Positions 1-64,000 of a stretch of DNA of 64,000 bases are shown piece after piece; within the stretch, counting starts at the first letter, position 1, and each line of letters starts with the position of its first letter. The position numbers and the translations under genes are program-made. This DNA is from Zwartia panacis (GTDB taxonomy: Bacteria > Pseudomonadota > Gammaproteobacteria > Burkholderiales > Burkholderiaceae_B), in assembly GCF_030410395.1 (NCBI RefSeq), contig NZ_JAUHHF010000003.1, positions 186,001 to 250,000 of the forward strand, given 5' to 3'. The notes below the pieces were generated by a model. The model searched no databases. It saw nothing but the letters and a program-made list of their open reading frames with translations, and had not been told where the DNA came from.

Positions 1-467
1 TGCATTGCCACGATCACAGGCTTGCCAGCGTTTTTATCCAACGATTTCTCAAGCCAATCCAGTCTTTCATCGCAAAGTTCTCCCCCACTTTCACCCAACA
101 CGCACGTATCGAGTGTCATTAAGGTCAAAGGTCCAATGTCAACCTCGTACTGCACAAATCCAGATTCTCCCAAGTAGTCGTGCGCGGGAAAAGCCGCACG
201 CAATCCGTCTCGATCGTCATGATTTCCAGGCAGCAGGTACACCGGCATATCAAGAGGAGCGATCAACTCTGCCAGATGTCGATACTCTTGCTCGCGACCA
301 AAATCCGTCAAATCTCCCGTCATTACGACAGCCAAAGGTTTTTGTTTTAGAGACAAAATAGATTGCACTGCGTTTCGCAAGTAAGGTGCGGTATCCAGTC
401 TGTTATAAGCCAAGCGTCCCGGTTCGCGGATATGGGTGTCTGACAATTGAACAAATGTAAAGGACAT
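1..467 (-). CDS. Metallophosphoesterase (GpdQ/CpdA-like phosphodiesterase), C-terminal part outside window
   Basis: This is a calcineurin-like binuclear metal phosphoesterase. The first 155 codons are present and the gene runs off the left edge. The visible motifs are the family metal ligands in order: QLSDTHI near residue 7 (D-x-H), VMTGDLTD near residue 48 (GDxxD), and LPGNHDDR near residue 79 (GNHD). Known relatives cleave cyclic nucleotides or glycerophosphodiesters. The ATG overlaps the TAA of the ABC ATPase gene upstream (TAATG), so translation is probably coupled and the enzyme belongs to the importer operon. My inference is that it processes an imported phosphodiester in the cytoplasm, since there is no signal peptide. 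The exact substrate is not visible. Confidence 0.85.
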   Translation of the reverse strand, partial: MSFTFVQLSDTHIREPGRLAYNRLDTAPYLRNAVQSILSLKQKPLAVVMTGDLTDFGREQEYRHLAELIAPLDMPVYLLPGNHDDRDGLRAAFPAHDYLGESGFVQYEVDIGPLTLMTLDTCVLGESGGELCDERLDWLEKSLDKNAGKPVIVAM

Positions 468-1516
468 TAAGCCTCCGTGGCACGCATGAAAGAATGAGGA
501 TGAAAATCGACTGAAACTGTGTCACCTTGCTTGAATAAAGCATCGCGTGGCGCATCCACGACAAACGGCTCTTGGCCATCCATAGCGATGCGAAATTGCA
601 AACGATCACCGCGAAAGCTGCGGTGCAATATCTTCCCCACCGCGCGATCGGGTCGGTAATAATCGATGACAATATCTTCTGGTCGAACAAGTAAATCTTG
701 ACCCAGGTAACCAGGCGCACTCAGTACAACGGTACCAAGTTTAAGGATTCCACTATTTACTTGCTCTAAATCTCGGCGAAGCAGATTGACCCGACCCAGA
801 AAATGAGCCACGAAAGCATGTGTAGGATTCCGATACAAAGACTCCGGATCACCAACCTGAACAATCTCCCCTGCCCGCATCACAGCCATGCGATCAGCAA
901 TCGCCATCGCTTCTTGCTGATCGTGCGTCACATAGACCGCAGTCATGCCCAATCGACGCAGTAACTCGGCCAATTCATCGCGCAAAGTATCCTTGAGCTT
1001 ACTATCCAGTGCGGTTAAAGGTTCATCCAACAGTAATATTTTTGGCTGTGCAGCGACTGCGCGTGCGAGTGCGACCCGTTGCTTTTGTCCACCTGAGAGC
1101 TCGGCAGGTCGTTTGTGTTCATGCCCTCCAAGGCGAACCAAATCAATCAATTCACCGACGACTTGATTTCGTACAGAAACATTTACACCTCGGACTTTCA
1201 GGCCATATTCAATATTTCTTTGAACAGACATATGTGGGAACAGCGCGTAATGCTGAAAAACCATTCCGACCCTTCGTTCCTCGATGGGTCGAGAGGTCAC
1301 GTCTTGCTCACCAAACATGATCCGACTGCCCTGGTCCGCGACTTCAAGGCCCGCCAAGATGCGTAACAAAGTCGTTTTGCCGCAGCCAGACGGGCCAAGT
1401 AAGGTCATGATTTCGCCCGGCTCCACACGTAGATTCGTGCGCTTCAGACCGCGCGTGCCATCAGGGTAGGTTTTGGCGCAATCCGTGACGGACAAGGCGA
1501 TTTGTTCAAGTTCCAT
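467..1516 (-). CDS. ABC importer ATPase, PotA/FbpC-like
   Basis: This is the energy-coupling ATPase of a binding-protein-dependent importer, 349 aa and full length for the CUT1/PotA type. Walker A is GPSGCGKTTLL near residue 40, the signature is LSGGQKQRVALARAV near residue 139, Walker B is ILLLDEP near residue 159, and the switch histidine lies in VTHDQ. The region after about residue 240 is the regulatory TOBE-like domain of this class. The gene overlaps the upstream permease gene by 11 bases and the downstream phosphoesterase start by one base. Family members carry Fe3+, polyamines, 2-aminoethylphosphonate or sugars, and sequence alone does not choose between these. Confidence 0.93.
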   Translation of the reverse strand: MELEQIALSVTDCAKTYPDGTRGLKRTNLRVEPGEIMTLLGPSGCGKTTLLRILAGLEVADQGSRIMFGEQDVTSRPIEERRVGMVFQHYALFPHMSVQRNIEYGLKVRGVNVSVRNQVVGELIDLVRLGGHEHKRPAELSGGQKQRVALARAVAAQPKILLLDEPLTALDSKLKDTLRDELAELLRRLGMTAVYVTHDQQEAMAIADRMAVMRAGEIVQVGDPESLYRNPTHAFVAHFLGRVNLLRRDLEQVNSGILKLGTVVLSAPGYLGQDLLVRPEDIVIDYYRPDRAVGKILHRSFRGDRLQFRIAMDGQEPFVVDAPRDALFKQGDTVSVDFHPHSFMRATEA

Positions 1517-2294
1517 AATATTTTTGAGTTAGATTCGCCACTACATTGAGTAGCCAAAGAAGCGGTAAAACCACCAAAAAGAACATGAGCGTGTAAGCCG
1601 ATCCGATTTCAATCCGCATAGAGGCGTAACTATCCGCCAAACCGACGGGCAAGGTTCGGGTCAAAGGGGTATGCAGCAGCCAAGTCAGATTGAATTCACC
1701 GATAGAAAGTGTAAACACCATGAGACCTCCCGCAACGATTGAGGGCAGGACCACAGGCACTAAAACCGTCAGGAAACGCGTCACAAAGCCCGCACCCAAA
1801 GATCTTGCAGCCTCTTCGATCGAGGCAATATCTGAACGCTGAAACGCGGCACTTACGGTGCGCACCATAAATGGCAACGTAAAAACCATATGCCCGACCA
1901 AGATAAACGCATAGCTTTGACGAAAATCTCTCCATTCACCGTACGTCAGAATCAAGGCTAAACCTGTCGCTAAACCAGGCACGGCCACTGGCAATGTCAA
2001 CACCTCTTCGAATGTGCGCGCCCATCGACTCCGCGTTCGCGCCAAAGCGTACGCACACGGAACGCCTATGAGCGCATTTCCAATTACGCAGCTCGTCGCA
2101 ATCAAGACCGATGCTGAAACAGTCGAGCCATAGTGACTGAAGACATGTATTAGCCACTCAAGCGTCAAGCCGCTTTCCAATCCACGGCTGTATTGCTGAA
2201 GGAACGCAGCCAAGATCGATAACACCATCGGGCTGAGCATAAAGATCATCACAGTCAAGGTAATCGTCGCTAAAACCGGAGATCTGGACTTCAT
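1506..2294 (-). CDS. ABC importer permease, second subunit
   Basis: This inner-membrane permease of the PotC/PhnV type is 262 aa with about six hydrophobic segments. The coupling (EAA) loop reads SIEEAARSLGAGFVTRFL near residue 157 and contacts the ATPase. It lies between the first permease gene (19 bases upstream) and the ATPase gene, which it overlaps by 11 bases, so all are one transcription unit. The start at the ATG of MKSRSPVLA is followed at once by the first membrane span. Substrate is unknown. Confidence 0.9.
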   Translation of the reverse strand: MKSRSPVLATITLTVMIFMLSPMVLSILAAFLQQYSRGLESGLTLEWLIHVFSHYGSTVSASVLIATSCVIGNALIGVPCAYALARTRSRWARTFEEVLTLPVAVPGLATGLALILTYGEWRDFRQSYAFILVGHMVFTLPFMVRTVSAAFQRSDIASIEEAARSLGAGFVTRFLTVLVPVVLPSIVAGGLMVFTLSIGEFNLTWLLHTPLTRTLPVGLADSYASMRIEIGSAYTLMFFLVVLPLLWLLNVVANLTQKYYGT

Positions 2295-2313
2295 TTAATA
2301 ACATCCGTCAGAT

Positions 2314-3129
2314 TCATAGACTCAAACGCCCACCGGTCAACCGTCTCACCAAGAACAATGACAACCAGGTAAAAAATCCTAAACTTAATGACAGAGCAGC
2401 AGCCAATGGAAAATTGGCGTAATTTGTAAATTCGTTATATATGGTGATTGGCAAGACTTCGAATTTACTGGCAAGGGTAAATGCCGTACCAAACGCTCCC
2501 ATTGAGGTAGCAAATACTATTCCCGCGCTCGCCAATGTTGTGGGCATCAACTGTGGCAACCACACGTCCAAAAGCAATTGGAATCGACTCGCTCCAAGAG
2601 ATCTCGCAGCCTCTTCGATAGATTGATCCATACTTTGGGCAGCGGCTGTATAGCTTGCAACCACGCGAGGCAGGGAAAAATACAGATATGCCAAGAACAA
2701 ACCCATCAGGCCATATGCGAAAGTGATGCGACCCAGTCCGATACTCTCAAAGAGGTCGGCAACTGCACCTTGTCTTCCACCCAACAAAATAATAAAAAAA
2801 CCGACGACCACTCCAGGAAAGGACAGCGGGAGTGTTAATAATGACAGTAAAAACCGACGACCGATTACCTGTGGTTTAGCGAGATATAGGCCGACCGCCA
2901 ATCCGAGCGCCAGCGTTGTCACAGTGACGACAATGGATAGTAGTAAAGTGTTAACTAAGCTACTCGCGTAACGAGAGTCTGTCAGGATAGCGAAATATGT
3001 TTCCCAGCCATTTCGAGCTGGCAACACAATCAGTTGCGTGACAGGCAATAACCAAAATGCAGCGAAAAAAATAAAAACGGGCACCATACATGCTGTGAGC
3101 GCCCGTCTTGACTTGACCTGTGAAGGCAT
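2314..3129 (-). CDS. ABC importer permease, first subunit
   Basis: This inner-membrane permease of the PotB/PhnU type is 271 aa from the ATG of MPSQVKSRR. That start lies two bases after the stop of the binding-protein gene, and longer readings would run back into that gene. The EAA loop SIEEAARSLGASRFQLLL is visible near residue 175 and six membrane spans can be traced. It pairs with the second permease to form the channel of the importer. Confidence 0.9.
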   Translation of the reverse strand: MPSQVKSRRALTACMVPVFIFFAAFWLLPVTQLIVLPARNGWETYFAILTDSRYASSLVNTLLLSIVVTVTTLALGLAVGLYLAKPQVIGRRFLLSLLTLPLSFPGVVVGFFIILLGGRQGAVADLFESIGLGRITFAYGLMGLFLAYLYFSLPRVVASYTAAAQSMDQSIEEAARSLGASRFQLLLDVWLPQLMPTTLASAGIVFATSMGAFGTAFTLASKFEVLPITIYNEFTNYANFPLAAALSLSLGFFTWLSLFLVRRLTGGRLSL

Positions 3130-3131
3130 CG

Positions 3132-4145
3132 TTAACGCACTTGTTTCAGATAGGTATCTGAAAATGTTTTCTGTACGCTCGCCATCTTGGCATAATCCAC
3201 TGCGACGGCTCGCTTGTATTCTGATTCTGGCAAGAATCTTGATTGGGCTTCGGCTGACATGGCTGAAGGACGAACAGGACGTAGGAACGCATTCGCCCAA
3301 AGTGCTTGACCAGCATCAGAAAGCACAAAATCAAGCACCTTCTTGCCATTCTCTGGATTTGGTCCCTTATTGACCAGACTCATCACATAGGGAACGACAA
3401 CAGTACCCTCTTGAGGAATCACAAATTCGACATTAGCCTTATCCTTGTACTTGGCACGGTAGGCGTTAAAGTCGTAATCAAGCAAAATAGCAATTTCGCC
3501 TGACAGCACACGAGCGTAAGAGGTTTGCTTAGGAACGATTGGATCATTCTTTTGCAGGGCCTTGAAATACTCGATCGCAGGTCCGAAATTATCCATGGAT
3601 CCACCTTTGGCTTGGTTGATAGCAACCGCGCCGACATAGCCCACGAAAGCAGAAGCAGGATCCAGATATCCCACCAAGCCTTTGTACTCGGGTTTGAGCA
3701 GGTCTGCCCAAGACTGTGGCACTGGCTTACCCTTTAATGCGTCCTTATTCACCATGAATCCAAGCGTGCCCGAATGGATAGTGAACCAGTTACCTGCAGG
3801 ATCTTTCAAACCATCGGGAATTTGCTCCCAGCCCGCCGGACGATAGCCGGTGACAACACCATCTTTGGCTGCTTGAATACCAAAAGTCACGCCAAGATAA
3901 GTCACATCGGCAACTGGACTATTTTTTTCAGCAATCAACTGTGACAACGATTGACCAGAGTTTTTATTATCTGGCGGTACTGTAATTCCGGTCTTTTCCT
4001 TGATCGCTTTAATCTGCGTACCCCAGTCGGCCCACTCGGGAGGACAGTTATAGCAAATAGCAGTCTGGGCAGTGGCCGCACCGCCAGAGATCAGAGCAAC
4101 AACTGTCAGAAGGCTGCGTAGCGCAGCGAGTGTTGAACTCGACAT
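3132..4145 (-). CDS. ABC importer periplasmic binding protein (family 1, Fe3+/phosphonate type)
   Basis: This is a periplasmic solute receptor of 337 aa. A signal peptide is clear, with the segment LLTVVALISGGAATAQ ending near residue 27. The start is the ATG after AAGGA with a 6-base spacer; a TTG two codons upstream has poorer spacing. The mature protein has the two-lobe family 1 layout, including VADVTYLGVTFGIQAAKDG and LWANAFLRPVRPSA. It is the first gene of the operon with two permeases, an ATPase and a phosphoesterase. The family includes Fe3+, thiamine, AEP and polyamine receptors. The linked phosphoesterase makes a phosphorylated solute plausible, but this is inference. Confidence 0.85.
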   Translation of the reverse strand: MSSSTLAALRSLLTVVALISGGAATAQTAICYNCPPEWADWGTQIKAIKEKTGITVPPDNKNSGQSLSQLIAEKNSPVADVTYLGVTFGIQAAKDGVVTGYRPAGWEQIPDGLKDPAGNWFTIHSGTLGFMVNKDALKGKPVPQSWADLLKPEYKGLVGYLDPASAFVGYVGAVAINQAKGGSMDNFGPAIEYFKALQKNDPIVPKQTSYARVLSGEIAILLDYDFNAYRAKYKDKANVEFVIPQEGTVVVPYVMSLVNKGPNPENGKKVLDFVLSDAGQALWANAFLRPVRPSAMSAEAQSRFLPESEYKRAVAVDYAKMASVQKTFSDTYLKQVR

Positions 4146-4209
4146 AGTCAATCCTTTTTGATTGGGAAAAAATCAATAATGAGCGAATAAATAGGCAAGA
4201 CTTTTAAGC

Positions 4210-5190
4210 TCAGTCCACATTAACTTTCGCGCGCTCAATAACTTCAGTCCAACGCGCCCTTTCAGACGAAATCAATGAATCGAACGCATCGCCAGCATCT
4301 GATCTGACTTCGGCTCCATTTTTAGCGAATGAATCACGTACCTTTTGATCGAGAAGCGCTTGAGCAGTTGCTTTTTGAAGTACATCGATGGTCTTGAGCG
4401 AAGTTCCCTTCGGAGCCATCAGTCCATACCAAGACTCAACAACAAAATCATTCAGGCCCGCTTGAGACATCGTCGGAACATCCGCTACAGATGCATTACG
4501 TTCCGCACTTGTAATCGCCAGAGCGTTTAACTTGCCAGATTGAACGTGTGCGAGTGCGAGAGGCATGTTTACGAATGCGAAATCAATTTGACCACCCAGT
4601 AAATCGGTTACTGCTTGAGTAGCACTTTTATAGGGAATATGCACTACATCGATTCCGGCCTGCATTTTCAGCAACTCGCCCGAGAGGTGATTGGATGTGC
4701 CATTGCCGAATGAGGCGTAGGAAAGCTTCCCCGGAGAACGCTTAGCAAACTCAATCAATTCCTGGAGGCTCTTAACTTGCAATCGCGGTCCGACAACGAG
4801 CAAATTCGGCACGGCAGCGATGAGCGAAATCGGAATGAAATCGCGCTTTGCATCGAAGGGGAGCTTGGGAAACAGGACAGGATTGATAGCGTGCGTGCCT
4901 GTCGTCGCGACGAGTAAGGTATAACCGTCAGGTTTAGACTTGGCTACGTAATCGGAACCAAGATTTCCGCCAGCACCAACACGGTTTTCCACCATCATGG
5001 GTTGTCCGAGATCTTGACCCATTTTCTCGGATAGCACGCGCGTCAAGATGTCGACCCCTCCGCCTGCTGCGAATGGAACGACTAGCTTGACTGGATGATC
5101 AGGAAAGGGCTGGGCGGATACCGTAGCCGCAGGTATGACTCCACCCAGCGCGGCAATTAAACATTGCCTGAAAAATCCAACTATGCGCAT
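4210..5190 (-). CDS. Bug/TctC-family periplasmic receptor 1
   Basis: This is a tripartite-tricarboxylate-transporter-type solute receptor of 326 aa. The signal peptide ends in IPAATVSA and is followed by the family opening PFPDHPVKLVVPFAAGGG. Other marks are MVENRVGAGGNLG, KPDGYTLL, LSYASFGNGTSNHLSGE and VHIPYKSATQAVTDLLGGQID. A GTG two codons upstream (5196) is an alternative start, and neither has a strong ribosome site. No TctA or TctB membrane partner is adjacent. It lies 64 bases upstream of the ABC operon on the same strand and could share its transcript. Ligands of such orphan receptors are usually carboxylates or amides; this one is unassigned. Confidence 0.9.
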   Translation of the reverse strand: MRIVGFFRQCLIAALGGVIPAATVSAQPFPDHPVKLVVPFAAGGGVDILTRVLSEKMGQDLGQPMMVENRVGAGGNLGSDYVAKSKPDGYTLLVATTGTHAINPVLFPKLPFDAKRDFIPISLIAAVPNLLVVGPRLQVKSLQELIEFAKRSPGKLSYASFGNGTSNHLSGELLKMQAGIDVVHIPYKSATQAVTDLLGGQIDFAFVNMPLALAHVQSGKLNALAITSAERNASVADVPTMSQAGLNDFVVESWYGLMAPKGTSLKTIDVLQKATAQALLDQKVRDSFAKNGAEVRSDAGDAFDSLISSERARWTEVIERAKVNVD

Positions 5191-5297
5191 TTCCACACCA
5201 TTTCATCATCAAAGTAGAAGCATGATGCGTAAGCAACATTACACTGTGATGCAAAATTGATGGCATTTATATGACAACGCGCATGTCATCGATAAGC

Positions 5298-5810
5298 TTA
5301 TTTTTTAGGGCGTCCAGCCTGTAGCTTAGTCAGTGCAGCACGGGCGGCATCAAGCTGTGGAATCGTGAGGTTTTTCAACAAACCCACACCAATTCGCAGC
5401 AATTCACTTTTCTTTATTTCAATACCTGCTTTCAAAGATGCTTTTTTAAGATCCTGAAGAATCTGGTATTCATTACCGGGCATCGTAAAGCTGTCGCGAA
5501 CCAATTTCACTTTTTTTGATTTCTGAGCAGGGACGGCCTCAACGACAGGCGCTCGAACTACAGCTGGTACAGTCGCTTTGTTTGCTGACGGTTTTTTTAC
5601 AACAGCCTTTTTAACCGCTGCCTTTTTAACTGTCACTTTTTTAGCTGTCAGTTTTTTAGCGACCGCTTTTTTAGCAGTTGCCTTTTTAGCAGTTGCCTTT
5701 CTTGGACTAACTTTTCTCGCTACGACTGGCTTGTCAGGAACTGTCTGAGCAGCGACTGACTCCGCAGCTGGCACGTTATCTACAACTGGGTCTTTGGTGT
5801 CACTTTCCAT
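5298..5810 (-). CDS. Histone H1-like nucleoid protein with C-terminal helical domain
   Basis: This 170-aa protein has two parts. Residues of about 30-100 are low-complexity lysine/alanine/valine repeats (KKATAKKAVAKKLTAKKV), as in bacterial H1-like DNA-compacting proteins. Residues of about 100-170 form a compact domain starting KLVRDSFTMPGNEYQILQDL and continuing IKKSELLRIGVGLLKNL, which resembles a ribbon-helix-helix DNA-binding unit in its strand-helix-helix layout. It is probably a nucleoid-associated protein acting in the cytoplasm. The repeat part is also visible as short direct repeats in the DNA. An AAGGA ribosome site lies about 10 bases before the ATG. The function is inferred from composition and resemblance to a common Burkholderiales family. 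Confidence 0.7.
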   Translation of the reverse strand: MESDTKDPVVDNVPAAESVAAQTVPDKPVVARKVSPRKATAKKATAKKAVAKKLTAKKVTVKKAAVKKAVVKKPSANKATVPAVVRAPVVEAVPAQKSKKVKLVRDSFTMPGNEYQILQDLKKASLKAGIEIKKSELLRIGVGLLKNLTIPQLDAARAALTKLQAGRPKK

Positions 5811-6133
5811 TTCGAATTAAATCCTTGTTAAATCCATTGATTAAGGTATAAACGATTTATAATATTTATATAATTTAATTCATTTAATGAATGATCGCAA
5901 TGACAAGGCTAGTGCTCAACACCAACAAGCTTGTTTGATCATTTGGTACATAAAGATAAAAACTGAACATGAATCTACTGTGTAATTGAAAATTACCTAG
6001 TAGATTCAAGCCAGTAAAGTCTTTAGAAGGTGCTGAACAACCAAACCTCATACCAAAAAGCCAAGCAATGTGGACATTCGCCGTCACTCCACACTAGCAT
6101 CCAACACTCATCTGGTGCATTCTGGAGATCAAT
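5811..6133. other. AT-rich divergent intergenic region
   Basis: This 323-base stretch between the divergent H1-like and aminotransferase genes holds no credible gene. The part next to the H1-like gene (about 5845-5892) is very AT-rich, with TATAAT-like runs, and probably holds its promoter. Two short palindromes are visible: ATTCATTTAATGAAT at 5878-5892 and AACAAGCTTGTT at 5924-5935. They could be protein sites, but nothing identifies the binder. A GGAG ribosome site precedes the aminotransferase ATG. Confidence 0.5.
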
Positions 6134-7486
6134 ATGAAAACAGAAGCAAAAGCCACCAAGAAGTCGAGTATCAAAACCTCTGCCCTATTAGCGCTCGAAG
6201 GCGGACTCCCCGTACGCACCGAGCCTTTGCCCTGGGACTACCCCGGTGCCAGTTTTATCGATGAAGAGGAACTCGAACTTGTCACAAGCGTAGTCAGAGC
6301 CCACAGCCCTTTCCGATTTTATGGACCGCAAGCGCAACACATGGTCGACATGCTCGAACATGAGTGGCGCGAGACGTTTGGCCATCGATACGCCCTGGGA
6401 GTTTCCTCGGGCACAGCCGGACTGACGGTATCGATCGCAGCACTGGGACTCGGACCTGGCGACGAGGTGATGGTGCCGGGATACCTCTGCATGAGTGGCC
6501 TCGCGGCAATCGTACGCGCCGGGGCGATTCCCAGGCTCGTCGATATCGATGACACCTTTTGTATGTCGCCTGACGACCTCAAGGCGAAAATCACGCCACG
6601 GACCAAAGCGGTGATCTACAACCATATGTGTGGTGCGCCAGGTCACATCCAGAAGATCGCGGAACTCTGTAAAAAGTGGCATCTTTCACTGATTGAGGAC
6701 TGCTCACAGGCGGCAGGTGCGAGCTTCGAAGGCACACCTGTCGGACGCTTTGGCGATATCGGGGTGTTTAGCTTTCAACTCAATAAAAACATGACCTCTG
6801 GCGAAGGCGGGATGGTGGTCTGCCAAGATCACGCGCTGTTTCGTCGTTTGCTTGCCCTGCATGATCTCGGCTATCCACGCACACTCAACGGCGCGCTCGA
6901 TGCCTCGCGCGAACATGAGCAGCTTTGGGGAATGGGTGCGCGCATGGCCGAGCTCTCAGGTGCGTTGGCGCTTGCGCAGCTACGCAAGCTCCCACAGATC
7001 ACAAGTGCGATGCGCAAAGCAAAGTGGGCGATTCGCAAAGGACTCGCAAAAACGCCTGGCCTCACCTTCAGAGAAGTCCCAGACCCGGCGGGTGACAGCG
7101 GAGCTTTTTTATTGCTGTTACTTGAAAACGCGCCGCGCGCCAAATACTTTACGGACGCACTGCGCGCCGAGGGCGTCTGTGGTCCGCCCGGCAGCGTTCC
7201 TTGCGTGGCCTTGAGCGAACGCAGTCTGCACTGGTACTGCAACATTCCGAGTCTGGTACACAAACGTTCCAACAGCCGCGAGGGTTTCCCCTGGACACAC
7301 CCCGACAATGCTTTTGCGTACGACTACAGTTACTGCAAAGGGACTCTGCCAGTGTGTGATGACTATCATGAGCGAACGGTCGTACTGACGATTGCGCCCA
7401 CCCTCAAGGATCAGGATATCAAAGACGTGACTGACGCCTGCCAAAAGGTTGCACGGGTCGTTCAGAGCAATTGTTTGCGCCAGTGA
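6134..7486 (+). CDS. DegT/DnrJ/EryC1-family PLP aminotransferase
   Basis: This 450-aa PLP enzyme has the sugar-aminotransferase/AHBA-synthase fold. Visible are the cofactor loop SSGTAGL near residue 91, the Asp of LIEDCSQAAGA (D189), and the Schiff-base lysine in FQLNKNMTSGEGG (K218). Family members transaminate keto-sugars or related cyclic ketones. The N terminus is a short Lys-rich extension before GGLPVRTEPLPWDYPG. GGAG lies 6 bases before the ATG. It stands alone, divergent from the H1-like gene, and its 3' end overlaps the convergent deacetylase gene by 25 bases. No nucleotide-sugar genes are near, so the acceptor is unknown. Confidence 0.85.
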   Translation: MKTEAKATKKSSIKTSALLALEGGLPVRTEPLPWDYPGASFIDEEELELVTSVVRAHSPFRFYGPQAQHMVDMLEHEWRETFGHRYALGVSSGTAGLTVSIAALGLGPGDEVMVPGYLCMSGLAAIVRAGAIPRLVDIDDTFCMSPDDLKAKITPRTKAVIYNHMCGAPGHIQKIAELCKKWHLSLIEDCSQAAGASFEGTPVGRFGDIGVFSFQLNKNMTSGEGGMVVCQDHALFRRLLALHDLGYPRTLNGALDASREHEQLWGMGARMAELSGALALAQLRKLPQITSAMRKAKWAIRKGLAKTPGLTFREVPDPAGDSGAFLLLLLENAPRAKYFTDALRAEGVCGPPGSVPCVALSERSLHWYCNIPSLVHKRSNSREGFPWTHPDNAFAYDYSYCKGTLPVCDDYHERTVVLTIAPTLKDQDIKDVTDACQKVARVVQSNCLRQ

Positions 7487-8355
7487 TGAGCGATTTCTGT
7501 TCGTGTCGCGATCCAAATGCGGGGATCACTTTTAATAAACCGCAAAATATCTCGCAGAGCATTGATACGTCCGGGGCGACCGACAATCCTTAAGTGCAAA
7601 CCAATCGTTAGCATGGATTTGGACTGCCAGCGCTCGCCCTCGTCTAATAATCTTTGAACAGTCTCAATGACATAGTCAGAAAAATCCTTAGCTTGAACAA
7701 AAGCTGGGGACTCCCCAAAGAATCGCATGTCATTCGTATCAAACTGGTAGGGCAATACAAGCATCGGCCCCTGCTCACCCTCTAACCAAAAAGGCAACTC
7801 ATCATTATAGGCATCACTGTCATAGAGCAGACCCAGCTTGGCAGCAAGTGCACGTGTATGCAATGTCGGTGTGGATTTGCAGTGCCAACCTGTCGGACGC
7901 TGTCCCGTCGCAGCTTCGATAGCATCGAGCGTACGCCGCATCATCGCCTCCTCTTCCTCAGGTGACATGCCCGCTGGAGATTGCCACAACCATCCATGTG
8001 CGCACAGGTCGTGACCGCGTCCGACTGCATCCTGTAGCAACTCAGGCGTGCGTTGAGCGGCGCGCCCACATACGTTCAAGGTCACCTTGACATCTGCCTC
8101 GTCTAATTCGCGCATCACACGCCAGTACCCGAGCCGTGAGCCAAACTCAAAGTGCGACTCTCTGCAGAGGTCAGGCTGAGAGACAACTTTACTTGTGACC
8201 TCGTGCATAGGCTCATTCGAGGGGTCGCCATCCGCAAGGCTCAGCTCTGCACCCTCTTCAACATTCACCACGAGATTAATCGCCACACTCGCGTCACCCG
8301 GCCATTTGGGATCGGGACGCTGATCTCTATAGCCATATAAATCTCTGCGATCCAT
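7462..8355 (-). CDS. PuuE-like polysaccharide-deacetylase-family amidohydrolase
   Basis: This 297-aa enzyme has the NodB/PuuE fold. It opens RRDLYGYRDQRPDPKWPGD like PuuE allantoinases, has INLVVNVEEGAE in place of the classic NodB motif 1, and then LCAHGWLWQSP, TGWHCKSTPTLHT and IGLHLRIVGRPGR. PuuE-type members open hydantoin-like rings without a metal-binding amidohydrolase barrel. The start at the ATG of MDRRDLY lies one base after the racemase-like gene stop, so the two are probably translated together. The context is a hydantoin/ureide module, so the likely substrate is a cyclic ureide or related amide, by inference. The 3' end overlaps the convergent aminotransferase gene. Confidence 0.82.
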   Translation of the reverse strand: MDRRDLYGYRDQRPDPKWPGDASVAINLVVNVEEGAELSLADGDPSNEPMHEVTSKVVSQPDLCRESHFEFGSRLGYWRVMRELDEADVKVTLNVCGRAAQRTPELLQDAVGRGHDLCAHGWLWQSPAGMSPEEEEAMMRRTLDAIEAATGQRPTGWHCKSTPTLHTRALAAKLGLLYDSDAYNDELPFWLEGEQGPMLVLPYQFDTNDMRFFGESPAFVQAKDFSDYVIETVQRLLDEGERWQSKSMLTIGLHLRIVGRPGRINALRDILRFIKSDPRIWIATRTEIAHHWRKQLL

Positions 8356-8356
8356 G

Positions 8357-9118
8357 TCAAGCTCCCGATATGGAGGGTTGATACAAACTAGCAATATTGA
8401 CGTCGACGCCACTCAAGATGCGATTTCTGGGGCGCGCGAAACTTCCCTGTCTCTGTTTGGATGGCTGCATACGCGCTACGGTCAGAGCCTGCAGCGCTGC
8501 TGCCTGCATAGGATCAACTACCGGCACACCGACTGCGTCAGAGACGAGTCGCGCATAACCCGCAAGCACTGCACCACACAAAATGATGACATCCGAGCCA
8601 TCTTGTTGCACAAGCTTTTCAGAAGCAAGGATCAAGGCCTGAGCGACTTGGGGATCTGCATCTGTCACGCTAAAAGCACTCGGCATTTCGATCGCCCGCC
8701 ATTTCGATACACGTGATGCAAAGCCATAGGATGCCGTCAACTCCTCGTAAACAGGCACCATCGAGGCACCAAGTGTCAGACAACCGATCTTGCCGCCAAG
8801 CATGCCCGCCGTCACCAAAGCCGCTTCGGCCATGCCCACCACGGGTATATCCAGCATCTCACGCAAAGCCATTAATCCTGTATCGATCGACACGCCCAGC
8901 ACCAAGACATCATGTCCATTCTGATGCGTGGCGGCCAGTCTAAGCATCTCGGCAAGCGCAATCGCGTTTTCCGAACGGCTACTGATGATAGCGGGACCCG
9001 TTTGAGCGGTATACGCATGAATAGTCGCTTGCTCCCCCACCACGAACTGAGCCTGTTCCAGTAGCCGTTGAGTCACATGCTCACTGGTGTTGGGGTTGAT
9101 GAGCAATATATTCATCAT
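8357..9118 (-). CDS. Asp/Glu/hydantoin racemase-family protein 1
   Basis: This 253-aa protein starts ILLINPNTSEHVTQRLL, the hallmark of hydantoin racemases. Members use two cysteines as opposing acid and base. Here the first site reads VLGVSIDTGL, without Cys (V76/S77). The second site reads IILCGAVLAGYA with C181 kept, although shifted one place from the usual GCAGM. A one-base racemase mechanism of the standard type is therefore doubtful. A decarboxylase, isomerase or altered racemase is possible. It lies 7 bases downstream of the GntR gene and one base before the PuuE-like gene, in one operon. Confidence 0.82.
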   Translation of the reverse strand: MMNILLINPNTSEHVTQRLLEQAQFVVGEQATIHAYTAQTGPAIISSRSENAIALAEMLRLAATHQNGHDVLVLGVSIDTGLMALREMLDIPVVGMAEAALVTAGMLGGKIGCLTLGASMVPVYEELTASYGFASRVSKWRAIEMPSAFSVTDADPQVAQALILASEKLVQQDGSDVIILCGAVLAGYARLVSDAVGVPVVDPMQAAALQALTVARMQPSKQRQGSFARPRNRILSGVDVNIASLYQPSISGA

Positions 9119-9125
9119 GATCGTT

Positions 9126-9824
9126 TCATTCTTCAGAAAAAATTTTAGCGAGGTCGACCTCTGAGTCGGCAGGCTCTAGATTTAGACTACCCTCAATATG
9201 ATTAAGGTGCTCGAGCATGAGACGCTGGCCACCTTCAACATCACGCTTGGAGATTGCCTCGACGATTAAACTGTGCTCATCGGCCAGACAACTCGATGCA
9301 GTCGGCGCGTCATACAAAATAATAATCAGGCAGGTCAAGGTGGAAAGTTCACGCATTGTGCGCGCGAGCGCCTGATTCCCTGCCAGCTCGGCCAAGAGAG
9401 TGTGAAACTCACCCGAAAGACGCACAATGAGTCTTTTGTCTTCACGCCTTCTGGCCTCGTGCTCCAGCGCGCAATGCTGGCGCAAACGCTCGATGCGCTC
9501 GGGCGTCAAGTTTTCAATCAATCTGCGGACAAGTTCTGGTTCGATCAGTCGCCTGGCTTCAAAAACATGCAGCGCCTGCTCAATTGTGGGTCGCGCGACA
9601 TACGCACCGCGCTGCGGATACAGATCTACAACCTGCTCGTGCGCAAGTCGCGCCAGCACTTCACGCACTCTGGCGCGACTCACTTTAAAGATTTCAGCAA
9701 GCCGCTCTTCAACGAGCTTTGTTCCAGGATGCAACCGATGCTCCAGGATGGCGACATAAATCTTTTCATACATTTCGTCTTGCGTGTTTTCACGCTTTAA
9801 CCGAGCAGAAACCTTTGACTGCAT
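9126..9824 (-). CDS. GntR-family transcriptional regulator (FCD type)
   Basis: This 232-aa regulator has an N-terminal winged helix-turn-helix (YVAILEHRLHPGTKLVEERL, then VSRARVREVLARLAHE and LYPQRGAYVARP) and an all-helical effector domain from about residue 80 with the histidines expected of FCD members. The chosen ATG (MQSKVSARL) has AAGGA five bases upstream. It is nested between two racemase-family genes and probably controls this divergent hydantoin locus. Such regulators usually bind a carboxylate pathway intermediate. Confidence 0.88.
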   Translation of the reverse strand: MQSKVSARLKRENTQDEMYEKIYVAILEHRLHPGTKLVEERLAEIFKVSRARVREVLARLAHEQVVDLYPQRGAYVARPTIEQALHVFEARRLIEPELVRRLIENLTPERIERLRQHCALEHEARRREDKRLIVRLSGEFHTLLAELAGNQALARTMRELSTLTCLIIILYDAPTASSCLADEHSLIVEAISKRDVEGGQRLMLEHLNHIEGSLNLEPADSEVDLAKIFSEE

Positions 9825-9852
9825 GTAATTCCTTTTTATATTCGAAACGGAA

Positions 9853-10578
9853 CTATACCCAGCTAAACAACTTTCCCCACCCTTTGATTTCAGCTGGGTT
9901 GACACCTACCTTGCGAAGAGCACCCCACACTGTCGTACTGACCGTATCAAGCAACACTGCTGAGCTTTTTTGCTCAAACGCATCAGCAAGCTGCGCGGCT
10001 CGCAAATTCGTGCAGTAGGTGACGATGGCTTCAGGTTTGGCCTGACTGACCGTCTGCAAATCTTTTTCTATTGTGTCTGGCTCAACCAGTGCAAAATCAT
10101 AATTGACTGAGATGTCGTGATGGACTTCACTGACGACCTCGACACCTGCGGCCGCGTATTGTCTGACAATTTTCTGCTGAACATCCTCCGTGTAAGGGCT
10201 CACAATACCCAGACGCTTGATCTTCTTCAGAGCTATCAATTCATTTAAAGCCAATACAGCTGTCGATGCGGGTATACCCGTGCGTGCGGTAATTCTCTCG
10301 CATAGCGAAATATCTTTTTCAAATCCCATCCAGCCCGCCGAGGTACCGCTCCAGGTAATCACATCGGGTTTAGCGTCGGCCAACATCTCAGCTGCCGCCA
10401 GGATATTGCTGTCATCAAACTGCCCAAGCGCTTGATCTGTAAGAGAAATATTCGTGACTCGAAAACGGGCGAAGTGAGCATGCACATTAGGCAATTCCCT
10501 CAGGATCGCATTTGTCAGGGGCTCAAGAGCCGTATTGGACGAAGGTGTCAACACACCAATTCGGATCACCTTTTGCAT
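9853..10578 (-). CDS. Maleate isomerase/arylmalonate decarboxylase-like racemase-fold protein
   Basis: This 241-aa protein has the Asp/Glu racemase fold, opening IRIGVLTPSSNTALEP as in maleate isomerases and arylmalonate decarboxylase. The first catalytic cysteine is replaced (ITWSGTSAGW, S77), while the second is kept in IVTYCTNLRAA (C189). A single C-terminal-lobe cysteine is the arrangement of arylmalonate decarboxylase, not of racemases or maleate isomerase. It heads the minus-strand operon, divergent from the hydantoinase gene, with AAGGA before the ATG. The substrate is unknown; a decarboxylase or isomerase of a small diacid is the best guess. Confidence 0.75.
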   Translation of the reverse strand: MQKVIRIGVLTPSSNTALEPLTNAILRELPNVHAHFARFRVTNISLTDQALGQFDDSNILAAAEMLADAKPDVITWSGTSAGWMGFEKDISLCERITARTGIPASTAVLALNELIALKKIKRLGIVSPYTEDVQQKIVRQYAAAGVEVVSEVHHDISVNYDFALVEPDTIEKDLQTVSQAKPEAIVTYCTNLRAAQLADAFEQKSSAVLLDTVSTTVWGALRKVGVNPAEIKGWGKLFSWV

Positions 10579-10660
10579 ACTCAGTCCTTTTTACTGTTGA
10601 CTTTAATGTCTACGTCATTGTAAACATTATGTAACAACCAATATATCAATAATGATAAAT

Positions 10661-10708
10661 GCTGGCACGTGTTTTGCTTGAGTAAACACAAGCAAGTGAT
10701 GTGCCAGC
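10661..10708. promoter_or_regulatory. Bipartite hairpin/palindrome upstream of hydantoinase
   Basis: GCTGGCAC (10661-10668) pairs perfectly with GTGCCAGC (10701-10708). Inside it, TTGCTTG (10674-10680) pairs with CAAGCAA around an 8-base loop, leaving a symmetric mismatched middle. It lies between the divergent racemase-like and hydantoinase genes. It may act as DNA, as a double operator for the GntR protein, or as a folded RNA leader. The sequence alone does not decide. Confidence 0.5.
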
Positions 10709-10742
10709 CGAGACAACGTAGTTCCTTCTAATGAGGGAAAGT

Positions 10743-10844
10743 ATGAGCAAGCATCAAAGCGCGATGTATGCACTGATGTTGACAATTGATCGCCCCAAGT
10801 TGGGGCAATACGCTTTTAACGCACTGAAATTGGAGCATGTTTGA
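10743..10844 (+). CDS. Possible 33-aa leader peptide/short ORF before hydantoinase
   Basis: A 33-codon ORF opens with ATG seven bases after GAGG and stops with TGA one base before the hydantoinase ATG. The peptide starts MSKHQSAMYALMLTID and ends LKLEHV; I do not recognise it. The stop-start spacing (TGATATG) suggests translational coupling, and the GGAG used by the hydantoinase lies within this ORF. It could be a regulatory leader, a real small protein, or chance. Confidence 0.35.
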   Translation: MSKHQSAMYALMLTIDRPKLGQYAFNALKLEHV

Positions 10845-10845
10845 T

Positions 10846-12264
10846 ATGAGTCACGTACTCGACTTAATCATCAAGAACGCAAAAATCGCGACGGCATCGG
10901 ATGTTTTTATGGCGGATATTGGTATCAAGGGTGAGCAGATCGTGATGATCGGCAGCCACCTGCCAGAGGCAAACAAGACAATCGACGCCGCAGGTCGGGT
11001 GGTGACTCCCGGGGGGGTGGATGCGCATTGCCATCTGGATCAGCCGATGCCCGCTCCTATCAAAATGGCCGATAACTTTGAAACTGGGACGCGCTCGGCT
11101 GCGTGCGGTGGAACCACCACCGTCATCCCTTTCGCAGCGCAGGAAAAAGGGCAATCCCTGCGTGACGCTGTCAAAGAATATCACCGACGCTCCGACGGTC
11201 GAGCGCACGTTGATTACACCTTTCATCTGATCGTGAGCGATCCAACTCCCACCGTCTTGAATGAAGAGCTCCCCGCACTGATTGCAGAAGGCTACACCTC
11301 GTTCAAAATCTACATGACCTACGACGATCTCAAGCTCAACGATGGGCAGATCCTCGATGTACTGTCCGTGGCCAAGCAGCATGGGGCGATGGCCATGATT
11401 CATGCGGAAAATGCTGACTGTATCGAGTGGCTGACCCGCAGGCTTGAGGCTGCAGGTCAAACTGCGCCTCGCTTTCATGGGCATTCCAGACCCATGCTGG
11501 TCGAACGCGAAGCGACCCACCGTGCAATTGCGTTATCTGAACTTGTCGATGTTCCGATACTCATTGTTCATGTATCTGGACGCGAAGCTGTTGAGCAAAT
11601 TCGCTGGGCGCGTAGCCATGGCCTTCAAATTTTTGCGGAAACCTGCCCCCAGTACCTATTTCTGACCGCAGCAGATTTAGGCATCGACAATAGCTATCTT
11701 GGTGCCAAGTGCATATGCAGTCCACCACCAAGAGACCAAAAAAATCAGGAAGTTATCTGGAATGCGCTAAGTGATGGCCTGTTTTCAGTATTTTCCTCAG
11801 ATCACGCGCCCTTCAATTACGAAAGTCCTGAAGGTAAAAAACCGGGTGGTCAAGAAGTTGCGTTCAGGCACATTCCAAATGGAATACCCGGACTTGAAAC
11901 ACGTTTACCCCTTTTGTACTCCGAGGGCGTGCTCGGCGGTCGTATTTCTCTCACCAAGTTTGTCGAGCTGACCTCCACCAATCCGGCCAAGGCTTACGGA
12001 CTTCACCCCCTCAAAGGCACCATCGCACCGGGCTCTCACGCTGATCTCGTGATCTGGGATGAAAAACCCATCACAATCCAAAACAGCGCTTTGCATCATG
12101 CAGTCGACTACACACCTTACGAAGGGATTGAGCTCAAGGCCTGGCCGGCAATGACACTGAGCCGCGGTGAGATTGTCTGGGATGGCCAAAATTTCCACCC
12201 ACGTCTTGGCAAAGGACAATTTTTGTCTTGTGGCAAGCCGACTTTGATGACAACAGGTCGCTAG
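10846..12264 (+). CDS. hydA: Dihydropyrimidinase / D-hydantoinase
   Basis: This 472-aa cytoplasmic amidohydrolase opens the ring of dihydropyrimidines or 5-substituted hydantoins to N-carbamoyl amino acids. All metal ligands are visible: DAHCHLDQ (H61, H63), the carbamylated lysine in SFKIYMTYDD (K154), MIHAEN, IVHVSGREA and SSDHAPF. The start was set at the second ATG (MSHVLDL) because GGAG is 10 bases before it but only one base before the upstream ATG. It is followed after 9 bases by a racemase-family gene and then by TRAP transporter genes. The matching N-carbamoylases lie about 20 kb away in the same window. The preferred substrate (uracil-type or hydantoin) is not certain. Confidence 0.9.
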   Translation: MSHVLDLIIKNAKIATASDVFMADIGIKGEQIVMIGSHLPEANKTIDAAGRVVTPGGVDAHCHLDQPMPAPIKMADNFETGTRSAACGGTTTVIPFAAQEKGQSLRDAVKEYHRRSDGRAHVDYTFHLIVSDPTPTVLNEELPALIAEGYTSFKIYMTYDDLKLNDGQILDVLSVAKQHGAMAMIHAENADCIEWLTRRLEAAGQTAPRFHGHSRPMLVEREATHRAIALSELVDVPILIVHVSGREAVEQIRWARSHGLQIFAETCPQYLFLTAADLGIDNSYLGAKCICSPPPRDQKNQEVIWNALSDGLFSVFSSDHAPFNYESPEGKKPGGQEVAFRHIPNGIPGLETRLPLLYSEGVLGGRISLTKFVELTSTNPAKAYGLHPLKGTIAPGSHADLVIWDEKPITIQNSALHHAVDYTPYEGIELKAWPAMTLSRGEIVWDGQNFHPRLGKGQFLSCGKPTLMTTGR

Positions 12265-12273
12265 GTCAAAGTC

Positions 12274-13029
12274 ATGCGTATCCTGCTCATTAATCCAAAT
12301 ATCTCCCAAAGCGTCTCTGATCTCATTGACACTGAGGCCAAGCTCACAGCAAGCGCTGAAACGCAAATTCAGACAGTCACAGCCCCCTTCGGTGTGGCGT
12401 ATATCGAGACCCGCTTTGAAGCCATGATCGGCGCCTATGCCGCCGCACAGCTTGCCGGCGATCATGCAGGTGAATACGATGCATTAGTTGTCGCCGCCTT
12501 CGGTGATCCTGGTATGGAAGGCCTCAAGGAGGTGTTGCCCTGTCCAGTGGTAGGCTTGACTCAAGCAGCGCTGGCAAGCGCCTGTCTGCTCGGCAACAAA
12601 ATTTCAATTGTTGCGATTTCAAGACGGATCAAAGCCTGGTACGCCGAGACAGTAGCCTCTTATGGATTAACTGAACGACTGGTCAGTATTCGGAGTCTCG
12701 AAGAACCCCTCCCGAACATCGGTTCAGTTCAACAAGACAAAGCTGCCAGTTTGTTGACAGCCGCCAATCTGTGCGTCAGTGATGATGGCGCAGATGTCAT
12801 TATTTTGGCGGGAGCACCCTTGGCTGGACTGGCTCGCAGCCTCGCTGGCCAACTGCCTGTTCCCGTCGTGGATGGTGTCTCAAGTGCCGTCAGACATGCA
12901 GAGACTTTAGTTCGCCTGAATGCCGGTCAAACGCGCACGGGAAGTTTTGCGCCGCCCCCGCTCAAACCCAATGCAGGACTCCCCCAATCAATCGCGACAC
13001 TGCTCGCGAATGGTCATCAACGCCTTTAA
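12274..13029 (+). CDS. Asp/Glu/hydantoin racemase-family protein 2 lacking both cysteines
   Basis: This 251-aa protein opens ILLINPNISQSVSDLID as hydantoin racemases do. Position one of the catalytic pair is Ala (VVAAFGDPG, A75, normally CFGDPG) and position two has no Cys (IILAGAPLAGLA). The rest of the fold is intact, and cysteines occur only elsewhere (PCP, SACLL). Placement between the hydantoinase and TRAP genes points to the same pathway. Either it acts by another mechanism or it has a binding or regulatory role. It is not a paralogue drifting to a pseudogene, since the frame is intact and the other motifs are kept. Confidence 0.8.
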   Translation: MRILLINPNISQSVSDLIDTEAKLTASAETQIQTVTAPFGVAYIETRFEAMIGAYAAAQLAGDHAGEYDALVVAAFGDPGMEGLKEVLPCPVVGLTQAALASACLLGNKISIVAISRRIKAWYAETVASYGLTERLVSIRSLEEPLPNIGSVQQDKAASLLTAANLCVSDDGADVIILAGAPLAGLARSLAGQLPVPVVDGVSSAVRHAETLVRLNAGQTRTGSFAPPPLKPNAGLPQSIATLLANGHQRL

Positions 13030-13047
13030 CCCTGAAAAGGAAGCATC

Positions 13048-14049
13048 ATGAAACAGAAAACACCCCGCACCCTCCTGAGCACTGCAATCGGGACACTCCT
13101 GTTAGCAGCGACCTGTATGCAGGCGAACGCGCAAGACAAATTGCAAATAGCAGGAAACTTTGCAACCTCCCATCCAAGTAGCGTTGCAGTTGATAAAGTG
13201 TTTAAAGATGAGGTTGCACGCCTGACCAACAATAAACTTCAAGTGGATGTGTTCCCCGCCATGCAACTGGGTGGCGCGAAAGAAAACGTCGATGGCGTAC
13301 GCGCTGGAACACTTGGTATGACCTGGGTGGGCGCATCGTTCATGTCACGAATCGCACCCGAAATCGAAGCAGTGAGTTTGCCCTTTGTTTTCAAAAATCG
13401 GGAAGCGGCCTACCGAGTCATTGATGGTCCCGTGGGTCAGGCAATCGATCAAAAGCTGCTGGAAAAAGGCTTTGTCGTGCTTGGCTGGATGGAACTCGGA
13501 ATGCGCAATATCACGAACAGTAAGGGTCCAATCAAAACTGTAGACGATCTGAAAGGCATGAAAATACGCATGCAACCCAATGAAACGCACTTGGCTTCTT
13601 TCCGTGCACTGGGTGCAAACCCTGTTGCGATGGATGTCAAAGAGCTTTACTCCGCACTTGAGCAAAAGGTGGTCGATGGTCAGGAAAATCCATATACCGT
13701 GATCGATGCCAATCGCTATGCTGAGGTACAGAAGTATCTGTCGAACTCCTCGCATTTCTTTGATTTCATCGTCGTCGTTGCAAGCAAACGCGTATTTGAC
13801 AAGATGAGTCCTGCCAATCAAAAGGCCGTTCGCGAAGCGATGGCAAAGACGGTCGCATATCAACGCAGCCTGGCAGCAGAAAACGATCTCAAAGCACTCA
13901 ACAATCTCAAAGCAAAGATGACCTACACAGAAATCCCACCTGAGACTTTTGAGCAAATGCGCAAACTCACAGCACCAGTGATCGAAAGCGTCAAAAAACG
14001 TGCGGGTGCCGATCTGGTCAATCAAGTCATTGCCGAAACATCCAAATAA
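13048..14049 (+). CDS. TRAP transporter receptor DctP, system 1
   Basis: This 333-aa periplasmic receptor has a signal peptide ending ATCMQANA/QDK. The DctP marks are GNFATSHPSSVAVDKVFKDE, then MKIRMQPNETHLASFRALGA, whose Arg usually binds the ligand carboxylate, and YSALEQKVVDGQENP. AAGGA lies before the ATG. It starts a receptor-DctQ-DctM set directly after the hydantoinase and racemase genes and probably belongs to that operon. The ligand is likely an organic acid, a carbamoyl amino acid or a related carboxylate, by inference. Confidence 0.92.
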   Translation: MKQKTPRTLLSTAIGTLLLAATCMQANAQDKLQIAGNFATSHPSSVAVDKVFKDEVARLTNNKLQVDVFPAMQLGGAKENVDGVRAGTLGMTWVGASFMSRIAPEIEAVSLPFVFKNREAAYRVIDGPVGQAIDQKLLEKGFVVLGWMELGMRNITNSKGPIKTVDDLKGMKIRMQPNETHLASFRALGANPVAMDVKELYSALEQKVVDGQENPYTVIDANRYAEVQKYLSNSSHFFDFIVVVASKRVFDKMSPANQKAVREAMAKTVAYQRSLAAENDLKALNNLKAKMTYTEIPPETFEQMRKLTAPVIESVKKRAGADLVNQVIAETSK

Positions 14050-14073
14050 ATAACCTCTGTTCTGGACTGCCCA

Positions 14074-14598
14074 ATGATGAATTCAATCCCAGCTACCTAT
14101 GACACCACAACCCCGTTGGGTAAATGTTTTCGAGCTTTAGATTTGATTTTGATTTGGGCAGTGATCCTGATATTTGTATTCATGGTCGGCATTGTCTCTG
14201 CACAGGTGGTCATGCGATACGGCTTTAACGTATCAATTGACTGGGCTGAAGAGTCTGGCCGACTGGCATTTGTTTGGGTTGTATTTCTGGCTATTCCGCT
14301 GGCGGCGTCTCAAGGTGCACATATCGGCATCAATCTGTTTGTGGATAAGTTTTCACCCGCGAATCAACGCATCGTTCAAAGAGCCTCCGCGGCTTTATGT
14401 GCCGCGCTTTCTTTTGCGATCGCCTGGTCATGCATTGAGTTGTGTAAAGACCAATGGGATGAACAAATGGCAACAATTGACATCAGTGTCGCCTACTTTT
14501 TTGTCGCAGTCGGACTAGGAATGCTATGCACAGGATTGCACATGGCGCGCATCGCCATCACCGGCGAAATTCATCAACAGACAGGTGACGCAGAATGA
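14074..14598 (+). CDS. TRAP transporter small membrane subunit DctQ, system 1
   Basis: This 174-aa protein has four membrane spans. The family segment VMRYGFNVSIDWAEESGRLAFVWVVF is visible near residue 46 in two overlapping parts (VMRYGFN, then WAEESGR). It bridges the receptor to the large permease. Two ATG codons in tandem (14074, 14077) are possible starts. It overlaps dctM by four bases (ATGA). Confidence 0.9.
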   Translation: MMNSIPATYDTTTPLGKCFRALDLILIWAVILIFVFMVGIVSAQVVMRYGFNVSIDWAEESGRLAFVWVVFLAIPLAASQGAHIGINLFVDKFSPANQRIVQRASAALCAALSFAIAWSCIELCKDQWDEQMATIDISVAYFFVAVGLGMLCTGLHMARIAITGEIHQQTGDAE

Positions 14599-15875
14599 GT
14601 ACCTTAGTGGTTATCGGCTTTATGCTCATCGCCCTGATGGGCCTGCCAATCGCTTTTGCAATGGGTTTGAGCGCAATCGTTGCAATTTGGCTTTCAGGCA
14701 TCGATATTTCCATCATTCCTCAGCGAATGATGTACTCGGTCAACTCATTTCCCTTGATGGCAATTCCATTTTTCATGCTATCGGGCGAGTTGATGATCAA
14801 AGCAGGGATCATTGAGCGTCTCATTTCTTTTGCAAACGCATTAGTGGGTCGTGTTCGTGGAGGTCTGGCACATGTCACGATGCTGTCGGGTGCAGGCCTA
14901 GCGACGGTATCAGGCACTGCAGTATCAGACGCAAGTGCTTTGTCAGCAATTCTGGTGCCCTCGCTTTCCAAAATCTATGACAAAGGTTTTGCTACCGCAA
15001 TTGTCGCGGCAGCGGCCAACCTTGGCCCGATCATTCCACCTTCGGCTGCAATGATTGTCTATGCCTTTATGGCAGGTCCGTCTGTATCTGTTGGAGGCAT
15101 GTTCATGGCGGGTGTCGTTCCGGGCTTGTTAATCACCATAGGCTTTATGCTGTTATGCAGCTGGATCACATCAAAACGTGGCTGGAGTACGACAGGTGAG
15201 CCGTTTCAGTTCAAAAGACTATTCATAGAATTACGTCGCTCTGCGATTGTATTGTTTATGCCACTGTTGGTCATCGGAGGCATCATAGGCGGTGCCTTCA
15301 CCGCAACGGAGGGCTCCGCGATATCTGTGATCTATGCGCTCATCCTTGGTTTTTTTATTACCCGCACACTCAAGCTATCAGACTTGCCACGCATTTTGAT
15401 ACGTGCAGCAATTACTACGGCTGTAGTCGGTGCCCTTATTGCTTTTGCCTCAGTCATTACTTATTTAATGACCGTAGATCTGATGCCTCAAAAACTTTCA
15501 GAACTGCTGTTTGCGGTGACAAAGGATCCTCTTGTTTACCTGATTCTTGTGGCCCTACTGCTCTTTGTTGTTGGCATGTTTCTCGAGTCCAACTCAGCTT
15601 ACATCATGCTAGTGCCATTGCTTCATCCAATCGCGCTTCAATATGGCATCGATCCTCTTCACTTTGGATTTTTATTTGTCCTGAATCTCGTGATTGGAAT
15701 GTTGACGCCACCTGTCGGTGTGGTTCTCTTTGTTGTATGTGGTGTCACAGGTGTTCGCATGCGCGAGCTCGTTGCAAATATCTGGCCATTTGTCGCGTTG
15801 ATGTATGCCGTTCTATTTCTTTGTATGTTTTTTCCAGCGATTGTCACGACCCTGCCCCGAAGCATGGGTTACTGA
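14595..15875 (+). CDS. TRAP transporter large permease DctM, system 1
   Basis: This 426-aa inner-membrane protein has about twelve hydrophobic segments. It has the DctM repeats: SFPLMAIPFFMLSGELM near residue 50 and AANLGPIIPPSAAMIVYA near residue 140, with LLTPPVGVVLFVV-like text near the C terminus (MLTPPVGVVLFVVCGV). It carries out Na+-driven solute uptake with its DctP and DctQ. Its ATGA overlap with dctQ shows coupling. Confidence 0.94.
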   Translation: MSTLVVIGFMLIALMGLPIAFAMGLSAIVAIWLSGIDISIIPQRMMYSVNSFPLMAIPFFMLSGELMIKAGIIERLISFANALVGRVRGGLAHVTMLSGAGLATVSGTAVSDASALSAILVPSLSKIYDKGFATAIVAAAANLGPIIPPSAAMIVYAFMAGPSVSVGGMFMAGVVPGLLITIGFMLLCSWITSKRGWSTTGEPFQFKRLFIELRRSAIVLFMPLLVIGGIIGGAFTATEGSAISVIYALILGFFITRTLKLSDLPRILIRAAITTAVVGALIAFASVITYLMTVDLMPQKLSELLFAVTKDPLVYLILVALLLFVVGMFLESNSAYIMLVPLLHPIALQYGIDPLHFGFLFVLNLVIGMLTPPVGVVLFVVCGVTGVRMRELVANIWPFVALMYAVLFLCMFFPAIVTTLPRSMGY

Positions 15876-15905
15876 CAATTATTTTTATTTTTACCGGAGC
15901 ACATG

Positions 15906-16967
15906 ATGTCATCAATCAAGCACTATCTTGCCCCTTTCATTGCACCAATTGCACTCAGTGCCCTCATGCTTTCGGCACCAGCCATTCAAGCTCAAAACAT
16001 CACGCTTAAAGTTATTGGTCAACCATTGGCAACAGGTAATATTCAAAAGAATCGTGAGCAGCCATTCTTTGAACAACTTGCTGCCAAAACAGGTCTACCA
16101 ATTACTGTTGAATATAAGCCACTCGACACCCTTGGCATCAAGGACACCGAACAACTTCGCATCATGAAAGCAGGTTTGTTTGATATGGTTTCTCTACGAT
16201 TTTCACAAAACTCGCGTGATGAACCCGCACTCATCGGAATGGATTTGGTAGGAGGAAGTCCTGACTATGAAAAAAGTCGAAAAGTAGTCGATGCCTGGTT
16301 ACCCATTCTTGATGCACGCTTACAAAAACAGTTTGGCATCAAGCTTCTGGGTCATTGGCCTTTTGGACCACAAATGATTTTTTGTAAAAAGCCAATCACA
16401 CAATTATCTGACGTCAAAGGGATGAAAATCCGTGTCGCAGATCAGAGTATGGCTAAGTTTTTAGAATTAGTGGGTGCAACGCCAGTTCCAATGGCCTTTA
16501 CGGAAGTACATCAAGCACTATCCTTAGGGGTAATCGACTGTGCAGTGACAGGCCCTAGTTCTGCTAATTCAGCAGCTTGGTCAGAGATTGTCACTCATCA
16601 ATTACCCCTTGGTTTCCAAATGAGCATGAACGGATATGGCATATCACTTAAGACTTGGAATCGTCTTAAGCCAGATCAGCAAGCCAAACTCCAAGCTGCG
16701 TTTACCGAGCTGACTAATGATATTTGGAAATACTCCAAAGAGCTGTCAGATGACGCTTTGCGCTGCAATGAAGGTTCTGATCCTTGCACCACAGGGAAAA
16801 AATATAAAGTCAAAACAGTCCCTGTCTCTGAGGCGGATATCAAACTCGTAGGCACTGCTATCGACAAAGTTTCCTTCCCAGCGTGGGCACCTGTCTGCGA
16901 CAAAACGAACCCTACCTGCTCGGCCGATTGGAAAAAAACAGTTGGACCGATTGTTGGTGTGAAATAA
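15906..16967 (+). CDS. TRAP transporter receptor DctP, system 2
   Basis: This 353-aa periplasmic receptor has a signal peptide ending APAIQAQ. Motifs include KGMKIRVADQSMAKFLELVGA and VHQALSLGVIDCAVTGP. The start is set at the second ATG because CGGAG then has a 6-base spacer. It has an unusual C terminus with four cysteines (LRCNEGSDPC and VCDKTNPTC), likely two disulfides in the periplasm, which DctP proteins usually lack. The gene starts 30 bases after dctM of system 1, so both systems may share a transcript. Ligand unknown. Confidence 0.88.
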   Translation: MSSIKHYLAPFIAPIALSALMLSAPAIQAQNITLKVIGQPLATGNIQKNREQPFFEQLAAKTGLPITVEYKPLDTLGIKDTEQLRIMKAGLFDMVSLRFSQNSRDEPALIGMDLVGGSPDYEKSRKVVDAWLPILDARLQKQFGIKLLGHWPFGPQMIFCKKPITQLSDVKGMKIRVADQSMAKFLELVGATPVPMAFTEVHQALSLGVIDCAVTGPSSANSAAWSEIVTHQLPLGFQMSMNGYGISLKTWNRLKPDQQAKLQAAFTELTNDIWKYSKELSDDALRCNEGSDPCTTGKKYKVKTVPVSEADIKLVGTAIDKVSFPAWAPVCDKTNPTCSADWKKTVGPIVGVK

Positions 16968-16981
16968 GCTAAGGCGTCATG

Positions 16982-17569
16982 ATGAAAACACGGCTTGAAA
17001 ATATTCTGGGCATTCTGTTCGGGACTATATTTATGACACTTGTTGCGCTCGTCACTGTCGAGACGATCGTAAGAAAGTTATTTAATGTTTCTCTGCAGGG
17101 CGTAGATGAACTAGGAGGCTATGCATTGGCCATCGGGTCAACCATCGCTTTTAGTCTAGCCGTGTTTGGACGCAATCACATCCGTGTGGACGTCTTGCAT
17201 CAACATTATCCAGACTGGCTGAAGGCCTTAATGAATTGGCTTTCAGCCTTCAGTTTGGCAGCATTTGCAGTTTTTTTATGTTGGGTTGCCATTCAAGTTT
17301 TACTCGATTCCGTGACCTACGGCAGTACAGCCCAAACCCCATGGGCCACGCCACTGATTTATCCACAATCTCTTTGGTACGCAGGTTTGGTGACATTTGC
17401 CATCGTTTCAGTTTGCTTTGCTGCGTGGGCAACTTATCTACTCTTGACCGGAAAGCAACAAGAACTCATCCAAGAGTTTCAACCTAAAAGTGCAAAAGAA
17501 GAGCTTAAAGAAGAACTTGATGATTTGGCACAACGTTCAAATCTGGATGAAATCGTGAGCAAGCCATGA
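16982..17569 (+). CDS. TRAP transporter small membrane subunit DctQ, system 2
   Basis: This 195-aa protein has four spans and the family stretch TIVRKLFNVSLQGVDELGGY near residue 28. It carries a charged C-terminal tail (KSAKEELKEELDDLAQ) that is longer than in DctQ of system 1. AAGG sits seven bases before this ATG; the ATG three bases earlier is possible. It overlaps dctM of system 2 by four bases. Confidence 0.88.
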   Translation: MKTRLENILGILFGTIFMTLVALVTVETIVRKLFNVSLQGVDELGGYALAIGSTIAFSLAVFGRNHIRVDVLHQHYPDWLKALMNWLSAFSLAAFAVFLCWVAIQVLLDSVTYGSTAQTPWATPLIYPQSLWYAGLVTFAIVSVCFAAWATYLLLTGKQQELIQEFQPKSAKEELKEELDDLAQRSNLDEIVSKP

Positions 17570-18858
17570 ATCCAACACTGATTACACTCGCTTTTTTAAT
17601 CATGGTATTCATGATGATTGCAGGGATACCCATTGCGGTATCGATGGCACTAGTTGGTATCATTGGCGGCATCGCTGTCTATGGAATGCCATTCATGAAT
17701 TCAATTGCCCCAGTGCTATGGGGTGTCCAAAATGAAAATCTTCTAACCTCAATTCCGCTTTTTGTACTTCTGGGTGAACTCTTATTACGATCAGGAATAG
17801 CTGACCGTATGTATCTCGCTCTTTCAGCATGGTTTGGTCGCCTCCCAGGAGGATTGCTTCATACAAATATTGGCAGTTGCGCACTCTTTGCAGCGACATC
17901 TGGCTCATCCGTCGCCACAGCCGCAACAATTTCAACTGTGGCATTACCTTCACTGATGAAGCGCGGTTATCCTATTAGGCCTTCACTTGGAACAATCGCT
18001 GCAGGCGGCACACTGGGAATTTTAATTCCACCAAGCGTCAATATGATCATATACGGATCATTGACTAACAATTCGATTGGAAAACTTTTCGTCGCAGGCA
18101 TTATTCCCGGTCTTTTATTGACGGGAGCCTTCATGCTTTACATTGCCATCACAAGCATCCTCAGCGGCAATACGCTTCGAGAAGAGAAAGTCAGTTTTAA
18201 AGACAAGCTTATTGTTTCTCAGCACCTCATCGCACCTTTAATCGTTTTTGGTGTGGTGATGGGCAGCTTGTACTTTGGCATTGCGACTGCGACCGAAAGC
18301 GCTGCATTAGGTGTAACAACCGTACTTTTCTTTGTGGTGAAATCAGGCCGATTAAGTTGGCCTCTCTTGCGTGGTTGTTTTATTTCCACTGCCCGCGTTT
18401 CAGGCATGATCCTGCTGATCATCGCTGCTGCGTTCATCTTAAATCTGACCATCAGCTTGACCGGTGTCGCTGAAGTGATGACAAAGTGGGTCACAAGCCT
18501 TGGACTTTCACCTGTAGGATTGATCCTTGGTTTAATTTTGTTTTATCTGATATTGGGAATGTTCATGGATGTGTTGTCCATGATGGTCGCGACGATTCCT
18601 GTCACCTATCCGATTGCGATCGCGCTAGGAATTGATCCAATCTGGTTTGGTATTTTTGTCATCCTGATGTGCGAACTAGGTTTGATCACGCCGCCTGTGG
18701 GCATGAATTTATTTGTTGTTCATGGGATTCGTTCGGATTCAGGCGATATCAGTGATGTGATGTGGGGTGCCCTGCCATACGCCGTGATCATCATCCTGTT
18801 TACTCTTTTCCTGATGGTCTTCCCGGAAATCGTAACGTGGTTACCAGGGAAAATGTAA
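17566..18858 (+). CDS. TRAP transporter large permease DctM, system 2
   Basis: This 430-aa permease has about twelve spans. DctM marks are LLTSIPLFVLLGELLLRSG near residue 57, TLGILIPPSVNMIIYGS near residue 148, and GLITPPVGMNLFVVHGI near the end. It is about as long as DctM of system 1 but clearly divergent from it, so the pair is not a recent duplication. It ends the TRAP block; ptxABCD follows after a 134-base gap with its own promoter signals. Confidence 0.94.
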   Translation: MNPTLITLAFLIMVFMMIAGIPIAVSMALVGIIGGIAVYGMPFMNSIAPVLWGVQNENLLTSIPLFVLLGELLLRSGIADRMYLALSAWFGRLPGGLLHTNIGSCALFAATSGSSVATAATISTVALPSLMKRGYPIRPSLGTIAAGGTLGILIPPSVNMIIYGSLTNNSIGKLFVAGIIPGLLLTGAFMLYIAITSILSGNTLREEKVSFKDKLIVSQHLIAPLIVFGVVMGSLYFGIATATESAALGVTTVLFFVVKSGRLSWPLLRGCFISTARVSGMILLIIAAAFILNLTISLTGVAEVMTKWVTSLGLSPVGLILGLILFYLILGMFMDVLSMMVATIPVTYPIAIALGIDPIWFGIFVILMCELGLITPPVGMNLFVVHGIRSDSGDISDVMWGALPYAVIIILFTLFLMVFPEIVTWLPGKM

Positions 18859-18896
18859 CGAGCTAATTGTTTTGTATTCATAAAAATGAAATATTA

Positions 18897-18930
18897 CCTT
18901 CACAGAATTGTCATTTAACCAAACCATAAT
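18897..18930 (+). promoter_or_regulatory. Pho-box-like element and -10 before ptxA
   Basis: CCTTCAC-AGAA-TTGTCAT (18897-18914) fits the PhoB site layout of two 7-base repeats spaced 4 bases apart. The second repeat matches the consensus CTGTCAT at 6 of 7 positions, and the whole at 13 of 18. Ten bases later comes CATAAT (18925-18930), one base off the -10 consensus. This is the geometry of PhoB-activated promoters, where the box replaces the -35. The first repeat is weak. Confidence 0.5.
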
Positions 18931-18956
18931 TCTCTGGTCTTCCACTTTATTTGTAT

Positions 18957-18981
18957 GTGAGCGCGCGGTCTTCGCGCTCAC
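18957..18981 (+). promoter_or_regulatory. Leader hairpin upstream of ptxA start
   Basis: GTGAGCGCG (18957-18965) and CGCGCTCAC (18973-18981) form a perfect 9-bp stem with a 7-base loop. No T run follows, so it is not an intrinsic terminator. It ends 11 bases before the ptxA ATG, where a ribosome would bind, so it may hold down or tune initiation. It could equally be a DNA operator. Confidence 0.5.
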
Positions 18982-18992
18982 TCAAATCAAAA

Positions 18993-19850
18993 ATGAAACC
19001 AGAGAGTCTTGGTAGCAATCTATACCCCCCCTTATCGGCAACTGCCATTCAAACCCAGGCACTTGAAGTCATTTATCCGAATGGCTACAAGGCCTTGCAC
19101 AGCACCACACTCAAGATTGCCCAAGGTTCCTTTGTCGTACTGCTCGGCACCTCCGGAGCGGGAAAATCGACGTTGCTGCGTTCACTCAATGGCCTAGTTG
19201 AGCCCTCTAGCGGCCATGTTAGCGTCGAGGGACTGGGTGATTTAAAGGATCCAGCCATTCTCAAACGCCATCGCCGACAAACGGGCATGGTGTTTCAGCA
19301 GCACCATCTAATCGGTCGCCTGAATGTGTTGGACAACGTTTTATTGGGTCGTTTAGGCTATCACGCTGGCTGGCGTATGTTCACCCCATGGACGCGAGCC
19401 GAGAAGGAACAAGCGCTGGCGGTGATTGAGCGCGTCGGATTGCTCGACCGTGCACTGACACGCGCAGATCAACTCTCCGGTGGACAACAACAGCGGGTAG
19501 GCATGGCACGTGCCCTGATCCAGCAACCCAAAATCTTGCTCGCCGACGAGCCTGTGGCTAGCCTCGATCCCAACACTTCTGTGCGCTTGCTGCAATCCAT
19601 GCACGATATTTGCAAATCCGATGGTTTAACAGCTGTCGTCAGTTTGCACCAAGTCGATCTCGCCAGACAGTTTGCGGATCGGATTATTGGTCTCAAAGGC
19701 GGCGCGATGGTCTTTGATGGTGCGCCCGAGCTGCTGACCCCTGAACGCGCCGAAGCCCTGTATCAGCACGTCAGCACATCGCCTTCCCCCACTGATGCGA
19801 CCAGTCGCGTCAAACCTTCTTTCCAAGAATTATCACTATCCGGAGTCTGA
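18993..19850 (+). CDS. ptxA: Phosphite/phosphonate ABC importer ATPase
   Basis: This 285-aa ATPase is of the PhnC/PtxA type. Walker A is GTSGAGKSTLL, the signature is LSGGQQQRVGMARAL, and Walker B is ILLADEPVASLDP, which is the PhnC variant. Linkage to a receptor, a permease and a PtxD-type dehydrogenase points to phosphite rather than phosphonate uptake. The ATG of MKPESLG was chosen. An upstream TTG would place the leader hairpin inside the gene, and no clear ribosome site supports either start. It is separated by two bases from ptxB. Confidence 0.88.
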   Translation: MKPESLGSNLYPPLSATAIQTQALEVIYPNGYKALHSTTLKIAQGSFVVLLGTSGAGKSTLLRSLNGLVEPSSGHVSVEGLGDLKDPAILKRHRRQTGMVFQQHHLIGRLNVLDNVLLGRLGYHAGWRMFTPWTRAEKEQALAVIERVGLLDRALTRADQLSGGQQQRVGMARALIQQPKILLADEPVASLDPNTSVRLLQSMHDICKSDGLTAVVSLHQVDLARQFADRIIGLKGGAMVFDGAPELLTPERAEALYQHVSTSPSPTDATSRVKPSFQELSLSGV

Positions 19851-19852
19851 AT

Positions 19853-20722
19853 ATGAGTCGTCGTTCCTTTTTATCCGCAGGTGTTGTGCTGATGTGCATG
19901 ATGGCCAACCAAGCCTACGCCCAAGGTCGCGACCCCTCCACGTTGCGCGTGGCGCTGTTACCCGATGAAAACGCCGCGACTCTGATCCAGAACGCGCAAC
20001 CCCTTAAAGCCTATCTTGAGCGCACTCTCAACAAAAAAATCGAAATCATCGTGACGACTGATTACTCGTCCATGATCGAAGCCATGCGCTTTGGTCGCAT
20101 CGAAGTCGCATACTTTGGTCCTTTCTCCTACGTGTTGGCCAAATCACGCGCCCCCGCGATTGAACCATTTGCCGTTGGTGTCGAGCGTGGCGCCCCGACT
20201 TACAACTCAGTATTAATCGCCAATGCCGCAGGCGACGTCAAAGCGTTGGCGGATATCAAAGGTAAGCCCTTTGCCTTTGGCGACCAGGCATCCACCTCCA
20301 GTCACCTCGCTCCCCGCGCCTATTTGCTCAAGACCGCGCAACTTGATGGTGAAAAAGACTACAAACCTGTATTTTTAGGCACCCACGATGCAGTCGCTCG
20401 TGCGGTCCAAGCTGGGCAAGTACCTGCTGGCGCGCTTTCCAAACCGATTTTGGATTCATTGATCGAAAAAAAAATCATCGATCCTTCGAAAATCGTTCAA
20501 ATTGGGTTGTCTGATCCAATCCCCAACTATCCAATCGTCATGCAAGGCAACCTAACCCCTGCACTCAAAGAATCCGTGCGCGGCGCCTTCCTCGACATGA
20601 AAGATAAAGAAGTGCTCAAATCGTTTCGCGTCGAGGGGTTTGTCGCGACCGACGACAAATCCTACGACGTGTTGCGTGACACAGCGACCGTCCTGAAACT
20701 TGACTTGGGCAAGATGAAGTAA
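19853..20722 (+). CDS. ptxB: Phosphite/phosphonate ABC importer periplasmic receptor
   Basis: This 289-aa receptor of the PhnD/PtxB family has a signal peptide (SFLSAGVVLMCMMANQAYAQ). The family opening LRVALLPDENAATLIQNAQP is followed by VAYFGPFSYVLA and FAFGDQASTSSHLAPRAYLL, the loop that holds the oxyanion in PhnD/PtxB structures. GGAG lies 7 bases before the ATG. Its TAA overlaps the ptxC ATG by one base. Whether it prefers phosphite, hypophosphite or methylphosphonate is not visible. Confidence 0.88.
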   Translation: MSRRSFLSAGVVLMCMMANQAYAQGRDPSTLRVALLPDENAATLIQNAQPLKAYLERTLNKKIEIIVTTDYSSMIEAMRFGRIEVAYFGPFSYVLAKSRAPAIEPFAVGVERGAPTYNSVLIANAAGDVKALADIKGKPFAFGDQASTSSHLAPRAYLLKTAQLDGEKDYKPVFLGTHDAVARAVQAGQVPAGALSKPILDSLIEKKIIDPSKIVQIGLSDPIPNYPIVMQGNLTPALKESVRGAFLDMKDKEVLKSFRVEGFVATDDKSYDVLRDTATVLKLDLGKMK

Positions 20723-21540
20723 TGCAACCCAGCGTCTCTATACTTGCCTCGTCCTATTCGACAATCCTCACTCAGGCGCAAGTCTCCGCACAACGTCAAA
20801 AGCGCATTGTCATCGCAATCCTCGCGCTTTGTGTTGCGGCTTTGTGGATCACTGGTTTTTTTGATCCCGCGCGATTTATCGAGGGCGGTCCCGCTATCGC
20901 TCAACTTGCGTCCGAAATGGTGCCACCGGACTTCACACGCTGGCATCACTGGCTCAAACCATTGCTAGACACACTGGCGATGTCGATTGCCGGTACTGCT
21001 TTGGCAGTCTGCTTGTCCCTGCCCCTGGCACTTCTTGCCGCGCCCAATACGACGCCTTTTCCACTAGTCGCGAGACTCGTGCGGGTCGTGTTGGCAGCCA
21101 TGCGCTCGGTTCCTGAAATCATTTTAGGCATTCTGTTTGTCGCAGCAGTGGGGTTTGGTGCTCTGCCCGGTGTACTGGCTCTGGCACTCCACTCGGTCGG
21201 CATGGTCGGTAAGTTTTACGCAGAGGCCATTGAGCACGTAGATCCCAAGCCTCTCGAGGCCGCACGTGCAGCAGGCGGGAACGGGTTTCAGGTGATTACC
21301 CATGCCGTGTTACCTCAGGTGCTTCCACAGCTGACGGACATCACCATTTACCGGTGGGAGTATCACTTTCGCGCCTCAGCAGTATTGGGGATTGTCGGTG
21401 CGGGAGGCATCGGATTTGAACTGATGGCAGCGCTGAGATTAATCAAATACGACGAAGTCTCCGCGATCCTGCTCACCATTCTTGCCTGCGTGGTGGTAGT
21501 TGATGGCATCGGTGGCGCACTACGCAAAGCCCTCAAATAA
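20722..21540 (+). CDS. ptxC: Phosphite/phosphonate ABC importer permease
   Basis: This 272-aa inner-membrane permease is of the PhnE/PtxC type. It has a cytoplasmic N terminus, a first span near residue 35, and the coupling loop PKPLEAARAAGGNGFQVI followed by AVLPQVLPQLTDI. It completes the importer with PtxA and PtxB, and the one-base overlap with ptxB shows coupling. Confidence 0.9.
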   Translation: MQPSVSILASSYSTILTQAQVSAQRQKRIVIAILALCVAALWITGFFDPARFIEGGPAIAQLASEMVPPDFTRWHHWLKPLLDTLAMSIAGTALAVCLSLPLALLAAPNTTPFPLVARLVRVVLAAMRSVPEIILGILFVAAVGFGALPGVLALALHSVGMVGKFYAEAIEHVDPKPLEAARAAGGNGFQVITHAVLPQVLPQLTDITIYRWEYHFRASAVLGIVGAGGIGFELMAALRLIKYDEVSAILLTILACVVVVDGIGGALRKALK

Positions 21541-21563
21541 CCTCTGCCCTCAAATCTGAAAGC

Positions 21564-22556
21564 ATGTCTGAAAAAATCGTTGTCACGAATCGTATTCACT
21601 CTGAAGTACGCGCACGCCTTGAACAACTTGGCCATGTCGTCGTCAATCCATCCATCGAACCCTGGTCTCAATCCGTTTTATCCGAGCAACTCAAAGACGC
21701 CACGGCCATGATGGGGTTCATGACCGACTGCGTGGATGAAAAACTTTTAAAGCAAGCACCGTCACTCAAAATCGTGGCCTGTGCGCTCAAAGGTTTTGAC
21801 AACTACGATATCCCGGCGTGTACTGCACGAGGAATCTGGGTCAGTATTGTTCCAGACCTGTTAACCGAACCCACTGCCGAGCTTGCTGTTGGTTTGGGAA
21901 TCTCTCTCGGACGTTTTATCCTGCAGGGTGATCACCTGATGCGTACGACCGCCTTTAAGGGTTGGCGTGCCCAATTGTTTGGTCAAGGCTTACACAACTC
22001 AGTTGTCGCGATTCTTGGACTCGGGATGGTCGGTCAAGCGATCGCTCAGCGCCTTTCAGGCTTTGGCTGCAAACATCTCCTCGGGGTTGATCCGCTCAAC
22101 ACCATGGCCGGGGTGATCTCTTGCAACCTTGAAGAAGCCCTCACCACTGCCGACTATGTGTTTGTGGCGATCCCGCTAACAGACAGCTCAATCAATATGC
22201 TCAATCATGAACAACTGGTTTATTGCAAACCAGGTCAACTCATGATCAACGTCGGACGAGGGTCGGTCGTCAATGAACAAGCTGTAGCCGATGCACTTGA
22301 ACAAGGTCGTCTTGCAGGCTATGCAGCCGATGTATTTGCCTGCGAAGACTGGGGTCTGGAAAATCGACCACACCAAATCGAGCCCAGACTGCTTGCACAT
22401 CCTAATACAGTCTTGACGCCACACCTGGGTTCAGCAGTCAGTGCGGTCAGGCTGGCGATTGAGCATCGGGCGGCGGATAACATCATTGCGGCACTAAGAG
22501 GCGAAGTCCCGCCTGACGCGATGAATCAAGACGCTATGTCTGTGAGCGCTGTTTGA
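21564..22556 (+). CDS. ptxD: Phosphite (phosphonate) dehydrogenase
   Basis: This 330-aa D-2-hydroxyacid-dehydrogenase-family enzyme oxidises phosphite to phosphate with NAD+. It keeps the residues known for PtxD at matching places. M53 (GFMTD), K76 (ALKGFDNYD) and W134 have identical numbering. R232 (GRGSVV), E261 (CEDW) and H287 (TPHLGSA) lie five residues before R237, E266 and H292 of the Pseudomonas enzyme. The Rossmann motif is GLGMVG (152-157), and D176 after the second strand favours NAD over NADP. PtxD-specific text includes CTARGIW, VPDLLTEPTAELA and GYAADVF. It is 23 bases after ptxC. The usual ptxE regulator gene is absent next to it. Confidence 0.9.
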   Translation: MSEKIVVTNRIHSEVRARLEQLGHVVVNPSIEPWSQSVLSEQLKDATAMMGFMTDCVDEKLLKQAPSLKIVACALKGFDNYDIPACTARGIWVSIVPDLLTEPTAELAVGLGISLGRFILQGDHLMRTTAFKGWRAQLFGQGLHNSVVAILGLGMVGQAIAQRLSGFGCKHLLGVDPLNTMAGVISCNLEEALTTADYVFVAIPLTDSSINMLNHEQLVYCKPGQLMINVGRGSVVNEQAVADALEQGRLAGYAADVFACEDWGLENRPHQIEPRLLAHPNTVLTPHLGSAVSAVRLAIEHRAADNIIAALRGEVPPDAMNQDAMSVSAV

Positions 22557-22581
22557 AATTACGCTATAAAAAGCCGAGACT

Positions 22582-23304
22582 TTAGATCAACCCGCCATTA
22601 GGCTGAATGATCTGACCATGAATCCATGAGGCCCGACTCGAGGCCAGATAAGCCACGACATCACCCACCTCGTGCGGCAGACCGATGCGGTTGAAGGGAC
22701 TCGCGGCGGCCGCGCGTTGTTTGGCTTCGTCGGTCTTGCCTGAATGAAAGAGGTCAGTATCCACCGCGCCCGGCGCGACGGCATTGACGCGCACACCGCG
22801 CACAGCCAACTCCTTGGCCATCGAGCGCAATAGCCCCTCGACCGCCGCTTTGGTCGCCGTATAGGCACCACCGCCCGGCACGGCATTGCGCACCATCGAC
22901 GTTGTGATCCCGATGATCGTGCCACCATCCTGCACTTCGCGAGCCGCCTCTGTCAGCACGTTGAACGCACCAAACACGTTGACTTCCATCAGCTCGCGGA
23001 AATTGTCATGACTGAACTGGCCGATGGGTAAATAGGGTTTGTTGATACCTGCGTTGGCCACGACGACCTGAGGACGCGTACCGAAATCCTTGGCTGCATG
23101 TTCAAAGACTTGTTTCACAGCAGCAGGGTCACGTACATCCGCCGCATAGGCTTTAATCTGACCCACTTTTTCGAGCGCCCTAGCCTCGTCGGGCTTGGTT
23201 ACATAGGTGAACGCCACGCGAAAACCATCACGTGCGAGTGCATCCACACACGCTGCACCAATGCCACGTGAACCGCCAAAAACAATGGCTAGGGGTTGAG
23301 TCAT
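22582..23304 (-). CDS. SDR-family oxidoreductase (FabG-like)
   Basis: This 240-aa short-chain dehydrogenase has the cofactor loop GGSRGIGAA near residue 10, NAG (VVANAGI), the Ser of GITTSMV, and YTATK as the Tyr-Lys pair near residue 157. The ATG directly follows the TAA of dppF-like (TAAATG), so it is the last gene of the dipeptide-transport operon. A role in reducing or oxidising a product of the imported solute is likely but undefined. Classical 3-oxoacyl-ACP reductase activity is an alternative. Confidence 0.85.
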   Translation of the reverse strand: MTQPLAIVFGGSRGIGAACVDALARDGFRVAFTYVTKPDEARALEKVGQIKAYAADVRDPAAVKQVFEHAAKDFGTRPQVVVANAGINKPYLPIGQFSHDNFRELMEVNVFGAFNVLTEAAREVQDGGTIIGITTSMVRNAVPGGGAYTATKAAVEGLLRSMAKELAVRGVRVNAVAPGAVDTDLFHSGKTDEAKQRAAAASPFNRIGLPHEVGDVVAYLASSRASWIHGQIIQPNGGLI

Positions 23305-24318
23305 TTAAACCTCACGCAAGTGGCACGCCACCATGCGTCCGGAGGGCAAAATAGTTTGCTTGGGCTCTTTAGTTTTACAGATATCGATCGCCTCGGGGCA
23401 GCGCGTATGAAAATGGCAACCGCTTGGACGCTTGACGGGGCTTGGCACATCGCCTTGCAATACGATGCGAGTCGTCTTTTTTTCCGGATCGGGCACGGGA
23501 ACGGCAGACAGTAGCGCCGAAGTATATGGGTGCTTGGGATCAGAAAACAACTCAGTACGATCCGCGAGTTCAACGATTCGTCCAAGATACATCACGGCCA
23601 CGCGATGCGTCATGTGCTCGACAATCGCCAAGTCATGACTGATAAACAGTAAGGCCAGCCCTAATTCTTTTTGCAGATCCTGTAACAAGTTCACGATCTG
23701 GGCTTTAACAGATACGTCGAGCGCGGAAACAGCCTCATCGCAAATAATGAGCTCGGGCTCGGCGGCCAGTGCGCGGGCGATACAGATACGCTGGCGCTGA
23801 CCACCTGAAAACTCATGCGGCCAACGCTCGCCAGCATCCTTGGGCAGACGAACCTTGTCGAGCAAGTACACAACGCGCTCTTTGATTTTCGCTTCGTCAC
23901 TCTCGAGACCAAAGTTGCGAATCGGCTCGGCAATGATGTCATGCACGCGCATGCGTGGATTCAGACTCGAAAACGGATCCTGGAAAATCACCTGGATACG
24001 CTTGCGAAGCGGACGCAGGGCACCGGCCGACAGATTGTCGATACGCGTGCCGTCGAGGATCACCTCTCCTGAGGTCAGTTCGAACAAACGCAAGATCGAA
24101 CGACCCACGGTGGACTTACCACAACCAGACTCGCCCACCAGCGCCAGGGTCTCGCCTTTTTTAACGGAAAACGACACACCGTCCACAGCGTGAACATGGC
24201 CCGTCACCTTGCTGAACAGACCGGTTTTAATCGGAAAGAATTTTTGAATCTGACGGACTTCGAGTAATGGCACTGCAGCGGACGTAGACATTCGGTTAAC
24301 CTGATTCGATTGAGTCAT
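23305..24318 (-). CDS. Dipeptide-type ABC importer ATPase (DppF-like)
   Basis: This 337-aa ATPase has Walker A GESGCGKSTVGRSIL, signature FSGGQRQRICIARAL, and Walker B LIICDEAVSALDVS. The DppF/OppF C-terminal domain carries the cysteine motif typical of an iron-sulfur site (SGCHFHTRCPEAIDICK). The ATG lies downstream of a weaker TTG. It is the second ATPase of the set. Confidence 0.92.
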   Translation of the reverse strand: MTQSNQVNRMSTSAAVPLLEVRQIQKFFPIKTGLFSKVTGHVHAVDGVSFSVKKGETLALVGESGCGKSTVGRSILRLFELTSGEVILDGTRIDNLSAGALRPLRKRIQVIFQDPFSSLNPRMRVHDIIAEPIRNFGLESDEAKIKERVVYLLDKVRLPKDAGERWPHEFSGGQRQRICIARALAAEPELIICDEAVSALDVSVKAQIVNLLQDLQKELGLALLFISHDLAIVEHMTHRVAVMYLGRIVELADRTELFSDPKHPYTSALLSAVPVPDPEKKTTRIVLQGDVPSPVKRPSGCHFHTRCPEAIDICKTKEPKQTILPSGRMVACHLREV

Positions 24319-24327
24319 GAGCAAAAG

Positions 24328-25320
24328 TTAGTCATTGGCGAAAGCCACTTCGCCTGCGAAATGGCACGCGACTTGATGACCACCTTCTCTGATTTGCATG
24401 GCGGGCGCGATATCATGACAAGGTCCTTTTGCCAGAGGACACCGCGAAGCGAACACGCAGCCTTGAATCTTGTTTTTCAAACTCGGCACAAGTCCTGGGA
24501 TCTCTCTCAAACGCGTCGAGTGACCCTCGAGCGATGCACCCAGCTTAGGGACCGCGCCCAGCAAGCCCTGAGTATAGGGATGCAAGGGGTTGGCGAACAA
24601 TTCTTTGACAGGCGCTTCTTCGACCTTGCGTCCGGCATACATCACCATGACGCGCTCGGCGACTTCGGCCACTACGCCCAAATCGTGTGTGATCAAGACA
24701 ATCGCCGCGCCAATCTTGTTTTTAAGATCGGCCATCAAATCCAGAATCTGCGCCTGAATCGTCACATCCAGTGCGGTGGTCGGCTCATCCGCGATCAAGA
24801 GCTTGGGATTGCAAGCAAGGGCGAGCGCAATCATCACGCGTTGACGCATACCGCCCGACAACTGATGCGGATACTCATCCAGACGACGCTCAGGCTCAGC
24901 GATGCCAACAAGATTCATCAGCTCAAGCGCACGCGCATTGGCTTGCTCGTCGCTCACCTTCTGGTGCAAACGCAGAGTCTCGCATAACTGGCGCCTGATC
25001 TTCAACACGGGATTCAGGCTGGTCATCGGCTCCTGAAAGATCATCGAAATCGCATCGCCACGGATGGCGCGCATTTCTTTGTCCGACATTTTGAGGAGGT
25101 CTTTACCCAAAAACTTGATCGAACCGGCAATCTTTCCGGGAGGCTCAGGAATCAAACGCAAAATCGACATCGCAGTCACAGACTTGCCGCAACCGGACTC
25201 ACCCACGATGGCAAGTGTCTCACCCTCGTTCACGACAAAACTCACGCCATCAACCGCACGGTTGATACCGTCAGGGGTACGGAAATGCGTCTGCAGGTTT
25301 TCAACTTCTAATAAGGCCAA
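24328..25320 (-). CDS. Dipeptide-type ABC importer ATPase (DppD-like), TTG start
   Basis: This 330-aa ATPase has Walker A GESGCGKSVTAMSIL, signature LSGGMRQRVMIALAL and Walker B LLIADEPTTALDV. The C-terminal cysteine motif GCVFASRCPLAKGPC is also present. I chose the TTG at 25320 because GGAG is placed 7 bases before it. An upstream GTG would overlap the permease gene by 50 bases. Confidence 0.88.
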   Translation of the reverse strand: MALLEVENLQTHFRTPDGINRAVDGVSFVVNEGETLAIVGESGCGKSVTAMSILRLIPEPPGKIAGSIKFLGKDLLKMSDKEMRAIRGDAISMIFQEPMTSLNPVLKIRRQLCETLRLHQKVSDEQANARALELMNLVGIAEPERRLDEYPHQLSGGMRQRVMIALALACNPKLLIADEPTTALDVTIQAQILDLMADLKNKIGAAIVLITHDLGVVAEVAERVMVMYAGRKVEEAPVKELFANPLHPYTQGLLGAVPKLGASLEGHSTRLREIPGLVPSLKNKIQGCVFASRCPLAKGPCHDIAPAMQIREGGHQVACHFAGEVAFAND

Positions 25321-25333
25321 GAGAGTTCTCCAA

Positions 25334-26224
25334 TCAGCTTGTTTTCGACTTGCGAGGATCGAGCACGTCACGGAAACCGTCACCCATCAGGTTGACAGCC
25401 AGCACGGTGAGCGACAAGAAAACCGCTGGGAAAAAGATGATGTAAGGCAAGATCTGGAAAAGTGTCCGACCGTCAGCCATGATGTTGCCCCAGGAGGGGA
25501 TGATTGGTGGCACACCCGCGCCGATAAACGACAAGATCGATTCAGTAATCATGGCCGAGGCACAGATGTACGTCGCCTGAACAGTCAGGGGCGCCAGAGT
25601 GTTGGGCAAAATGTGGCGCCAGATCAGCATTGGCATGCGGCAACCGCAAGAAATCGCGGCATCGACATAGGCTTGCTCTCTGAGCGACAGCACCACGCCT
25701 CGCACCAGACGTGACACACGCGGAATCTCGGCGATCGTAATCGCGATCACCACGTTTTCCACACTTGCGCGGGTCAATGCCATCAGGGCAATTGCCAACA
25801 GGATTGGAGGAATCGACATCAGACCGTCCATCACACGCATGATGATGGCATCCGCGCGACGGAAAGTACCTGAGATCAAACCAATCACCAGTCCGAACAC
25901 CGAAGCCAAAAAGGCCACGGCGAAACCAATGGTCAGAGATACCCGGGCGCCATACATCACGCGCGAGTAAATGTCTCGTCCGAAAGCATCGGTACCAAAC
26001 CAGTGTTTTGCGGAAGGTTCGAGGTTGCGATTGCGGGGGGCCAACTCAGTCGGATCGACCGTGCCGAGCCACGGCGCGAACACTGCGATGAACAGCATCA
26101 CAAGCAACAAGCCTGCGCCAAAAGTAATCGTCGGATTATTCAGCAGGAAACCAAAGAAGCCCTTACGCTGGCGTCGGGGTTTCAGCAAATCCGGTAAAGC
26201 GGGAGCAGCAGCAAATTGAGTCAT
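25334..26224 (-). CDS. Dipeptide-type ABC importer permease (DppC-like)
   Basis: This 296-aa permease has an N-terminal span, then HWFGTDAFGRDIYSRVMYGAR, the DppC/OppC hallmark. The coupling loop REQAYVDAAISCGCRMPMLI and HILPNTLAPL lie near residue 195. Its ATG shares one base with the TGA of the dppB-like gene. Confidence 0.92.
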   Translation of the reverse strand: MTQFAAAPALPDLLKPRRQRKGFFGFLLNNPTITFGAGLLLVMLFIAVFAPWLGTVDPTELAPRNRNLEPSAKHWFGTDAFGRDIYSRVMYGARVSLTIGFAVAFLASVFGLVIGLISGTFRRADAIIMRVMDGLMSIPPILLAIALMALTRASVENVVIAITIAEIPRVSRLVRGVVLSLREQAYVDAAISCGCRMPMLIWRHILPNTLAPLTVQATYICASAMITESILSFIGAGVPPIIPSWGNIMADGRTLFQILPYIIFFPAVFLSLTVLAVNLMGDGFRDVLDPRKSKTS

Positions 26225-27165
26225 CAGTAACGAATCCTGGGATCAACGATTGTGTAGATCACGTCAACCGCAAGGTTGACCAACACGTAAACAAAGCTGA
26301 ACACGACAACGAGTCCCTGAATCAGCGGATAGTCGCGGCGCACAATCGCATCGATAGTCAAACGTCCCAAACCGGGAATCGCAAATACACTTTCAGTCAC
26401 CACAGCACCGCCGATCAGCAAAGCAATACCGATACCGATCACGGTCACCACAGGGACCGCCGCGTTCTTCAGCGCATGAACAAACAAAATACCAGGCTGA
26501 CTCATGCCCTTGGCTTTGGCTGTGCGAATGTAATCCTGGGACAATACCTCGAGCATCGTGGCGCGTGTGATGCGCGCAATCAGCGCGATGTACACGAAAC
26601 CCAAAGCGACCGCCGGCAACACCAAGTGCTCGAACCAAACGCCAAAGCCCTTGGTGTACGAAACATAGCCTTGCACCGGAAACCAATCAAGCTCGAGAGA
26701 GAAGAAAAAGCTCAAGAGATAACCGACAACAAACACCGGAACAGAAAATCCGATCACAGAGATCGCCATGACACTACGATCGATCCAGGTACCAACCTTC
26801 CAGGCAGCCAAGACACCAATCGGCACAGCGATACCCACGGCGAGGACCAGCGTCAACACCATCAATGACAATGTCGGCTCGATGCGTTGACCAATCAACT
26901 CACTCACAGGGATGTTTGTGAACATCGAGACACCGAGGTCTCCGCGCAAGAGATTAAAAAACCATTCGGAGAAGCGAACAAGAAAAGGTCTGTCCAGACC
27001 CAGGCTCGCTCTGATTTTTTCTACGTCAGCCGGGCTGGCTTGATCGCCGGCAATCACGACCGCCGGGTCGCCCGGAGCGATGTAAAGCAGGCTGAACACA
27101 AACAGGGCCACTATTAGCATGACCGGAATGGTCGCTAATACCCTGCGAACAATATAACTAAACAT
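26224..27165 (-). CDS. Dipeptide-type ABC importer permease (DppB-like)
   Basis: This 313-aa permease has N-terminal MFSYIVRRVLATIPVMLIV, IAPGDPA, and the DppB stretch LGLDRPFLVRFSEWFFNLLRGDLGVS in two parts (LGLDRP and LRGDLG). The coupling loop is VLSQDYIRTAKAKGMSQPGI. It is transcribed with the binding protein upstream and the dppC-like gene downstream. Confidence 0.92.
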   Translation of the reverse strand: MFSYIVRRVLATIPVMLIVALFVFSLLYIAPGDPAVVIAGDQASPADVEKIRASLGLDRPFLVRFSEWFFNLLRGDLGVSMFTNIPVSELIGQRIEPTLSLMVLTLVLAVGIAVPIGVLAAWKVGTWIDRSVMAISVIGFSVPVFVVGYLLSFFFSLELDWFPVQGYVSYTKGFGVWFEHLVLPAVALGFVYIALIARITRATMLEVLSQDYIRTAKAKGMSQPGILFVHALKNAAVPVVTVIGIGIALLIGGAVVTESVFAIPGLGRLTIDAIVRRDYPLIQGLVVVFSFVYVLVNLAVDVIYTIVDPRIRY

Positions 27166-27223
27166 GGTGATGGAGTTTCCGTGCTACTAGGTTGAATCCG
27201 ATACTACAACAGCTCAGTCAGAT

Positions 27224-27253
27224 CGGAGCGCACACATGAATGCATGCGCTCCG
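27224..27253 (-). promoter_or_regulatory. Intercistronic hairpin after the dipeptide-binding-protein gene
   Basis: CGGAGCGCA (27224-27232) and TGCGCTCCG (27245-27253) form a perfect 9-bp stem with a 12-base loop. It lies between the binding-protein gene and the dppB-like gene. There is no U run, so it more likely protects or partly attenuates the message, giving more receptor than permease, as is common in such operons. Confidence 0.45.
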
Positions 27254-27276
27254 GCTCTGAACGACTCAAACCAGCA

Positions 27277-28878
27277 TTAGGTTTTCTTTACACCGTTGAA
27301 CCAAGGCAATGGGCCACCGACAATGCCGGTGACGTTCTTGCGCCAAGCTTGATAGGTATAGAAGAAGCCTGTCGGAATGTAAACGACCTCGTCCATCGCA
27401 GCCTTGTTGATTTTCGCAAAGGCAGCTTTTTCTGCGTCAAGCGTCGAGGCATCAAACCATTCGTCGATATTTTTCTCGACAGCAGGCACGTTCGGCCATC
27501 CAAACCATGCTTTCTCACCGTTCGCACGCACGCCGATGTTACCAGCGATCGTGGCGCAGTCAGCGCCTGCGTGCCAGGTGTGGAACATATTCCAACCGCC
27601 TTTACCTGGCTCGTTTTTCGATGCGCGACGCTGACCCACCGTACCCCAGTCAGTGGCGACGAAATCGACGTTCATGCCCAAGCGCTTGAGCAAGTCGGCG
27701 GTGATTTCGCCCTGGGCTTTGGTCACGGCATTGTCTTGAGCAACCAGACATGTGACGGGCTCGCCTTTGTAGCCAGATTCGGCCAACATCTTTTTAGCCA
27801 GCTCCATATTGGGGCCGTTCTTGAGGACTTCTCCACCATTTTCTGTATAGAGTGATGTGCCGGGGGTAAAGAAGCTTGCGGAATTTTTCCAAAGCTTGGT
27901 GTCAGAACCGACCACCGCGCGCATGTAATCCTCTTGACTCACCGCCATTTGAACTGCACGACGGACCTTTGGATTATCGAAAGGCGCGAAAAGGTGGTTC
28001 ATACGGAAGGAGCCAATATTACCCAGCGGATCGGCAATATCGAGGGCGATGTTGCGGTTACGACGCAGCAACGGCACCAGATCTGGCAGAGGTGTTTCCC
28101 ACCAATCCACTTCGCCACTCTGCAAGGCAGCCGACGCTGTCGCGGGGTCGGGCATGATGATCCATTCGATACGATCGAAATTGATCTGTTTGCCGCCAGC
28201 CATCCAGTTGCCTGGTTCTTTACGTGAGTTGTAACCATCGAAACGCTCGAACACAGCCAAGGCGCCTGGCTTGAACTCTTTGCGCGAAAACTTCATTGGA
28301 CCCGAGCCGATGTAATCATCGATCTGCTTGAATGGGTCGGTCTTGGCAAAACGCTCAGGCATGATGAAGCAAATCGGCGTGCCAACTTTGCCCAAAGCCA
28401 ACAGCATCTTTGGAAAGGGTTTGCCAAGAATCCACTTGAATGTCGAATCATTCACCACGGACAATTCTTTCTGAACGGCGCGAATCATCAAGCCCATTGG
28501 ATCGCGTTGGGACCAACGGTTGATACTGGCCACTGCGTCGATGGCGCGGACAGGCTCGCCATCATGGAATTTCATGCCGGGACGCAGCTTGAACGTCCAG
28601 GTCAATCCATCGCTGGAGACCTCTTCGCTCTCGATCATCTGGCGCTGCGGAACCAGCTTGTCATCCATGCCATACAAAGTGTCCCACACCAGCTGGGCGC
28701 CGTTACGCACCACGTACTGTGTGCCCCAAATTGGGTCAAAGTTCGCCAAGTTGGACTGTGGCACGAACTTCAGCACCCGCGAGGATGACTGAGAAAACGC
28801 AGGTGCGCCAATCATGCCAGTCGCTGCCAAACCCAAGCCAGCTGCGCCCTTCAGTAAATCACGTCGATTTAGATTCAT
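27277..28878 (-). CDS. Dipeptide-type ABC importer binding protein, Tat signal
   Basis: This 533-aa family 5 periplasmic receptor starts MNLNRRDLLKGAAGLGLAAT, a twin-arginine signal, so it is probably exported folded by the Tat system. The start has GGAG six bases upstream. The mature part includes the family 5 signature region ERFDGYNSRKEPGNWMAGG. DppA/OppA relatives bind peptides or amides. The deacylase genes next door suggest D-containing or N-acylated peptides, by inference. It heads the operon with dppB, C, D and F-like genes and the SDR gene. Confidence 0.9.
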   Translation of the reverse strand: MNLNRRDLLKGAAGLGLAATGMIGAPAFSQSSSRVLKFVPQSNLANFDPIWGTQYVVRNGAQLVWDTLYGMDDKLVPQRQMIESEEVSSDGLTWTFKLRPGMKFHDGEPVRAIDAVASINRWSQRDPMGLMIRAVQKELSVVNDSTFKWILGKPFPKMLLALGKVGTPICFIMPERFAKTDPFKQIDDYIGSGPMKFSRKEFKPGALAVFERFDGYNSRKEPGNWMAGGKQINFDRIEWIIMPDPATASAALQSGEVDWWETPLPDLVPLLRRNRNIALDIADPLGNIGSFRMNHLFAPFDNPKVRRAVQMAVSQEDYMRAVVGSDTKLWKNSASFFTPGTSLYTENGGEVLKNGPNMELAKKMLAESGYKGEPVTCLVAQDNAVTKAQGEITADLLKRLGMNVDFVATDWGTVGQRRASKNEPGKGGWNMFHTWHAGADCATIAGNIGVRANGEKAWFGWPNVPAVEKNIDEWFDASTLDAEKAAFAKINKAAMDEVVYIPTGFFYTYQAWRKNVTGIVGGPLPWFNGVKKT

Positions 28879-29019
28879 ATAAGACTCCAGATAAATAGAA
28901 ACGTGCAATATCTCTGAAAGCAATTACCGTGCCACTTAAAGTAATTGGCTTTAGACCAACTTTTAGAACAATGAAAAAGAATTCGTACCCACAAAGAACT
29001 TAATGAATAACTCCCGAAC

Positions 29020-29038
29020 TTGTACCATAATGGTGCAA
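29020..29038. promoter_or_regulatory. Operator-like palindrome before D-aminoacylase
   Basis: TTGTACCATAATGGTGCAA is an odd-centred palindrome, matched at 8 of 9 arm positions. It lies between the divergent receptor and D-aminoacylase genes, 25 bases before the latter's ATG. It looks like a repressor site; no regulator gene is adjacent. Confidence 0.45.
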
Positions 29039-29062
29039 CTTACAACACTCAAGTTATCCCTC

Positions 29063-30499
29063 ATGAAATGTGATCTCCTCCTGAAGAACGGCGTCGTCAT
29101 TGATGGTACGGGTAATCCCCGATATCGTGCGGATGTGGCAATTAGCAACGGCAAGATCACCGCGGTCGGTCCGAACCTCCAGGTTGAGGCCTCGACAACG
29201 GTCGACGTGGATGGTCAGACAATTTCACCAGGTTTCATCGATGTGCATACGCACGACGATCGTTTGGTGCTGGCCGACCCCTCCATGCAACCCAAGGTCA
29301 GTCAAGGTGCGACCACCGTCGTCACCGGTAACTGCGGGATCAGTCTTGCACCACTTGGACGCACCAATCCGGTGCCTCCCCTGAATCTGGTGGCGGATGA
29401 GTCCGAGCAACGTTACGGCACATTCAAGGAATATTTCGAGGCACTGGAAAAAACACCTTCTTCCATTAATGTCGCCTCCTTGGCTGGACACACGACGCTG
29501 CGTGCCGTCACGATGCAGGATCTGAATCGTCCGGCCAACGATGCCGAAATCGCAAAAATGCAAGAACTGGTGCAAGAGGCTCTTGATGCAGGTGTGGTCG
29601 GGGTCTCTACCGGGCTTTACTACGCCCCTGCTCAGGCCGCTACTGCGCAAGAAATCCAGGCGGTGTTTGAACCATTGCGCGGCACCAACGCCCTGATCGC
29701 CTCGCATATCCGCAACGAGGCTGAGCACGTTCTTGAGTCCATGACCGAGGCGATGTCGATTGCCAACGCACTCGGTGTGCGACAGGTGATCTCGCACCAC
29801 AAGGTCAACGGACGTGCCAACCACGGCCGCTCGACGGAAACACTGGCGCTCATCGACAAAGCCCTTGCGAACAGCGATGTCTGCATGGATTGCTACCCTT
29901 ATGTCGCGTCATCCACTGTGCTGCGCCAGGATGCGGTCGAACAAGCCGCGCGCACGCTGATCGCTTGGTCAAAGGCCAAGCCTGAAACGGCCGGCCGTTA
30001 TGTCGACGAACTGCTCAAAGAACAAAGCCTGGGACTGACCGAGTTTCTGGCGACGCTTCAGCCTGCCGGTGCGATTTATTTTTCCATGGACGAAGGTGAT
30101 GTTGAACGCATCATGGCGCATCCTGAGACCATGATCGGCTCGGATGGCTTGCCGCACGACACTTTCCCGCATCCACGCCTGTGGGGCGCTTTTCCGCGTG
30201 TGCTGGGACACTACACCCGTGATCGCAAGATTTTTTCCCTGGAAACAGCGATCTACAAAATGACAGGCATGCCCGCCGCGAAATTCGGTCTCAAAGACCG
30301 TGGCGTCATTGCCCCGGGCTATGCCGCAGATCTGGTGGTGTTCGACCCCCAAGAGGTGCGCGACTTGGCGACCTTTGCCGACCCCAAGCGCCCTGCTGCC
30401 GGCATCCAGCGCGTCTACGTCAATGGCGTGGCGAGCTGGAGAAATGGCGCTTCGACGGGTGCTCGCGCGGGTCAGGTTTTGCGCAGAGCTGCTGCGTAA
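29063..30499 (+). CDS. N-acyl-D-amino-acid deacylase (D-aminoacylase)
   Basis: This 478-aa amidohydrolase releases D-amino acids from N-acyl derivatives. The metal site is visible: DVHTHDDR near residue 66, the bridging Cys in VTGNCGIS, HIRNEAEHVLES, ISHHKVNGRANHGRS, and the substrate Asp in MIGSDGLPHDTFPHPRLWG. These match structurally known D-aminoacylases. The ATG of MKCDLLLKNG was chosen, since an upstream reading starts inside the palindrome. It is divergent from the dipeptide importer operon, suggesting import then deacylation of the same compounds. Confidence 0.92.
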   Translation: MKCDLLLKNGVVIDGTGNPRYRADVAISNGKITAVGPNLQVEASTTVDVDGQTISPGFIDVHTHDDRLVLADPSMQPKVSQGATTVVTGNCGISLAPLGRTNPVPPLNLVADESEQRYGTFKEYFEALEKTPSSINVASLAGHTTLRAVTMQDLNRPANDAEIAKMQELVQEALDAGVVGVSTGLYYAPAQAATAQEIQAVFEPLRGTNALIASHIRNEAEHVLESMTEAMSIANALGVRQVISHHKVNGRANHGRSTETLALIDKALANSDVCMDCYPYVASSTVLRQDAVEQAARTLIAWSKAKPETAGRYVDELLKEQSLGLTEFLATLQPAGAIYFSMDEGDVERIMAHPETMIGSDGLPHDTFPHPRLWGAFPRVLGHYTRDRKIFSLETAIYKMTGMPAAKFGLKDRGVIAPGYAADLVVFDPQEVRDLATFADPKRPAAGIQRVYVNGVASWRNGASTGARAGQVLRRAAA

Positions 30500-30503
30500 A
30501 AAA

Positions 30504-30534
30504 AAACCGTGTTCAGTCTGACTGAACACGGTTT
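30504..30534. terminator. Bidirectional terminator between D-aminoacylase and ArgE-like gene
   Basis: A 13-bp perfect stem (AAACCGTGTTCAG with CTGAACACGGTTT) surrounds the loop TCTGA. On the minus strand it is followed by a long U run, giving a strong terminator for the ArgE-like gene. In the plus direction only UUU follows. Confidence 0.85.
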
Positions 30535-30560
30535 GAAAGACGCGACTCTGAGATCTCTTA

Positions 30561-31742
30561 TCAGGCCAGCAAAATTTCCTGGGTCATGCGTTCGCGCAAG
30601 CGATCCATAAAGCCCAGACATTCCTCAAGCTGGCTGATCTCGATAAACTCGTTGGGTTTGTGGGCCACTGCGATGTCACCAGGTCCCACGACAACGCAAG
30701 GCACCCCTGCGCGGCTGAGCCAACCTGCATCCGTCGCGAAAGACACGCGCCCCAACATGTTGTTGCGCGCGAGACTCGTGCCCAGATAGGTGATCGGCGC
30801 GTTCTCGTCAGTTGCCAGAGGTGCCGAGTTAGAAATGGTTTCAAAAGAAATATCGGCCTCTGCCGAGATCTTGCGCATCTCGGCTTTCAGCGACTCGGCA
30901 TACTCCTGAACCTGACGAATCAGCTCGTCAGAGTTGCCTTGGGGTAAGGTGCGGCAATCAAAAATAAACTCACAGTCCTTGGCCACAATGTTGGGCGCCG
31001 TTCCACCGTGAATCACGCCAGTCTGCATGGTGCTATGTGGCGTTTTAAACATCGGATCAAAAGGCCCTTCCTTTTGAATCTGCACGGCCATATTGCGGAT
31101 TTTATCGATCAGACGGGCTGCATATTCGATCGCACTCACCGCCTCAGGCGCCATCGAAGAATGCGCCTCGAGACCGCGTACGCGACAACGCGTCACCCGC
31201 ATCCCCTTGTGCCCAGTCATCACCTGCATACGGGTAGGTTCACCCACAAAGCACCCCGCAGGATGGATGCCAGCCTGCGCGAGATCCTTGATGAGCGTCT
31301 GGACTCCGATGCAACCCACCTCTTCGTCATAGGTCAAGCCAATATTGAGTGGCTGCTTGAGATTGCTGTTCATGAATGCGGGCAGCATGGCCAGCGAAGC
31401 CGCGATGTAGCCTTTCATGTCGACCGCGCCGCGGCCGTAGATCTTGCCGTCGGCAATGTGGGCTTTGAAGGGATTGGTATCCCAAGCCTGACCGTCCACG
31501 GGCACGACGTCAGTGTGGCCGCACAACACGATACCGCGCCCCTTGGGATCGCCAAGTGTTGCGAACAGGTTGGCTTTGCGCTTGTCAGCATCATAGGACA
31601 GACGCACAGCCAGACCTAGGGACTGTAAATGATCTCGGACGTACTCAATCAAACCGAGATTGGACTCGCGGCTGGTGGTGTCAAAACCCACGAGTGTCTC
31701 AAGGAGGCTAATCGTTTTCTGGACGGTCGGTGAATAAGTCAT
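30561..31742 (-). CDS. ArgE/DapE-family deacetylase (M20), acetylornithine deacetylase-like
   Basis: This 393-aa di-zinc peptidase-family enzyme has the first metal motif LCGHTDVVPVDG, then YGRGAVDMKG, the catalytic Glu pair in TYDEEVGCIG, and a C-terminal His in GDIAVAHKPNEFI. The closest match by motif is acetylornithine deacetylase. Next to a diaminopropionate ammonia-lyase gene it also resembles YgeY, an M20 enzyme of unknown substrate. The ATG of MTYSPTVQ was chosen. It is divergent from the lyase gene. Confidence 0.85.
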   Translation of the reverse strand: MTYSPTVQKTISLLETLVGFDTTSRESNLGLIEYVRDHLQSLGLAVRLSYDADKRKANLFATLGDPKGRGIVLCGHTDVVPVDGQAWDTNPFKAHIADGKIYGRGAVDMKGYIAASLAMLPAFMNSNLKQPLNIGLTYDEEVGCIGVQTLIKDLAQAGIHPAGCFVGEPTRMQVMTGHKGMRVTRCRVRGLEAHSSMAPEAVSAIEYAARLIDKIRNMAVQIQKEGPFDPMFKTPHSTMQTGVIHGGTAPNIVAKDCEFIFDCRTLPQGNSDELIRQVQEYAESLKAEMRKISAEADISFETISNSAPLATDENAPITYLGTSLARNNMLGRVSFATDAGWLSRAGVPCVVVGPGDIAVAHKPNEFIEISQLEECLGFMDRLRERMTQEILLA

Positions 31743-31915
31743 AGGTTGCTCGGTTGGGATGCCAAATGGCCAAAGGGCGAATGTTTTCGCCAACAAAGGT
31801 TTTTTTATACCATTGTCTGAGTGCGATTCGTCATACTGCTCTGCACAATTAAAAAAAAGGTTCCAGATCGTCTATCCTAGAAAAAATCAATTAATCACTT
31901 TTGGATAAGTTCACA

Positions 31916-33148
31916 ATGAATGCCCAGATTTTGAAAGGCGATGGAGTCGCGCTCTACACTAACCCTGTTGCAAGCGCTGCCGATGACGATTATGGGCAAT
32001 TCAGAGCGACCATTTTGCACAAGCTGGGCTTTGATGCCGCCGAAAAAGAAATCTCCGGCTGGCCAGGATATTCCAGCACGACTTTGCACGCCTTGCCACA
32101 TCTGGCCAATAAACTCGGTATCGCCGAGCTGTATTACAAAGACGAAAGCACACGCTTTGGTCTCAAAAGTTTTAAGGCACTTGGCGGAGCCTATGCCGTC
32201 TTTCGCCTGATCCAGAAAAATATCGCCGCCCAACATCACGGCCATCTCGCCTCGCCTGAGGAAATCCTGTCTGGCAAATATGCCGACATCATTTCCAAGA
32301 TGACCGTCACCTGCGCGACTGACGGCAATCACGGCCGCTCGGTGGCCTGGGGCGCTCAACTATTTGGATGTCGCTGTGTGATCTACATACACGCCACCGT
32401 GAGCGAAGGCCGTCGTGCCGCGATCGCGTTTTATGGCGCGGAGGTCATTCGCGTGCAGGGTAATTATGACGACTCCGTGCACCATGCCGCTGAACAAGCG
32501 GCAGAGCATGGCTGGACCGTGGTCTCAGATACGACGTATGAAGGCTACCGTGACATTCCGATTGACGTGATGCATGGCTACGGTGTGATGTCCCGAGAAA
32601 TCGTGAACGAACTGCGCGACCACCCACCTACGCACGTCTTGGTTCAGGCTGGTGTGGGTGCGCTCGCAGCATCGGTCTGCGCAACCTTCTGGCAGGCCTG
32701 GGGTGCTAAACGTCCACAATTTGTCATCATCGAACCGGAACGTGCGGATTGTTTCTTTCAAAGCGGTCAGGTCGGTCATCCCGTCGTCGTCACGGGCGAT
32801 CTGGATACCGTCATGGCCGGTTTGGCCTGCGGCGAGGTATCGCCTGTCGCCTGGGATATATTGAAAAACGGCATTAACTGCTACGCCACCATCGCAGACA
32901 AGTATGCACTCGAAGGCATGCGTGTCTTTGCCAACCCCATTGCCGATGATCCAAAAATCGTCTCCGGCGAAACAGGCAGCACAGGTCTGGGCTTGTTAAT
33001 GGCAGCCCAAGGCAACTCGACTCTTTGGAAAACACTTGGCCTGGATTCAAACTCTCGGGTGTTGTTGATTGGCAGCGAAGGTGATACTGATCCGACGATT
33101 TACAAAGAAGTGGTGGGCAAGACAGCGCAAGAAGTATTAGCTCAATAG
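31916..33148 (+). CDS. Diaminopropionate ammonia-lyase-like PLP enzyme
   Basis: This 410-aa fold-type II PLP enzyme is like DpaL/YgeX. The Schiff-base lysine lies in RFGLKSFKALGG (K87 by alignment with the family). DGNHGRSVAWGA binds the cofactor, and GSTGLGLL sits near the phosphate loop. DpaL degrades D- and L-2,3-diaminopropionate to pyruvate and ammonia. The next genes are two N-carbamoylases spaced 12 bases and a 4-base overlap apart. The start at MNAQIL has only a weak ribosome site. Activity on D-Ser or a similar beta-substituted amino acid is possible. Confidence 0.85.
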   Translation: MNAQILKGDGVALYTNPVASAADDDYGQFRATILHKLGFDAAEKEISGWPGYSSTTLHALPHLANKLGIAELYYKDESTRFGLKSFKALGGAYAVFRLIQKNIAAQHHGHLASPEEILSGKYADIISKMTVTCATDGNHGRSVAWGAQLFGCRCVIYIHATVSEGRRAAIAFYGAEVIRVQGNYDDSVHHAAEQAAEHGWTVVSDTTYEGYRDIPIDVMHGYGVMSREIVNELRDHPPTHVLVQAGVGALAASVCATFWQAWGAKRPQFVIIEPERADCFFQSGQVGHPVVVTGDLDTVMAGLACGEVSPVAWDILKNGINCYATIADKYALEGMRVFANPIADDPKIVSGETGSTGLGLLMAAQGNSTLWKTLGLDSNSRVLLIGSEGDTDPTIYKEVVGKTAQEVLAQ

Positions 33149-33160
33149 CGGGCGACCATC

Positions 33161-34405
33161 ATGCAGACCATGAACATTAACGGCCCTCGCCTGCTCGCTC
33201 AGCTTCAGACACTGGCGGCGATCGGACGCACTGAAACCAATGCCTGTTGTCGTCTGGCGCTGACCGATGAAGACAAACAAGGCAGGGATCTCGTCGTAGG
33301 ATGGATGAAAGATCTCGGGATGTCGATTTCTGTCGACCCTATCGGTAATATTTTTGGCGTGCGTCCTGGCTCACAACCAGAGCTCGCGCCCGTTATGACC
33401 GGTTCGCACATCGATACGGTGCGCACTGGTGGCGCCTACGATGGCAACTACGGCGTACTGGCAGGACTGGAGGTGGTCGCGACCTTGAACGATGCCAGGC
33501 AGAACACTGAACGATCGATCGTCGTCGGCATCTTCACGAATGAAGAAGGTGCACGCTTCGCTCCGGACATGCTGGGCTCACTGGTATACGTGGGTGGCAT
33601 GCCGCTAGATGAAGCATTGGCCATCAAAGCGATTGACGGCGCTGTTTTGGGCGAAGAGCTCAAACGCATTGGCTATCAAGGTACTGCAGCGCTTGGTGTG
33701 CATCAGCCTCATGCGTTTGTCGAGCTGCATATCGAACAAGGTCCTTTGCTCGACGCGGATGGTATCAAAATCGGCGCAGTTGAAAATCTACAAGGCATCT
33801 CCTGGCAAGAGCTCACCATCGTGGGCCAGTCCAACCACGCCGGCACCACACCCATGCGCTTGCGACACGATGCAGGCTACGCCGCGAGTGCCATCTCGAC
33901 CTTTGTGCGTGACCTCACACGCAAAATGGGTGGGAATCAAGTGGGAACTGTCGGCCATGTCGTGCTGACACCCAACCTGATCAACGTGATCGCGGCACGT
34001 GCAACGATCACGGTCGATCTGCGCAACACGGATGAACAACTGCTGCAACAAGCCGAACAAGCCCTGAATGAGTTTCTGAAATCACTCTCTGAGTCAGAGG
34101 GCGTCACCATCACGTCAAGACGCCTTGCGCGTTTCGAGCCCGTGGTGTTTGATGCCGCGCTGACAGACCGCATCGCACATCACGCCGAGGCTCTGGGCCT
34201 CTCGCACCAGCGCATGACCTCTGGCGCCGGACATGATGCGCAGATGATGGCCCGTATTTGTCCAACTTCCATGATTTTTGTCCCGAGTGTGGGTGGCATC
34301 AGCCATAACCCGGCCGAACACACGGAACCTGACGATCTCATCGCAGGCGCGAATGTTTTGTTCGCCACTCTGACCGAACTTGCTAACCAGGAGTCCAATC
34401 CATGA
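33161..34405 (+). CDS. N-carbamoyl-L-amino acid hydrolase / allantoate amidohydrolase-type M20 amidase
   Basis: This 414-aa hydrolase has the HyuC/AllC layout. Metal ligands are MTGSHIDTV (H83), GAYDGNYGV (D94) and FTNEEGARF (E128/E129), then AFVELHIEQG and SGAGHDAQMM. It has the dimer domain SNHAGTTPMRLRHDA. These enzymes remove the N-carbamoyl group from L-amino acids, ureidopropionate or allantoate. It overlaps the D-carbamoylase gene by four bases, so the two stereochemically complementary enzymes are made together. Exact substrate unknown. Confidence 0.87.
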   Translation: MQTMNINGPRLLAQLQTLAAIGRTETNACCRLALTDEDKQGRDLVVGWMKDLGMSISVDPIGNIFGVRPGSQPELAPVMTGSHIDTVRTGGAYDGNYGVLAGLEVVATLNDARQNTERSIVVGIFTNEEGARFAPDMLGSLVYVGGMPLDEALAIKAIDGAVLGEELKRIGYQGTAALGVHQPHAFVELHIEQGPLLDADGIKIGAVENLQGISWQELTIVGQSNHAGTTPMRLRHDAGYAASAISTFVRDLTRKMGGNQVGTVGHVVLTPNLINVIAARATITVDLRNTDEQLLQQAEQALNEFLKSLSESEGVTITSRRLARFEPVVFDAALTDRIAHHAEALGLSHQRMTSGAGHDAQMMARICPTSMIFVPSVGGISHNPAEHTEPDDLIAGANVLFATLTELANQESNP

Positions 34406-35337
34406 CCCGTATCGTGACCGTCGGGGCTGCTCAGCTCGGCCCGATTCAACGCGCGCATTCGCGCAAAGAAGTGGTGGCGCGTCTAATCACTCTTTTAGAG
34501 CAAGGTGCGCGCCATGGCTGCGATCTGGTTGTTTTTCCAGAGCTTGCGCTGACGACATTTTTCCCGCGCTGGTACATGGAGTCGCAGGCCGAACTTGATG
34601 CGTACTTCGAGGCGCAAATGCCCGGCCCCGAGACACAAGCTCTTTTTGATGTCGCGCGCAAACTTAAAGTCGGCTTTTATCTCGGCTATGCAGAGCTCAC
34701 AGAAGAACAAGGTCGCACACGTCGTTTCAACACCTCCATTCTGGTCGATCAGACAGGTACGATCGTCGGCAAATACCGCAAAATTCATTTGCCTGGTCAC
34801 GCCGAGCACGAGCCTTGGAGACAGTTTCAACACCTCGAGAAACGCTACTTCGAAACCGGCAATCTGGGCTTTCCTGTTTTCCGCGCGTTTGGCGGGATTA
34901 TCGGCATGGCGATCTGTAATGACCGCCGCTGGCCTGAAACCTATCGCGTGATGGGTCTACAGGGTGTTGAGATGATTTTGATCGGCTACAACACGCCCGT
35001 ACACAATCCGCCGGCACCTGAACACGACAACCTTTCCCATTTCCATAACGAGCTTGTGATGCAGGCAGGCGCGTATCAAAACGGCTCCTGGATTATTGGC
35101 GTGGGCAAAGGCGGCTGTGAAGAAGGCGTCGATCAAATCGGCAACTCCATCATCGTCGCCCCATCAGGCGAGATCGTCGGCGCTTGCAGCACCCTCGGTG
35201 ACGAGTTGGCGATCGCGCGCTGCGATCTGGATCTGACCTTGTCTTATAAAAACTCGGTGTTCAATTTCGCCAAGCACAGAGAGCCACACGCTTACGGCAT
35301 GATTGTCGAACGCAAGGGCGCGATCATCGAGGTTTAG
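34402..35337 (+). CDS. N-carbamoyl-D-amino acid hydrolase (D-carbamoylase)
   Basis: This 311-aa nitrilase-superfamily enzyme releases D-amino acids, CO2 and ammonia from N-carbamoyl-D-amino acids. The catalytic triad is at the same numbers as in the Agrobacterium enzyme: E47 (FPELALTTFFPRW), K127 (KYRKIHLPGH) and C172 (ICNDRRWPE). Long shared stretches such as QHLEKRYFETGNLGFPV and YNTPVHNPPAPEHD make the call firm. It follows the L-type amidase by ATGA overlap and precedes an MFS gene by 7 bases. With the hydantoinase it would complete a hydantoin-to-D-amino-acid route. Confidence 0.93.
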   Translation: MTRIVTVGAAQLGPIQRAHSRKEVVARLITLLEQGARHGCDLVVFPELALTTFFPRWYMESQAELDAYFEAQMPGPETQALFDVARKLKVGFYLGYAELTEEQGRTRRFNTSILVDQTGTIVGKYRKIHLPGHAEHEPWRQFQHLEKRYFETGNLGFPVFRAFGGIIGMAICNDRRWPETYRVMGLQGVEMILIGYNTPVHNPPAPEHDNLSHFHNELVMQAGAYQNGSWIIGVGKGGCEEGVDQIGNSIIVAPSGEIVGACSTLGDELAIARCDLDLTLSYKNSVFNFAKHREPHAYGMIVERKGAIIEV

Positions 35338-35344
35338 TTTTTTA

Positions 35345-36559
35345 ATGTTCAAAGTCGGCGCTCTGCGCCACCGAAATTTTCGGATACTCTGGATCGCCAC
35401 GCTGCTGTCCTCGACAGCACGCTGGGCCGATCTTGTCGTGGTGGGTTGGTTGACGCTTGTGTTGACCGACTCTCCCCTAATGGTCGGGATCGTCACGGGC
35501 TGCAAAATGGCCGGCTATTTGCTCGCACCCATGATGGGCGTACTGGCCGACCGCATGGATCGACGCAAGCTCCTCATCATGGCCTCACTGATCAGCGGTG
35601 GCGTGACACTCACCATGCTGGTGCTGTTGCTGACCGACTCATTGAGCATCGGCCATCTGATTGTCCTGTCACTCATCAGCAGTCTTACGTGGGCACTCGA
35701 TCACCCGACGCGCCAAGCCTTTACTCCGGACCTCGTGGGCAAAGACGATCTCACCAATGCCGTCGCGATGAATGCGGTGGCGACAGAAATGACTGTGGTC
35801 ATCGGACCCGCTTTTGGCGGTCTCTTGATCCCCGCTTTTGGTATGAGCGGCGCCTACGCTTTGATCGCATTCATCTATTTATTGGATCTTGGCGCACTGC
35901 TGCGTCTAAAACATGCCAAGCATCCGATCGAGCAAGCACCTCCCCGCAAGCACGAACCGCCTCTTAAAAGTCTGATTGCAGGCTTTCATTATGCGTGGAG
36001 TCACCAGACTGTCTTCGTGCTGCTTCTGATCGCTTTCATGCTCAATTTTTTTGTCGCGCCCTATCGCTACTCCTTTCTGCCTCTGTTTTCCCGCTACGTA
36101 TTGGATGCGGGTCCAACTGGCTACGGCATGTTGACCGCGACAGCAGGACTCGGCGCATTGACAGCAGGATTATTGGTCGTCTCCTTGGGCAACTTCAAAC
36201 GTCGCGGGTTGTTTGTGGTCATAGGCGGCTTACTCTGGCCGGCCACTCTATTCATGTTTTCCCTCTCAGACTCTTACTACCTGTCTTTGGGCATTGTGTT
36301 TTTTGCAGGCCTGGCTCAAGCCATCACCTGGACATTGATCGCCACCCTAATCCTGAGCAACACCGCCCCAGAAATGCGCGGCCGAGTCATGGGGCTACGA
36401 ACCGGTGTTGTCATCAGCCTGCCATTTGGCAATCTTTTCGCCGGTGCCGTGGCGGAAAGATTCGGCGTCCAAATCGCGCTGGGCGCCTACGGCATTTGCG
36501 CCGCCGCACTGATGGTTTGGATTATTCTGAAAGTGCCTGCTTTGCGAAAATTACAGTAG
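35345..36559 (+). CDS. MFS transporter
   Basis: This 404-aa major-facilitator protein has about twelve spans. The loop 2-3 motif is GVLADRMDRRKLL near residue 67, and the fold resembles EntS-type exporters (LDHPTRQAFTPDLVGKDDLTNAV). The start is the ATG 7 bases after the D-carbamoylase gene, the last of this operon. It may export or import the amino acids or carbamoyl compounds handled by the enzymes upstream; direction is not visible. Confidence 0.87.
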   Translation: MFKVGALRHRNFRILWIATLLSSTARWADLVVVGWLTLVLTDSPLMVGIVTGCKMAGYLLAPMMGVLADRMDRRKLLIMASLISGGVTLTMLVLLLTDSLSIGHLIVLSLISSLTWALDHPTRQAFTPDLVGKDDLTNAVAMNAVATEMTVVIGPAFGGLLIPAFGMSGAYALIAFIYLLDLGALLRLKHAKHPIEQAPPRKHEPPLKSLIAGFHYAWSHQTVFVLLLIAFMLNFFVAPYRYSFLPLFSRYVLDAGPTGYGMLTATAGLGALTAGLLVVSLGNFKRRGLFVVIGGLLWPATLFMFSLSDSYYLSLGIVFFAGLAQAITWTLIATLILSNTAPEMRGRVMGLRTGVVISLPFGNLFAGAVAERFGVQIALGAYGICAAALMVWIILKVPALRKLQ

Positions 36560-36567
36560 CCGGGCCG

Positions 36568-36586
36568 TTATAACAATTGTTATAAT
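36568..36586 (+). promoter_or_regulatory. Palindromic operator over -10 of the toxin-antitoxin operon
   Basis: TTATAACAATTGTTATAA (36568-36585) is a perfect 18-bp palindrome. Its right end forms TATAAT (36581-36586), a perfect -10. Binding here by the antitoxin would block transcription, the usual autoregulation of such pairs. No good -35 is visible. An AAGGA ribosome site lies downstream. Confidence 0.7.
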
Positions 36587-36608
36587 TTCCTTTCGATAAG
36601 GATTCCTC

Positions 36609-36836
36609 ATGACAACCACGCTTAAATTGACCAACATAGGCAACTCAGTCGGTGTCATCCTGCCTAAAGAGATATTAACCAGGCTAAGGGTGGAAAAAGG
36701 TGACTCCCTTTACGCCATTGAAACGCCCACAGGAATTGAATTAACAGCCTACCGGCCTGACTTTGCATCACAAATGGATGCCGCCGAGCAGATCATGCGC
36801 GACAACCGAGATGTTTTAAGGAAGCTTGCTAAATAA
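36609..36836 (+). CDS. AbrB/MazE-type antitoxin
   Basis: This 75-aa protein has the swapped-hairpin AbrB/MazE DNA-binding motif LTNIGNSVGVILPKEIL, followed by VEKGDSLYAIETPTGIEL. The C-terminal tail (FASQMDAAEQIMRDNRDVL) is the expected toxin-binding part. It probably binds the palindrome upstream and neutralises the Doc toxin encoded next, whose ATG overlaps its TAA by one base. Confidence 0.85.
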   Translation: MTTTLKLTNIGNSVGVILPKEILTRLRVEKGDSLYAIETPTGIELTAYRPDFASQMDAAEQIMRDNRDVLRKLAK

Positions 36837-37255
36837 TGCACGCGCCTGTTTGGATTTTGCCTGAAGTGGTCCTAGCCATTCATAAACGACAGTTGGCGGA
36901 GCACGGGGGTTCAGAGGGAGTCAGGGACTTGGGACTGCTGGACTCTGCACTTGCACGCGCACAAAATTTATTTGTTTACTCTAACGGTGAGGCCAACCTG
37001 CCGCGATTAGCTGCGGCTTATGCCTTTGGCATCGCAAGAAATCATCCCTTCGTCGATGGAAACAAGCGAACTGCTTTCGTGATTTGCATACTATTTTTAA
37101 AACTGAATGGGTGCACGATTGAAGCAACTCAAGAGCAACTTTATGAAATATTCATATCTCTCGCCAACGGTAGTCTGACTGAAGATGAGCTCTGGCGCTG
37201 GATAGAAGGTGCTGTAATCAGTACCAAAAAAATAGTTTTACACGAACCAAATTAA
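36836..37255 (+). CDS. doc: Doc-type toxin (Fic/Doc family)
   Basis: This 139-aa death-on-curing family protein has the active-site motif HPFVDGNKRTA (H70, D74), as in phage P1 Doc, which phosphorylates EF-Tu. The N-terminal part VWILPEVVLAIHKRQLAEHGG matches the Doc opening. It is full length for the family, so likely active, and is translationally coupled to the antitoxin gene. Transfer together with its antitoxin is common, but no mobile element is seen here. Confidence 0.88.
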   Translation: MHAPVWILPEVVLAIHKRQLAEHGGSEGVRDLGLLDSALARAQNLFVYSNGEANLPRLAAAYAFGIARNHPFVDGNKRTAFVICILFLKLNGCTIEATQEQLYEIFISLANGSLTEDELWRWIEGAVISTKKIVLHEPN

Positions 37256-37298
37256 ATTTTTTACTTTTACATCAAATCATAACGACTAGGGCAAAAAA

Positions 37299-38276
37299 AT
37301 GAAGTCATATTGGATGCAAACAGTTGGCAACAAGACTGTGTTGGAGATGCGTGATATTGAGCGCCCCGCACCAGGTCCACTACAAGTGCTCGTGCGGCTG
37401 CACGCGGCCAGCTTGAATCGCGGTGAATTCGTCATCGGCCATGGTCTGCACAAAGGTGGCCAGGCGAGCGCAATTGGCATGGAAGGTGCCGGTGTGATCG
37501 AAGCACTCGGATCGGAAGTCAAAGGCCTTAAAGTCGGCGATAAGGTCATGGGTCGCTGCCGTGGCGCCTTTGCTGAGTACGCAGCCATGGACGCAGTCGA
37601 AGCCATGCTCATCCCCGCGACCTTGAGCTTTGAACAAGCTGCCAGCGTCCCGCTCACATTTCTCGTCGTTCACGACATGCTCTCTCTCCAAGGCAAACTC
37701 CAGCCCAATGAGTGGCTGCTTATTCACGGCGTGTCCTCAGGCGTCGGAGTCGCTGCCTTGCAAACTGCCAAAGCCATGGGCGCCAAGGTCATCGGCACCT
37801 CTGGTTCGCCAGAAAAACTCGCCCGACTCAAGGAGCACGGCCTAGATGTCCCACTGTGTCTCAGAGGTTCGGGCTTCGAGGAAACTGTGATGAAGGTCAC
37901 CGAAGGTAAAGGCGCCAATCTCGTCGTTGATACTGTCGGCGGTTCTGTCTTTGCTGAAAGCATTCGCTGCATGGCCTTTGAAGGTCGCTTCGCGATGGTG
38001 GGCTACGTCGATGGCGTATTGTCAGCTGAGCTCGACTTGCTCGCACTGCATTCCAAGCGCTTGCGGCTCTTCGGTGTCTCCAACAAACTTCGCTCACCTG
38101 CCCAACGCGCAGAGTTCTTGCCAGAATTCAAAGCCGAAGTCATTCCTGCTATTGCTGATGGTCGCATCAAACCACTCGTCGATCAGGCGTTCGCATTTGA
38201 CCAGCTTGAGCAAGCAAAAGAAATGATGGAAACCAACAAACACGTTGGCAAGATCGTGTTGCGCATGCCTGTTTAA
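37299..38276 (+). CDS. Quinone-oxidoreductase-like MDR family protein
   Basis: This 325-aa medium-chain reductase has the catalytic fold GEFVIGHGLHKGGQASAIGMEGAG and the NADPH loop HGVSSGVGVAALQTAKAMGA near residue 144. No structural zinc cysteines are present, as in zeta-crystallin/quinone reductases. AGGG is 7 bases before the ATG. It stands alone between the toxin gene and the lipoprotein gene. Substrate unknown. Confidence 0.87.
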   Translation: MKSYWMQTVGNKTVLEMRDIERPAPGPLQVLVRLHAASLNRGEFVIGHGLHKGGQASAIGMEGAGVIEALGSEVKGLKVGDKVMGRCRGAFAEYAAMDAVEAMLIPATLSFEQAASVPLTFLVVHDMLSLQGKLQPNEWLLIHGVSSGVGVAALQTAKAMGAKVIGTSGSPEKLARLKEHGLDVPLCLRGSGFEETVMKVTEGKGANLVVDTVGGSVFAESIRCMAFEGRFAMVGYVDGVLSAELDLLALHSKRLRLFGVSNKLRSPAQRAEFLPEFKAEVIPAIADGRIKPLVDQAFAFDQLEQAKEMMETNKHVGKIVLRMPV

Positions 38277-38299
38277 GTCTTTTGAGGTCTCCATACTCG

Positions 38300-38328
38300 T
38301 TGACTAAAGCTCGTCAAACGCTTACAAC
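38300..38328 (+). promoter_or_regulatory. Possible sigma70 promoter for the lipoprotein hydrolase gene
   Basis: TTGACT (38300-38305) is followed by TACAAC (38323-38328) with a 17-base spacer. It lies 58 bases before the ATG. The -35 matches 5 of 6 and the -10 matches 4 of 6 consensus positions. Confidence 0.4.
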
Positions 38329-38385
38329 GAATATGCTACCCGCGGCGATAGATCTTGGGAGCAACACATCCACGCTGGAGACATC

Positions 38386-39477
38386 ATGCAAACCCTTTCT
38401 ATTCCTCTAATTAGCCGTTTTTTTGCCTATGTAATCACCGGGCTAGCCCTGGTGACGCTCGCCGGTTGCGCCACACAAACTGGCTCATACGGACCTAAAA
38501 TTTCTGTCGCTGCGAACGAACAAATCGTGACAGAGGAGTTCATGGTACCCAGCGGCGATCCAGGGATCAGCCTATACGTTCGTAACAAACGCCTGAAATC
38601 TACGACAAGTTTCAGCAAAGACAATGTCGTGCTTTTCGTGCATGGTGCAACCTATCCGTCTGAAACTGGCTTTGATCTTCGTCTAGATGGGTTGTCATGG
38701 ATGGATGTCATGGCGCAGCAAGGTTATGACGTGTACATGGTGGACATTCGGGGGTATGGAAAATCAACACGCCCTGCCATCATGGATCAACCCGCTTCCC
38801 AAAACAAACCTTTCGCCGACTCTGATACAGCCGCGAAAGATTACGCCGCCGCAGCCGATTGGGTGCGAAATCGCCGGGGAATCGATAAACTGAACGTGGT
38901 CGGTCACTCGTGGGGCACCGTCATCACTGCACTTTACACGACGCGCCATGCAGATAAAGTCAATCGCCTGGTTCTGTTTGCCCCTGTCTGGCTGCGTAAA
39001 ACAGCCTCACTGACCGATTCGGGCGGTGCGTTAGGCGCCTATCGCACAGTCACAATCGACGCCGCGCGCAAACGGAAAGAGACAGGACTTAAACCCGGTC
39101 AAAATCCACAGCCTCAAGCTTGGTTCGAGGCATGGGCCGCTGCGACGTTTGAAAGCGATCCTGTCGGCAAAAATGCCAATCCAAAATATGTTCGTGCCCC
39201 AAATGGCAGCGTGCAGGATAGCCGTTTGTACTGGAGCGCTGGAAAACCTGTTTATGACCCAAAGCTTATTACGGTCCCAACCTTGCTGATTTTGGCCGAA
39301 TGGGATGCTGATACGCCTCCATACATGGCCGAGACACTTTTCCCTCTTCTCACAAATTCCAAAAACAAAAAACTCGTCATACTCGGTGAAGGCACCCACG
39401 GAATCATGAATGAAATTGAGAGATTCAGTCTATTCAATGAGGTAGATCGTTTCTATAAGGATGGTCAAGCTAAGTAA
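38386..39477 (+). CDS. Alpha/beta hydrolase lipoprotein
   Basis: This 363-aa protein has a lipoprotein signal (VTLAGC, Cys28), so it is anchored to a membrane by lipid. The hydrolase triad is visible: the nucleophile in VVGHSWGTV (S175), an Asp in LAEWDADTPP, and the His in GEGTHGIMNE. The oxyanion segment is LFVHGATYPSE. Substrate unknown; esterase or lipase activity is likely. GGAG precedes the ATG and a strong terminator follows. Confidence 0.85.
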   Translation: MQTLSIPLISRFFAYVITGLALVTLAGCATQTGSYGPKISVAANEQIVTEEFMVPSGDPGISLYVRNKRLKSTTSFSKDNVVLFVHGATYPSETGFDLRLDGLSWMDVMAQQGYDVYMVDIRGYGKSTRPAIMDQPASQNKPFADSDTAAKDYAAAADWVRNRRGIDKLNVVGHSWGTVITALYTTRHADKVNRLVLFAPVWLRKTASLTDSGGALGAYRTVTIDAARKRKETGLKPGQNPQPQAWFEAWAAATFESDPVGKNANPKYVRAPNGSVQDSRLYWSAGKPVYDPKLITVPTLLILAEWDADTPPYMAETLFPLLTNSKNKKLVILGEGTHGIMNEIERFSLFNEVDRFYKDGQAK

Positions 39478-39515
39478 CTGAATTCACACTCGATTCATAC
39501 GCAATTCATAGGATC

Positions 39516-39552
39516 AAAAAAAGCGCCATACTGAAAAAATGGCGCTTTTTTT
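39516..39552. terminator. Bidirectional intrinsic terminator
   Basis: AAAAAAAGCGCCAT pairs with ATGGCGCTTTTTTT across a 9-base loop. Runs of A and T flank the GC stem on both sides, so it ends both the lipoprotein gene and the convergent Bug receptor gene. Confidence 0.9.
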
Positions 39553-39571
39553 CCTTCAAGAACACGACTCT

Positions 39572-40534
39572 CTATTCAAGCACGATATTCGCGTCCTTGA
39601 TTACCTTGGACCATGCTGCAGTGTCGTCCGCCATACGTTTCACGAAATCTGCGGGTGTCCCACCTACTGCGTCAATACCCATCCCGGCAAGTTGTTCACG
39701 AATCTTAGGATTATTAGCTGCGACATTAAACGCAGCATTCAGCTTTTCAACTATCGGGGCAGGTAATCCTGCAGGTCCAAGCACGCCAAACCAGGTCAAG
39801 GATACAAACCCTGGAAGTTGTTCAGAAATCGCAGGTAATTCAGGTACGAGCGGAGAACGTTCAGCGGAAGAAACGCCTAAAGCACGAACTTTGCCATCAC
39901 GGACGTGTGGATATCCGGCTGAAAAGCTATCAAAAATCACATCTAGACGCCCCGCAATCAAATCAGGCACTGCCAGTGCTGTACCTTTATATGGGACGTG
40001 AGTCATCTTCGTGCCAGACAGAGCCTGAAAGCGCTCGCCGGACAAATGAGGAATCCCGCCAATACCCGCCGAACCGAAATTCAGTTTGCCAGGATTGGCT
40101 TTAGCCATCGCAATAAACTCCGACACAGACTTCGCAGGTGACGACAAAGGCACAATCATGATCGAAGGCGAGTGCACAAGGTAGATGATCGGCGTAAAAC
40201 TCTTCACTGGTGAATAGGGTGTCTTAGGGTTGAGCAGTGGCCCGATGACGTGCGTACTATTTGTCGTCATCAAAAGCGTGTAACCATCAGGCTCGGCTTT
40301 CGAGGCAAGGTCTGCGCCAATCATGCCTGCGGCGCCAGCCCGATTTTCAATGACGATTGGTTGACCGAGCTGCTGCGAGACTTCCTGAACAAACACTCGG
40401 GCAACGTTATCCGTCCCTCCAGCAGGCGGAAAAGGCACGATTAACTTGATCGGGCGATTTGGATATCCTTGGGCGAACGACACGGACGTTAATGTCGAAA
40501 GTACCGTGAGAATAGAGATTAAAAAATATTTCAT
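39572..40534 (-). CDS. Bug/TctC-family periplasmic receptor 2
   Basis: This 320-aa receptor has a signal peptide (LISILTVLSTLTSVSFAQ) and the opening YPNRPIKLIVPFPPAGGTD. Bug marks include VIENRAGAAGMIGAD and THVPYKGTALAVPDL. The second of two in-frame ATGs was chosen since AAGAG is then suitably spaced. It is divergent from the branched-chain aminotransferase gene, and no membrane partner is nearby. Confidence 0.9.
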   Translation of the reverse strand: MKYFLISILTVLSTLTSVSFAQGYPNRPIKLIVPFPPAGGTDNVARVFVQEVSQQLGQPIVIENRAGAAGMIGADLASKAEPDGYTLLMTTNSTHVIGPLLNPKTPYSPVKSFTPIIYLVHSPSIMIVPLSSPAKSVSEFIAMAKANPGKLNFGSAGIGGIPHLSGERFQALSGTKMTHVPYKGTALAVPDLIAGRLDVIFDSFSAGYPHVRDGKVRALGVSSAERSPLVPELPAISEQLPGFVSLTWFGVLGPAGLPAPIVEKLNAAFNVAANNPKIREQLAGMGIDAVGGTPADFVKRMADDTAAWSKVIKDANIVLE

Positions 40535-40637
40535 GAGCATCTCTTTGAGTGGTTCATTTTATTGAAGGGCTGCACGTTGAACAGAAGCAATGTAAATTCC
40601 GGGAATGTGAAAAATTTACAGGGAACGAACTCTCGCC

Positions 40638-41735
40638 ATGCCAGCATCTACGACCGCGCAGTTTCATCTCACCCGCGCCACATCGCCTGCCCCCATTCTG
40701 ACACGTCAGAACATTCTCAACAATCCAGGGTTTGGAAAACACCATTCTGATCATATGGTGGCGATAGACTGGGATGTACACCAAGGGTGGTATGACCATC
40801 GAGTCGTTCCTTATGCACCGCTTACTTTAGATCCTGCCTCACTCGTATTGCACTATGCGCAAGCAGTTTTCGAAGGGCTGAAAGCCTACCGGCATCCGGA
40901 TGGCTCGATCTGGACGTTCAGACCTGAAATCAACGCACAACGCTTGATCAACAGCGCCGAACGCCTTGGATTACCTGAGCTTCCCAAGGAACTGTTTGTT
41001 CAATCCCTAAAAGAACTTGTTCAAGCCGATCGCGATTGGGTACCAAGCGCGCCAGAAAGCAGTCTTTATCTTCGTCCCTTCATGATCGCGAATGAAGCAT
41101 TCCTGGGTGTCCGCGGAGCGGATCAGGTCGCCTACTACGTCATCGGCAGTCCAGCGGGACCATATTTCGCAAGCGGAGTCACGCCAGTTCCTATTTGGGT
41201 ATCGACGCAACGCACTCGAGCCGCAAGAGGCGGCACAGGCTATGCGAAATGCGCTGGCAACTATGCGGGCTCTCTTGCTCCACTCAAGGAAGCGCGCCGC
41301 AACGGCTGCCCTCAGGTTCTGTTTCTGGACGCCGAACACGGCGAATACCTCGAGGAACTGGGTGGAATGAACATTTTTGTCGTACAAAAAAATGGAACTT
41401 TAGTCACACCCTCACTTTCCGACAGTATCTTGCCCGGCGTCACCAGAGCAAGCGTCATTGAGCTGGCCCGCGCCAATGGTCACCACGTCGAAGAGCGTCC
41501 CATCAGCATCAACGAGGTGCGGGATGGCCTGTCCTCTGGACAGATCACTGAAATGTTCGCCTGCGGCACTGCAGCACTTATTTTTCCAATCAGTGTATTA
41601 AAAAGCGAACTCTTTTCCTATGGCAACGAATCACAGGTAGCAGGCCCGGTGACATTGAGTCTGCGTAAACATCTCACTGACATCCAGCATGGATTAGCCC
41701 CCGATACTAGAAAATGGATGGTCAGGTTAGTTTGA
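40638..41735 (+). CDS. ilvE: Branched-chain amino acid aminotransferase
   Basis: This 365-aa fold-type IV PLP enzyme transfers the amino group between branched-chain amino acids and 2-oxoglutarate. The Schiff-base lysine is in TGYAKCAGNYAGS (K204). LHYAQAVFEGLKAYRHPDG and LEELGGMNIFVV are class IV signatures. The length fits the longer, eukaryote-like BCAT group rather than the roughly 309-aa E. coli type. No other ilv genes are near. Its 3' end nearly meets the convergent THI5-like gene. Confidence 0.9.
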   Translation: MPASTTAQFHLTRATSPAPILTRQNILNNPGFGKHHSDHMVAIDWDVHQGWYDHRVVPYAPLTLDPASLVLHYAQAVFEGLKAYRHPDGSIWTFRPEINAQRLINSAERLGLPELPKELFVQSLKELVQADRDWVPSAPESSLYLRPFMIANEAFLGVRGADQVAYYVIGSPAGPYFASGVTPVPIWVSTQRTRAARGGTGYAKCAGNYAGSLAPLKEARRNGCPQVLFLDAEHGEYLEELGGMNIFVVQKNGTLVTPSLSDSILPGVTRASVIELARANGHHVEERPISINEVRDGLSSGQITEMFACGTAALIFPISVLKSELFSYGNESQVAGPVTLSLRKHLTDIQHGLAPDTRKWMVRLV

Positions 41736-41743
41736 TCGACGCA

Positions 41744-42640
41744 CTACTCTTGAGAAAATGCAGCAATACAATCCTCGTAGGCAGGATCGCTGGAGATAAA
41801 ACCACCGTTTCTCATACTGAGTTTCAATCGATCATATCCAACCCGCGTGACTGTTTTTTTGCAAAACCACAGACCCGCTTTTTTGTAGCGCTCCATTGCC
41901 TGGACCAAAATATCGGGCGCGACATGGGGATAAAAAGGTGTGATTAACGCCGCGAGCTCTTGCCCGGAATGTTGGGCAATCCAAGGACCCATTTTTTCAA
42001 TTGCCCGAATCATCGCCTCAAACGCTGCCTGCTTCTGAGCGATGATTTTTCTTGTGGAAATAAAAGTCGTGTAGGCAGTTGGGCCGCGACTATTCGCAGC
42101 GTGGAGCACCTGCCCCGCACCGGAGGCAACAGTCTGCGAAACAAATGGTTCGAAATATTGTGCGTAGTCAATCTCTCCGGCCTTCAACGCCTCAAGATTC
42201 TGTCCCATTGAGTTTTTCTCATTCACGATCAGCGAGCTGATTGAAATACCCTCGTCGCGCAAATCCTGTTGCAAGCATAGCCAAGGCGTTGGAACTTCCG
42301 TCACCACTCCAATTCTTTTACCCACGAGATCGGTCAGACGAAATGATGATTGTCCGGGTCGACCAACGATAAAAAACGGATCCTTGCCAACCACTTCACA
42401 AAAGGACAACAGCGCATTCTCCGAGTCTGGTTCCTGATCACGCTGTTTGATCACACGCAAAGGCCCACCCCAGACCACGTCAATACTTCCTGCCAACATG
42501 TCCGCTATCCCACTTCCTGGAGAGGGGGAATCGATCAACTCAATTTCAATACCTTCTTGCTTAAATAAACCAGAGGCGTACGTAGCATAGAAGGGAGCAT
42601 AAAAAACAGCCCTGAAATTTTCAGCAAGTTTGATTTTCAT
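41744..42640 (-). CDS. NMT1/THI5-like solute-binding-fold protein without signal peptide
   Basis: This 298-aa protein has the SsuA/THI5-like fold, with FYAPFYATYASGLFKQEGIEIE near the start in two parts, IADMLAGSIDVVWGGP, and GKRIGVVTEVPTPW. Relatives are periplasmic receptors for nitrate, sulfonates or thiamine pyrimidines, or cytosolic pyrimidine synthases. It lacks any signal peptide, and the CCCFC motif of THI5 enzymes is not seen, so its location and role are open. No ABC permease is adjacent. It is divergent from a PuuE-like deacetylase gene. Confidence 0.75.
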   Translation of the reverse strand: MKIKLAENFRAVFYAPFYATYASGLFKQEGIEIELIDSPSPGSGIADMLAGSIDVVWGGPLRVIKQRDQEPDSENALLSFCEVVGKDPFFIVGRPGQSSFRLTDLVGKRIGVVTEVPTPWLCLQQDLRDEGISISSLIVNEKNSMGQNLEALKAGEIDYAQYFEPFVSQTVASGAGQVLHAANSRGPTAYTTFISTRKIIAQKQAAFEAMIRAIEKMGPWIAQHSGQELAALITPFYPHVAPDILVQAMERYKKAGLWFCKKTVTRVGYDRLKLSMRNGGFISSDPAYEDCIAAFSQE

Positions 42641-42717
42641 GGATATTCCGATGGATTTGGAGATACTATCAACGCGATTACATCACTTTTTCAAGTTCTT
42701 TTGGGAGCACGGTTCAG

Positions 42718-43617
42718 ATGTTGAAATCACATAATCGTTATGACTACTCCGCCATTACAGATCGTCCAGACTACAGTTGGCCGGGAGGCAAGCGCTTGGC
42801 GATTCATTTCAGTCTGAATGTCGAGCATTTCGCTTTTGGCGAAGGACTCGGCAATGATTATGCTGTCCCACATCCACAACCCAACTCGCGCAGTTTTGCA
42901 TGGCGAGACTATGGCAATCGGGTCGGTGCCTGGCGCTTGCTGGAACTTGCGAACGATCTCAACTTTCCTTATGCGCTACTGGTCAATACCGAGCTCTATG
43001 ACTACTGCCCAGAAATGATCAAGGCTTTTAGTCAGCGTGGAGATGAGATTGTCGGTCACGGCCGGACAAATGCTGAACGTCAAGTCGACATGAACCTCGA
43101 AAAAGAGCGTGCCTGCATCCGCGAAGCGGCTCAAACGATCCTGAAACACGAAGGTGTGGCACCTAAAGGATGGTTAGCCCCCTATATTTCCCAGACTTAT
43201 GATTCGCCTGACTTGCTGAAAGAACAAGGCTTCAAATACATGATGGACTGGCCACTCGATGACCAACCCGTCTGGTTTCGCACCAAGCACGGCCGACTAT
43301 TGGCCATCCCCTATTCCCATGATCTGAACGACTCAATCGAATGCGTTTCGCGTCGCACCCCGGCACAACTATTTTGTGAAAATCTGATCGATCAGTTTGA
43401 TGAAATGCTTGAGGAGTCGGCCAAGCGCCCCCTCGTCATGAGTGTTGTGCTGCACAGCTTCATTTTGGGACAGCCTTATCGGCTGCGGCAATTGCGACGA
43501 GTGATGCAACACATTTTGGCTCATCGAGACCAAATCTGGCTCGCGACGCCCGGACAAATCTACGATCACATTAACAGCCTGCCTGACGGGGTTGTGCCAG
43601 GCAGCACCTTCAAATAA
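42718..43617 (+). CDS. Polysaccharide-deacetylase-family protein (PuuE-like) 2
   Basis: This 299-aa member of the NodB/PuuE fold has YSWPGGKRLAIHFSLNVEHF near the start, EIVGHGRTNAERQ, GWLAPYISQTYDSPDLL, and SVVLHSFILGQPYR. It differs clearly from the deacetylase at 7462-8355. PuuE-like members hydrolyse cyclic ureides or N-acyl groups in the cytoplasm; no signal peptide is visible. The Bug receptor gene downstream starts 35 bases later and may be cotranscribed. Exact substrate unknown. Confidence 0.8.
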   Translation: MLKSHNRYDYSAITDRPDYSWPGGKRLAIHFSLNVEHFAFGEGLGNDYAVPHPQPNSRSFAWRDYGNRVGAWRLLELANDLNFPYALLVNTELYDYCPEMIKAFSQRGDEIVGHGRTNAERQVDMNLEKERACIREAAQTILKHEGVAPKGWLAPYISQTYDSPDLLKEQGFKYMMDWPLDDQPVWFRTKHGRLLAIPYSHDLNDSIECVSRRTPAQLFCENLIDQFDEMLEESAKRPLVMSVVLHSFILGQPYRLRQLRRVMQHILAHRDQIWLATPGQIYDHINSLPDGVVPGSTFK

Positions 43618-43651
43618 GATTTTCACACGAAATCACTACCGGATTAAAACC

Positions 43652-44644
43652 ATGCAAACCCGTACATTCATTAAAGTTGCCGCAGGCTTCGCCTGTGCCG
43701 CGGTGATTCCTTTCGCCTCTTTCACTGCACAAGCTCAAACCAACTTTCCAGACAAGCCCATCACCTTGGTTGTGACGGTTCCCCCTGGCGGTGCCGCTGA
43801 CTTTGCCGGCCGCACCATGGGAGAAGCGCTTTCCAAACAGATTGGACAGCCAGTTCTGATCGAAAACAAAGCTGGCGCGAGCGGTACGATCGCCACAGCC
43901 TATGTCGCCAAAGCACCGGCTGATGGCTATACCTTGCTGCAGGGCGCTATTTCAACGCATGGAATTGGTCCGCATTTTTATACAAAGACTTCGTATGATG
44001 CTTTAAAGGACTTTATGTCTTTGGGTGTGATCGCAGAGTTTCCACTCGTGCTCGCGGTCAATGCGAACCTGCCGGTGAACAATCTTCAAGAACTCATCGC
44101 ATTAGCCAAACAAAAAGACGGCAAGATGAGCTTTGCGTCAGCAGGATCCGGAAGCGCGCCCCACCTGACTGGCGAACTATTTCAAACTGAAGCGGGCATC
44201 AAAATGCTGCACGTCCCCTACAAAGGTTCCGCCCCCGCTGTCGTGGACGTCGCGGGTGGTCAAGTCGACATCATGTTCGACGGTTTCCCTTCATTGATGC
44301 CACATATCAAGAGTGGAAAACTGCGCGCCATCGCTGCAGTCAGCCCCACGCGTAATGCGCTGGCTCCGGATTTGCCAACATTTACAGAGCTCGGCTATCC
44401 CAAAATGATTTCCTCACTTTGGTACATGCCCATGGTGCCTGCTAAAACTCCCCAAGCCGTTGTCGATCGTTTAAACAAAGCGCTCGTCGAGGGTCTCAAA
44501 GGTACAGACGCGCAAAAACGTCTTGAGGCAGGAGGCGCTCAGATGGTCTACGGCACACCTGCACAAACTCAGGCCTACATTAAAAGTGAATATGACCGCT
44601 GGGGTGTTGTCATTAAAAATGCAGGAATTTCAACTTCAAATTGA
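43652..44644 (+). CDS. Bug/TctC-family periplasmic receptor 3
   Basis: This 330-aa receptor has a signal peptide ending IPFASFTAQAQ. Bug marks include FPDKPITLVVTVPPGGAADF, IENKAGASGTIAT, PADGYTLLQG, and MLHVPYKGSAPAVVDVAGG. The ATG of MQTRTFIK was chosen. It lies directly downstream of the PuuE-like deacetylase gene, so its ligand may be that enzyme's substrate, by inference from location. Confidence 0.9.
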   Translation: MQTRTFIKVAAGFACAAVIPFASFTAQAQTNFPDKPITLVVTVPPGGAADFAGRTMGEALSKQIGQPVLIENKAGASGTIATAYVAKAPADGYTLLQGAISTHGIGPHFYTKTSYDALKDFMSLGVIAEFPLVLAVNANLPVNNLQELIALAKQKDGKMSFASAGSGSAPHLTGELFQTEAGIKMLHVPYKGSAPAVVDVAGGQVDIMFDGFPSLMPHIKSGKLRAIAAVSPTRNALAPDLPTFTELGYPKMISSLWYMPMVPAKTPQAVVDRLNKALVEGLKGTDAQKRLEAGGAQMVYGTPAQTQAYIKSEYDRWGVVIKNAGISTSN

Positions 44645-44692
44645 GCCTCGACTCGAAAAGTCCCCACCGACCAGCCACGCTAAGCACTCGAC

Positions 44693-45205
44693 ATGAGAAC
44701 TGATTGTTTTCGTCATTTTTTGTGTGTGGCGTGGTTGCTTGCACTGTTTGTATCACCCACTGCTCAAGCCCAGTCCAGCCAATGCGGGTTTATACAAAAT
44801 CCTGATGAACAGGCTTACTGTCGGGCCATCAATGGTGGTGGCTCAGGTCAGTGCGGCTTTATCCGCGACAACGATCTTCAGGCGCGCTGCCGCGCAGAAA
44901 CAGGTGGTGGCTCGAGTCAGTGCGGCTTTATCAGAAACCCAGACAAGCAGGCAGCCTGTCGCGCGAGTACGCAAAAAAGAAGCAGCGCATCGAGCGGGGC
45001 TTCCGGTCAATGTGGATTTATTCAAGACCCGGACAGACAGGCCTATTGCCGCGCCACGACTGGAGGTGGTTCTGGACAATGCGGTTTTATTCGAAATAAC
45101 GACCTGCAAGCCATGTGTCGCGCCGAGACTGGCGGCGGCTCCAGTCAGTGCGGCTTCATTCGCGACCCTGATATGAAAGCAGCTTGCAGAGCCAAAACCA
45201 GATAA
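44693..45205 (+). CDS. Secreted protein of six CX11C repeats (QCGFI repeats)
   Basis: This 170-aa protein has a signal peptide ending SPTAQAQ and then six repeats of about 23 residues. Each begins QCGFI, continues with a short Asp-rich segment, and ends CRA plus a Gly/Ser linker. Every unit has two Cys 11 residues apart. Units 1-3 and 4-6 match in order: units 1 and 4 have QAYCRA, 2 and 5 have NDLQA with CRAETGGGSS, and 3 and 6 have AACRA. The gene therefore grew by duplication of a three-unit block. A linker KRSSASSGAS joins the blocks. It is likely periplasmic and disulfide-linked. Function unknown; it sits between two Bug receptor genes. Confidence 0.8.
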   Translation: MRTDCFRHFLCVAWLLALFVSPTAQAQSSQCGFIQNPDEQAYCRAINGGGSGQCGFIRDNDLQARCRAETGGGSSQCGFIRNPDKQAACRASTQKRSSASSGASGQCGFIQDPDRQAYCRATTGGGSGQCGFIRNNDLQAMCRAETGGGSSQCGFIRDPDMKAACRAKTR

Positions 45206-45244
45206 AAAGATCAAAAATTTTCACATACTGCTGGAGACTAAAAA

Positions 45245-46228
45245 ATGAATTTCTTACAAAAAAAACTACCCGTCCTCGCCTCACTGGTGATGGCATCATG
45301 CGCAGCCAATATTGCGGTCGCTCAATCGAACGACTATCCAAACAAGCCCATCAAAATTATTGTCGGTTTCACCCCAGGAGGCAGTACTGACGCAGTGGGT
45401 AGACAGCTTGCCAACTCATTCACCAAAATTCTTGGTCAATCTGTCATCGTTGAAAATAAACCCGGCGCCAATGCCAACCTGGCCACAGATTTTGTGCGTC
45501 GCGCCGCACCTGATGGCTATACGATTTTTTACACCTCCATCGGACACGTCACCAATCCTTTGATTTATAAAGAGGCGAAGTACGATCCTGTGAAGGATTT
45601 CACGCCCATCGGCCAGGTACTGGCTGGTCCGAATGTGTTGGTGATCCCCGCCAACTCCAGGTTCAAAACACTCAAAGATCTGATCGATTACGGCAAAGCC
45701 AATCCAGGCAAAATCAACTTTGCGTCCTCTGGCGTGGGTTCTTCGGTTCACTTGTCCGGGGAGCTTTTTAAACAACTCTCCGGAGTGGATATGGTGCACA
45801 TCCCCTACAAGGGAACTGGTTCACTTTTACCCCACCTTATGTCCGGCACCGTCGATCTGGCCTTTCCTAATCTTCCAACGGCAATCCCTCTGATCGAACA
45901 AGGTCAACTGCGGGCGCTTGGCGTGACGACGAACACCCGCTCAAACGCTGCGCCCAAGATCCCCACCATCGCCGAAGGTGGTCTACCGACCTACGATATG
46001 TCTACTTGGTATGGCCTTGTTGGACCGGCTAATCTCCCACCCGAGATTCAAAAGAAACTCAGCGATGCTCTCATGAAGACTCTGAATGATCCAGAGTTCA
46101 AGGAGCGTCTGATTGCCTTGGGAATGGATCCAAGACCCTCCTCGCCTCAAGACTTCGCCAAATTTATTCAAGGCGAATCGGCGAAGTGGAGCACTATCCT
46201 CAAGGATATGAACTTCAACACAAACTAG
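45245..46228 (+). CDS. Bug/TctC-family periplasmic receptor 4
   Basis: This 327-aa receptor has a signal peptide ending ANIAVAQ. Bug marks: YPNKPIKIIVGFTPGGSTDA, VENKPGANANLATDFV, APDGYTIFY, NPGKINFASSGVGSSVHLSG and VHIPYKGTGSLLPHL. GGAG is 8 bases before the ATG. It follows the Cys-repeat gene by 39 bases and ends at a strong terminator. Confidence 0.92.
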   Translation: MNFLQKKLPVLASLVMASCAANIAVAQSNDYPNKPIKIIVGFTPGGSTDAVGRQLANSFTKILGQSVIVENKPGANANLATDFVRRAAPDGYTIFYTSIGHVTNPLIYKEAKYDPVKDFTPIGQVLAGPNVLVIPANSRFKTLKDLIDYGKANPGKINFASSGVGSSVHLSGELFKQLSGVDMVHIPYKGTGSLLPHLMSGTVDLAFPNLPTAIPLIEQGQLRALGVTTNTRSNAAPKIPTIAEGGLPTYDMSTWYGLVGPANLPPEIQKKLSDALMKTLNDPEFKERLIALGMDPRPSSPQDFAKFIQGESAKWSTILKDMNFNTN

Positions 46229-46242
46229 ATGCCTTGACCCGA

Positions 46243-46271
46243 AAAAAAGCCTGCTTCCAGCAGGCTTTTTT
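46243..46271. terminator. Bidirectional intrinsic terminator
   Basis: AAAAAAGCCTGC pairs with GCAGGCTTTTTT around the loop TTCCA. It lies between two convergent Bug receptor genes and serves both. Confidence 0.9.
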
Positions 46272-46300
46272 ATGATTGAGATGCAAAACGATCAATTGAA

Positions 46301-47281
46301 TTAATTAATCTTCACACCAGACTCTTTGATGATCCGGCCCCAATTGGCATAATCCTTTGCCACAAAAGCACCAAACGCAGCTGCAGTGCCGCCTCCCGGA
46401 TCCACTCCGCCTGCTTTCATTCTTGCGATCACATCAGGTGAGGCCAACACCCGATTGAGTTCTTTGTTCAAAATCTCGATCGTTGCGGGTGGCGTACCGG
46501 CAGGTGCGAAAAGCCCCGTCCAGATACTGAAATCCATACCCTTGGCCACAGTCTCATCCAGAGTTTTTACATCGGGAAATTCAGAGGATCGTTTAGCCGA
46601 CGACACTGCGACCGCCACAAGCTTTCCACTCTTGGCGTGCGGAGCCAAAGATGCAAGCGTTCCGATATAAACATCAACCTGACCACCCATCACATCGACA
46701 ATCGCAGGACCGGCGCCTTTATAGGGTACCTGTAGAAGATTGATATCGGCACGCTTTTTAAAATCCTCGCCAATGATATGGCCGAGCGTCCCGAGTCCGG
46801 CTGTTCCCCAGCGCAAGCCCTCTTTTGTCTTACCTTTGGTCACGAGATCCTGGGGAGTTTTAATACCCGACGTAGGCGAAGAGCCGATACCTGCCGGAGT
46901 CACAGAGACCTGAATAACAGGCGCAAAACTCTTGACGCTATCGTAAGTCAAATTATTGAAGAGCCAGGGACCCAACATCATGTTGTCTGTCTGGCCCATC
47001 ACAAGCGTATAACCATCCGCTGGCGCTTTCGAGGCGAATTCGATCGCAAGATTGCCACCCGCGCCGGGCTTGTTTTCAACCACGACTTGCCAGCCTGTTA
47101 ATTCGCCTAATTTGGCGCCCACGATACGGGAGACAAAATCGGTTCCACCGCCTGGAGGAAACGGAACGAGGATTTTGATTGGTTTGTCAGGAAACTTTTG
47201 CGCCGAGGCGACCAAGGGTAAAGCCGATAGAGACAGCGCCACCACAAGAGCCGATTTAATCAATCGATTCATCACTTTCAT
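46301..47281 (-). CDS. Bug/TctC-family periplasmic receptor 5
   Basis: This 326-aa receptor has a signal peptide ending LPLVASAQ. Bug marks: FPDKPIKILVPFPPGGGTDF, VENKPGAGGNLAIEF, PADGYTLVMGQTDN, and QVPYKGAGPAIVDVMGG. It is a single gene convergent with receptor 4. The 139 bases upstream show no other gene and must hold its promoter. Confidence 0.92.
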   Translation of the reverse strand: MKVMNRLIKSALVVALSLSALPLVASAQKFPDKPIKILVPFPPGGGTDFVSRIVGAKLGELTGWQVVVENKPGAGGNLAIEFASKAPADGYTLVMGQTDNMMLGPWLFNNLTYDSVKSFAPVIQVSVTPAGIGSSPTSGIKTPQDLVTKGKTKEGLRWGTAGLGTLGHIIGEDFKKRADINLLQVPYKGAGPAIVDVMGGQVDVYIGTLASLAPHAKSGKLVAVAVSSAKRSSEFPDVKTLDETVAKGMDFSIWTGLFAPAGTPPATIEILNKELNRVLASPDVIARMKAGGVDPGGGTAAAFGAFVAKDYANWGRIIKESGVKIN

Positions 47282-47420
47282 TGTCTTCTCCGTATGTTTT
47301 TATAGGCCGGCTCACACAAACAAACATATCCCATCATCTATCGATGCAAGTAGCTTCCGACCACATTAGGTCAGGGATCCTGAGATGTCAAGCCTTTGAA
47401 TGTTGACCACGAACTCAAGA

Positions 47421-48437
47421 CTACTTCAACGAAGCTCCGGAAACCCGAATGATCTCCGCCCAGCGGTCAGTTTCTTTATCAATAAAAAGTTTGAATTCTT
47501 CGGGACTGTTCGAAACAGGTATGAGACCCAATCCATTGAAGCGAGTCTGAACCTCCTCTGAGCGCAAGGCCTTGATCAACGCAACATTGAGTTTATTGAC
47601 AATATCTGGAGGCGTTCCTGCCGCGACGACAACACCATACCAATTGTTGATGTCATAGTCTTTCACACCCGCTTGTGTAATGGTCGGTACATCCGGAAAA
47701 AGTGGATAACGTTCTTTGCTGAGGATTGCCAGCGGTCTAATCCGTCCAGACTGTATATGACCGATACTGGCGGATATGGTCATGAACTGTAATTGCGTGC
47801 GTCCAGCCACAAGGTCAGCCAAGGCGGGTGCGCCACCTTTATATGGAACGTGTGTGATCCTGGTACCCGTGCGCATTTTAAAGAGCTCACCCGCGAGATG
47901 ATCAGCGCCTCCATTGCCGGATGAACCAAAAAATAATTTGTCAGGATTCGCTTTTGCATAAGCAATCAACTCATCCACGGTATTTACCGGAATGGAGGGA
48001 TGAACACCAAGGATTTGAGGTGCTTGGGCCAATAGGGTCACAGGCGCGAAATCCTGTTTTGGCTTGAAGGGGAGCGAATCGTAAAGAGAGGGATTGATCG
48101 CCATCGGTCCCGTATACGCCAGCAGCATCGTGTAGCCATCTGGCGCTGACTTGGCGACCGAGTCCGTACCAATGTTACCGCCAGCCCCGGCTTTATTTTC
48201 AACGATGACGGGCTGTCCGAGTATGGCAGTGAGTTCTTTGGAAATCAGCCGCGCTGTCGTATCGGTCGCGCCACCTGCCGCATAAGGCACAACGAATTTG
48301 ATTGGGCGGTTAGGGAATACCTCTGCCGCCAGCGCACCAAAGGTGAGCATGGAAATGCAACATCCAAAGAGCATCGTCGCAGCCGAATGAATAAAATTTG
48401 CAGCCTCGAATCTCACTCGCATAGCAATAGGAAACAT
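47421..48437 (-). CDS. Bug/TctC-family periplasmic receptor 6
   Basis: This 338-aa receptor has a longer N terminus than its relatives: about 20 residues precede the hydrophobic signal segment (MLFGCCISMLTFGALAA). The ATG follows AGGAGG, a perfect ribosome site. Bug marks: FPNRPIKFVVPYAAGGATD, VENKAGAGGNIGTDSV, PDGYTMLLAYTG and THVPYKGGAPALADLVAG. It is divergent from receptor 7 across 147 bases. Confidence 0.92.
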   Translation of the reverse strand: MFPIAMRVRFEAANFIHSAATMLFGCCISMLTFGALAAEVFPNRPIKFVVPYAAGGATDTTARLISKELTAILGQPVIVENKAGAGGNIGTDSVAKSAPDGYTMLLAYTGPMAINPSLYDSLPFKPKQDFAPVTLLAQAPQILGVHPSIPVNTVDELIAYAKANPDKLFFGSSGNGGADHLAGELFKMRTGTRITHVPYKGGAPALADLVAGRTQLQFMTISASIGHIQSGRIRPLAILSKERYPLFPDVPTITQAGVKDYDINNWYGVVVAAGTPPDIVNKLNVALIKALRSEEVQTRFNGLGLIPVSNSPEEFKLFIDKETDRWAEIIRVSGASLK

Positions 48438-48584
48438 GTCTCCTCCTTTGAAAACCATTTAAAAAGTCGCTTTCTTTGAGCGCTTCCTTCATACTAACAA
48501 TTACCCTGACTAAACTGGTAAATTGATTAAGTTCTGACCGCTGTCAATCCAAACACTCAATTCTCTTTATACGGTGGGAATTCA

Positions 48585-49565
48585 ATGAAAAACAGATTTT
48601 TTATCGCCTCACTCGCTTTATTTTCAGCATTTTTAGGTTCAGCCCAGGCCCAGTCAGCTCCCGCTCAAACTTGGCCAACTCAGCCCATCCAGCTCATCGT
48701 TCCCTTTCCTGGTGGAGCCAGCACGCTTGATGCAGTCGTGCGCTTGGTCGGTGCTGAGGTCAGCCGTGAATTAGCGACGCCTGTCATTGTTGAAAACAAA
48801 CCCGGCGCAGGCACCGTCATTGGAGTCGATGCGGTCGCCAAAGCAACCAATCGCCACACCTTTGGCGGCGTGGCCAACAGTTTTACCGTCAACCAGACAC
48901 TGGTCAAAAATCTACCCTATAAAACCCTGGATGATCTGGCACCCGTCATTTTGCTCGCTAAAACGGCTAACGTTCTGGCGATCAAACCAAGTTTAGGGAT
49001 CAATAACCTTCAGGAACTCATCGCCTACGCCAAGAAAAACCCTGGCAAGCTGTCCTATGGTTCCTTCGGTAATGGCACGACCCCCCATTTCGCGGGTGAA
49101 ATGCTCAAGTCGATGGCTGGCATCGATATGGTGCATGTCCCCTACAAAGCACAAGGCCCAGCCTTGACCGATTTGCTCGCCGGAAATATTGATCTGATGT
49201 TCGGTAATTTGCCTGACTTCATGCCCCATATCCGTAGCGGAAAAATCAAAGCACTCGGTACAACCTATCTGACTCGTGCCCCGCTTGCACCCGAGATCCC
49301 CACGATCGCCGAACAGGGTTTGCCCAATTTCGAAACAGACTCATGGTATGGAATCATCGCGCCCGTCTCCACACCCAAGATCGCGATCGATACGATGAAT
49401 GCCTCCTTTAACAAGGCGCTTCAAGATCCGGCCGTCAAAAGAAATCTGGCCGAGCGTGGCATCGAAATCATTGGTGGCACACCTGATGCTTTTGGCAAAC
49501 ATCTTCGTGAAGAAGTGGCGAAGTACGCAGGCATCGTGAAATCTTCCAATATGAAGATTGATTGA
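48585..49565 (+). CDS. Bug/TctC-family periplasmic receptor 7
   Basis: This 326-aa receptor has a signal peptide ending FLGSAQAQ. Bug marks: WPTQPIQLIVPFPGGASTLD, VENKPGAGTVIGVDAV, LSYGSFGNGTTPHFAGE, and VHVPYKAQGPALTDLLAG. The usual ADGYT motif is replaced by NRHTFGG, an uncommon variant at the ligand loop. It runs into the glycerophosphodiesterase gene (4 to 8 bases), so the two and the Kef-like gene form an operon. Confidence 0.9.
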   Translation: MKNRFFIASLALFSAFLGSAQAQSAPAQTWPTQPIQLIVPFPGGASTLDAVVRLVGAEVSRELATPVIVENKPGAGTVIGVDAVAKATNRHTFGGVANSFTVNQTLVKNLPYKTLDDLAPVILLAKTANVLAIKPSLGINNLQELIAYAKKNPGKLSYGSFGNGTTPHFAGEMLKSMAGIDMVHVPYKAQGPALTDLLAGNIDLMFGNLPDFMPHIRSGKIKALGTTYLTRAPLAPEIPTIAEQGLPNFETDSWYGIIAPVSTPKIAIDTMNASFNKALQDPAVKRNLAERGIEIIGGTPDAFGKHLREEVAKYAGIVKSSNMKID

Positions 49566-49569
49566 GTCG

Positions 49570-50301
49570 GTGGTAGTCACTTGGCCTTACCCCAAGTTCA
49601 TCGCACACCGTGGCGCTGGGACATCCGCGCCTGAGAACACTTTAGCTGCATTCCAACTCGGCTATGACGCCGGCTTCAGGATGTTCGAATGCGACGCCAA
49701 ATTGAGCGCCGACGGTGTTGTATTTCTTTTGCATGACGCCACACTGGATCGCACAACAAATGCCCGAGGAATGGCGCACACTTACAAATGGGATCAGCTC
49801 AAGGAGCTAGACGCAGGCAGCTGGCATAGCAAAGAGTATGCTGGTATCGGTCTGGCGACACTTGAGCAACTCGCCCACTTTTGTATTCAAAGAAACTGCC
49901 AGCTCAACATAGAAATCAAACCTTCACCGGGGTTTGATTTCATTACGGGAGAACGCGTCGCGCAAGAGGCTCGTCGGCTTTGGAGTGGACAGTCTGTCCC
50001 ACCACTGCTGACCTCTTTCAAACGAGAGTCACTGCGCGGCGCACTTCAATCAGCGCCTGAGCTCGTCAGAGGATTATTGATGCATGAACTCGCTTCGGAC
50101 TGGCGAGAGGCTGTAGGATCACTACAATGCCAGGTAGTAGCCTGTCACTTTCCCATTTACAACCATGCATTGATTGAGCAAATCCGCTACTTGGGCCTGG
50201 GTTCCCTGGCCTATACAGTGAACGATGCGGATACCGCAACTTCGCTCTTAAGCATCGGAGTCGACTCAATCGTGACCGACAATTTAGCCTATGCCACATG
50301 A
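49570..50301 (+). CDS. ugpQ: Glycerophosphodiester phosphodiesterase (UgpQ-like)
   Basis: This 243-aa cytoplasmic GDPD enzyme hydrolyses glycerophosphodiesters to sn-glycerol 3-phosphate and an alcohol. Motifs: FIAHRGAGTSAPENTLAAF (catalytic His), FECDAKLSADGV (metal Glu/Asp), LLHDATLDRTT (second His), and LNIEIKPS. The start is uncertain: a GTG at 49570 follows the receptor stop, or a TTG at 49558 overlaps it. It overlaps the Kef-like gene by 11 bases. No ugpABCE genes are near. Confidence 0.88.
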   Translation: MVVTWPYPKFIAHRGAGTSAPENTLAAFQLGYDAGFRMFECDAKLSADGVVFLLHDATLDRTTNARGMAHTYKWDQLKELDAGSWHSKEYAGIGLATLEQLAHFCIQRNCQLNIEIKPSPGFDFITGERVAQEARRLWSGQSVPPLLTSFKRESLRGALQSAPELVRGLLMHELASDWREAVGSLQCQVVACHFPIYNHALIEQIRYLGLGSLAYTVNDADTATSLLSIGVDSIVTDNLAYAT

Positions 50302-52024
50302 CGTCAATCTAATTGCCACGATCGCCGCAGGTTTCGGCCTGGCAATGATTTTCGGCTTCATCGCGGCCTACCTGCGCATGCCTCCGCTGGTCGGCTATTT
50401 AGTCGCGGGTATTTTGATCGGCCCCGCAACGCCAGGATTTGTTGCGGACATGAGCCTGGCCATGCAGCTCGCAGAAATCGGTGTCATGCTACTGATGTTT
50501 GGGGTTGGCTTGCATTTTTCTCTGACTGACCTGATGGCAGTCAAGCGTATCGCCATACCCGGCGCAATCGCTCAAATCATTGTTGCCGTTTCTCTAGGTG
50601 CAGCGGTTGCCTTAATCTGGGAGTGGAAATTAACTGAAGCTATTTTGTTCGGTCTCTGTCTGTCTGTTGCCAGTACCGTGGTTTTATTGCGAGCACTTGA
50701 AGCCAAAGGCATTCTGAAATCCGTCACGGGTCAAATTGCGGTGGGATGGCTAATCGTCGAAGACCTTGTCATGATCATGGCTTTAGTGCTGCTTCCGGCT
50801 TTGGCAAACTTCACCTCGACAGAAGGCACAGAAATCGCGACTGAAGCCTCACGCAAAGATCTATTGATTGCAATCGGCTGGACACTTGCCAAGGTTTCCG
50901 CATTTATCGCTCTCATGCTGGTCGTTGGGCGACGCGTCTTACCCCGCGCACTTTGGCTAGTGGCGCGTCTTGGTTCACGCGAGCTCTTTACTCTGACGGT
51001 ACTCGCATGCGCGCTAGGCGTTGCTTTTGGGGCCGCCAAACTCTTCGACGTCTCGTTCGCACTAGGCGCTTTTTTTGCTGGGATGATGATGCGCGAATCA
51101 GAATATAGCCATCGCGCCGCAGAAGAGTCTTTGCCCCTTCGTGATGCATTTGCTGTTCTGTTTTTTGTATCGGTCGGCATGCTGTTCGAACCCAGTGTCA
51201 TCTGGACACAGCCCCTCAAGCTACTCCTTGTCGTCCTGATCATCGTTTTCGGCAAGACACTTGCCGCAATCGCGATCGTATTGCTATTTCGTTACCCCCT
51301 GCATACTGCACTCACGGTGGGAGCAAGCCTGGCGCAGATTGGGGAGTTTTCATTTATTTTGGCGGGTCTGGCGATCTCTCTGAAACTCTTACCTATGGAA
51401 GGACAGAGTCTGATCTTGGCAGCTGCCTTGATTTCCATCGCCTTAAATTCTGCCTTGTTTAGCGGTATCACCCCCTTGCACGCGTGGCTTCTTAAAAAAT
51501 CCGCGATCGCGAGAAAACTTGAACTCAGGCACGATCCTTTAACAGAACTCCCGATGTCCACTCCACAAACCTCCCTGACTGGACAAGTGGTTTTGGTTGG
51601 CTACGGACGTGTTGGACAACGTATCGCGATCGCATTACGTCAGCACAATATCGCTTTTGTAGTGGCCGAGGAAAATCGAGCTATTGTCGAGGCACTTCGC
51701 GACGAAGGCGTGTCCGCCGTGAGTGGAGACGCTACAACCGCAGAGGTTTTAATCCAGGCCCACATTAGTCGCGCAGCCTTGCTCGTGATCTCAACACCAG
51801 ACACGATCGCCGCAAGAAAAATGGTTGAAATCGCCCGCACCCTGAACCCTGCTGTCAACGTGCTTTTGACCGCGCACAGCGAAGAGGAAGCCAGACTCAT
51901 GGAAGCCGAAAGTCTCGGAACCGTTCTATTGGGCGAAAATGAACTAGCAAAGGGTTTGACAGCCCACATTCTCGACAGATTCGGCGTCAAAAATACCCAT
52001 TCAATCAAGAATTCGCATACTTGA
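50291..52024 (+). CDS. Kef-type K+/H+ antiporter with RCK domain (CPA2)
   Basis: This 577-aa protein has about twelve membrane spans with CPA2 landmarks: AAYLRMPPLVGYLVAGILIG, then ASTVVLLRALEAKG, WLIVEDLVMIMALVLLPAL, and FALGAFFAGMMMRESEYSHR. A cytoplasmic TrkA-N domain begins QVVLVGYGRVGQRIA near residue 436. It exchanges K+ (or Na+) for H+ under nucleotide control and resembles YbaL/RosB. It overlaps the ugpQ-like gene and is followed by a Bug receptor gene 56 bases on. Confidence 0.92.
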   Translation: MPHDVNLIATIAAGFGLAMIFGFIAAYLRMPPLVGYLVAGILIGPATPGFVADMSLAMQLAEIGVMLLMFGVGLHFSLTDLMAVKRIAIPGAIAQIIVAVSLGAAVALIWEWKLTEAILFGLCLSVASTVVLLRALEAKGILKSVTGQIAVGWLIVEDLVMIMALVLLPALANFTSTEGTEIATEASRKDLLIAIGWTLAKVSAFIALMLVVGRRVLPRALWLVARLGSRELFTLTVLACALGVAFGAAKLFDVSFALGAFFAGMMMRESEYSHRAAEESLPLRDAFAVLFFVSVGMLFEPSVIWTQPLKLLLVVLIIVFGKTLAAIAIVLLFRYPLHTALTVGASLAQIGEFSFILAGLAISLKLLPMEGQSLILAAALISIALNSALFSGITPLHAWLLKKSAIARKLELRHDPLTELPMSTPQTSLTGQVVLVGYGRVGQRIAIALRQHNIAFVVAEENRAIVEALRDEGVSAVSGDATTAEVLIQAHISRAALLVISTPDTIAARKMVEIARTLNPAVNVLLTAHSEEEARLMEAESLGTVLLGENELAKGLTAHILDRFGVKNTHSIKNSHT

Positions 52025-52080
52025 GCAATAAACTCAGTACTCTGGCGATATTATTGAGAGGACGTTGGAGACAGGTCGGG

Positions 52081-53061
52081 ATGAAAACTTTAAATCTATC
52101 AACTATCAGAGAAAATTTAATCCTGTTGGGCTTATTGGTGCTGAGCACGTTCAGTGCGCACGCAGCTTATCCTGAAAAACCCATCACGTTAGTTGTCCCT
52201 TATGTGGCAGGAGCGAGTACGGATAGTTTAGCCAGATTGGTCGGTGAATCTGTCGGTAAACAGCTCAAGCAAGTAGTCGTAATTGAAAATAAAGTTGGGG
52301 CTGGTGGAACGATTGCAGCAGATTATTTGCGACGTCAAAAACCGGATGGCTACACATTCATGCTATCGACAGACAGCATTTTGGCGGTCAGCCCTGCTTT
52401 GTACAAATCAGTCCCTTACGATCCTCAAAATGACTTCACGCCTCTCACGATAGCGGTCAATGCGCCTCTTGTACTCGTAGTCAAAAATGATTCGCCCTTC
52501 AAAAACGTCCAAGACCTGATTGCTTATGCGAAAAACAATCCAGAAAAACTGAACTATGGGTCCGCAGGTGTTGGCACCTCTCAGCACATGTCTGGCGAAC
52601 TGTTCAAATCAATGGCCGATGTGAAAATTATTCACGTTCCTTACAAGGGGGGCGGACCCGCCATGAATGACTTGCTCGGCGGACATATCTCAATGATGTT
52701 TGTACAAACGGCATCTGCGGAAGCTTTAGCTAAAGCGGGAAAAATACGCATTCTCGCGACGGGTAGTCCCAATCGCGTACCAACTTTCCCCGACACTCCC
52801 ACCTTCGACGAACTAGGCCTCAAAGGCTACGATTCAAACACCTGGTATGGATTTAGCTTACCCAAGGGAGTCAATCCCGAAATTGTGAAAGTCTTGCATC
52901 AAGCAATCGCAAATGCCTTGAACACCCACAAAGATTTACTACTCAAGCAAGGTTACGTCATCGTAGCTAGCACCCCGGATGAAATGGCGAGGAGCATCGC
53001 CATTAATGGTAAAAAGTGGAGTGATGTCGCGAAAGCGGCTGGCATTTATCAACAGCAGTAA
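52081..53061 (+). CDS. Bug/TctC-family periplasmic receptor 8
   Basis: This 326-aa receptor starts at the ATG of MKTLNLST; the longer reading starts at a TTG inside the Kef gene. The signal peptide ends TFSAHA. Bug marks: YPEKPITLVVPYVAGASTDS, IENKVGAGGTIAADYL, KPDGYTFMLSTDS and IHVPYKGGGPAMNDLLGG. It is followed 23 bases later by a 3-hydroxyisobutyrate-dehydrogenase-like gene. Confidence 0.9.
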   Translation: MKTLNLSTIRENLILLGLLVLSTFSAHAAYPEKPITLVVPYVAGASTDSLARLVGESVGKQLKQVVVIENKVGAGGTIAADYLRRQKPDGYTFMLSTDSILAVSPALYKSVPYDPQNDFTPLTIAVNAPLVLVVKNDSPFKNVQDLIAYAKNNPEKLNYGSAGVGTSQHMSGELFKSMADVKIIHVPYKGGGPAMNDLLGGHISMMFVQTASAEALAKAGKIRILATGSPNRVPTFPDTPTFDELGLKGYDSNTWYGFSLPKGVNPEIVKVLHQAIANALNTHKDLLLKQGYVIVASTPDEMARSIAINGKKWSDVAKAAGIYQQQ

Positions 53062-53084
53062 TAGCGACTTTATCAGTGAAAAAA

Positions 53085-53981
53085 ATGACACAAAACAATG
53101 CTGGCACAACCGCGACTTCAGTTGGTTTAGTTGGTTTAGGTGCAATGGGACGCGGCGTTGCTCAGAACATGCTGACAAAAGGCTTTGCAGTGATGGGCCG
53201 TGATGTTAATCCCGAGTCTTTGAAATGGTTAGAGTCAGTTGGCGGCACCGCATGCCAAGATGCGAGCCTGATGGCAAGCAAATGCCAGGTCATCGTGAGC
53301 TTTGTCGTCAATGACAAGCAAACCGAAGAAGTTCTATTTGGTCAGAATGGTTTAGCGGCTGTCATGCAGCCAGACTCCGTATTTATCGCCTGCAGCACCC
53401 TACCCCCGCAATATGTTAAAGATCTGGCCACACGTTTGGCGGAAAAGAGAATCCACTTGATCGATTCACCCGTCACAGGCGGGAAAGTCGGTGCTGAAAA
53501 GGGTTCACTGACAGTCATGATTGCCGGAGAACAAGCGATTTACGAACGCGTCAAACCCGTGCTTTCAACTTTCGGCGCCAAACTTTTTTTTCTGGGCACC
53601 GAACATGGCAAAGGCAGTCAGATGAAAGTCATCAACCAGCTACTTTGCGGAGTCCACATCGCAGCGGCAGCCGAGGCCTTGGCCATGGCGCGTGAAAATG
53701 GCTTACCCATGGAAACGACGCTTGAAATCCTCAAGAGCGGTGCTGCCTCATCCTGGATGCTGGGTGATCGCGGACCTCGGATGGTCACGGAAAAATACGA
53801 CGACGTCCTGTCCGCAGTCGATATTTTTGTCAAAGATTTGGGGCTTGTGCTTGATTCAGCAAGACAAAGCACTTTTGCCGCGCCGATGGCGCATGCCGCT
53901 TTCCTGCAATTCATCGAAGCCAGCGGCCATGGCATGGGTCGTCTCGATGATGCGGCCGTCATCAATAACTATAAAAAATAA
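53085..53981 (+). CDS. 3-hydroxyisobutyrate dehydrogenase-family oxidoreductase
   Basis: This 298-aa NAD(P)-dependent beta-hydroxyacid dehydrogenase has GLVGLGAMGRGVAQNM near residue 15, the substrate loop DSPVTGGKVGAEKGSL, and the catalytic lysine in GSQMKVINQLL. It resembles YgbJ/L-threonate dehydrogenase-type members as much as HIBADH. A GTG nine bases upstream is another start. The Bug receptor just upstream probably delivers its hydroxy-acid substrate, by inference. Confidence 0.87.
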   Translation: MTQNNAGTTATSVGLVGLGAMGRGVAQNMLTKGFAVMGRDVNPESLKWLESVGGTACQDASLMASKCQVIVSFVVNDKQTEEVLFGQNGLAAVMQPDSVFIACSTLPPQYVKDLATRLAEKRIHLIDSPVTGGKVGAEKGSLTVMIAGEQAIYERVKPVLSTFGAKLFFLGTEHGKGSQMKVINQLLCGVHIAAAAEALAMARENGLPMETTLEILKSGAASSWMLGDRGPRMVTEKYDDVLSAVDIFVKDLGLVLDSARQSTFAAPMAHAAFLQFIEASGHGMGRLDDAAVINNYKK

Positions 53982-53990
53982 TCAAGCCTG

Positions 53991-54016
53991 TCAGGCAGGT
54001 GACACGACCCGCCTGA
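53991..54016. terminator. Possible stem-loop between convergent genes
   Basis: TCAGGCAGGT (53991-54000) pairs with ACCCGCCTGA (54007-54016) with one mismatch and a 6-base loop. It lies between two convergent genes. No T run follows, so a Rho-independent role is uncertain. Confidence 0.4.
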
Positions 54017-54026
54017 ACACGCTTAT

Positions 54027-54992
54027 TTACTGAAGCGTGATTTTGTTTGCTTTGACAACCTCGCGCCACTGATCAAGATCGGAAGCAATAGTCTTTCCAA
54101 ACGCTGACGCAGTTGTCCCCTCCGGCTCAAGTCCGCTCTCGCGCAATCTTGATGCGATCGCAGGAATCTGGAGTATCCGAATCATCTCTTTTTCAATGCG
54201 GGCGACAATCTCTGGCGACGTTCCTGCTGGCGCCATCAAGCCCCACCACGGATTGACCTCAAAGCCAGGTACGACCTCCGCAACCGCAGGCACATTTGGC
54301 AAAATGCTTGAGCGCTTAACCGTCGTCACTGCAAGCGGAATCAAACGGCCGGCATCAATGTGAGGCTTGGCAAGGGAAATATTCACAATCCCGATATCGA
54401 CCTGTTTACCCAAAAGATTCGTGATGACAGGCGCCGCGCCTTTGAAAGGAATATGCAACAAATCCACATTACCTTTGAGTGCGAGCAACTCCCCCGCAAG
54501 GTGAGTCGTACTGCCAGGACCGACTGAGCCATAGGTCACTTTGCCTGGATTAGAGCGTGCATACTGCATCAACTCTGGAAGAGTTTTCGCTACAAACTCC
54601 GGGTGCGTCAAAATTACTAACGGGCCCGAAACCAGTTGAGTAATGGGGACAAATGCCTTTAATGGATCCTGAGTCGTCGCAGGGTACAGGACGGGATTCA
54701 TCGCAATCGGACCGAGATTGGCAATCAGCAGCGTATACCCGTCAGGACTGGCTTTTGCGACGACATTGGACGCAAGCGTTCCGTTGGCACCTGCCTGACT
54801 TTCAACTATGATGGGTTGACCGAGTGCTTGTCCAAGCTGATCAAACATCGGTCTGGCGATCGTGTCTCCAAAACCGCCGGGGGCATAAGGATTGATCATC
54901 CGGATGGGTTTGCTTGGCCAAGTTTGTGCGAAGGATGTACTTAGTAATAGTGCACCAATCGCAGCAGCAAAATATCGTATTGTTTTATTCAT
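54027..54992 (-). CDS. Bug/TctC-family periplasmic receptor 9
   Basis: This 321-aa receptor has a short signal peptide ending LLSTSFAQ. Bug marks: WPSKPIRMINPYAPGGFGDT, VESQAGANGTLASNV, SPDGYTLLIANLGP and LHIPFKGAAPVITNLLGK. TAGGAG lies 9 bases before the ATG. Its ATG is only 16 bases from the ATG of the divergent racemase-fold gene. Confidence 0.92.
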   Translation of the reverse strand: MNKTIRYFAAAIGALLLSTSFAQTWPSKPIRMINPYAPGGFGDTIARPMFDQLGQALGQPIIVESQAGANGTLASNVVAKASPDGYTLLIANLGPIAMNPVLYPATTQDPLKAFVPITQLVSGPLVILTHPEFVAKTLPELMQYARSNPGKVTYGSVGPGSTTHLAGELLALKGNVDLLHIPFKGAAPVITNLLGKQVDIGIVNISLAKPHIDAGRLIPLAVTTVKRSSILPNVPAVAEVVPGFEVNPWWGLMAPAGTSPEIVARIEKEMIRILQIPAIASRLRESGLEPEGTTASAFGKTIASDLDQWREVVKANKITLQ

Positions 54993-55008
54993 ATTGTGAG
55001 TCTCCTAA

Positions 55009-55803
55009 ATGCCTGCAATCACTGATGAAGTCGAATATGGTGCGCGAGGAACGCTAGGTTTACTTGTCCCCCAGGCCAACACCACTGCTGAACCCGAAGT
55101 GCAGGCGATGCTTGATACGGATATTGCACTACTGACTGGCCGTCTGACAAGCCCGCAGCCCGAGATGAGAGAGCGCCTTCAAGACTTCTTAAGTGGGATG
55201 GACGGGTTTATTTCCACATTTGCCAACGCACCGCTCAGCGGTCTGGGGTTTTTGATCACCGGATCCACCTATCACTTTACTCCCGCTCAAGAGGATGCGC
55301 ACTTCGAGCAATTAAGCACGCGCTATGGGTATCCAATCGTATCCGCTGCGCAATCCATCCGTCGCGCTTTTACCTGTTTGGGTGCCAAACGTATTGGACT
55401 TGTGAGTCCGTACCCGGAATGGTTAACTGAAAAAAGTGTCGCATATTGGAAACGCTGCAATGTCGAGATTTGTGCGGTTGAGGCTCCTGAAACACCAGGA
55501 GGATTTCACAACATATACATGATGCGCAATGATTCAGTGTTGAGTGCTGCTAAAAAATTGTTGAAACACAAGCCAGATCTGATTCTTCTCGCGGGTGCGG
55601 GGATGCCTACACTGGGTCCCATCATGACGCTCGCGGATCTGGGCATGCCTGCAATCTCGTCCAATTTCTGTATGGCCTGGCAAATCAATCAAATGGCCAA
55701 AGGTGCGCTCGACCAAACCGTGGCATTAAGAAAGTTACTGGAAAAGGATGCCATGTGGCGTCAAAGACTGATTGAACGCTTTCCGGGCGTGCAGCCAAAA
55801 TAA
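55009..55803 (+). CDS. Maleate isomerase/Asp-Glu racemase-fold protein lacking both cysteines
   Basis: This 264-aa protein opens GTLGLLVPQANTTAEPE, as in maleate cis-trans isomerases and arylmalonate decarboxylases. The first catalytic position reads FLITGSTYHF, without Cys, and the second reads LILLAGAGMPTL, also without Cys. Cysteines occur elsewhere (TCLG, KRCNVEICAVE) but not at the motif. A different chemistry or a binding role is likely. It lies between two Bug receptor genes, 20 bases before the next, suggesting a shared small-acid substrate. Confidence 0.75.
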   Translation: MPAITDEVEYGARGTLGLLVPQANTTAEPEVQAMLDTDIALLTGRLTSPQPEMRERLQDFLSGMDGFISTFANAPLSGLGFLITGSTYHFTPAQEDAHFEQLSTRYGYPIVSAAQSIRRAFTCLGAKRIGLVSPYPEWLTEKSVAYWKRCNVEICAVEAPETPGGFHNIYMMRNDSVLSAAKKLLKHKPDLILLAGAGMPTLGPIMTLADLGMPAISSNFCMAWQINQMAKGALDQTVALRKLLEKDAMWRQRLIERFPGVQPK

Positions 55804-55823
55804 AAAAGAATAGGAAATCACAC

Positions 55824-56825
55824 ATGTTTTCACGTCGATATTTCACACGACTCATCCTTGGAGTCGTTTTTGCAAGTAGCTTTGTCTTACTTGTTGAAAG
55901 TTTGAAATCAGTTCATGCCCAAGACTACCCCACACGTCCCATCACTCTTTTGGTCGGCTTTTCAGCAGGTGGTCCGACCGACAGTGCAGCCAGAGCCGTT
56001 GCCGAGCAGATGGGTAAAGAACTTGGTCAACCAGTTATCATTTCCAACAAACCCGGTGTAGGAGGCTTGATCGCGGCTAAAGAAATGATGGCCTCTAAAC
56101 CCGACGGTTACACTTTATTTTTAGCTTCTAATTCTTTTTTCAGTCACGGACCCGCTCGCTACGAGTCGGTCAGCTACGACTATGACCGCGATTTCACACC
56201 TGTCGGTGGTGTATCGGGCTATCCACACATTCTGATCGTGGCAAGTAATAGCAAGTTCAATACAGCCCAAGAACTGTTCACCTACGCAAAAGCAAATCCA
56301 GGAAAACTGAATGCCGCCAGCGTTGGTTTTGGTAACGAAATCGCACTTGCCTGGATGAATGGTCTCGGGCAAATGGACTTGGCACAAATCCCGTACAAAG
56401 GTGCCGCAGCTGTCATCAATGATTTGAGTGCAGGCAGGTTGGATCTGGCTCTCGTTGCCCCTTCAGTCGCCTATCCGTTAGTGGATAGCGGTCGGGCCAA
56501 AGCCTTAGCCACAACGCGCAAAACACCGATCACTGACCAGCGCAAACTGGTCAGCATCAATGAAGCGGGTCTGAAGGGTTTTGATTTTTATGTCTGGAAC
56601 GGTATCGTTGCACCAGCCAACACACCTAAACCAATTTTGGAAAAGTTAGGTACAGCTCTACAGAAAGCACTCAAGCAGCCATCACTCGAGCGTCAATTCG
56701 AAACCGCATTTTTAAACGTCGAACCGATGACCGACCAGCAGCTGACTGAGGCTTTCCGCACGGAACTTGCAACCTCGAAAAAAGTCCTCAAGGATGCAAA
56801 CATCCCTTTACTCAAACAACAATAA
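55824..56825 (+). CDS. Bug/TctC-family periplasmic receptor 10
   Basis: This 333-aa receptor has a signal sequence with a central hydrophobic stretch (LILGVVFASSFVLLVESL) ending near VHAQ. Bug marks: YPTRPITLLVGFSAGGPTDS, ISNKPGVGGLIAAKEM, KPDGYTLFLASNS and AQIPYKGAAAVINDLSAG. AGGAAA precedes the ATG. It is cotranscribed with the racemase-fold gene and convergent with the VOC gene directly after its stop. Confidence 0.9.
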   Translation: MFSRRYFTRLILGVVFASSFVLLVESLKSVHAQDYPTRPITLLVGFSAGGPTDSAARAVAEQMGKELGQPVIISNKPGVGGLIAAKEMMASKPDGYTLFLASNSFFSHGPARYESVSYDYDRDFTPVGGVSGYPHILIVASNSKFNTAQELFTYAKANPGKLNAASVGFGNEIALAWMNGLGQMDLAQIPYKGAAAVINDLSAGRLDLALVAPSVAYPLVDSGRAKALATTRKTPITDQRKLVSINEAGLKGFDFYVWNGIVAPANTPKPILEKLGTALQKALKQPSLERQFETAFLNVEPMTDQQLTEAFRTELATSKKVLKDANIPLLKQQ

Positions 56826-57209
56826 TTACTTAGGCGCTCTGAACATTGCGCAGATCTTGTTTCCTATTGGATCCCGCAAATAAGCCAGATACATTTTTCC
56901 TGCAGGACCTTCACGGTAACCGGGTGGATCCTCACAGCTGACTCCGCCATTTGCCACACCAGCAGCATGAAACGCATCGACCTGTTCCACGGATTTAGCT
57001 AAAAAGCCAATTGTTCCGCCATTCGCAGCGGTCGCTGGTTTTTTATCCAAAGGCAAGGTGAAGGCAAATACCCCTGTCGGTGTTCTGTAGAAATATCGAA
57101 TATCGCGATTGAGAGCGCCTGGCGCAATACCCAGAGCCCCTAACGCTGCATCATAAAACTTTCTAGATGCTTCGAGATCATTCGCACCCACCATGACATG
57201 ACTAAACAT
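56826..57209 (-). CDS. VOC-family (glyoxalase/dioxygenase fold) protein
   Basis: This 127-aa protein has two beta-alpha-beta-beta-beta units. It starts MFSHVMVGANDLEASRKFYD, with His at the metal position, and ends YLRDPIGNKICAMFR. GGAG is 5 bases before this ATG. VOC proteins include lyases, dioxygenases and drug-binding proteins; the reaction is not assignable. It is the last minus-strand gene after the acylase, separated by 275 bases. Confidence 0.85.
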   Translation of the reverse strand: MFSHVMVGANDLEASRKFYDAALGALGIAPGALNRDIRYFYRTPTGVFAFTLPLDKKPATAANGGTIGFLAKSVEQVDAFHAAGVANGGVSCEDPPGYREGPAGKMYLAYLRDPIGNKICAMFRAPK

Positions 57210-57484
57210 ATTATCTCCAGAGGAATGACTAAAAAATAAAATGAAAATCTGTAAGCTTAGGTAGGATATTAATGTTTTATATTGCTTATAGTTGCAATAC
57301 CCAGGCCGGAGCCGTAACGAAATCACTACTTTTAGATCGATTCCTCAGACATGCAAACGCGGAGCGCATCTGACCTCGAAGGCGTGAGCTACAACTTTTT
57401 GCTGGTTCCAATGCAAAGCGAGCGCGATATTTATTTGTGTATCAATCGCTTAGAAAACTCTATCGGCTCGATTAATCGGCACCA
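57210..57484. other. Intergenic region between VOC and D-acylase genes
   Basis: These 275 bases hold no convincing gene. The part next to the VOC gene is AT-rich and may hold its promoter. A plus-strand reading frame from 57351 runs into the acylase gene antisense, has no ribosome site, and is not accepted. No strong terminator hairpin was seen. Confidence 0.4.
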
Positions 57485-59197
57485 TCACAATCCGCCAGCC
57501 CGGCTGCGCAGAAGCTGGCCTGGCAACGTGCCTGTTGCGATTCCATTCTCAAAAATTGTTTCGCCATTGACCAGGGTCGCGACATAACCATCCGCACGCT
57601 GCACCAAGCGTCTTCCGCCGGCAGGCAGGTCAAAAATCATCTCAGGACAATACAAGCGAAGCTTGTCAGGATCAATAATATTGATATCCGCTTTCATGCC
57701 AGGTTGCAGCACGCCTCTGTCATTCAGGCCATAAATACGCGCGGTGTCCATTGTTTGACGCTTGACCATCAACTCAAGCGAAAGCTTAGGCCCTCTTGAT
57801 CGGTCACGGGTCCAGTAACTCAGCATAAAAGTTGGCATGCTGACATCGCAGATGTAGCCACAATGCGCGCCGCCATCCGAGAGGCTATTGACGGTATTCT
57901 CGTGCTGCAACATCTCATGAAGATGATCTAAATTTTCATAGGAATAGTTGAACGACGGATAGTAAAGAATGGCTTTTCCATCTTGCTCCATCATCATGTC
58001 ATAAATGATTTCCAGAGGAGAGACGCCCGTTCGGGCAGACACCGCCGCGACGCTCAGCTCAGGCAAGGGCTCGTAGTCCGGATTGTCGCCCAAGGGATAA
58101 ATCTTATTAAAGCTACTGAACAATGTCGTCGCTCTTCGGTCAAGCAAGCCAGGCTTTTCATACAACATCCGGCTTCGAATCTCAGGCTTGCGAAGCTGCT
58201 CGATCATTTTTTCAAAAGGCAATTGTTGCAATTCTTTGAACGTCTGATGTGCCATGAAGGGTTGCAGACTGCTTCTCCAAGAAAACAGAATGCCTAATGG
58301 GCGGCCGCTGATCCCCCCCATTAAAGGCACATTTTCTTTTCTGGCCTGCTCTAATTTTGCTAATAAGCTTTTCCAAATATCCGGAGCAGCATCAGTCTGT
58401 TGAAGGTTGAATAGCACCGGAAGATGATTAGTTTTTGCCAAGGCGTTCAGCCATGGGATTTCCATCTCCATGGCCGGATGATTGGCTGTCATCTGAAACA
58501 CACCATGTCCCGCTTCGCCCAGTACCGTTCCCAGCGACATCAGTTCTTCTTCTGTTGCAAATGTCCCTGGAGGATACTTGCGCTCATCATATTTATGAAG
58601 AAATGTTTTGGATGTTGTAAAACCCATCGCTCCGGCATCCATCGCTTGCCTGACCAAGTTCCGCATGGCCAAAAGGTCGGCAGGATTCGCCTCATCGTGA
58701 TTGATTGCGCGTTCTCCCATCACATAGGCACGTACCGCTGAATGAGGTACCTGAGCTCCAATATCCAAGGCTTTGGGCTTACGCTCAAGTGCATCCAGGT
58801 ATTCGGGAAAAGTTTCCCACTCCCACTGAATACCCTCTGAAAGTGCCGAACCAGGTATATCCTCGACACCTTCCATTACCTTGATCAACCACTCTCGACG
58901 ATTCGGTTTGACTGGGGCAAATCCAACACCACAATTACCCATGATTGCGGTCGTCACACCATGCCAGGTCGAGGGACTTAAATACGGATCCCATGTCGCT
59001 TGACCATCATAGTGGGTATGTATGTCGATCCAGCCGGGCGTCACCAGACACCCTTCAGCATTGATTTCTCGTCGGCCCTGACCGATTTTTCTACCCACCT
59101 CGGTGATACGACCGTTACTTACAGCGATATCGGCTGTAAAGGCGGGTTTTCCGGTTCCATCCACCAAAGTGCCACCACGAATCACAAGCTCATGCAT
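57485..59197 (-). CDS. N-acyl-D-amino-acid deacylase-family amidohydrolase
   Basis: This 570-aa amidohydrolase family 3 enzyme has WIDIHTHYDGQATWD near residue 54, the bridging-Cys motif MGNCGVGFAPV, the long insert with a WEWETFPEYLDALE motif, and LSDGGAHCGYICD as the Asp site. It is larger than classic D-aminoacylases and resembles the group often called D-glutamate deacylase or dihydroorotase-like. The ATG of MHELVIRGG has AAGGGT nearby. It follows the Bug receptor 11 gene by 28 bases, so import and hydrolysis of one N-acyl compound is likely. Confidence 0.87.
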   Translation of the reverse strand: MHELVIRGGTLVDGTGKPAFTADIAVSNGRITEVGRKIGQGRREINAEGCLVTPGWIDIHTHYDGQATWDPYLSPSTWHGVTTAIMGNCGVGFAPVKPNRREWLIKVMEGVEDIPGSALSEGIQWEWETFPEYLDALERKPKALDIGAQVPHSAVRAYVMGERAINHDEANPADLLAMRNLVRQAMDAGAMGFTTSKTFLHKYDERKYPPGTFATEEELMSLGTVLGEAGHGVFQMTANHPAMEMEIPWLNALAKTNHLPVLFNLQQTDAAPDIWKSLLAKLEQARKENVPLMGGISGRPLGILFSWRSSLQPFMAHQTFKELQQLPFEKMIEQLRKPEIRSRMLYEKPGLLDRRATTLFSSFNKIYPLGDNPDYEPLPELSVAAVSARTGVSPLEIIYDMMMEQDGKAILYYPSFNYSYENLDHLHEMLQHENTVNSLSDGGAHCGYICDVSMPTFMLSYWTRDRSRGPKLSLELMVKRQTMDTARIYGLNDRGVLQPGMKADINIIDPDKLRLYCPEMIFDLPAGGRRLVQRADGYVATLVNGETIFENGIATGTLPGQLLRSRAGGL

Positions 59198-59225
59198 AGT
59201 CAATACCCTTTGAATCAAACCCACG

Positions 59226-60224
59226 TTATTGCAGACGGATGCCGGCTGCTCGAATCACTTCGCCCCATCTGTCGTAATCGTTGCGTACGATTTTGGCGAA
59301 CTCTTTAGGACCCGCTCCGCTCACCTCGTTTCCACCATTCTTGATGTAGTCGAGAATCTTGGGAGTATTCATTGCGTTGCGAAAAACCGTCGCTATTTGA
59401 TTGGCAATTTCAGGCGGTGTATTGCCTGGCGCAAAAATTCCTTGCCAGCCGACAATATCCAAACCCGCCAGACCTTGTTCAGCCAGTGTCGGCAAATCAG
59501 GCAACACACTCAATCGCTTGTCAGTGGCAGGTCCGAGTAACTTGACTTGACCCGCGCGCCATTTTTCAACTGCAGTCGCTGTACCGTCAAAATATATCTG
59601 AACTTCTCCTGCCATCAACGCGCGACTGGCATCTGCAGTCCCTTTGTACGGAACGTGCACGATGTCAATTCCGGCTGCGCGCTTGAGAATCTCTCCATTC
59701 AAATGCGAGGTGGATCCCATGCTAAAAGAGCCAAAATTGACTTTCCCTGGGTTCGCCTTGGCATAACTGATCAAATCCTTTGTCTGGCTGAATGGAGCAT
59801 CTTTATTCGCGGTCAGAACAGTTGCAGAGCGCACGAGCTGGATGATGGGCGTGAAATCCTTGAAAGGATCGTAGGGGAGTTTTTCGAAAAGATGGGGATT
59901 TTGAGTGTGCGTCACCACGATGGTGTAAAGCAGGTAATTTCCATTGTTCGGACTTTTAGCGATTTGTTGTGCACCGATCACCGTTCCCCCGCCTGGCTTG
60001 TTTTCAATAATCACCGTTGCGCCAGTTTGATCGGTGACCTCTTTTGCCAGCATGCGCGCCAATGCGTCAGATCCCGATCCGGCAGGAAACGGCACGACAA
60101 GAGTGACGGGCTTATCCTTAGCAGGCCAGCTGGGCTGAGAGGCCACAGCGGCATTCACCATGGAAATACTCGCCAGCGCGCCTAACAAGCTGGCTACTAC
60201 GCGTATCGATATCATTTTTCTCAT
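59226..60224 (-). CDS. Bug/TctC-family periplasmic receptor 11
   Basis: This 332-aa receptor starts at the ATG of MRKMISIR after AGGAG. The signal peptide ends MVNAAVASQ. Bug marks: DKPVTLVVPFPAGSGSDAL, IENKPGGGTVIGAQ, and VHVPYKGTADASRALMAG. The ADGYT motif is altered to PNNGNYLLYT. It is the first gene of a receptor-acylase(-VOC) operon and is divergent from a LysR gene, its likely regulator. Confidence 0.9.
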   Translation of the reverse strand: MRKMISIRVVASLLGALASISMVNAAVASQPSWPAKDKPVTLVVPFPAGSGSDALARMLAKEVTDQTGATVIIENKPGGGTVIGAQQIAKSPNNGNYLLYTIVVTHTQNPHLFEKLPYDPFKDFTPIIQLVRSATVLTANKDAPFSQTKDLISYAKANPGKVNFGSFSMGSTSHLNGEILKRAAGIDIVHVPYKGTADASRALMAGEVQIYFDGTATAVEKWRAGQVKLLGPATDKRLSVLPDLPTLAEQGLAGLDIVGWQGIFAPGNTPPEIANQIATVFRNAMNTPKILDYIKNGGNEVSGAGPKEFAKIVRNDYDRWGEVIRAAGIRLQ

Positions 60225-60328
60225 TACGTCTCCTGTTCGGTGGCTGTTTTCGGTCGAATCAATGTTCAATCCGTCTGGTAGCTCTTTTAAATTCATGAAA
60301 ACACGAATATTGAAACCGACTTTAGGCT

Positions 60329-60352
60329 TGCATTTGATTTAAATCAAATGCA
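60329..60352. promoter_or_regulatory. Perfect 24-bp palindrome with FNR/Anr core
   Basis: A perfect even-centred palindrome spans 60329-60352. Its core TTGATTTAAATCAA (60334-60347) fits the FNR/Anr consensus TTGATNNNNATCAA exactly. It lies between the lysR gene and the Bug receptor 11 gene. On the minus strand an AATATT (60306-60311) would be a -10, giving a start near 60299 with the palindrome centred near -41.5, the class II activation position. A LysR site is the alternative, but those are usually odd-centred T-N11-A. Confidence 0.65.
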
Positions 60353-60382
60353 TATTAGGCATACTGTTAATGATAAAAACTC

Positions 60383-61279
60383 ATGATGCTTACACTGCGT
60401 GCACTCAGACATTTCGTTGTGACTGCTGACGAACTTCATTTTTCAAGAGCTGCAGCGCGTCTGCACCTCACTCAATCGGCGCTGAGTCGCAGCATCCAGT
60501 CTCTCGAGGGTGCCCTGGGCTTAAAACTCCTTGATCGCACAGCCTCAAGCGTTCTCTTAACTAAATCCGGAGAAACAGTCTTACTTCGAGCTAGGCAGGT
60601 ATTGGCTCAAACGCAGACGCTTGAACATGAAACACACATGATTCGCGGCCTAGAGAGTGGTGAGGTCGCGATGGGAGTTGGCGTCTTTCCGGCAGCCACT
60701 TACCTGCCTCCACTGCTCACGCAATTGGCAAAAGACTATCCGGGCATCAGCATGCGAGTCGAAATTGAAAGCTGGAAACGCCTGCTGGATATGCTGGAGC
60801 GTCACACACTCGATTTTGTGATCGCCATTACCCACAGCTTGCCACCATCCGCTGAATTTTCAGTCATCAAACTCCCATCACAACATGGGGGTCTATTTGT
60901 CAGGCAGGGGCATCCCCTTCTGACTGCATCCCGTCGTATCCTCAGAAAAGATCTCTCAAAGTACCGTCTGGCTGCCACTCACCTACCCCCTCGGGCGCGT
61001 AGCCTTCTAGCCAAGCTATGTGGCGATACTGAAGGGAATCATTTACCCCTCGCCCTCGAATGCAATAGCCTTGAAGCACTTCGTAACGTAGCACTCAGCA
61101 CTGACGTTGTTCTTTTCTGCACACGCGAAGTCATTTCCCAAGAGCTTGCCAAAAAGCAATTAGTTCAACTACCTCTCAAATATCCTGCAGGTACAGAGCT
61201 CAGCTGTAACATCATTTTCCATGCAAACAGAACCCTATCCCCCGCCGCTCTGAAGGTGGTGGAATTAATCAAAGCTTGA
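60383..61279 (+). CDS. LysR-family transcriptional regulator
   Basis: This 298-aa regulator has the N-terminal helix-turn-helix LHFSRAAARLHLTQSALSRSI and SLEGALGLKLLDR, then a two-lobe effector domain from about residue 90 (VGVFPAATYLPPLL). It is transcribed away from the Bug receptor 11-acylase operon, the typical layout for control of the neighbour. Two tandem ATGs are possible starts. The effector is unknown. Confidence 0.93.
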   Translation: MMLTLRALRHFVVTADELHFSRAAARLHLTQSALSRSIQSLEGALGLKLLDRTASSVLLTKSGETVLLRARQVLAQTQTLEHETHMIRGLESGEVAMGVGVFPAATYLPPLLTQLAKDYPGISMRVEIESWKRLLDMLERHTLDFVIAITHSLPPSAEFSVIKLPSQHGGLFVRQGHPLLTASRRILRKDLSKYRLAATHLPPRARSLLAKLCGDTEGNHLPLALECNSLEALRNVALSTDVVLFCTREVISQELAKKQLVQLPLKYPAGTELSCNIIFHANRTLSPAALKVVELIKA

Positions 61280-61315
61280 CGCTATTGTCTTCTGATCACT
61301 TTAAGTCATTACAGA

Positions 61316-61474
61316 TCAAGACAGCTTGATGATGATCGCATGAGCGATGTCGATAAAAAAAACGCCGACCATCGACACGATCAGGAATGCCCGCCAAGAA
61401 GGATCATGTTGCTCATTTTGAGATTGATAAGTTTGGAGCCGAACACTTATCAGGTTAGGATGTGATTTTCGCAA
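61316..61474 (-). CDS. Possible small membrane protein or gene remnant
   Basis: A 52-codon frame with a TTG start ends HDPSWRAFLIVSMVGVFFID and a further hydrophobic stretch (IAHAIIIKLS), giving one likely membrane span. It lies between the LysR gene and nhaA and opposes both. There is no ribosome site and no ATG before the span. It may be a remnant of a longer gene or chance. Confidence 0.25.
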   Translation of the reverse strand: MRKSHPNLISVRLQTYQSQNEQHDPSWRAFLIVSMVGVFFIDIAHAIIIKLS

Positions 61475-61523
61475 TCACATGCATCATGCATTGCACAATA
61501 TGTTGCCAGGAAAATAACCTTCA

Positions 61524-62693
61524 ATGACTTTCTCCAAAATATTCAAGGGTGTTTTTGAATCAGACAAGAGCGCAGGCATTCTTTTGATGCTCAGCACACT
61601 CATCGCACTGACTATCGCGAATAGTGCCCTGCATCCAGCGTATCTTGAATTTTGGAATACGAAAATTCTTGGGCTAAGCGTCGAGCATTGGGTCAATGAC
61701 GGACTGATGGCGATATTTTTCTTTTTGATCGGGCTTGAACTAGAACGTGAGGTGTACAGCGGAAAATTATCAAATTTCCGAGATGCCCTGTTACCGATGG
61801 TGGCAGCCTTTGGTGGCGTAGCGATTCCCGCAATCATTCATTTCACGCTCAATCGTGGAGCACAGACACAAGCCGGACTTGGCATTCCGATGGCGACTGA
61901 CATTGCCTTCGCGCTCGGCGTGCTCGCCATACTCGGTAGCCGTATCCCAGCATCGCTCAAGTTATTCCTGACAACCTTGGCTGTCATCGACGATCTGATC
62001 GCGATCATTGTGATCGCTGTTTTTTACACCTCGAATTTGTCACTCCTCTATCTCGCTGGCAGCCTAATCGTATTTGGGATCCTAATCTGTCTGAATCGCA
62101 TCTGGCGCATCATGAATTTGACCCTCTATCTAGTGGGTGGGGTCATCATGTGGTTTTTGATGCTTAAATCAGGCGTGCACGCAACCGTTGCAGGCTTGCT
62201 TCTCGCCTTTGCCATACCATATACAAGTCGATCCAAAGATATCCCCTCCCCATCTCAGCGACTTGAGCATTTACTCCACAAACCAGTGGTCTTTTGTATT
62301 CTGCCAATTTTTGCGCTGGCAAATACAGGTGTGATTATCGGGACAGATGCAATGCAAGATCTCATGACAGACAATAGTCTCGGGATTATTGCGGGGCTTG
62401 TTCTCGGAAAGCCGATCGGCGTCACGATGTTTTGTCTCTTTGCGGTTTTGTTAGGTCTCACCAAGCTACCTTCGGATCTTCAGTGGAAACATATCTTCGG
62501 TTCAGGTTTGCTTGCCGGCATTGGCTTTACGATGTCAATCTTCATTACGAACCTTGCCTTCTCCGACCAGGCGGAAATGATCAATTCATCCAAGTTTGCC
62601 ATTTTGGTGGCTTCGCTATGCTCGGGAGTGCTGGGGTATATTTGGCTGATGTTTGCAGGTAGACCCGTTCTTCACACCGACGCGAATAGCTAA
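61524..62693 (+). CDS. nhaA: Na+/H+ antiporter NhaA
   Basis: This 389-aa inner-membrane antiporter extrudes Na+ in exchange for H+. Twelve spans are traceable. The transport aspartates are in FLTTLAVIDDLIAIIVIAVF (the DD pair) and the MATDIAFALGVLAILGSR segment precedes them. GLELEREVYSGKLSNFRDALLP and FGSGLLAGIGFTMSIFI are family signatures. The length matches E. coli NhaA. It is a single gene, with its own start near CTTCA. Confidence 0.94.
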   Translation: MTFSKIFKGVFESDKSAGILLMLSTLIALTIANSALHPAYLEFWNTKILGLSVEHWVNDGLMAIFFFLIGLELEREVYSGKLSNFRDALLPMVAAFGGVAIPAIIHFTLNRGAQTQAGLGIPMATDIAFALGVLAILGSRIPASLKLFLTTLAVIDDLIAIIVIAVFYTSNLSLLYLAGSLIVFGILICLNRIWRIMNLTLYLVGGVIMWFLMLKSGVHATVAGLLLAFAIPYTSRSKDIPSPSQRLEHLLHKPVVFCILPIFALANTGVIIGTDAMQDLMTDNSLGIIAGLVLGKPIGVTMFCLFAVLLGLTKLPSDLQWKHIFGSGLLAGIGFTMSIFITNLAFSDQAEMINSSKFAILVASLCSGVLGYIWLMFAGRPVLHTDANS

Positions 62694-62767
62694 AACTCGC
62701 CTTCAAACAACGGCAGTATGATGATTTAAATGCTGTTTCTGCAGTTCCCTGATGCAAGAGATCGCTC

Positions 62768-64000
62768 ATGACTCGTTTCTCCTTTCTGATTTTCTCGCAA
62801 AAAGCTCTCCAGAGCCTTTGCTTGATGATGACCTGCTTATTTCTTCCGAACCTGGTATCCGGACAGATTAGCTTGCCAGGCATCCAGCCCAAGCAGCCGT
62901 CTATTCAAAGTGAAACCGGAATCCCGGAGCAGCGTGCGAAAGTAGAATCCCAGTTAGCCGAAACTCAGCGGCAGCGTGATGCCAAACTACCGAATAACCA
63001 TGATTTGCCGAATGCTGACGCCGTAAGTCAGGCTGACAAGCAACGGTTATTGGATCGACTCGCCTTCCTGCAAGCTGAAAGAATCAAAAAACTCGATGAG
63101 CTTGCCGCTCTACAAAAAGCTCCACCTCCGCTTTTGTCAAGCCTACCCCAGGTCCAAGCACTCGGTGACTTCCCTCCCTATTCAGCCATCGCTGTCGATG
63201 CCTTGCGCGACGAACTAGACGGTCAACTAGACAAACTTCAGGGGTTGCTCAGCGGTCTTCAAATTAGGGAAGTAGAAAAGCAGACTCAACTTGAACAAAA
63301 GCGTCGCGCCGATGAAGCACTGCGGCTCAGCCAGGATCGTTTTGCCAATGCTCGTGGCGAAGAGCCCAAAGCTCAGGCGAAGTTGGCGCAAGAACAGGCT
63401 GAATTGCGTCAACGAGTTGCCGAATCTGAACTGGCGGTGCTATCCATAGACGAAGATCTGCTTAAGCTCAAAGCGTCGCAAATGCGCGTACTCAGTGATG
63501 AGCTCACACGCGTGGTAAAGAAGGCTCTTGCCGCTCAGCAATTGACCGAAACCGATCTGAATGCCCAACGCACTCGCATGACTGCCTTGCGCAAACGACT
63601 CAGTCAGGAAACAGCCAAAGCAAACGAGCGCAGGCGCAATCACGAAAGGGAGCGCACCAAGCTTTTGGCTAGCTCCCCCCTGCCCGATAGCAAGGAAGGA
63701 CAGCGACTGTCCGTGCTGGATCAGGCATTGATCACTGACGGCATTATTCTGGATGGCCTCAACGCACTAGAAACACTGACTCAGATCGTCTATGACGCAT
63801 GGGAGAAGCGTTATCTGATTCTCTCGGGAGGGAATTTAGAACAAAGGAGGCAGGCGCAAGCTTCCCTGGATAAAATCTATCAAGGCTTGATCAATCGAAA
63901 GCGCTTGTCACAGGAACAGCGTAACTCCGCACAGGCTGCCATTCGCGAGCAGGAAACACGAGTAGCCAATATTGCTCCAGATACAGCTGAGCACAATCAG
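62768..64000 (+). CDS. Large mechanosensitive-channel-like protein (MscK/MscM-type) N-terminal part, 3' end outside window
   Basis: An uninterrupted frame of 411 codons runs off the right edge. A signal peptide or first span (SLCLMMTCLFLPNLVSGQ) is followed by a long charged, Gln/Lys/Glu-rich coiled-coil region with heptad-like stretches (QAKLAQEQAELRQRVAESEL). This is the layout of the periplasmic domain of large MscS-family channels such as MscK and MscM, whose channel part lies near the C terminus and is not in view. The call is by layout only; another coiled-coil envelope protein is possible. The start at 62768 has a weak AAGAG upstream. Confidence 0.65.
   Translation, partial: MTRFSFLIFSQKALQSLCLMMTCLFLPNLVSGQISLPGIQPKQPSIQSETGIPEQRAKVESQLAETQRQRDAKLPNNHDLPNADAVSQADKQRLLDRLAFLQAERIKKLDELAALQKAPPPLLSSLPQVQALGDFPPYSAIAVDALRDELDGQLDKLQGLLSGLQIREVEKQTQLEQKRRADEALRLSQDRFANARGEEPKAQAKLAQEQAELRQRVAESELAVLSIDEDLLKLKASQMRVLSDELTRVVKKALAAQQLTETDLNAQRTRMTALRKRLSQETAKANERRRNHERERTKLLASSPLPDSKEGQRLSVLDQALITDGIILDGLNALETLTQIVYDAWEKRYLILSGGNLEQRRQAQASLDKIYQGLINRKRLSQEQRNSAQAAIREQETRVANIAPDTAEHNQ

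Follow-up and report, generated by a model that had tools for sequence, protein, structure and literature searches.

Does a compact cluster of four genes in Zwartia panacis allow phosphite to be imported and oxidised to phosphate, and under which conditions would it be expressed? The cluster occupies positions 18993-22556 of the 64,000-nucleotide stretch of DNA analysed here (the window), and a preliminary description made from the sequence had interpreted it as an operon for phosphite uptake and oxidation. This interpretation is supported by the placement of the dehydrogenase within the PtxD clade, by Foldseek matches, and by a receptor pocket of the phosphite type.

Organization of the locus

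As proposed earlier, the four genes are close or overlapping, and all lie on the + strand: 2 bases separate ptxA from ptxB, ptxB and ptxC overlap by 1 base, and ptxC is followed by ptxD after 23 bases. The proposed products (an ABC ATPase, a PhnD/PtxB-type receptor, a PhnE/PtxC permease, and a dehydrogenase) are likewise borne out by profile scores and PDB matches.

18897..18914, + strand: Pho-box-like site CCTTCACAGAATTGTCAT, a pair of half-sites at 11-base spacing; lies in the main block of conservation before ptxA across six genus sequences
18925..18930, + strand: -10-like hexamer CATAAT, 10 bases past the Pho box; same spacing in genus sequences
18993..19850, + strand: ptxA, ABC transporter ATPase; TIGR02315 PhnC, 297.3 bits vs. 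cut-off 266.1; start codon aligned in six genus sequences
19853..20722, + strand: ptxB, predicted periplasmic phosphite receptor; top PDB match PtxB 5o2j, E 6.2e-87; pocket residues
20722..21540, + strand: ptxC, ABC transporter permease; TIGR01097 PhnE, 294.2 bits vs. cut-off 216.7
21564..22556, + strand: ptxD, predicted phosphite dehydrogenase (NAD-dependent by family); PDB 4ebf, E 2.9e-93; tree, residues, and predicted structure

For ptxA, the ATG at 18993 is favoured over the alternative TTG at 18951 because it is aligned with an ATG in all six genus sequences. The genes appear under constraint, with dN/dS at or below 0.063 in the six of 12 gene comparisons with computable dS, the remaining six being saturated.

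The system is of a known kind, as the ptxABCD kit for phosphite import and oxidation is standard. The ptxABCDE operon of Pseudomonas stutzeri WM88 shares all four structural genes and agrees in its PtxD residues and PtxB pocket, although the window operon lacks a linked ptxE. The ptxABCD genes of Prochlorococcus MIT9301, from a different phylum and likened to the window operon by description alone, belong to an organism described as able to use phosphite as its sole phosphorus source (PMC3610870). More generally, A-, B-, and C-like genes lie within 6.5 kb of ptxD in 70 of the 80 loci kept.

The receptor and its likely cargo

The receptor scores well above the cut-off of the phosphate/phosphite/phosphonate receptor model (246.4 vs. 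112.05 bits) and falls below that of the PhnD equivalog (204.6 vs. 261.1 bits), and the three solved structures nearest to it in the PDB, well ahead of any other, belong to PtxB or PtxB-type receptors. In Te_PtxB, the phosphite pocket is described as an STS-His motif, pocket tyrosines, and a capping Tyr with an Asp partner, and all of the pocket residues listed there are matched in the window protein (PMC5700983). The matching residues are D38, Y71, S147-T148-S149, H178, and the cap Y226, while both Y87 and Y93 are present as candidates for the hinge tyrosine. All nine checked pocket residues are present in 72 of 81 PtxB rows; among the others, two show gaps only (L054 and L057), one carries a single change (L087), and six do not fit the set (L005, L076, L080, L085, L088, and L097). 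None of the five other receptors of the same superfamily in the genome has the Asp/Tyr cap pair, although one other receptor, L135, does carry a capping-position Tyr, paired with Glu in place of Asp. Reading PtxB as a phosphonate receptor was thus rejected, given its phosphite-type Tyr/Asp cap and the lack of this pair in the other genome receptors.

It might still be argued that the main cargo of the transporter is a different oxyanion or a phosphonate and that PtxD uses phosphite that arises by other routes, since the models matched by the ATPase and permease take their names from phosphonate transport and Te_PtxB is described as binding hypophosphite with a low micromolar Kd (PMC5700983). 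However, this is made very improbable by a phosphite pocket in which Tyr226 and Asp38 form the cap, by the genome's separate receptors, which have different pockets and include a PhnD equivalog, and by a search of the genome for PhnJ that did not find it.

The dehydrogenase as PtxD

Comparisons of sequence and structure indicate that the dehydrogenase is PtxD, with a predicted phosphite:NAD activity. Its closest solved structures are PtxD (E 2.9e-93 for PDB 4ebf), whereas the best other enzyme reaches 8.9e-52; the best PtxD structure is thus 41 orders of magnitude ahead, and the weakest of 14 is ahead by approx. 29. The predicted structure has a pLDDT of 91.7, and its first 28 Foldseek matches in the PDB are all PtxD chains. 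Clustering with glycerate or phosphoglycerate dehydrogenases had been named beforehand as an outcome speaking against phosphite oxidation; instead, 90 PtxD rows form a single clade (support 100/100) with the window protein nested inside, and the ten 2-hydroxyacid dehydrogenase paralogues from the same genome, which are the only outgroup and several of which sit on long branches, fall outside it.

An ordinary glyoxylate/hydroxypyruvate or phosphoglycerate dehydrogenase lying beside a phosphonate transporter would belong to the same superfamily, and the best NCBIfam models are indeed glyoxylate reductase (206.3 bits vs. cut-off 455) and phosphoglycerate dehydrogenase, with no NCBIfam equivalog naming the protein in the profile search. 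Nonetheless, both scores are far under the cut-off, and the neighbouring receptor has a phosphite rather than a phosphonate cap. The NCBIfam scores, together with the PDB E values and the tree, led to the rejection of this reading, which retains only a minimal probability.

The active site is in agreement with PtxD. The residues M53, K76, W134, R232, E261, and H287, listed in the preliminary description, are present in the alignment, and the later catalytic residues carry numbers smaller by five than those of P. stutzeri PtxD, the constant offset given there. Thus, the catalytic Arg/Glu/His (237/266/292) and Lys76 of PtxD correspond to R232, E261, H287, and K76. D176, also listed, is present, but its counterpart in P. 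stutzeri PtxD is position 175 and not 176. M53, K76, and W134 are carried by none of the ten own-genome paralogues. The window protein also keeps S290 and R296 (the Ser295 and Arg301 positions), which are invariant in 27 of 27 rows. Arg301 is described as a residue that PtxD conserves but the rest of the family does not (PMC6303947); here, the position is Arg in all 90 PtxD rows, and an aligned Arg also occurs in two of the ten paralogues. Relative to P. stutzeri WM88 PtxD, to which it is approx. 45% identical in structure alignments, the window protein has F139 for Tyr, Asp at position 175, and a loop after the cofactor-binding Asp176 that is shorter by approx. six residues.

The presence of F139 in place of Tyr139 is absent from the preliminary description. 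The position is Phe in nine of the 90 PtxD sequences, including the window protein, and Tyr in 81. Tyr139 is typical of PtxD and appears among the residues listed as specific to its orthologues, so that Phe here speaks against the assignment, yet it is not a defining PtxD feature because it is reported to be unimportant for catalysis (PMC6303947). In the PtxD of Ralstonia sp. 4506, the engineered Y139F enzyme, which shares Phe139 with the window protein, is active, with kcat/Km for phosphite up about fivefold (Km from 9.35 to 5.25 uM; kcat from 157 to 459 per min) (PMC8655118). F139 is a naturally occurring substitution in the active site similar to an improvement obtained in the laboratory, although the latter was made in another background and its effect need not carry over.

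Regulation and comparison with related loci

In Pho boxes, the -10 element lies about 10 bases downstream. Upstream of ptxA, a Pho-box-like site and a -10-like hexamer are aligned in the six genus sequences with readable upstream DNA, the hexamer at 10-base spacing being CATAAT in five and CACAAT in L019. In L019, the aligned block reads TCAC-N5-TGTCAT followed by CACAAT, although the scoring script ranks an adjacent site highest (17/24, p 0.054). The Pho box by itself is mediocre (13/18, a score that 9.5% and 12.5% of shuffles attain), whereas box and -10 combined score 18/24, which is attained in 0.2% of 500 first-order resamples and ties for best among the 35 gene starts of the window. The ptxA Pho box stands out only together with the -10 and the cross-species alignment. 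A sigma-70 scan of 18700-22700 returned no site. The genome encodes a PhoB equivalog (311.1 vs. cut-off 296.2 bits), and box-like sites scoring 18-19/24 precede three genes read as phoX, agt, and plcP (names taken from translations, without a family search); phnC and phoU, two further probable Pho genes in that cluster, score only 14 and 16. The ptx operon of P. stutzeri WM88 is reported to belong to the Pho regulon (White and Metcalf 2004). PhoB control, on which the preliminary description was silent, is thus a likely, predicted switch, and ptxABCD is probably turned on when phosphate is short.

PtxD also marks dissimilatory phosphite oxidation for energy, but this would be a most improbable role here, as that process is described as involving ptxDE and ptd genes (PMC10746228, PMC11933879), whereas ptxD sits with ptxABC, the described assimilatory set, behind a Pho-box-like promoter.

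The reported absence of ptxE holds: a search within 6.5 kb of ptxD with three LysR genes linked to ptxD at other loci found nothing similar at E 1e-15, and the operon is named ptxABCD, not ptxABCDE, because no LysR gene is near ptxD. Outside the genus, the closest loci (L025, L027-L031, and L033; e.g., UKL13-2 and Polaromonas assemblies) are also ptxABCD, with PtxD 58-63% and PtxB 75-78% identical and the same short loop after the cofactor Asp. Unlike the window, each carries a LysR gene transcribed divergently from ptxA. The distance between the two is 51-92 bases in six of the seven, and in L030 the called ORFs overlap. The top hit for the L028 LysR in the window genome shares 26% identity with it. 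Across the 80 of 89 loci that could be scored (eight lacked a usable ptxA and one was too short), mean Pho-box scores were 12.2 at 18 LysR-less and 11.6 at 62 LysR-linked loci (p 0.037, relatedness ignored). No general either/or rule between Pho box and linked LysR is claimed, because good boxes also occur at several loci taken as LysR-linked (L086, L108, and L041) and the loose LysR search called L041, L043, L045, and L046 linked, whereas a stricter search called none of these.

Proposed function and significance

Taken together, ptxABCD is very probably an assimilatory phosphite-oxidation operon, with its function predicted from sequence and its expression probably started by PhoB under phosphate scarcity. 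Phosphorylated PhoB would bind the Pho-box-like site at 18897-18914 when phosphate is scarce and promote transcription of the four genes. PtxB would then capture periplasmic phosphite with its STS-His motif, the tyrosines of the pocket, and the capping tyrosine, and PtxA and PtxC, judging by their families, would import it. Using R232/E261/H287 with K76 and R296, PtxD would convert phosphite to phosphate with NAD+, and the phosphate produced would feed growth. It is a tentative and rather doubtful idea that this betaproteobacterial lineage rewired ptx from a linked LysR activator to PhoB alone and gained Phe139, a natural counterpart of the laboratory improvement, giving fast, high-affinity scavenging tied to phosphate starvation.

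Within the genus, ptxB occurs in six and ptxD in seven of 32 genomes, at no fewer than two genomic sites, and the scan's six closest relatives (L019-L024) are without exception metagenome assemblies. In the other subgroup of the genus (L101 and L103), a PhyH dioxygenase is divergent from ptxA; a role as hypophosphite oxidase was considered and dropped because the solved proteins most similar to the dioxygenase are leucine and ectoine hydroxylases and enzymes of the phytanoyl-CoA dioxygenase type. The patchy presence of ptxD is consistent with a niche trait that is gained and lost. The analysis thus provides a well-supported prediction of phosphite use for the genus and a concrete enzyme, a natural Phe139 PtxD, from a family of practical interest for NADH regeneration and phosphite-based selection.

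Identity of the Operon

The four genes form a tight set on the forward strand within the span assigned to them in the preliminary description, and their reading as an assimilatory phosphite operon is well supported:

18897..18914, forward strand, Pho-box-like site
18925..18930, forward strand, -10-like hexamer CATAAT
18993-19850, forward strand, ptxA, ATPase
19853-20722, forward strand, ptxB, phosphite receptor
20722-21540, forward strand, ptxC, permease
21564-22556, forward strand, ptxD, phosphite dehydrogenase

An upstream TRAP transporter gene ends at 18858, 134 bases before ptxA, and 25 bases separate the ptxD stop from a convergent downstream gene (22582-23304). In family models, the ATPase exceeds the PhnC cut-off, the permease exceeds the PhnE cut-off, and the receptor is assigned to the phosphate/phosphite/phosphonate subfamily. 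A scan of genome contigs yielded 402 relatives; at 70 of the best 80 loci, genes resembling ptxA, ptxB, and ptxC lie within 6.5 kb of ptxD, and the other 10, some of which are cut by contig ends, lack this full set. In 12 gene comparisons between the window and three loci of the same genus (L019, L023, and L024), dN/dS was at most 0.063 in the six with computable dS (dS was saturated in the other six); these values show constraint, the exact strength of which they do not give.

In a phmmer comparison of PtxD with solved structures, the top 14 rows all carry the name phosphite dehydrogenase or phosphonate dehydrogenase, with E-values from 2.9e-93 to 1.1e-81, and the first differently named enzyme is a glyoxylate reductase (8.9e-52). 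For the predicted structure (mean pLDDT 91.7, built from 27 window and locus sequences), Foldseek ranks 28 PtxD chains of the PDB first (TM 0.88-0.94) and a glyoxylate/hydroxypyruvate reductase next. The phylogeny that the preliminary description proposed as a check was run by maximum likelihood on 100 rows, 88 of them different: 90 PtxD sequences, those of P. stutzeri and the window among them, and 10 paralogues from the window's own genome, which were the only outgroup and about whose long branches the program warned. All 90 PtxD rows fall in a single clade (100/100) with the paralogues outside; the window protein adjoins L019 (89% identical) and then L020-L024, also of its genus. A long branch within the window's clade belongs to the ptxD at L026:6965-7945, a locus of 14.9 kb without ptxB or ptxC.

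The closest solved relatives of the receptor are PtxB 5o2j (6.2e-87) and the PtxB-type 5lv1 (7.2e-78) and 5jvb (2.0e-74); the next follows at 3.9e-22. According to PMC5700983, the Te_PtxB pocket comprises Y55, Y100, S130, T131, S132, H160, and the capping Y208 with D22, which the window PtxB matches with Y71, Y87 or Y93, S147, T148, S149, H178, Y226, and D38. Five other PhnD/PtxB superfamily receptors in the window genome (L119, L121-L124) exceed the family cut-off; their pocket residues differ from those of PtxB, and none has the Asp/Tyr pair. One of these receptors (L135) has Glu/Tyr in place of this pair. PhnJ was looked for in the window genome and not found. At five loci titled as alphaproteobacterial (L076, L080, L085, L088, and L097), ptxD adjoins a receptor with Trp, Asn, Phe, and Asp at the diagnostic positions of the pocket; judged from sequence, this pocket looks like that of the hypophosphite receptor HtxB rather than that of PtxB.

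Residues of the Dehydrogenase

The window PtxD carries M53, L75, K76, D79, L100, W134, R232, E261, H287, S290, and R296, among which are all six residues listed previously (M53, K76, W134, R232, E261, and H287), in window numbering. M53, K76, and W134 are each missing from all 10 paralogues. Asp176 of the window enzyme corresponds to P. stutzeri position 175 in the alignment and is followed by a loop approximately six residues shorter; a shortening of at least four is common to 58/90 PtxD rows. An acidic residue at this position favours NAD over NADP. Arg301 is described in PMC6303947 as fully conserved among PtxD homologues and not elsewhere in the family; its counterpart, R296 in the window, is Arg in 90/90 PtxD rows, and Arg is also aligned there in two of the 10 paralogues.

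Unlike P. stutzeri PtxD, the window enzyme has Phe rather than Tyr at position 139, as do eight other PtxD rows of the 90 (L019-L025 and L027). L026 keeps Tyr although it branches between Phe139 sequences, and thus one gain with a reversal and two gains are both possible. In the crystal structure, Tyr139 forms a hydrogen bond with Arg301 (PMC3909101), and it was reported to be unimportant for catalysis (PMC6303947). In Ralstonia PtxD, Y139F lowered Km from 9.35 to 5.25 uM and raised both kcat (157 to 459 per min) and kcat/Km (16.84 to 87.54) (PMC8655118). A comparable gain in the window enzyme does not necessarily follow. Within a partial coverage of the literature by titles and abstract openings, neither a natural Phe139 PtxD nor this lineage was found described.

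Promoter and Regulation

As the preliminary description stated, no ptxE-like gene is linked to the window operon. In contrast, at seven loci among the nearest outside the genus (L025, L027-L031, and L033), a LysR gene is divergent from ptxA, at 51-92 bases in six and with overlapping called reading frames in L030; the best window-genome match to the L028 LysR is 26% identical. The local detail in the window's genus is loss of the linked LysR.

The 260 bases 5' of PtxA residue 19 were aligned for the window, L019, and L021-L024, the six genus sequences in which this region can be read (L020, which begins where its contig does, was left out). One block stands out by eye and is kept in 6/6, TCAC-N5-(T/A)GTCAT-N10-CA(T/C)AAT, an arrangement typical of PhoB-activated promoters. 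Scripted box plus -10 scores were, in the same order, 18, 17, 18, 17, 19, and 20 of 24 (the 17 of L019 comes from a neighbouring site, not the aligned block), and the fractions of 500 resamples reaching them, which are not independent because the sequences are related, were 0.002, 0.054, 0.002, 0.008, 0, and 0. Among 35 window gene starts, the ptxA site is joint best, tied with that of gene 4210-5196. Upstream of the latter, a TctC-type receptor gene, lies a Pho-box-like match (5260-5277, reverse strand, 15 of 18).

PhoB is encoded in the window genome. In its phoB cluster, the same scoring gives 18 for a gene that reads as phoX, 19 for one that reads as agt, 18 for one that reads as plcP, 18 for the gene at L134:7504, 16 for phoU, and 14 for phnC. 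This cluster (L134, G000:C54:92000-111000) also holds phnCD, a TIGR03364 oxidoreductase, and an iron-containing alcohol dehydrogenase; from their translations, further genes read as phoR, phoU, a phosphatase resembling PhoX, and lipid-remodelling genes of the agt/plcP kind, and Pho-box-like sites precede several genes of the cluster. PhoB control of ptx is not a new idea, since P. stutzeri ptx was reported as a Pho regulon member (White and Metcalf 2004, by its title as cited in PMC5698055).

Distribution in the Genus

Seven genomes of the genus have ptxD (in G019 at a contig start), and 6/32 have ptxB, the genus size coming from a separate count rather than the ptxD search. The operon adjoins the same downstream genes in the window and G015. 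These genes are present without adjoining ptx in G012, as is the first of them in G029, and neither genome has a ptxB match. In G029, the neighbouring gene matches window gene 5298-5810 at 53%, and a homologue of the latter directly flanks ptxA in G015; however, because this gene matches a histone-like family weakly and the contig is 4.2 kb long, G029 is only suggestive of an empty ptx site. The G015 arrangement also means that the stretch 6134-18858 differs between close relatives. In the window it lies upstream of ptxA and encodes, among others, two TRAP receptors, an amidohydrolase, and racemases of the Asp/Glu type. The operon in G010 and G018 is flanked on one side by a gene for a PhyH dioxygenase and on the other by a gene resembling isocitrate/isopropylmalate dehydrogenase. 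For G024, the dehydrogenase-like gene is confirmed, and the PhyH gene is assigned from its position and size only. These differing flanks indicate at least two genomic sites of the operon.

Taken as a whole, ptxABCD has a known function and known parts in a new host, and two of its features deserve attention, the natural Phe139 in PtxD and the Pho-type promoter.
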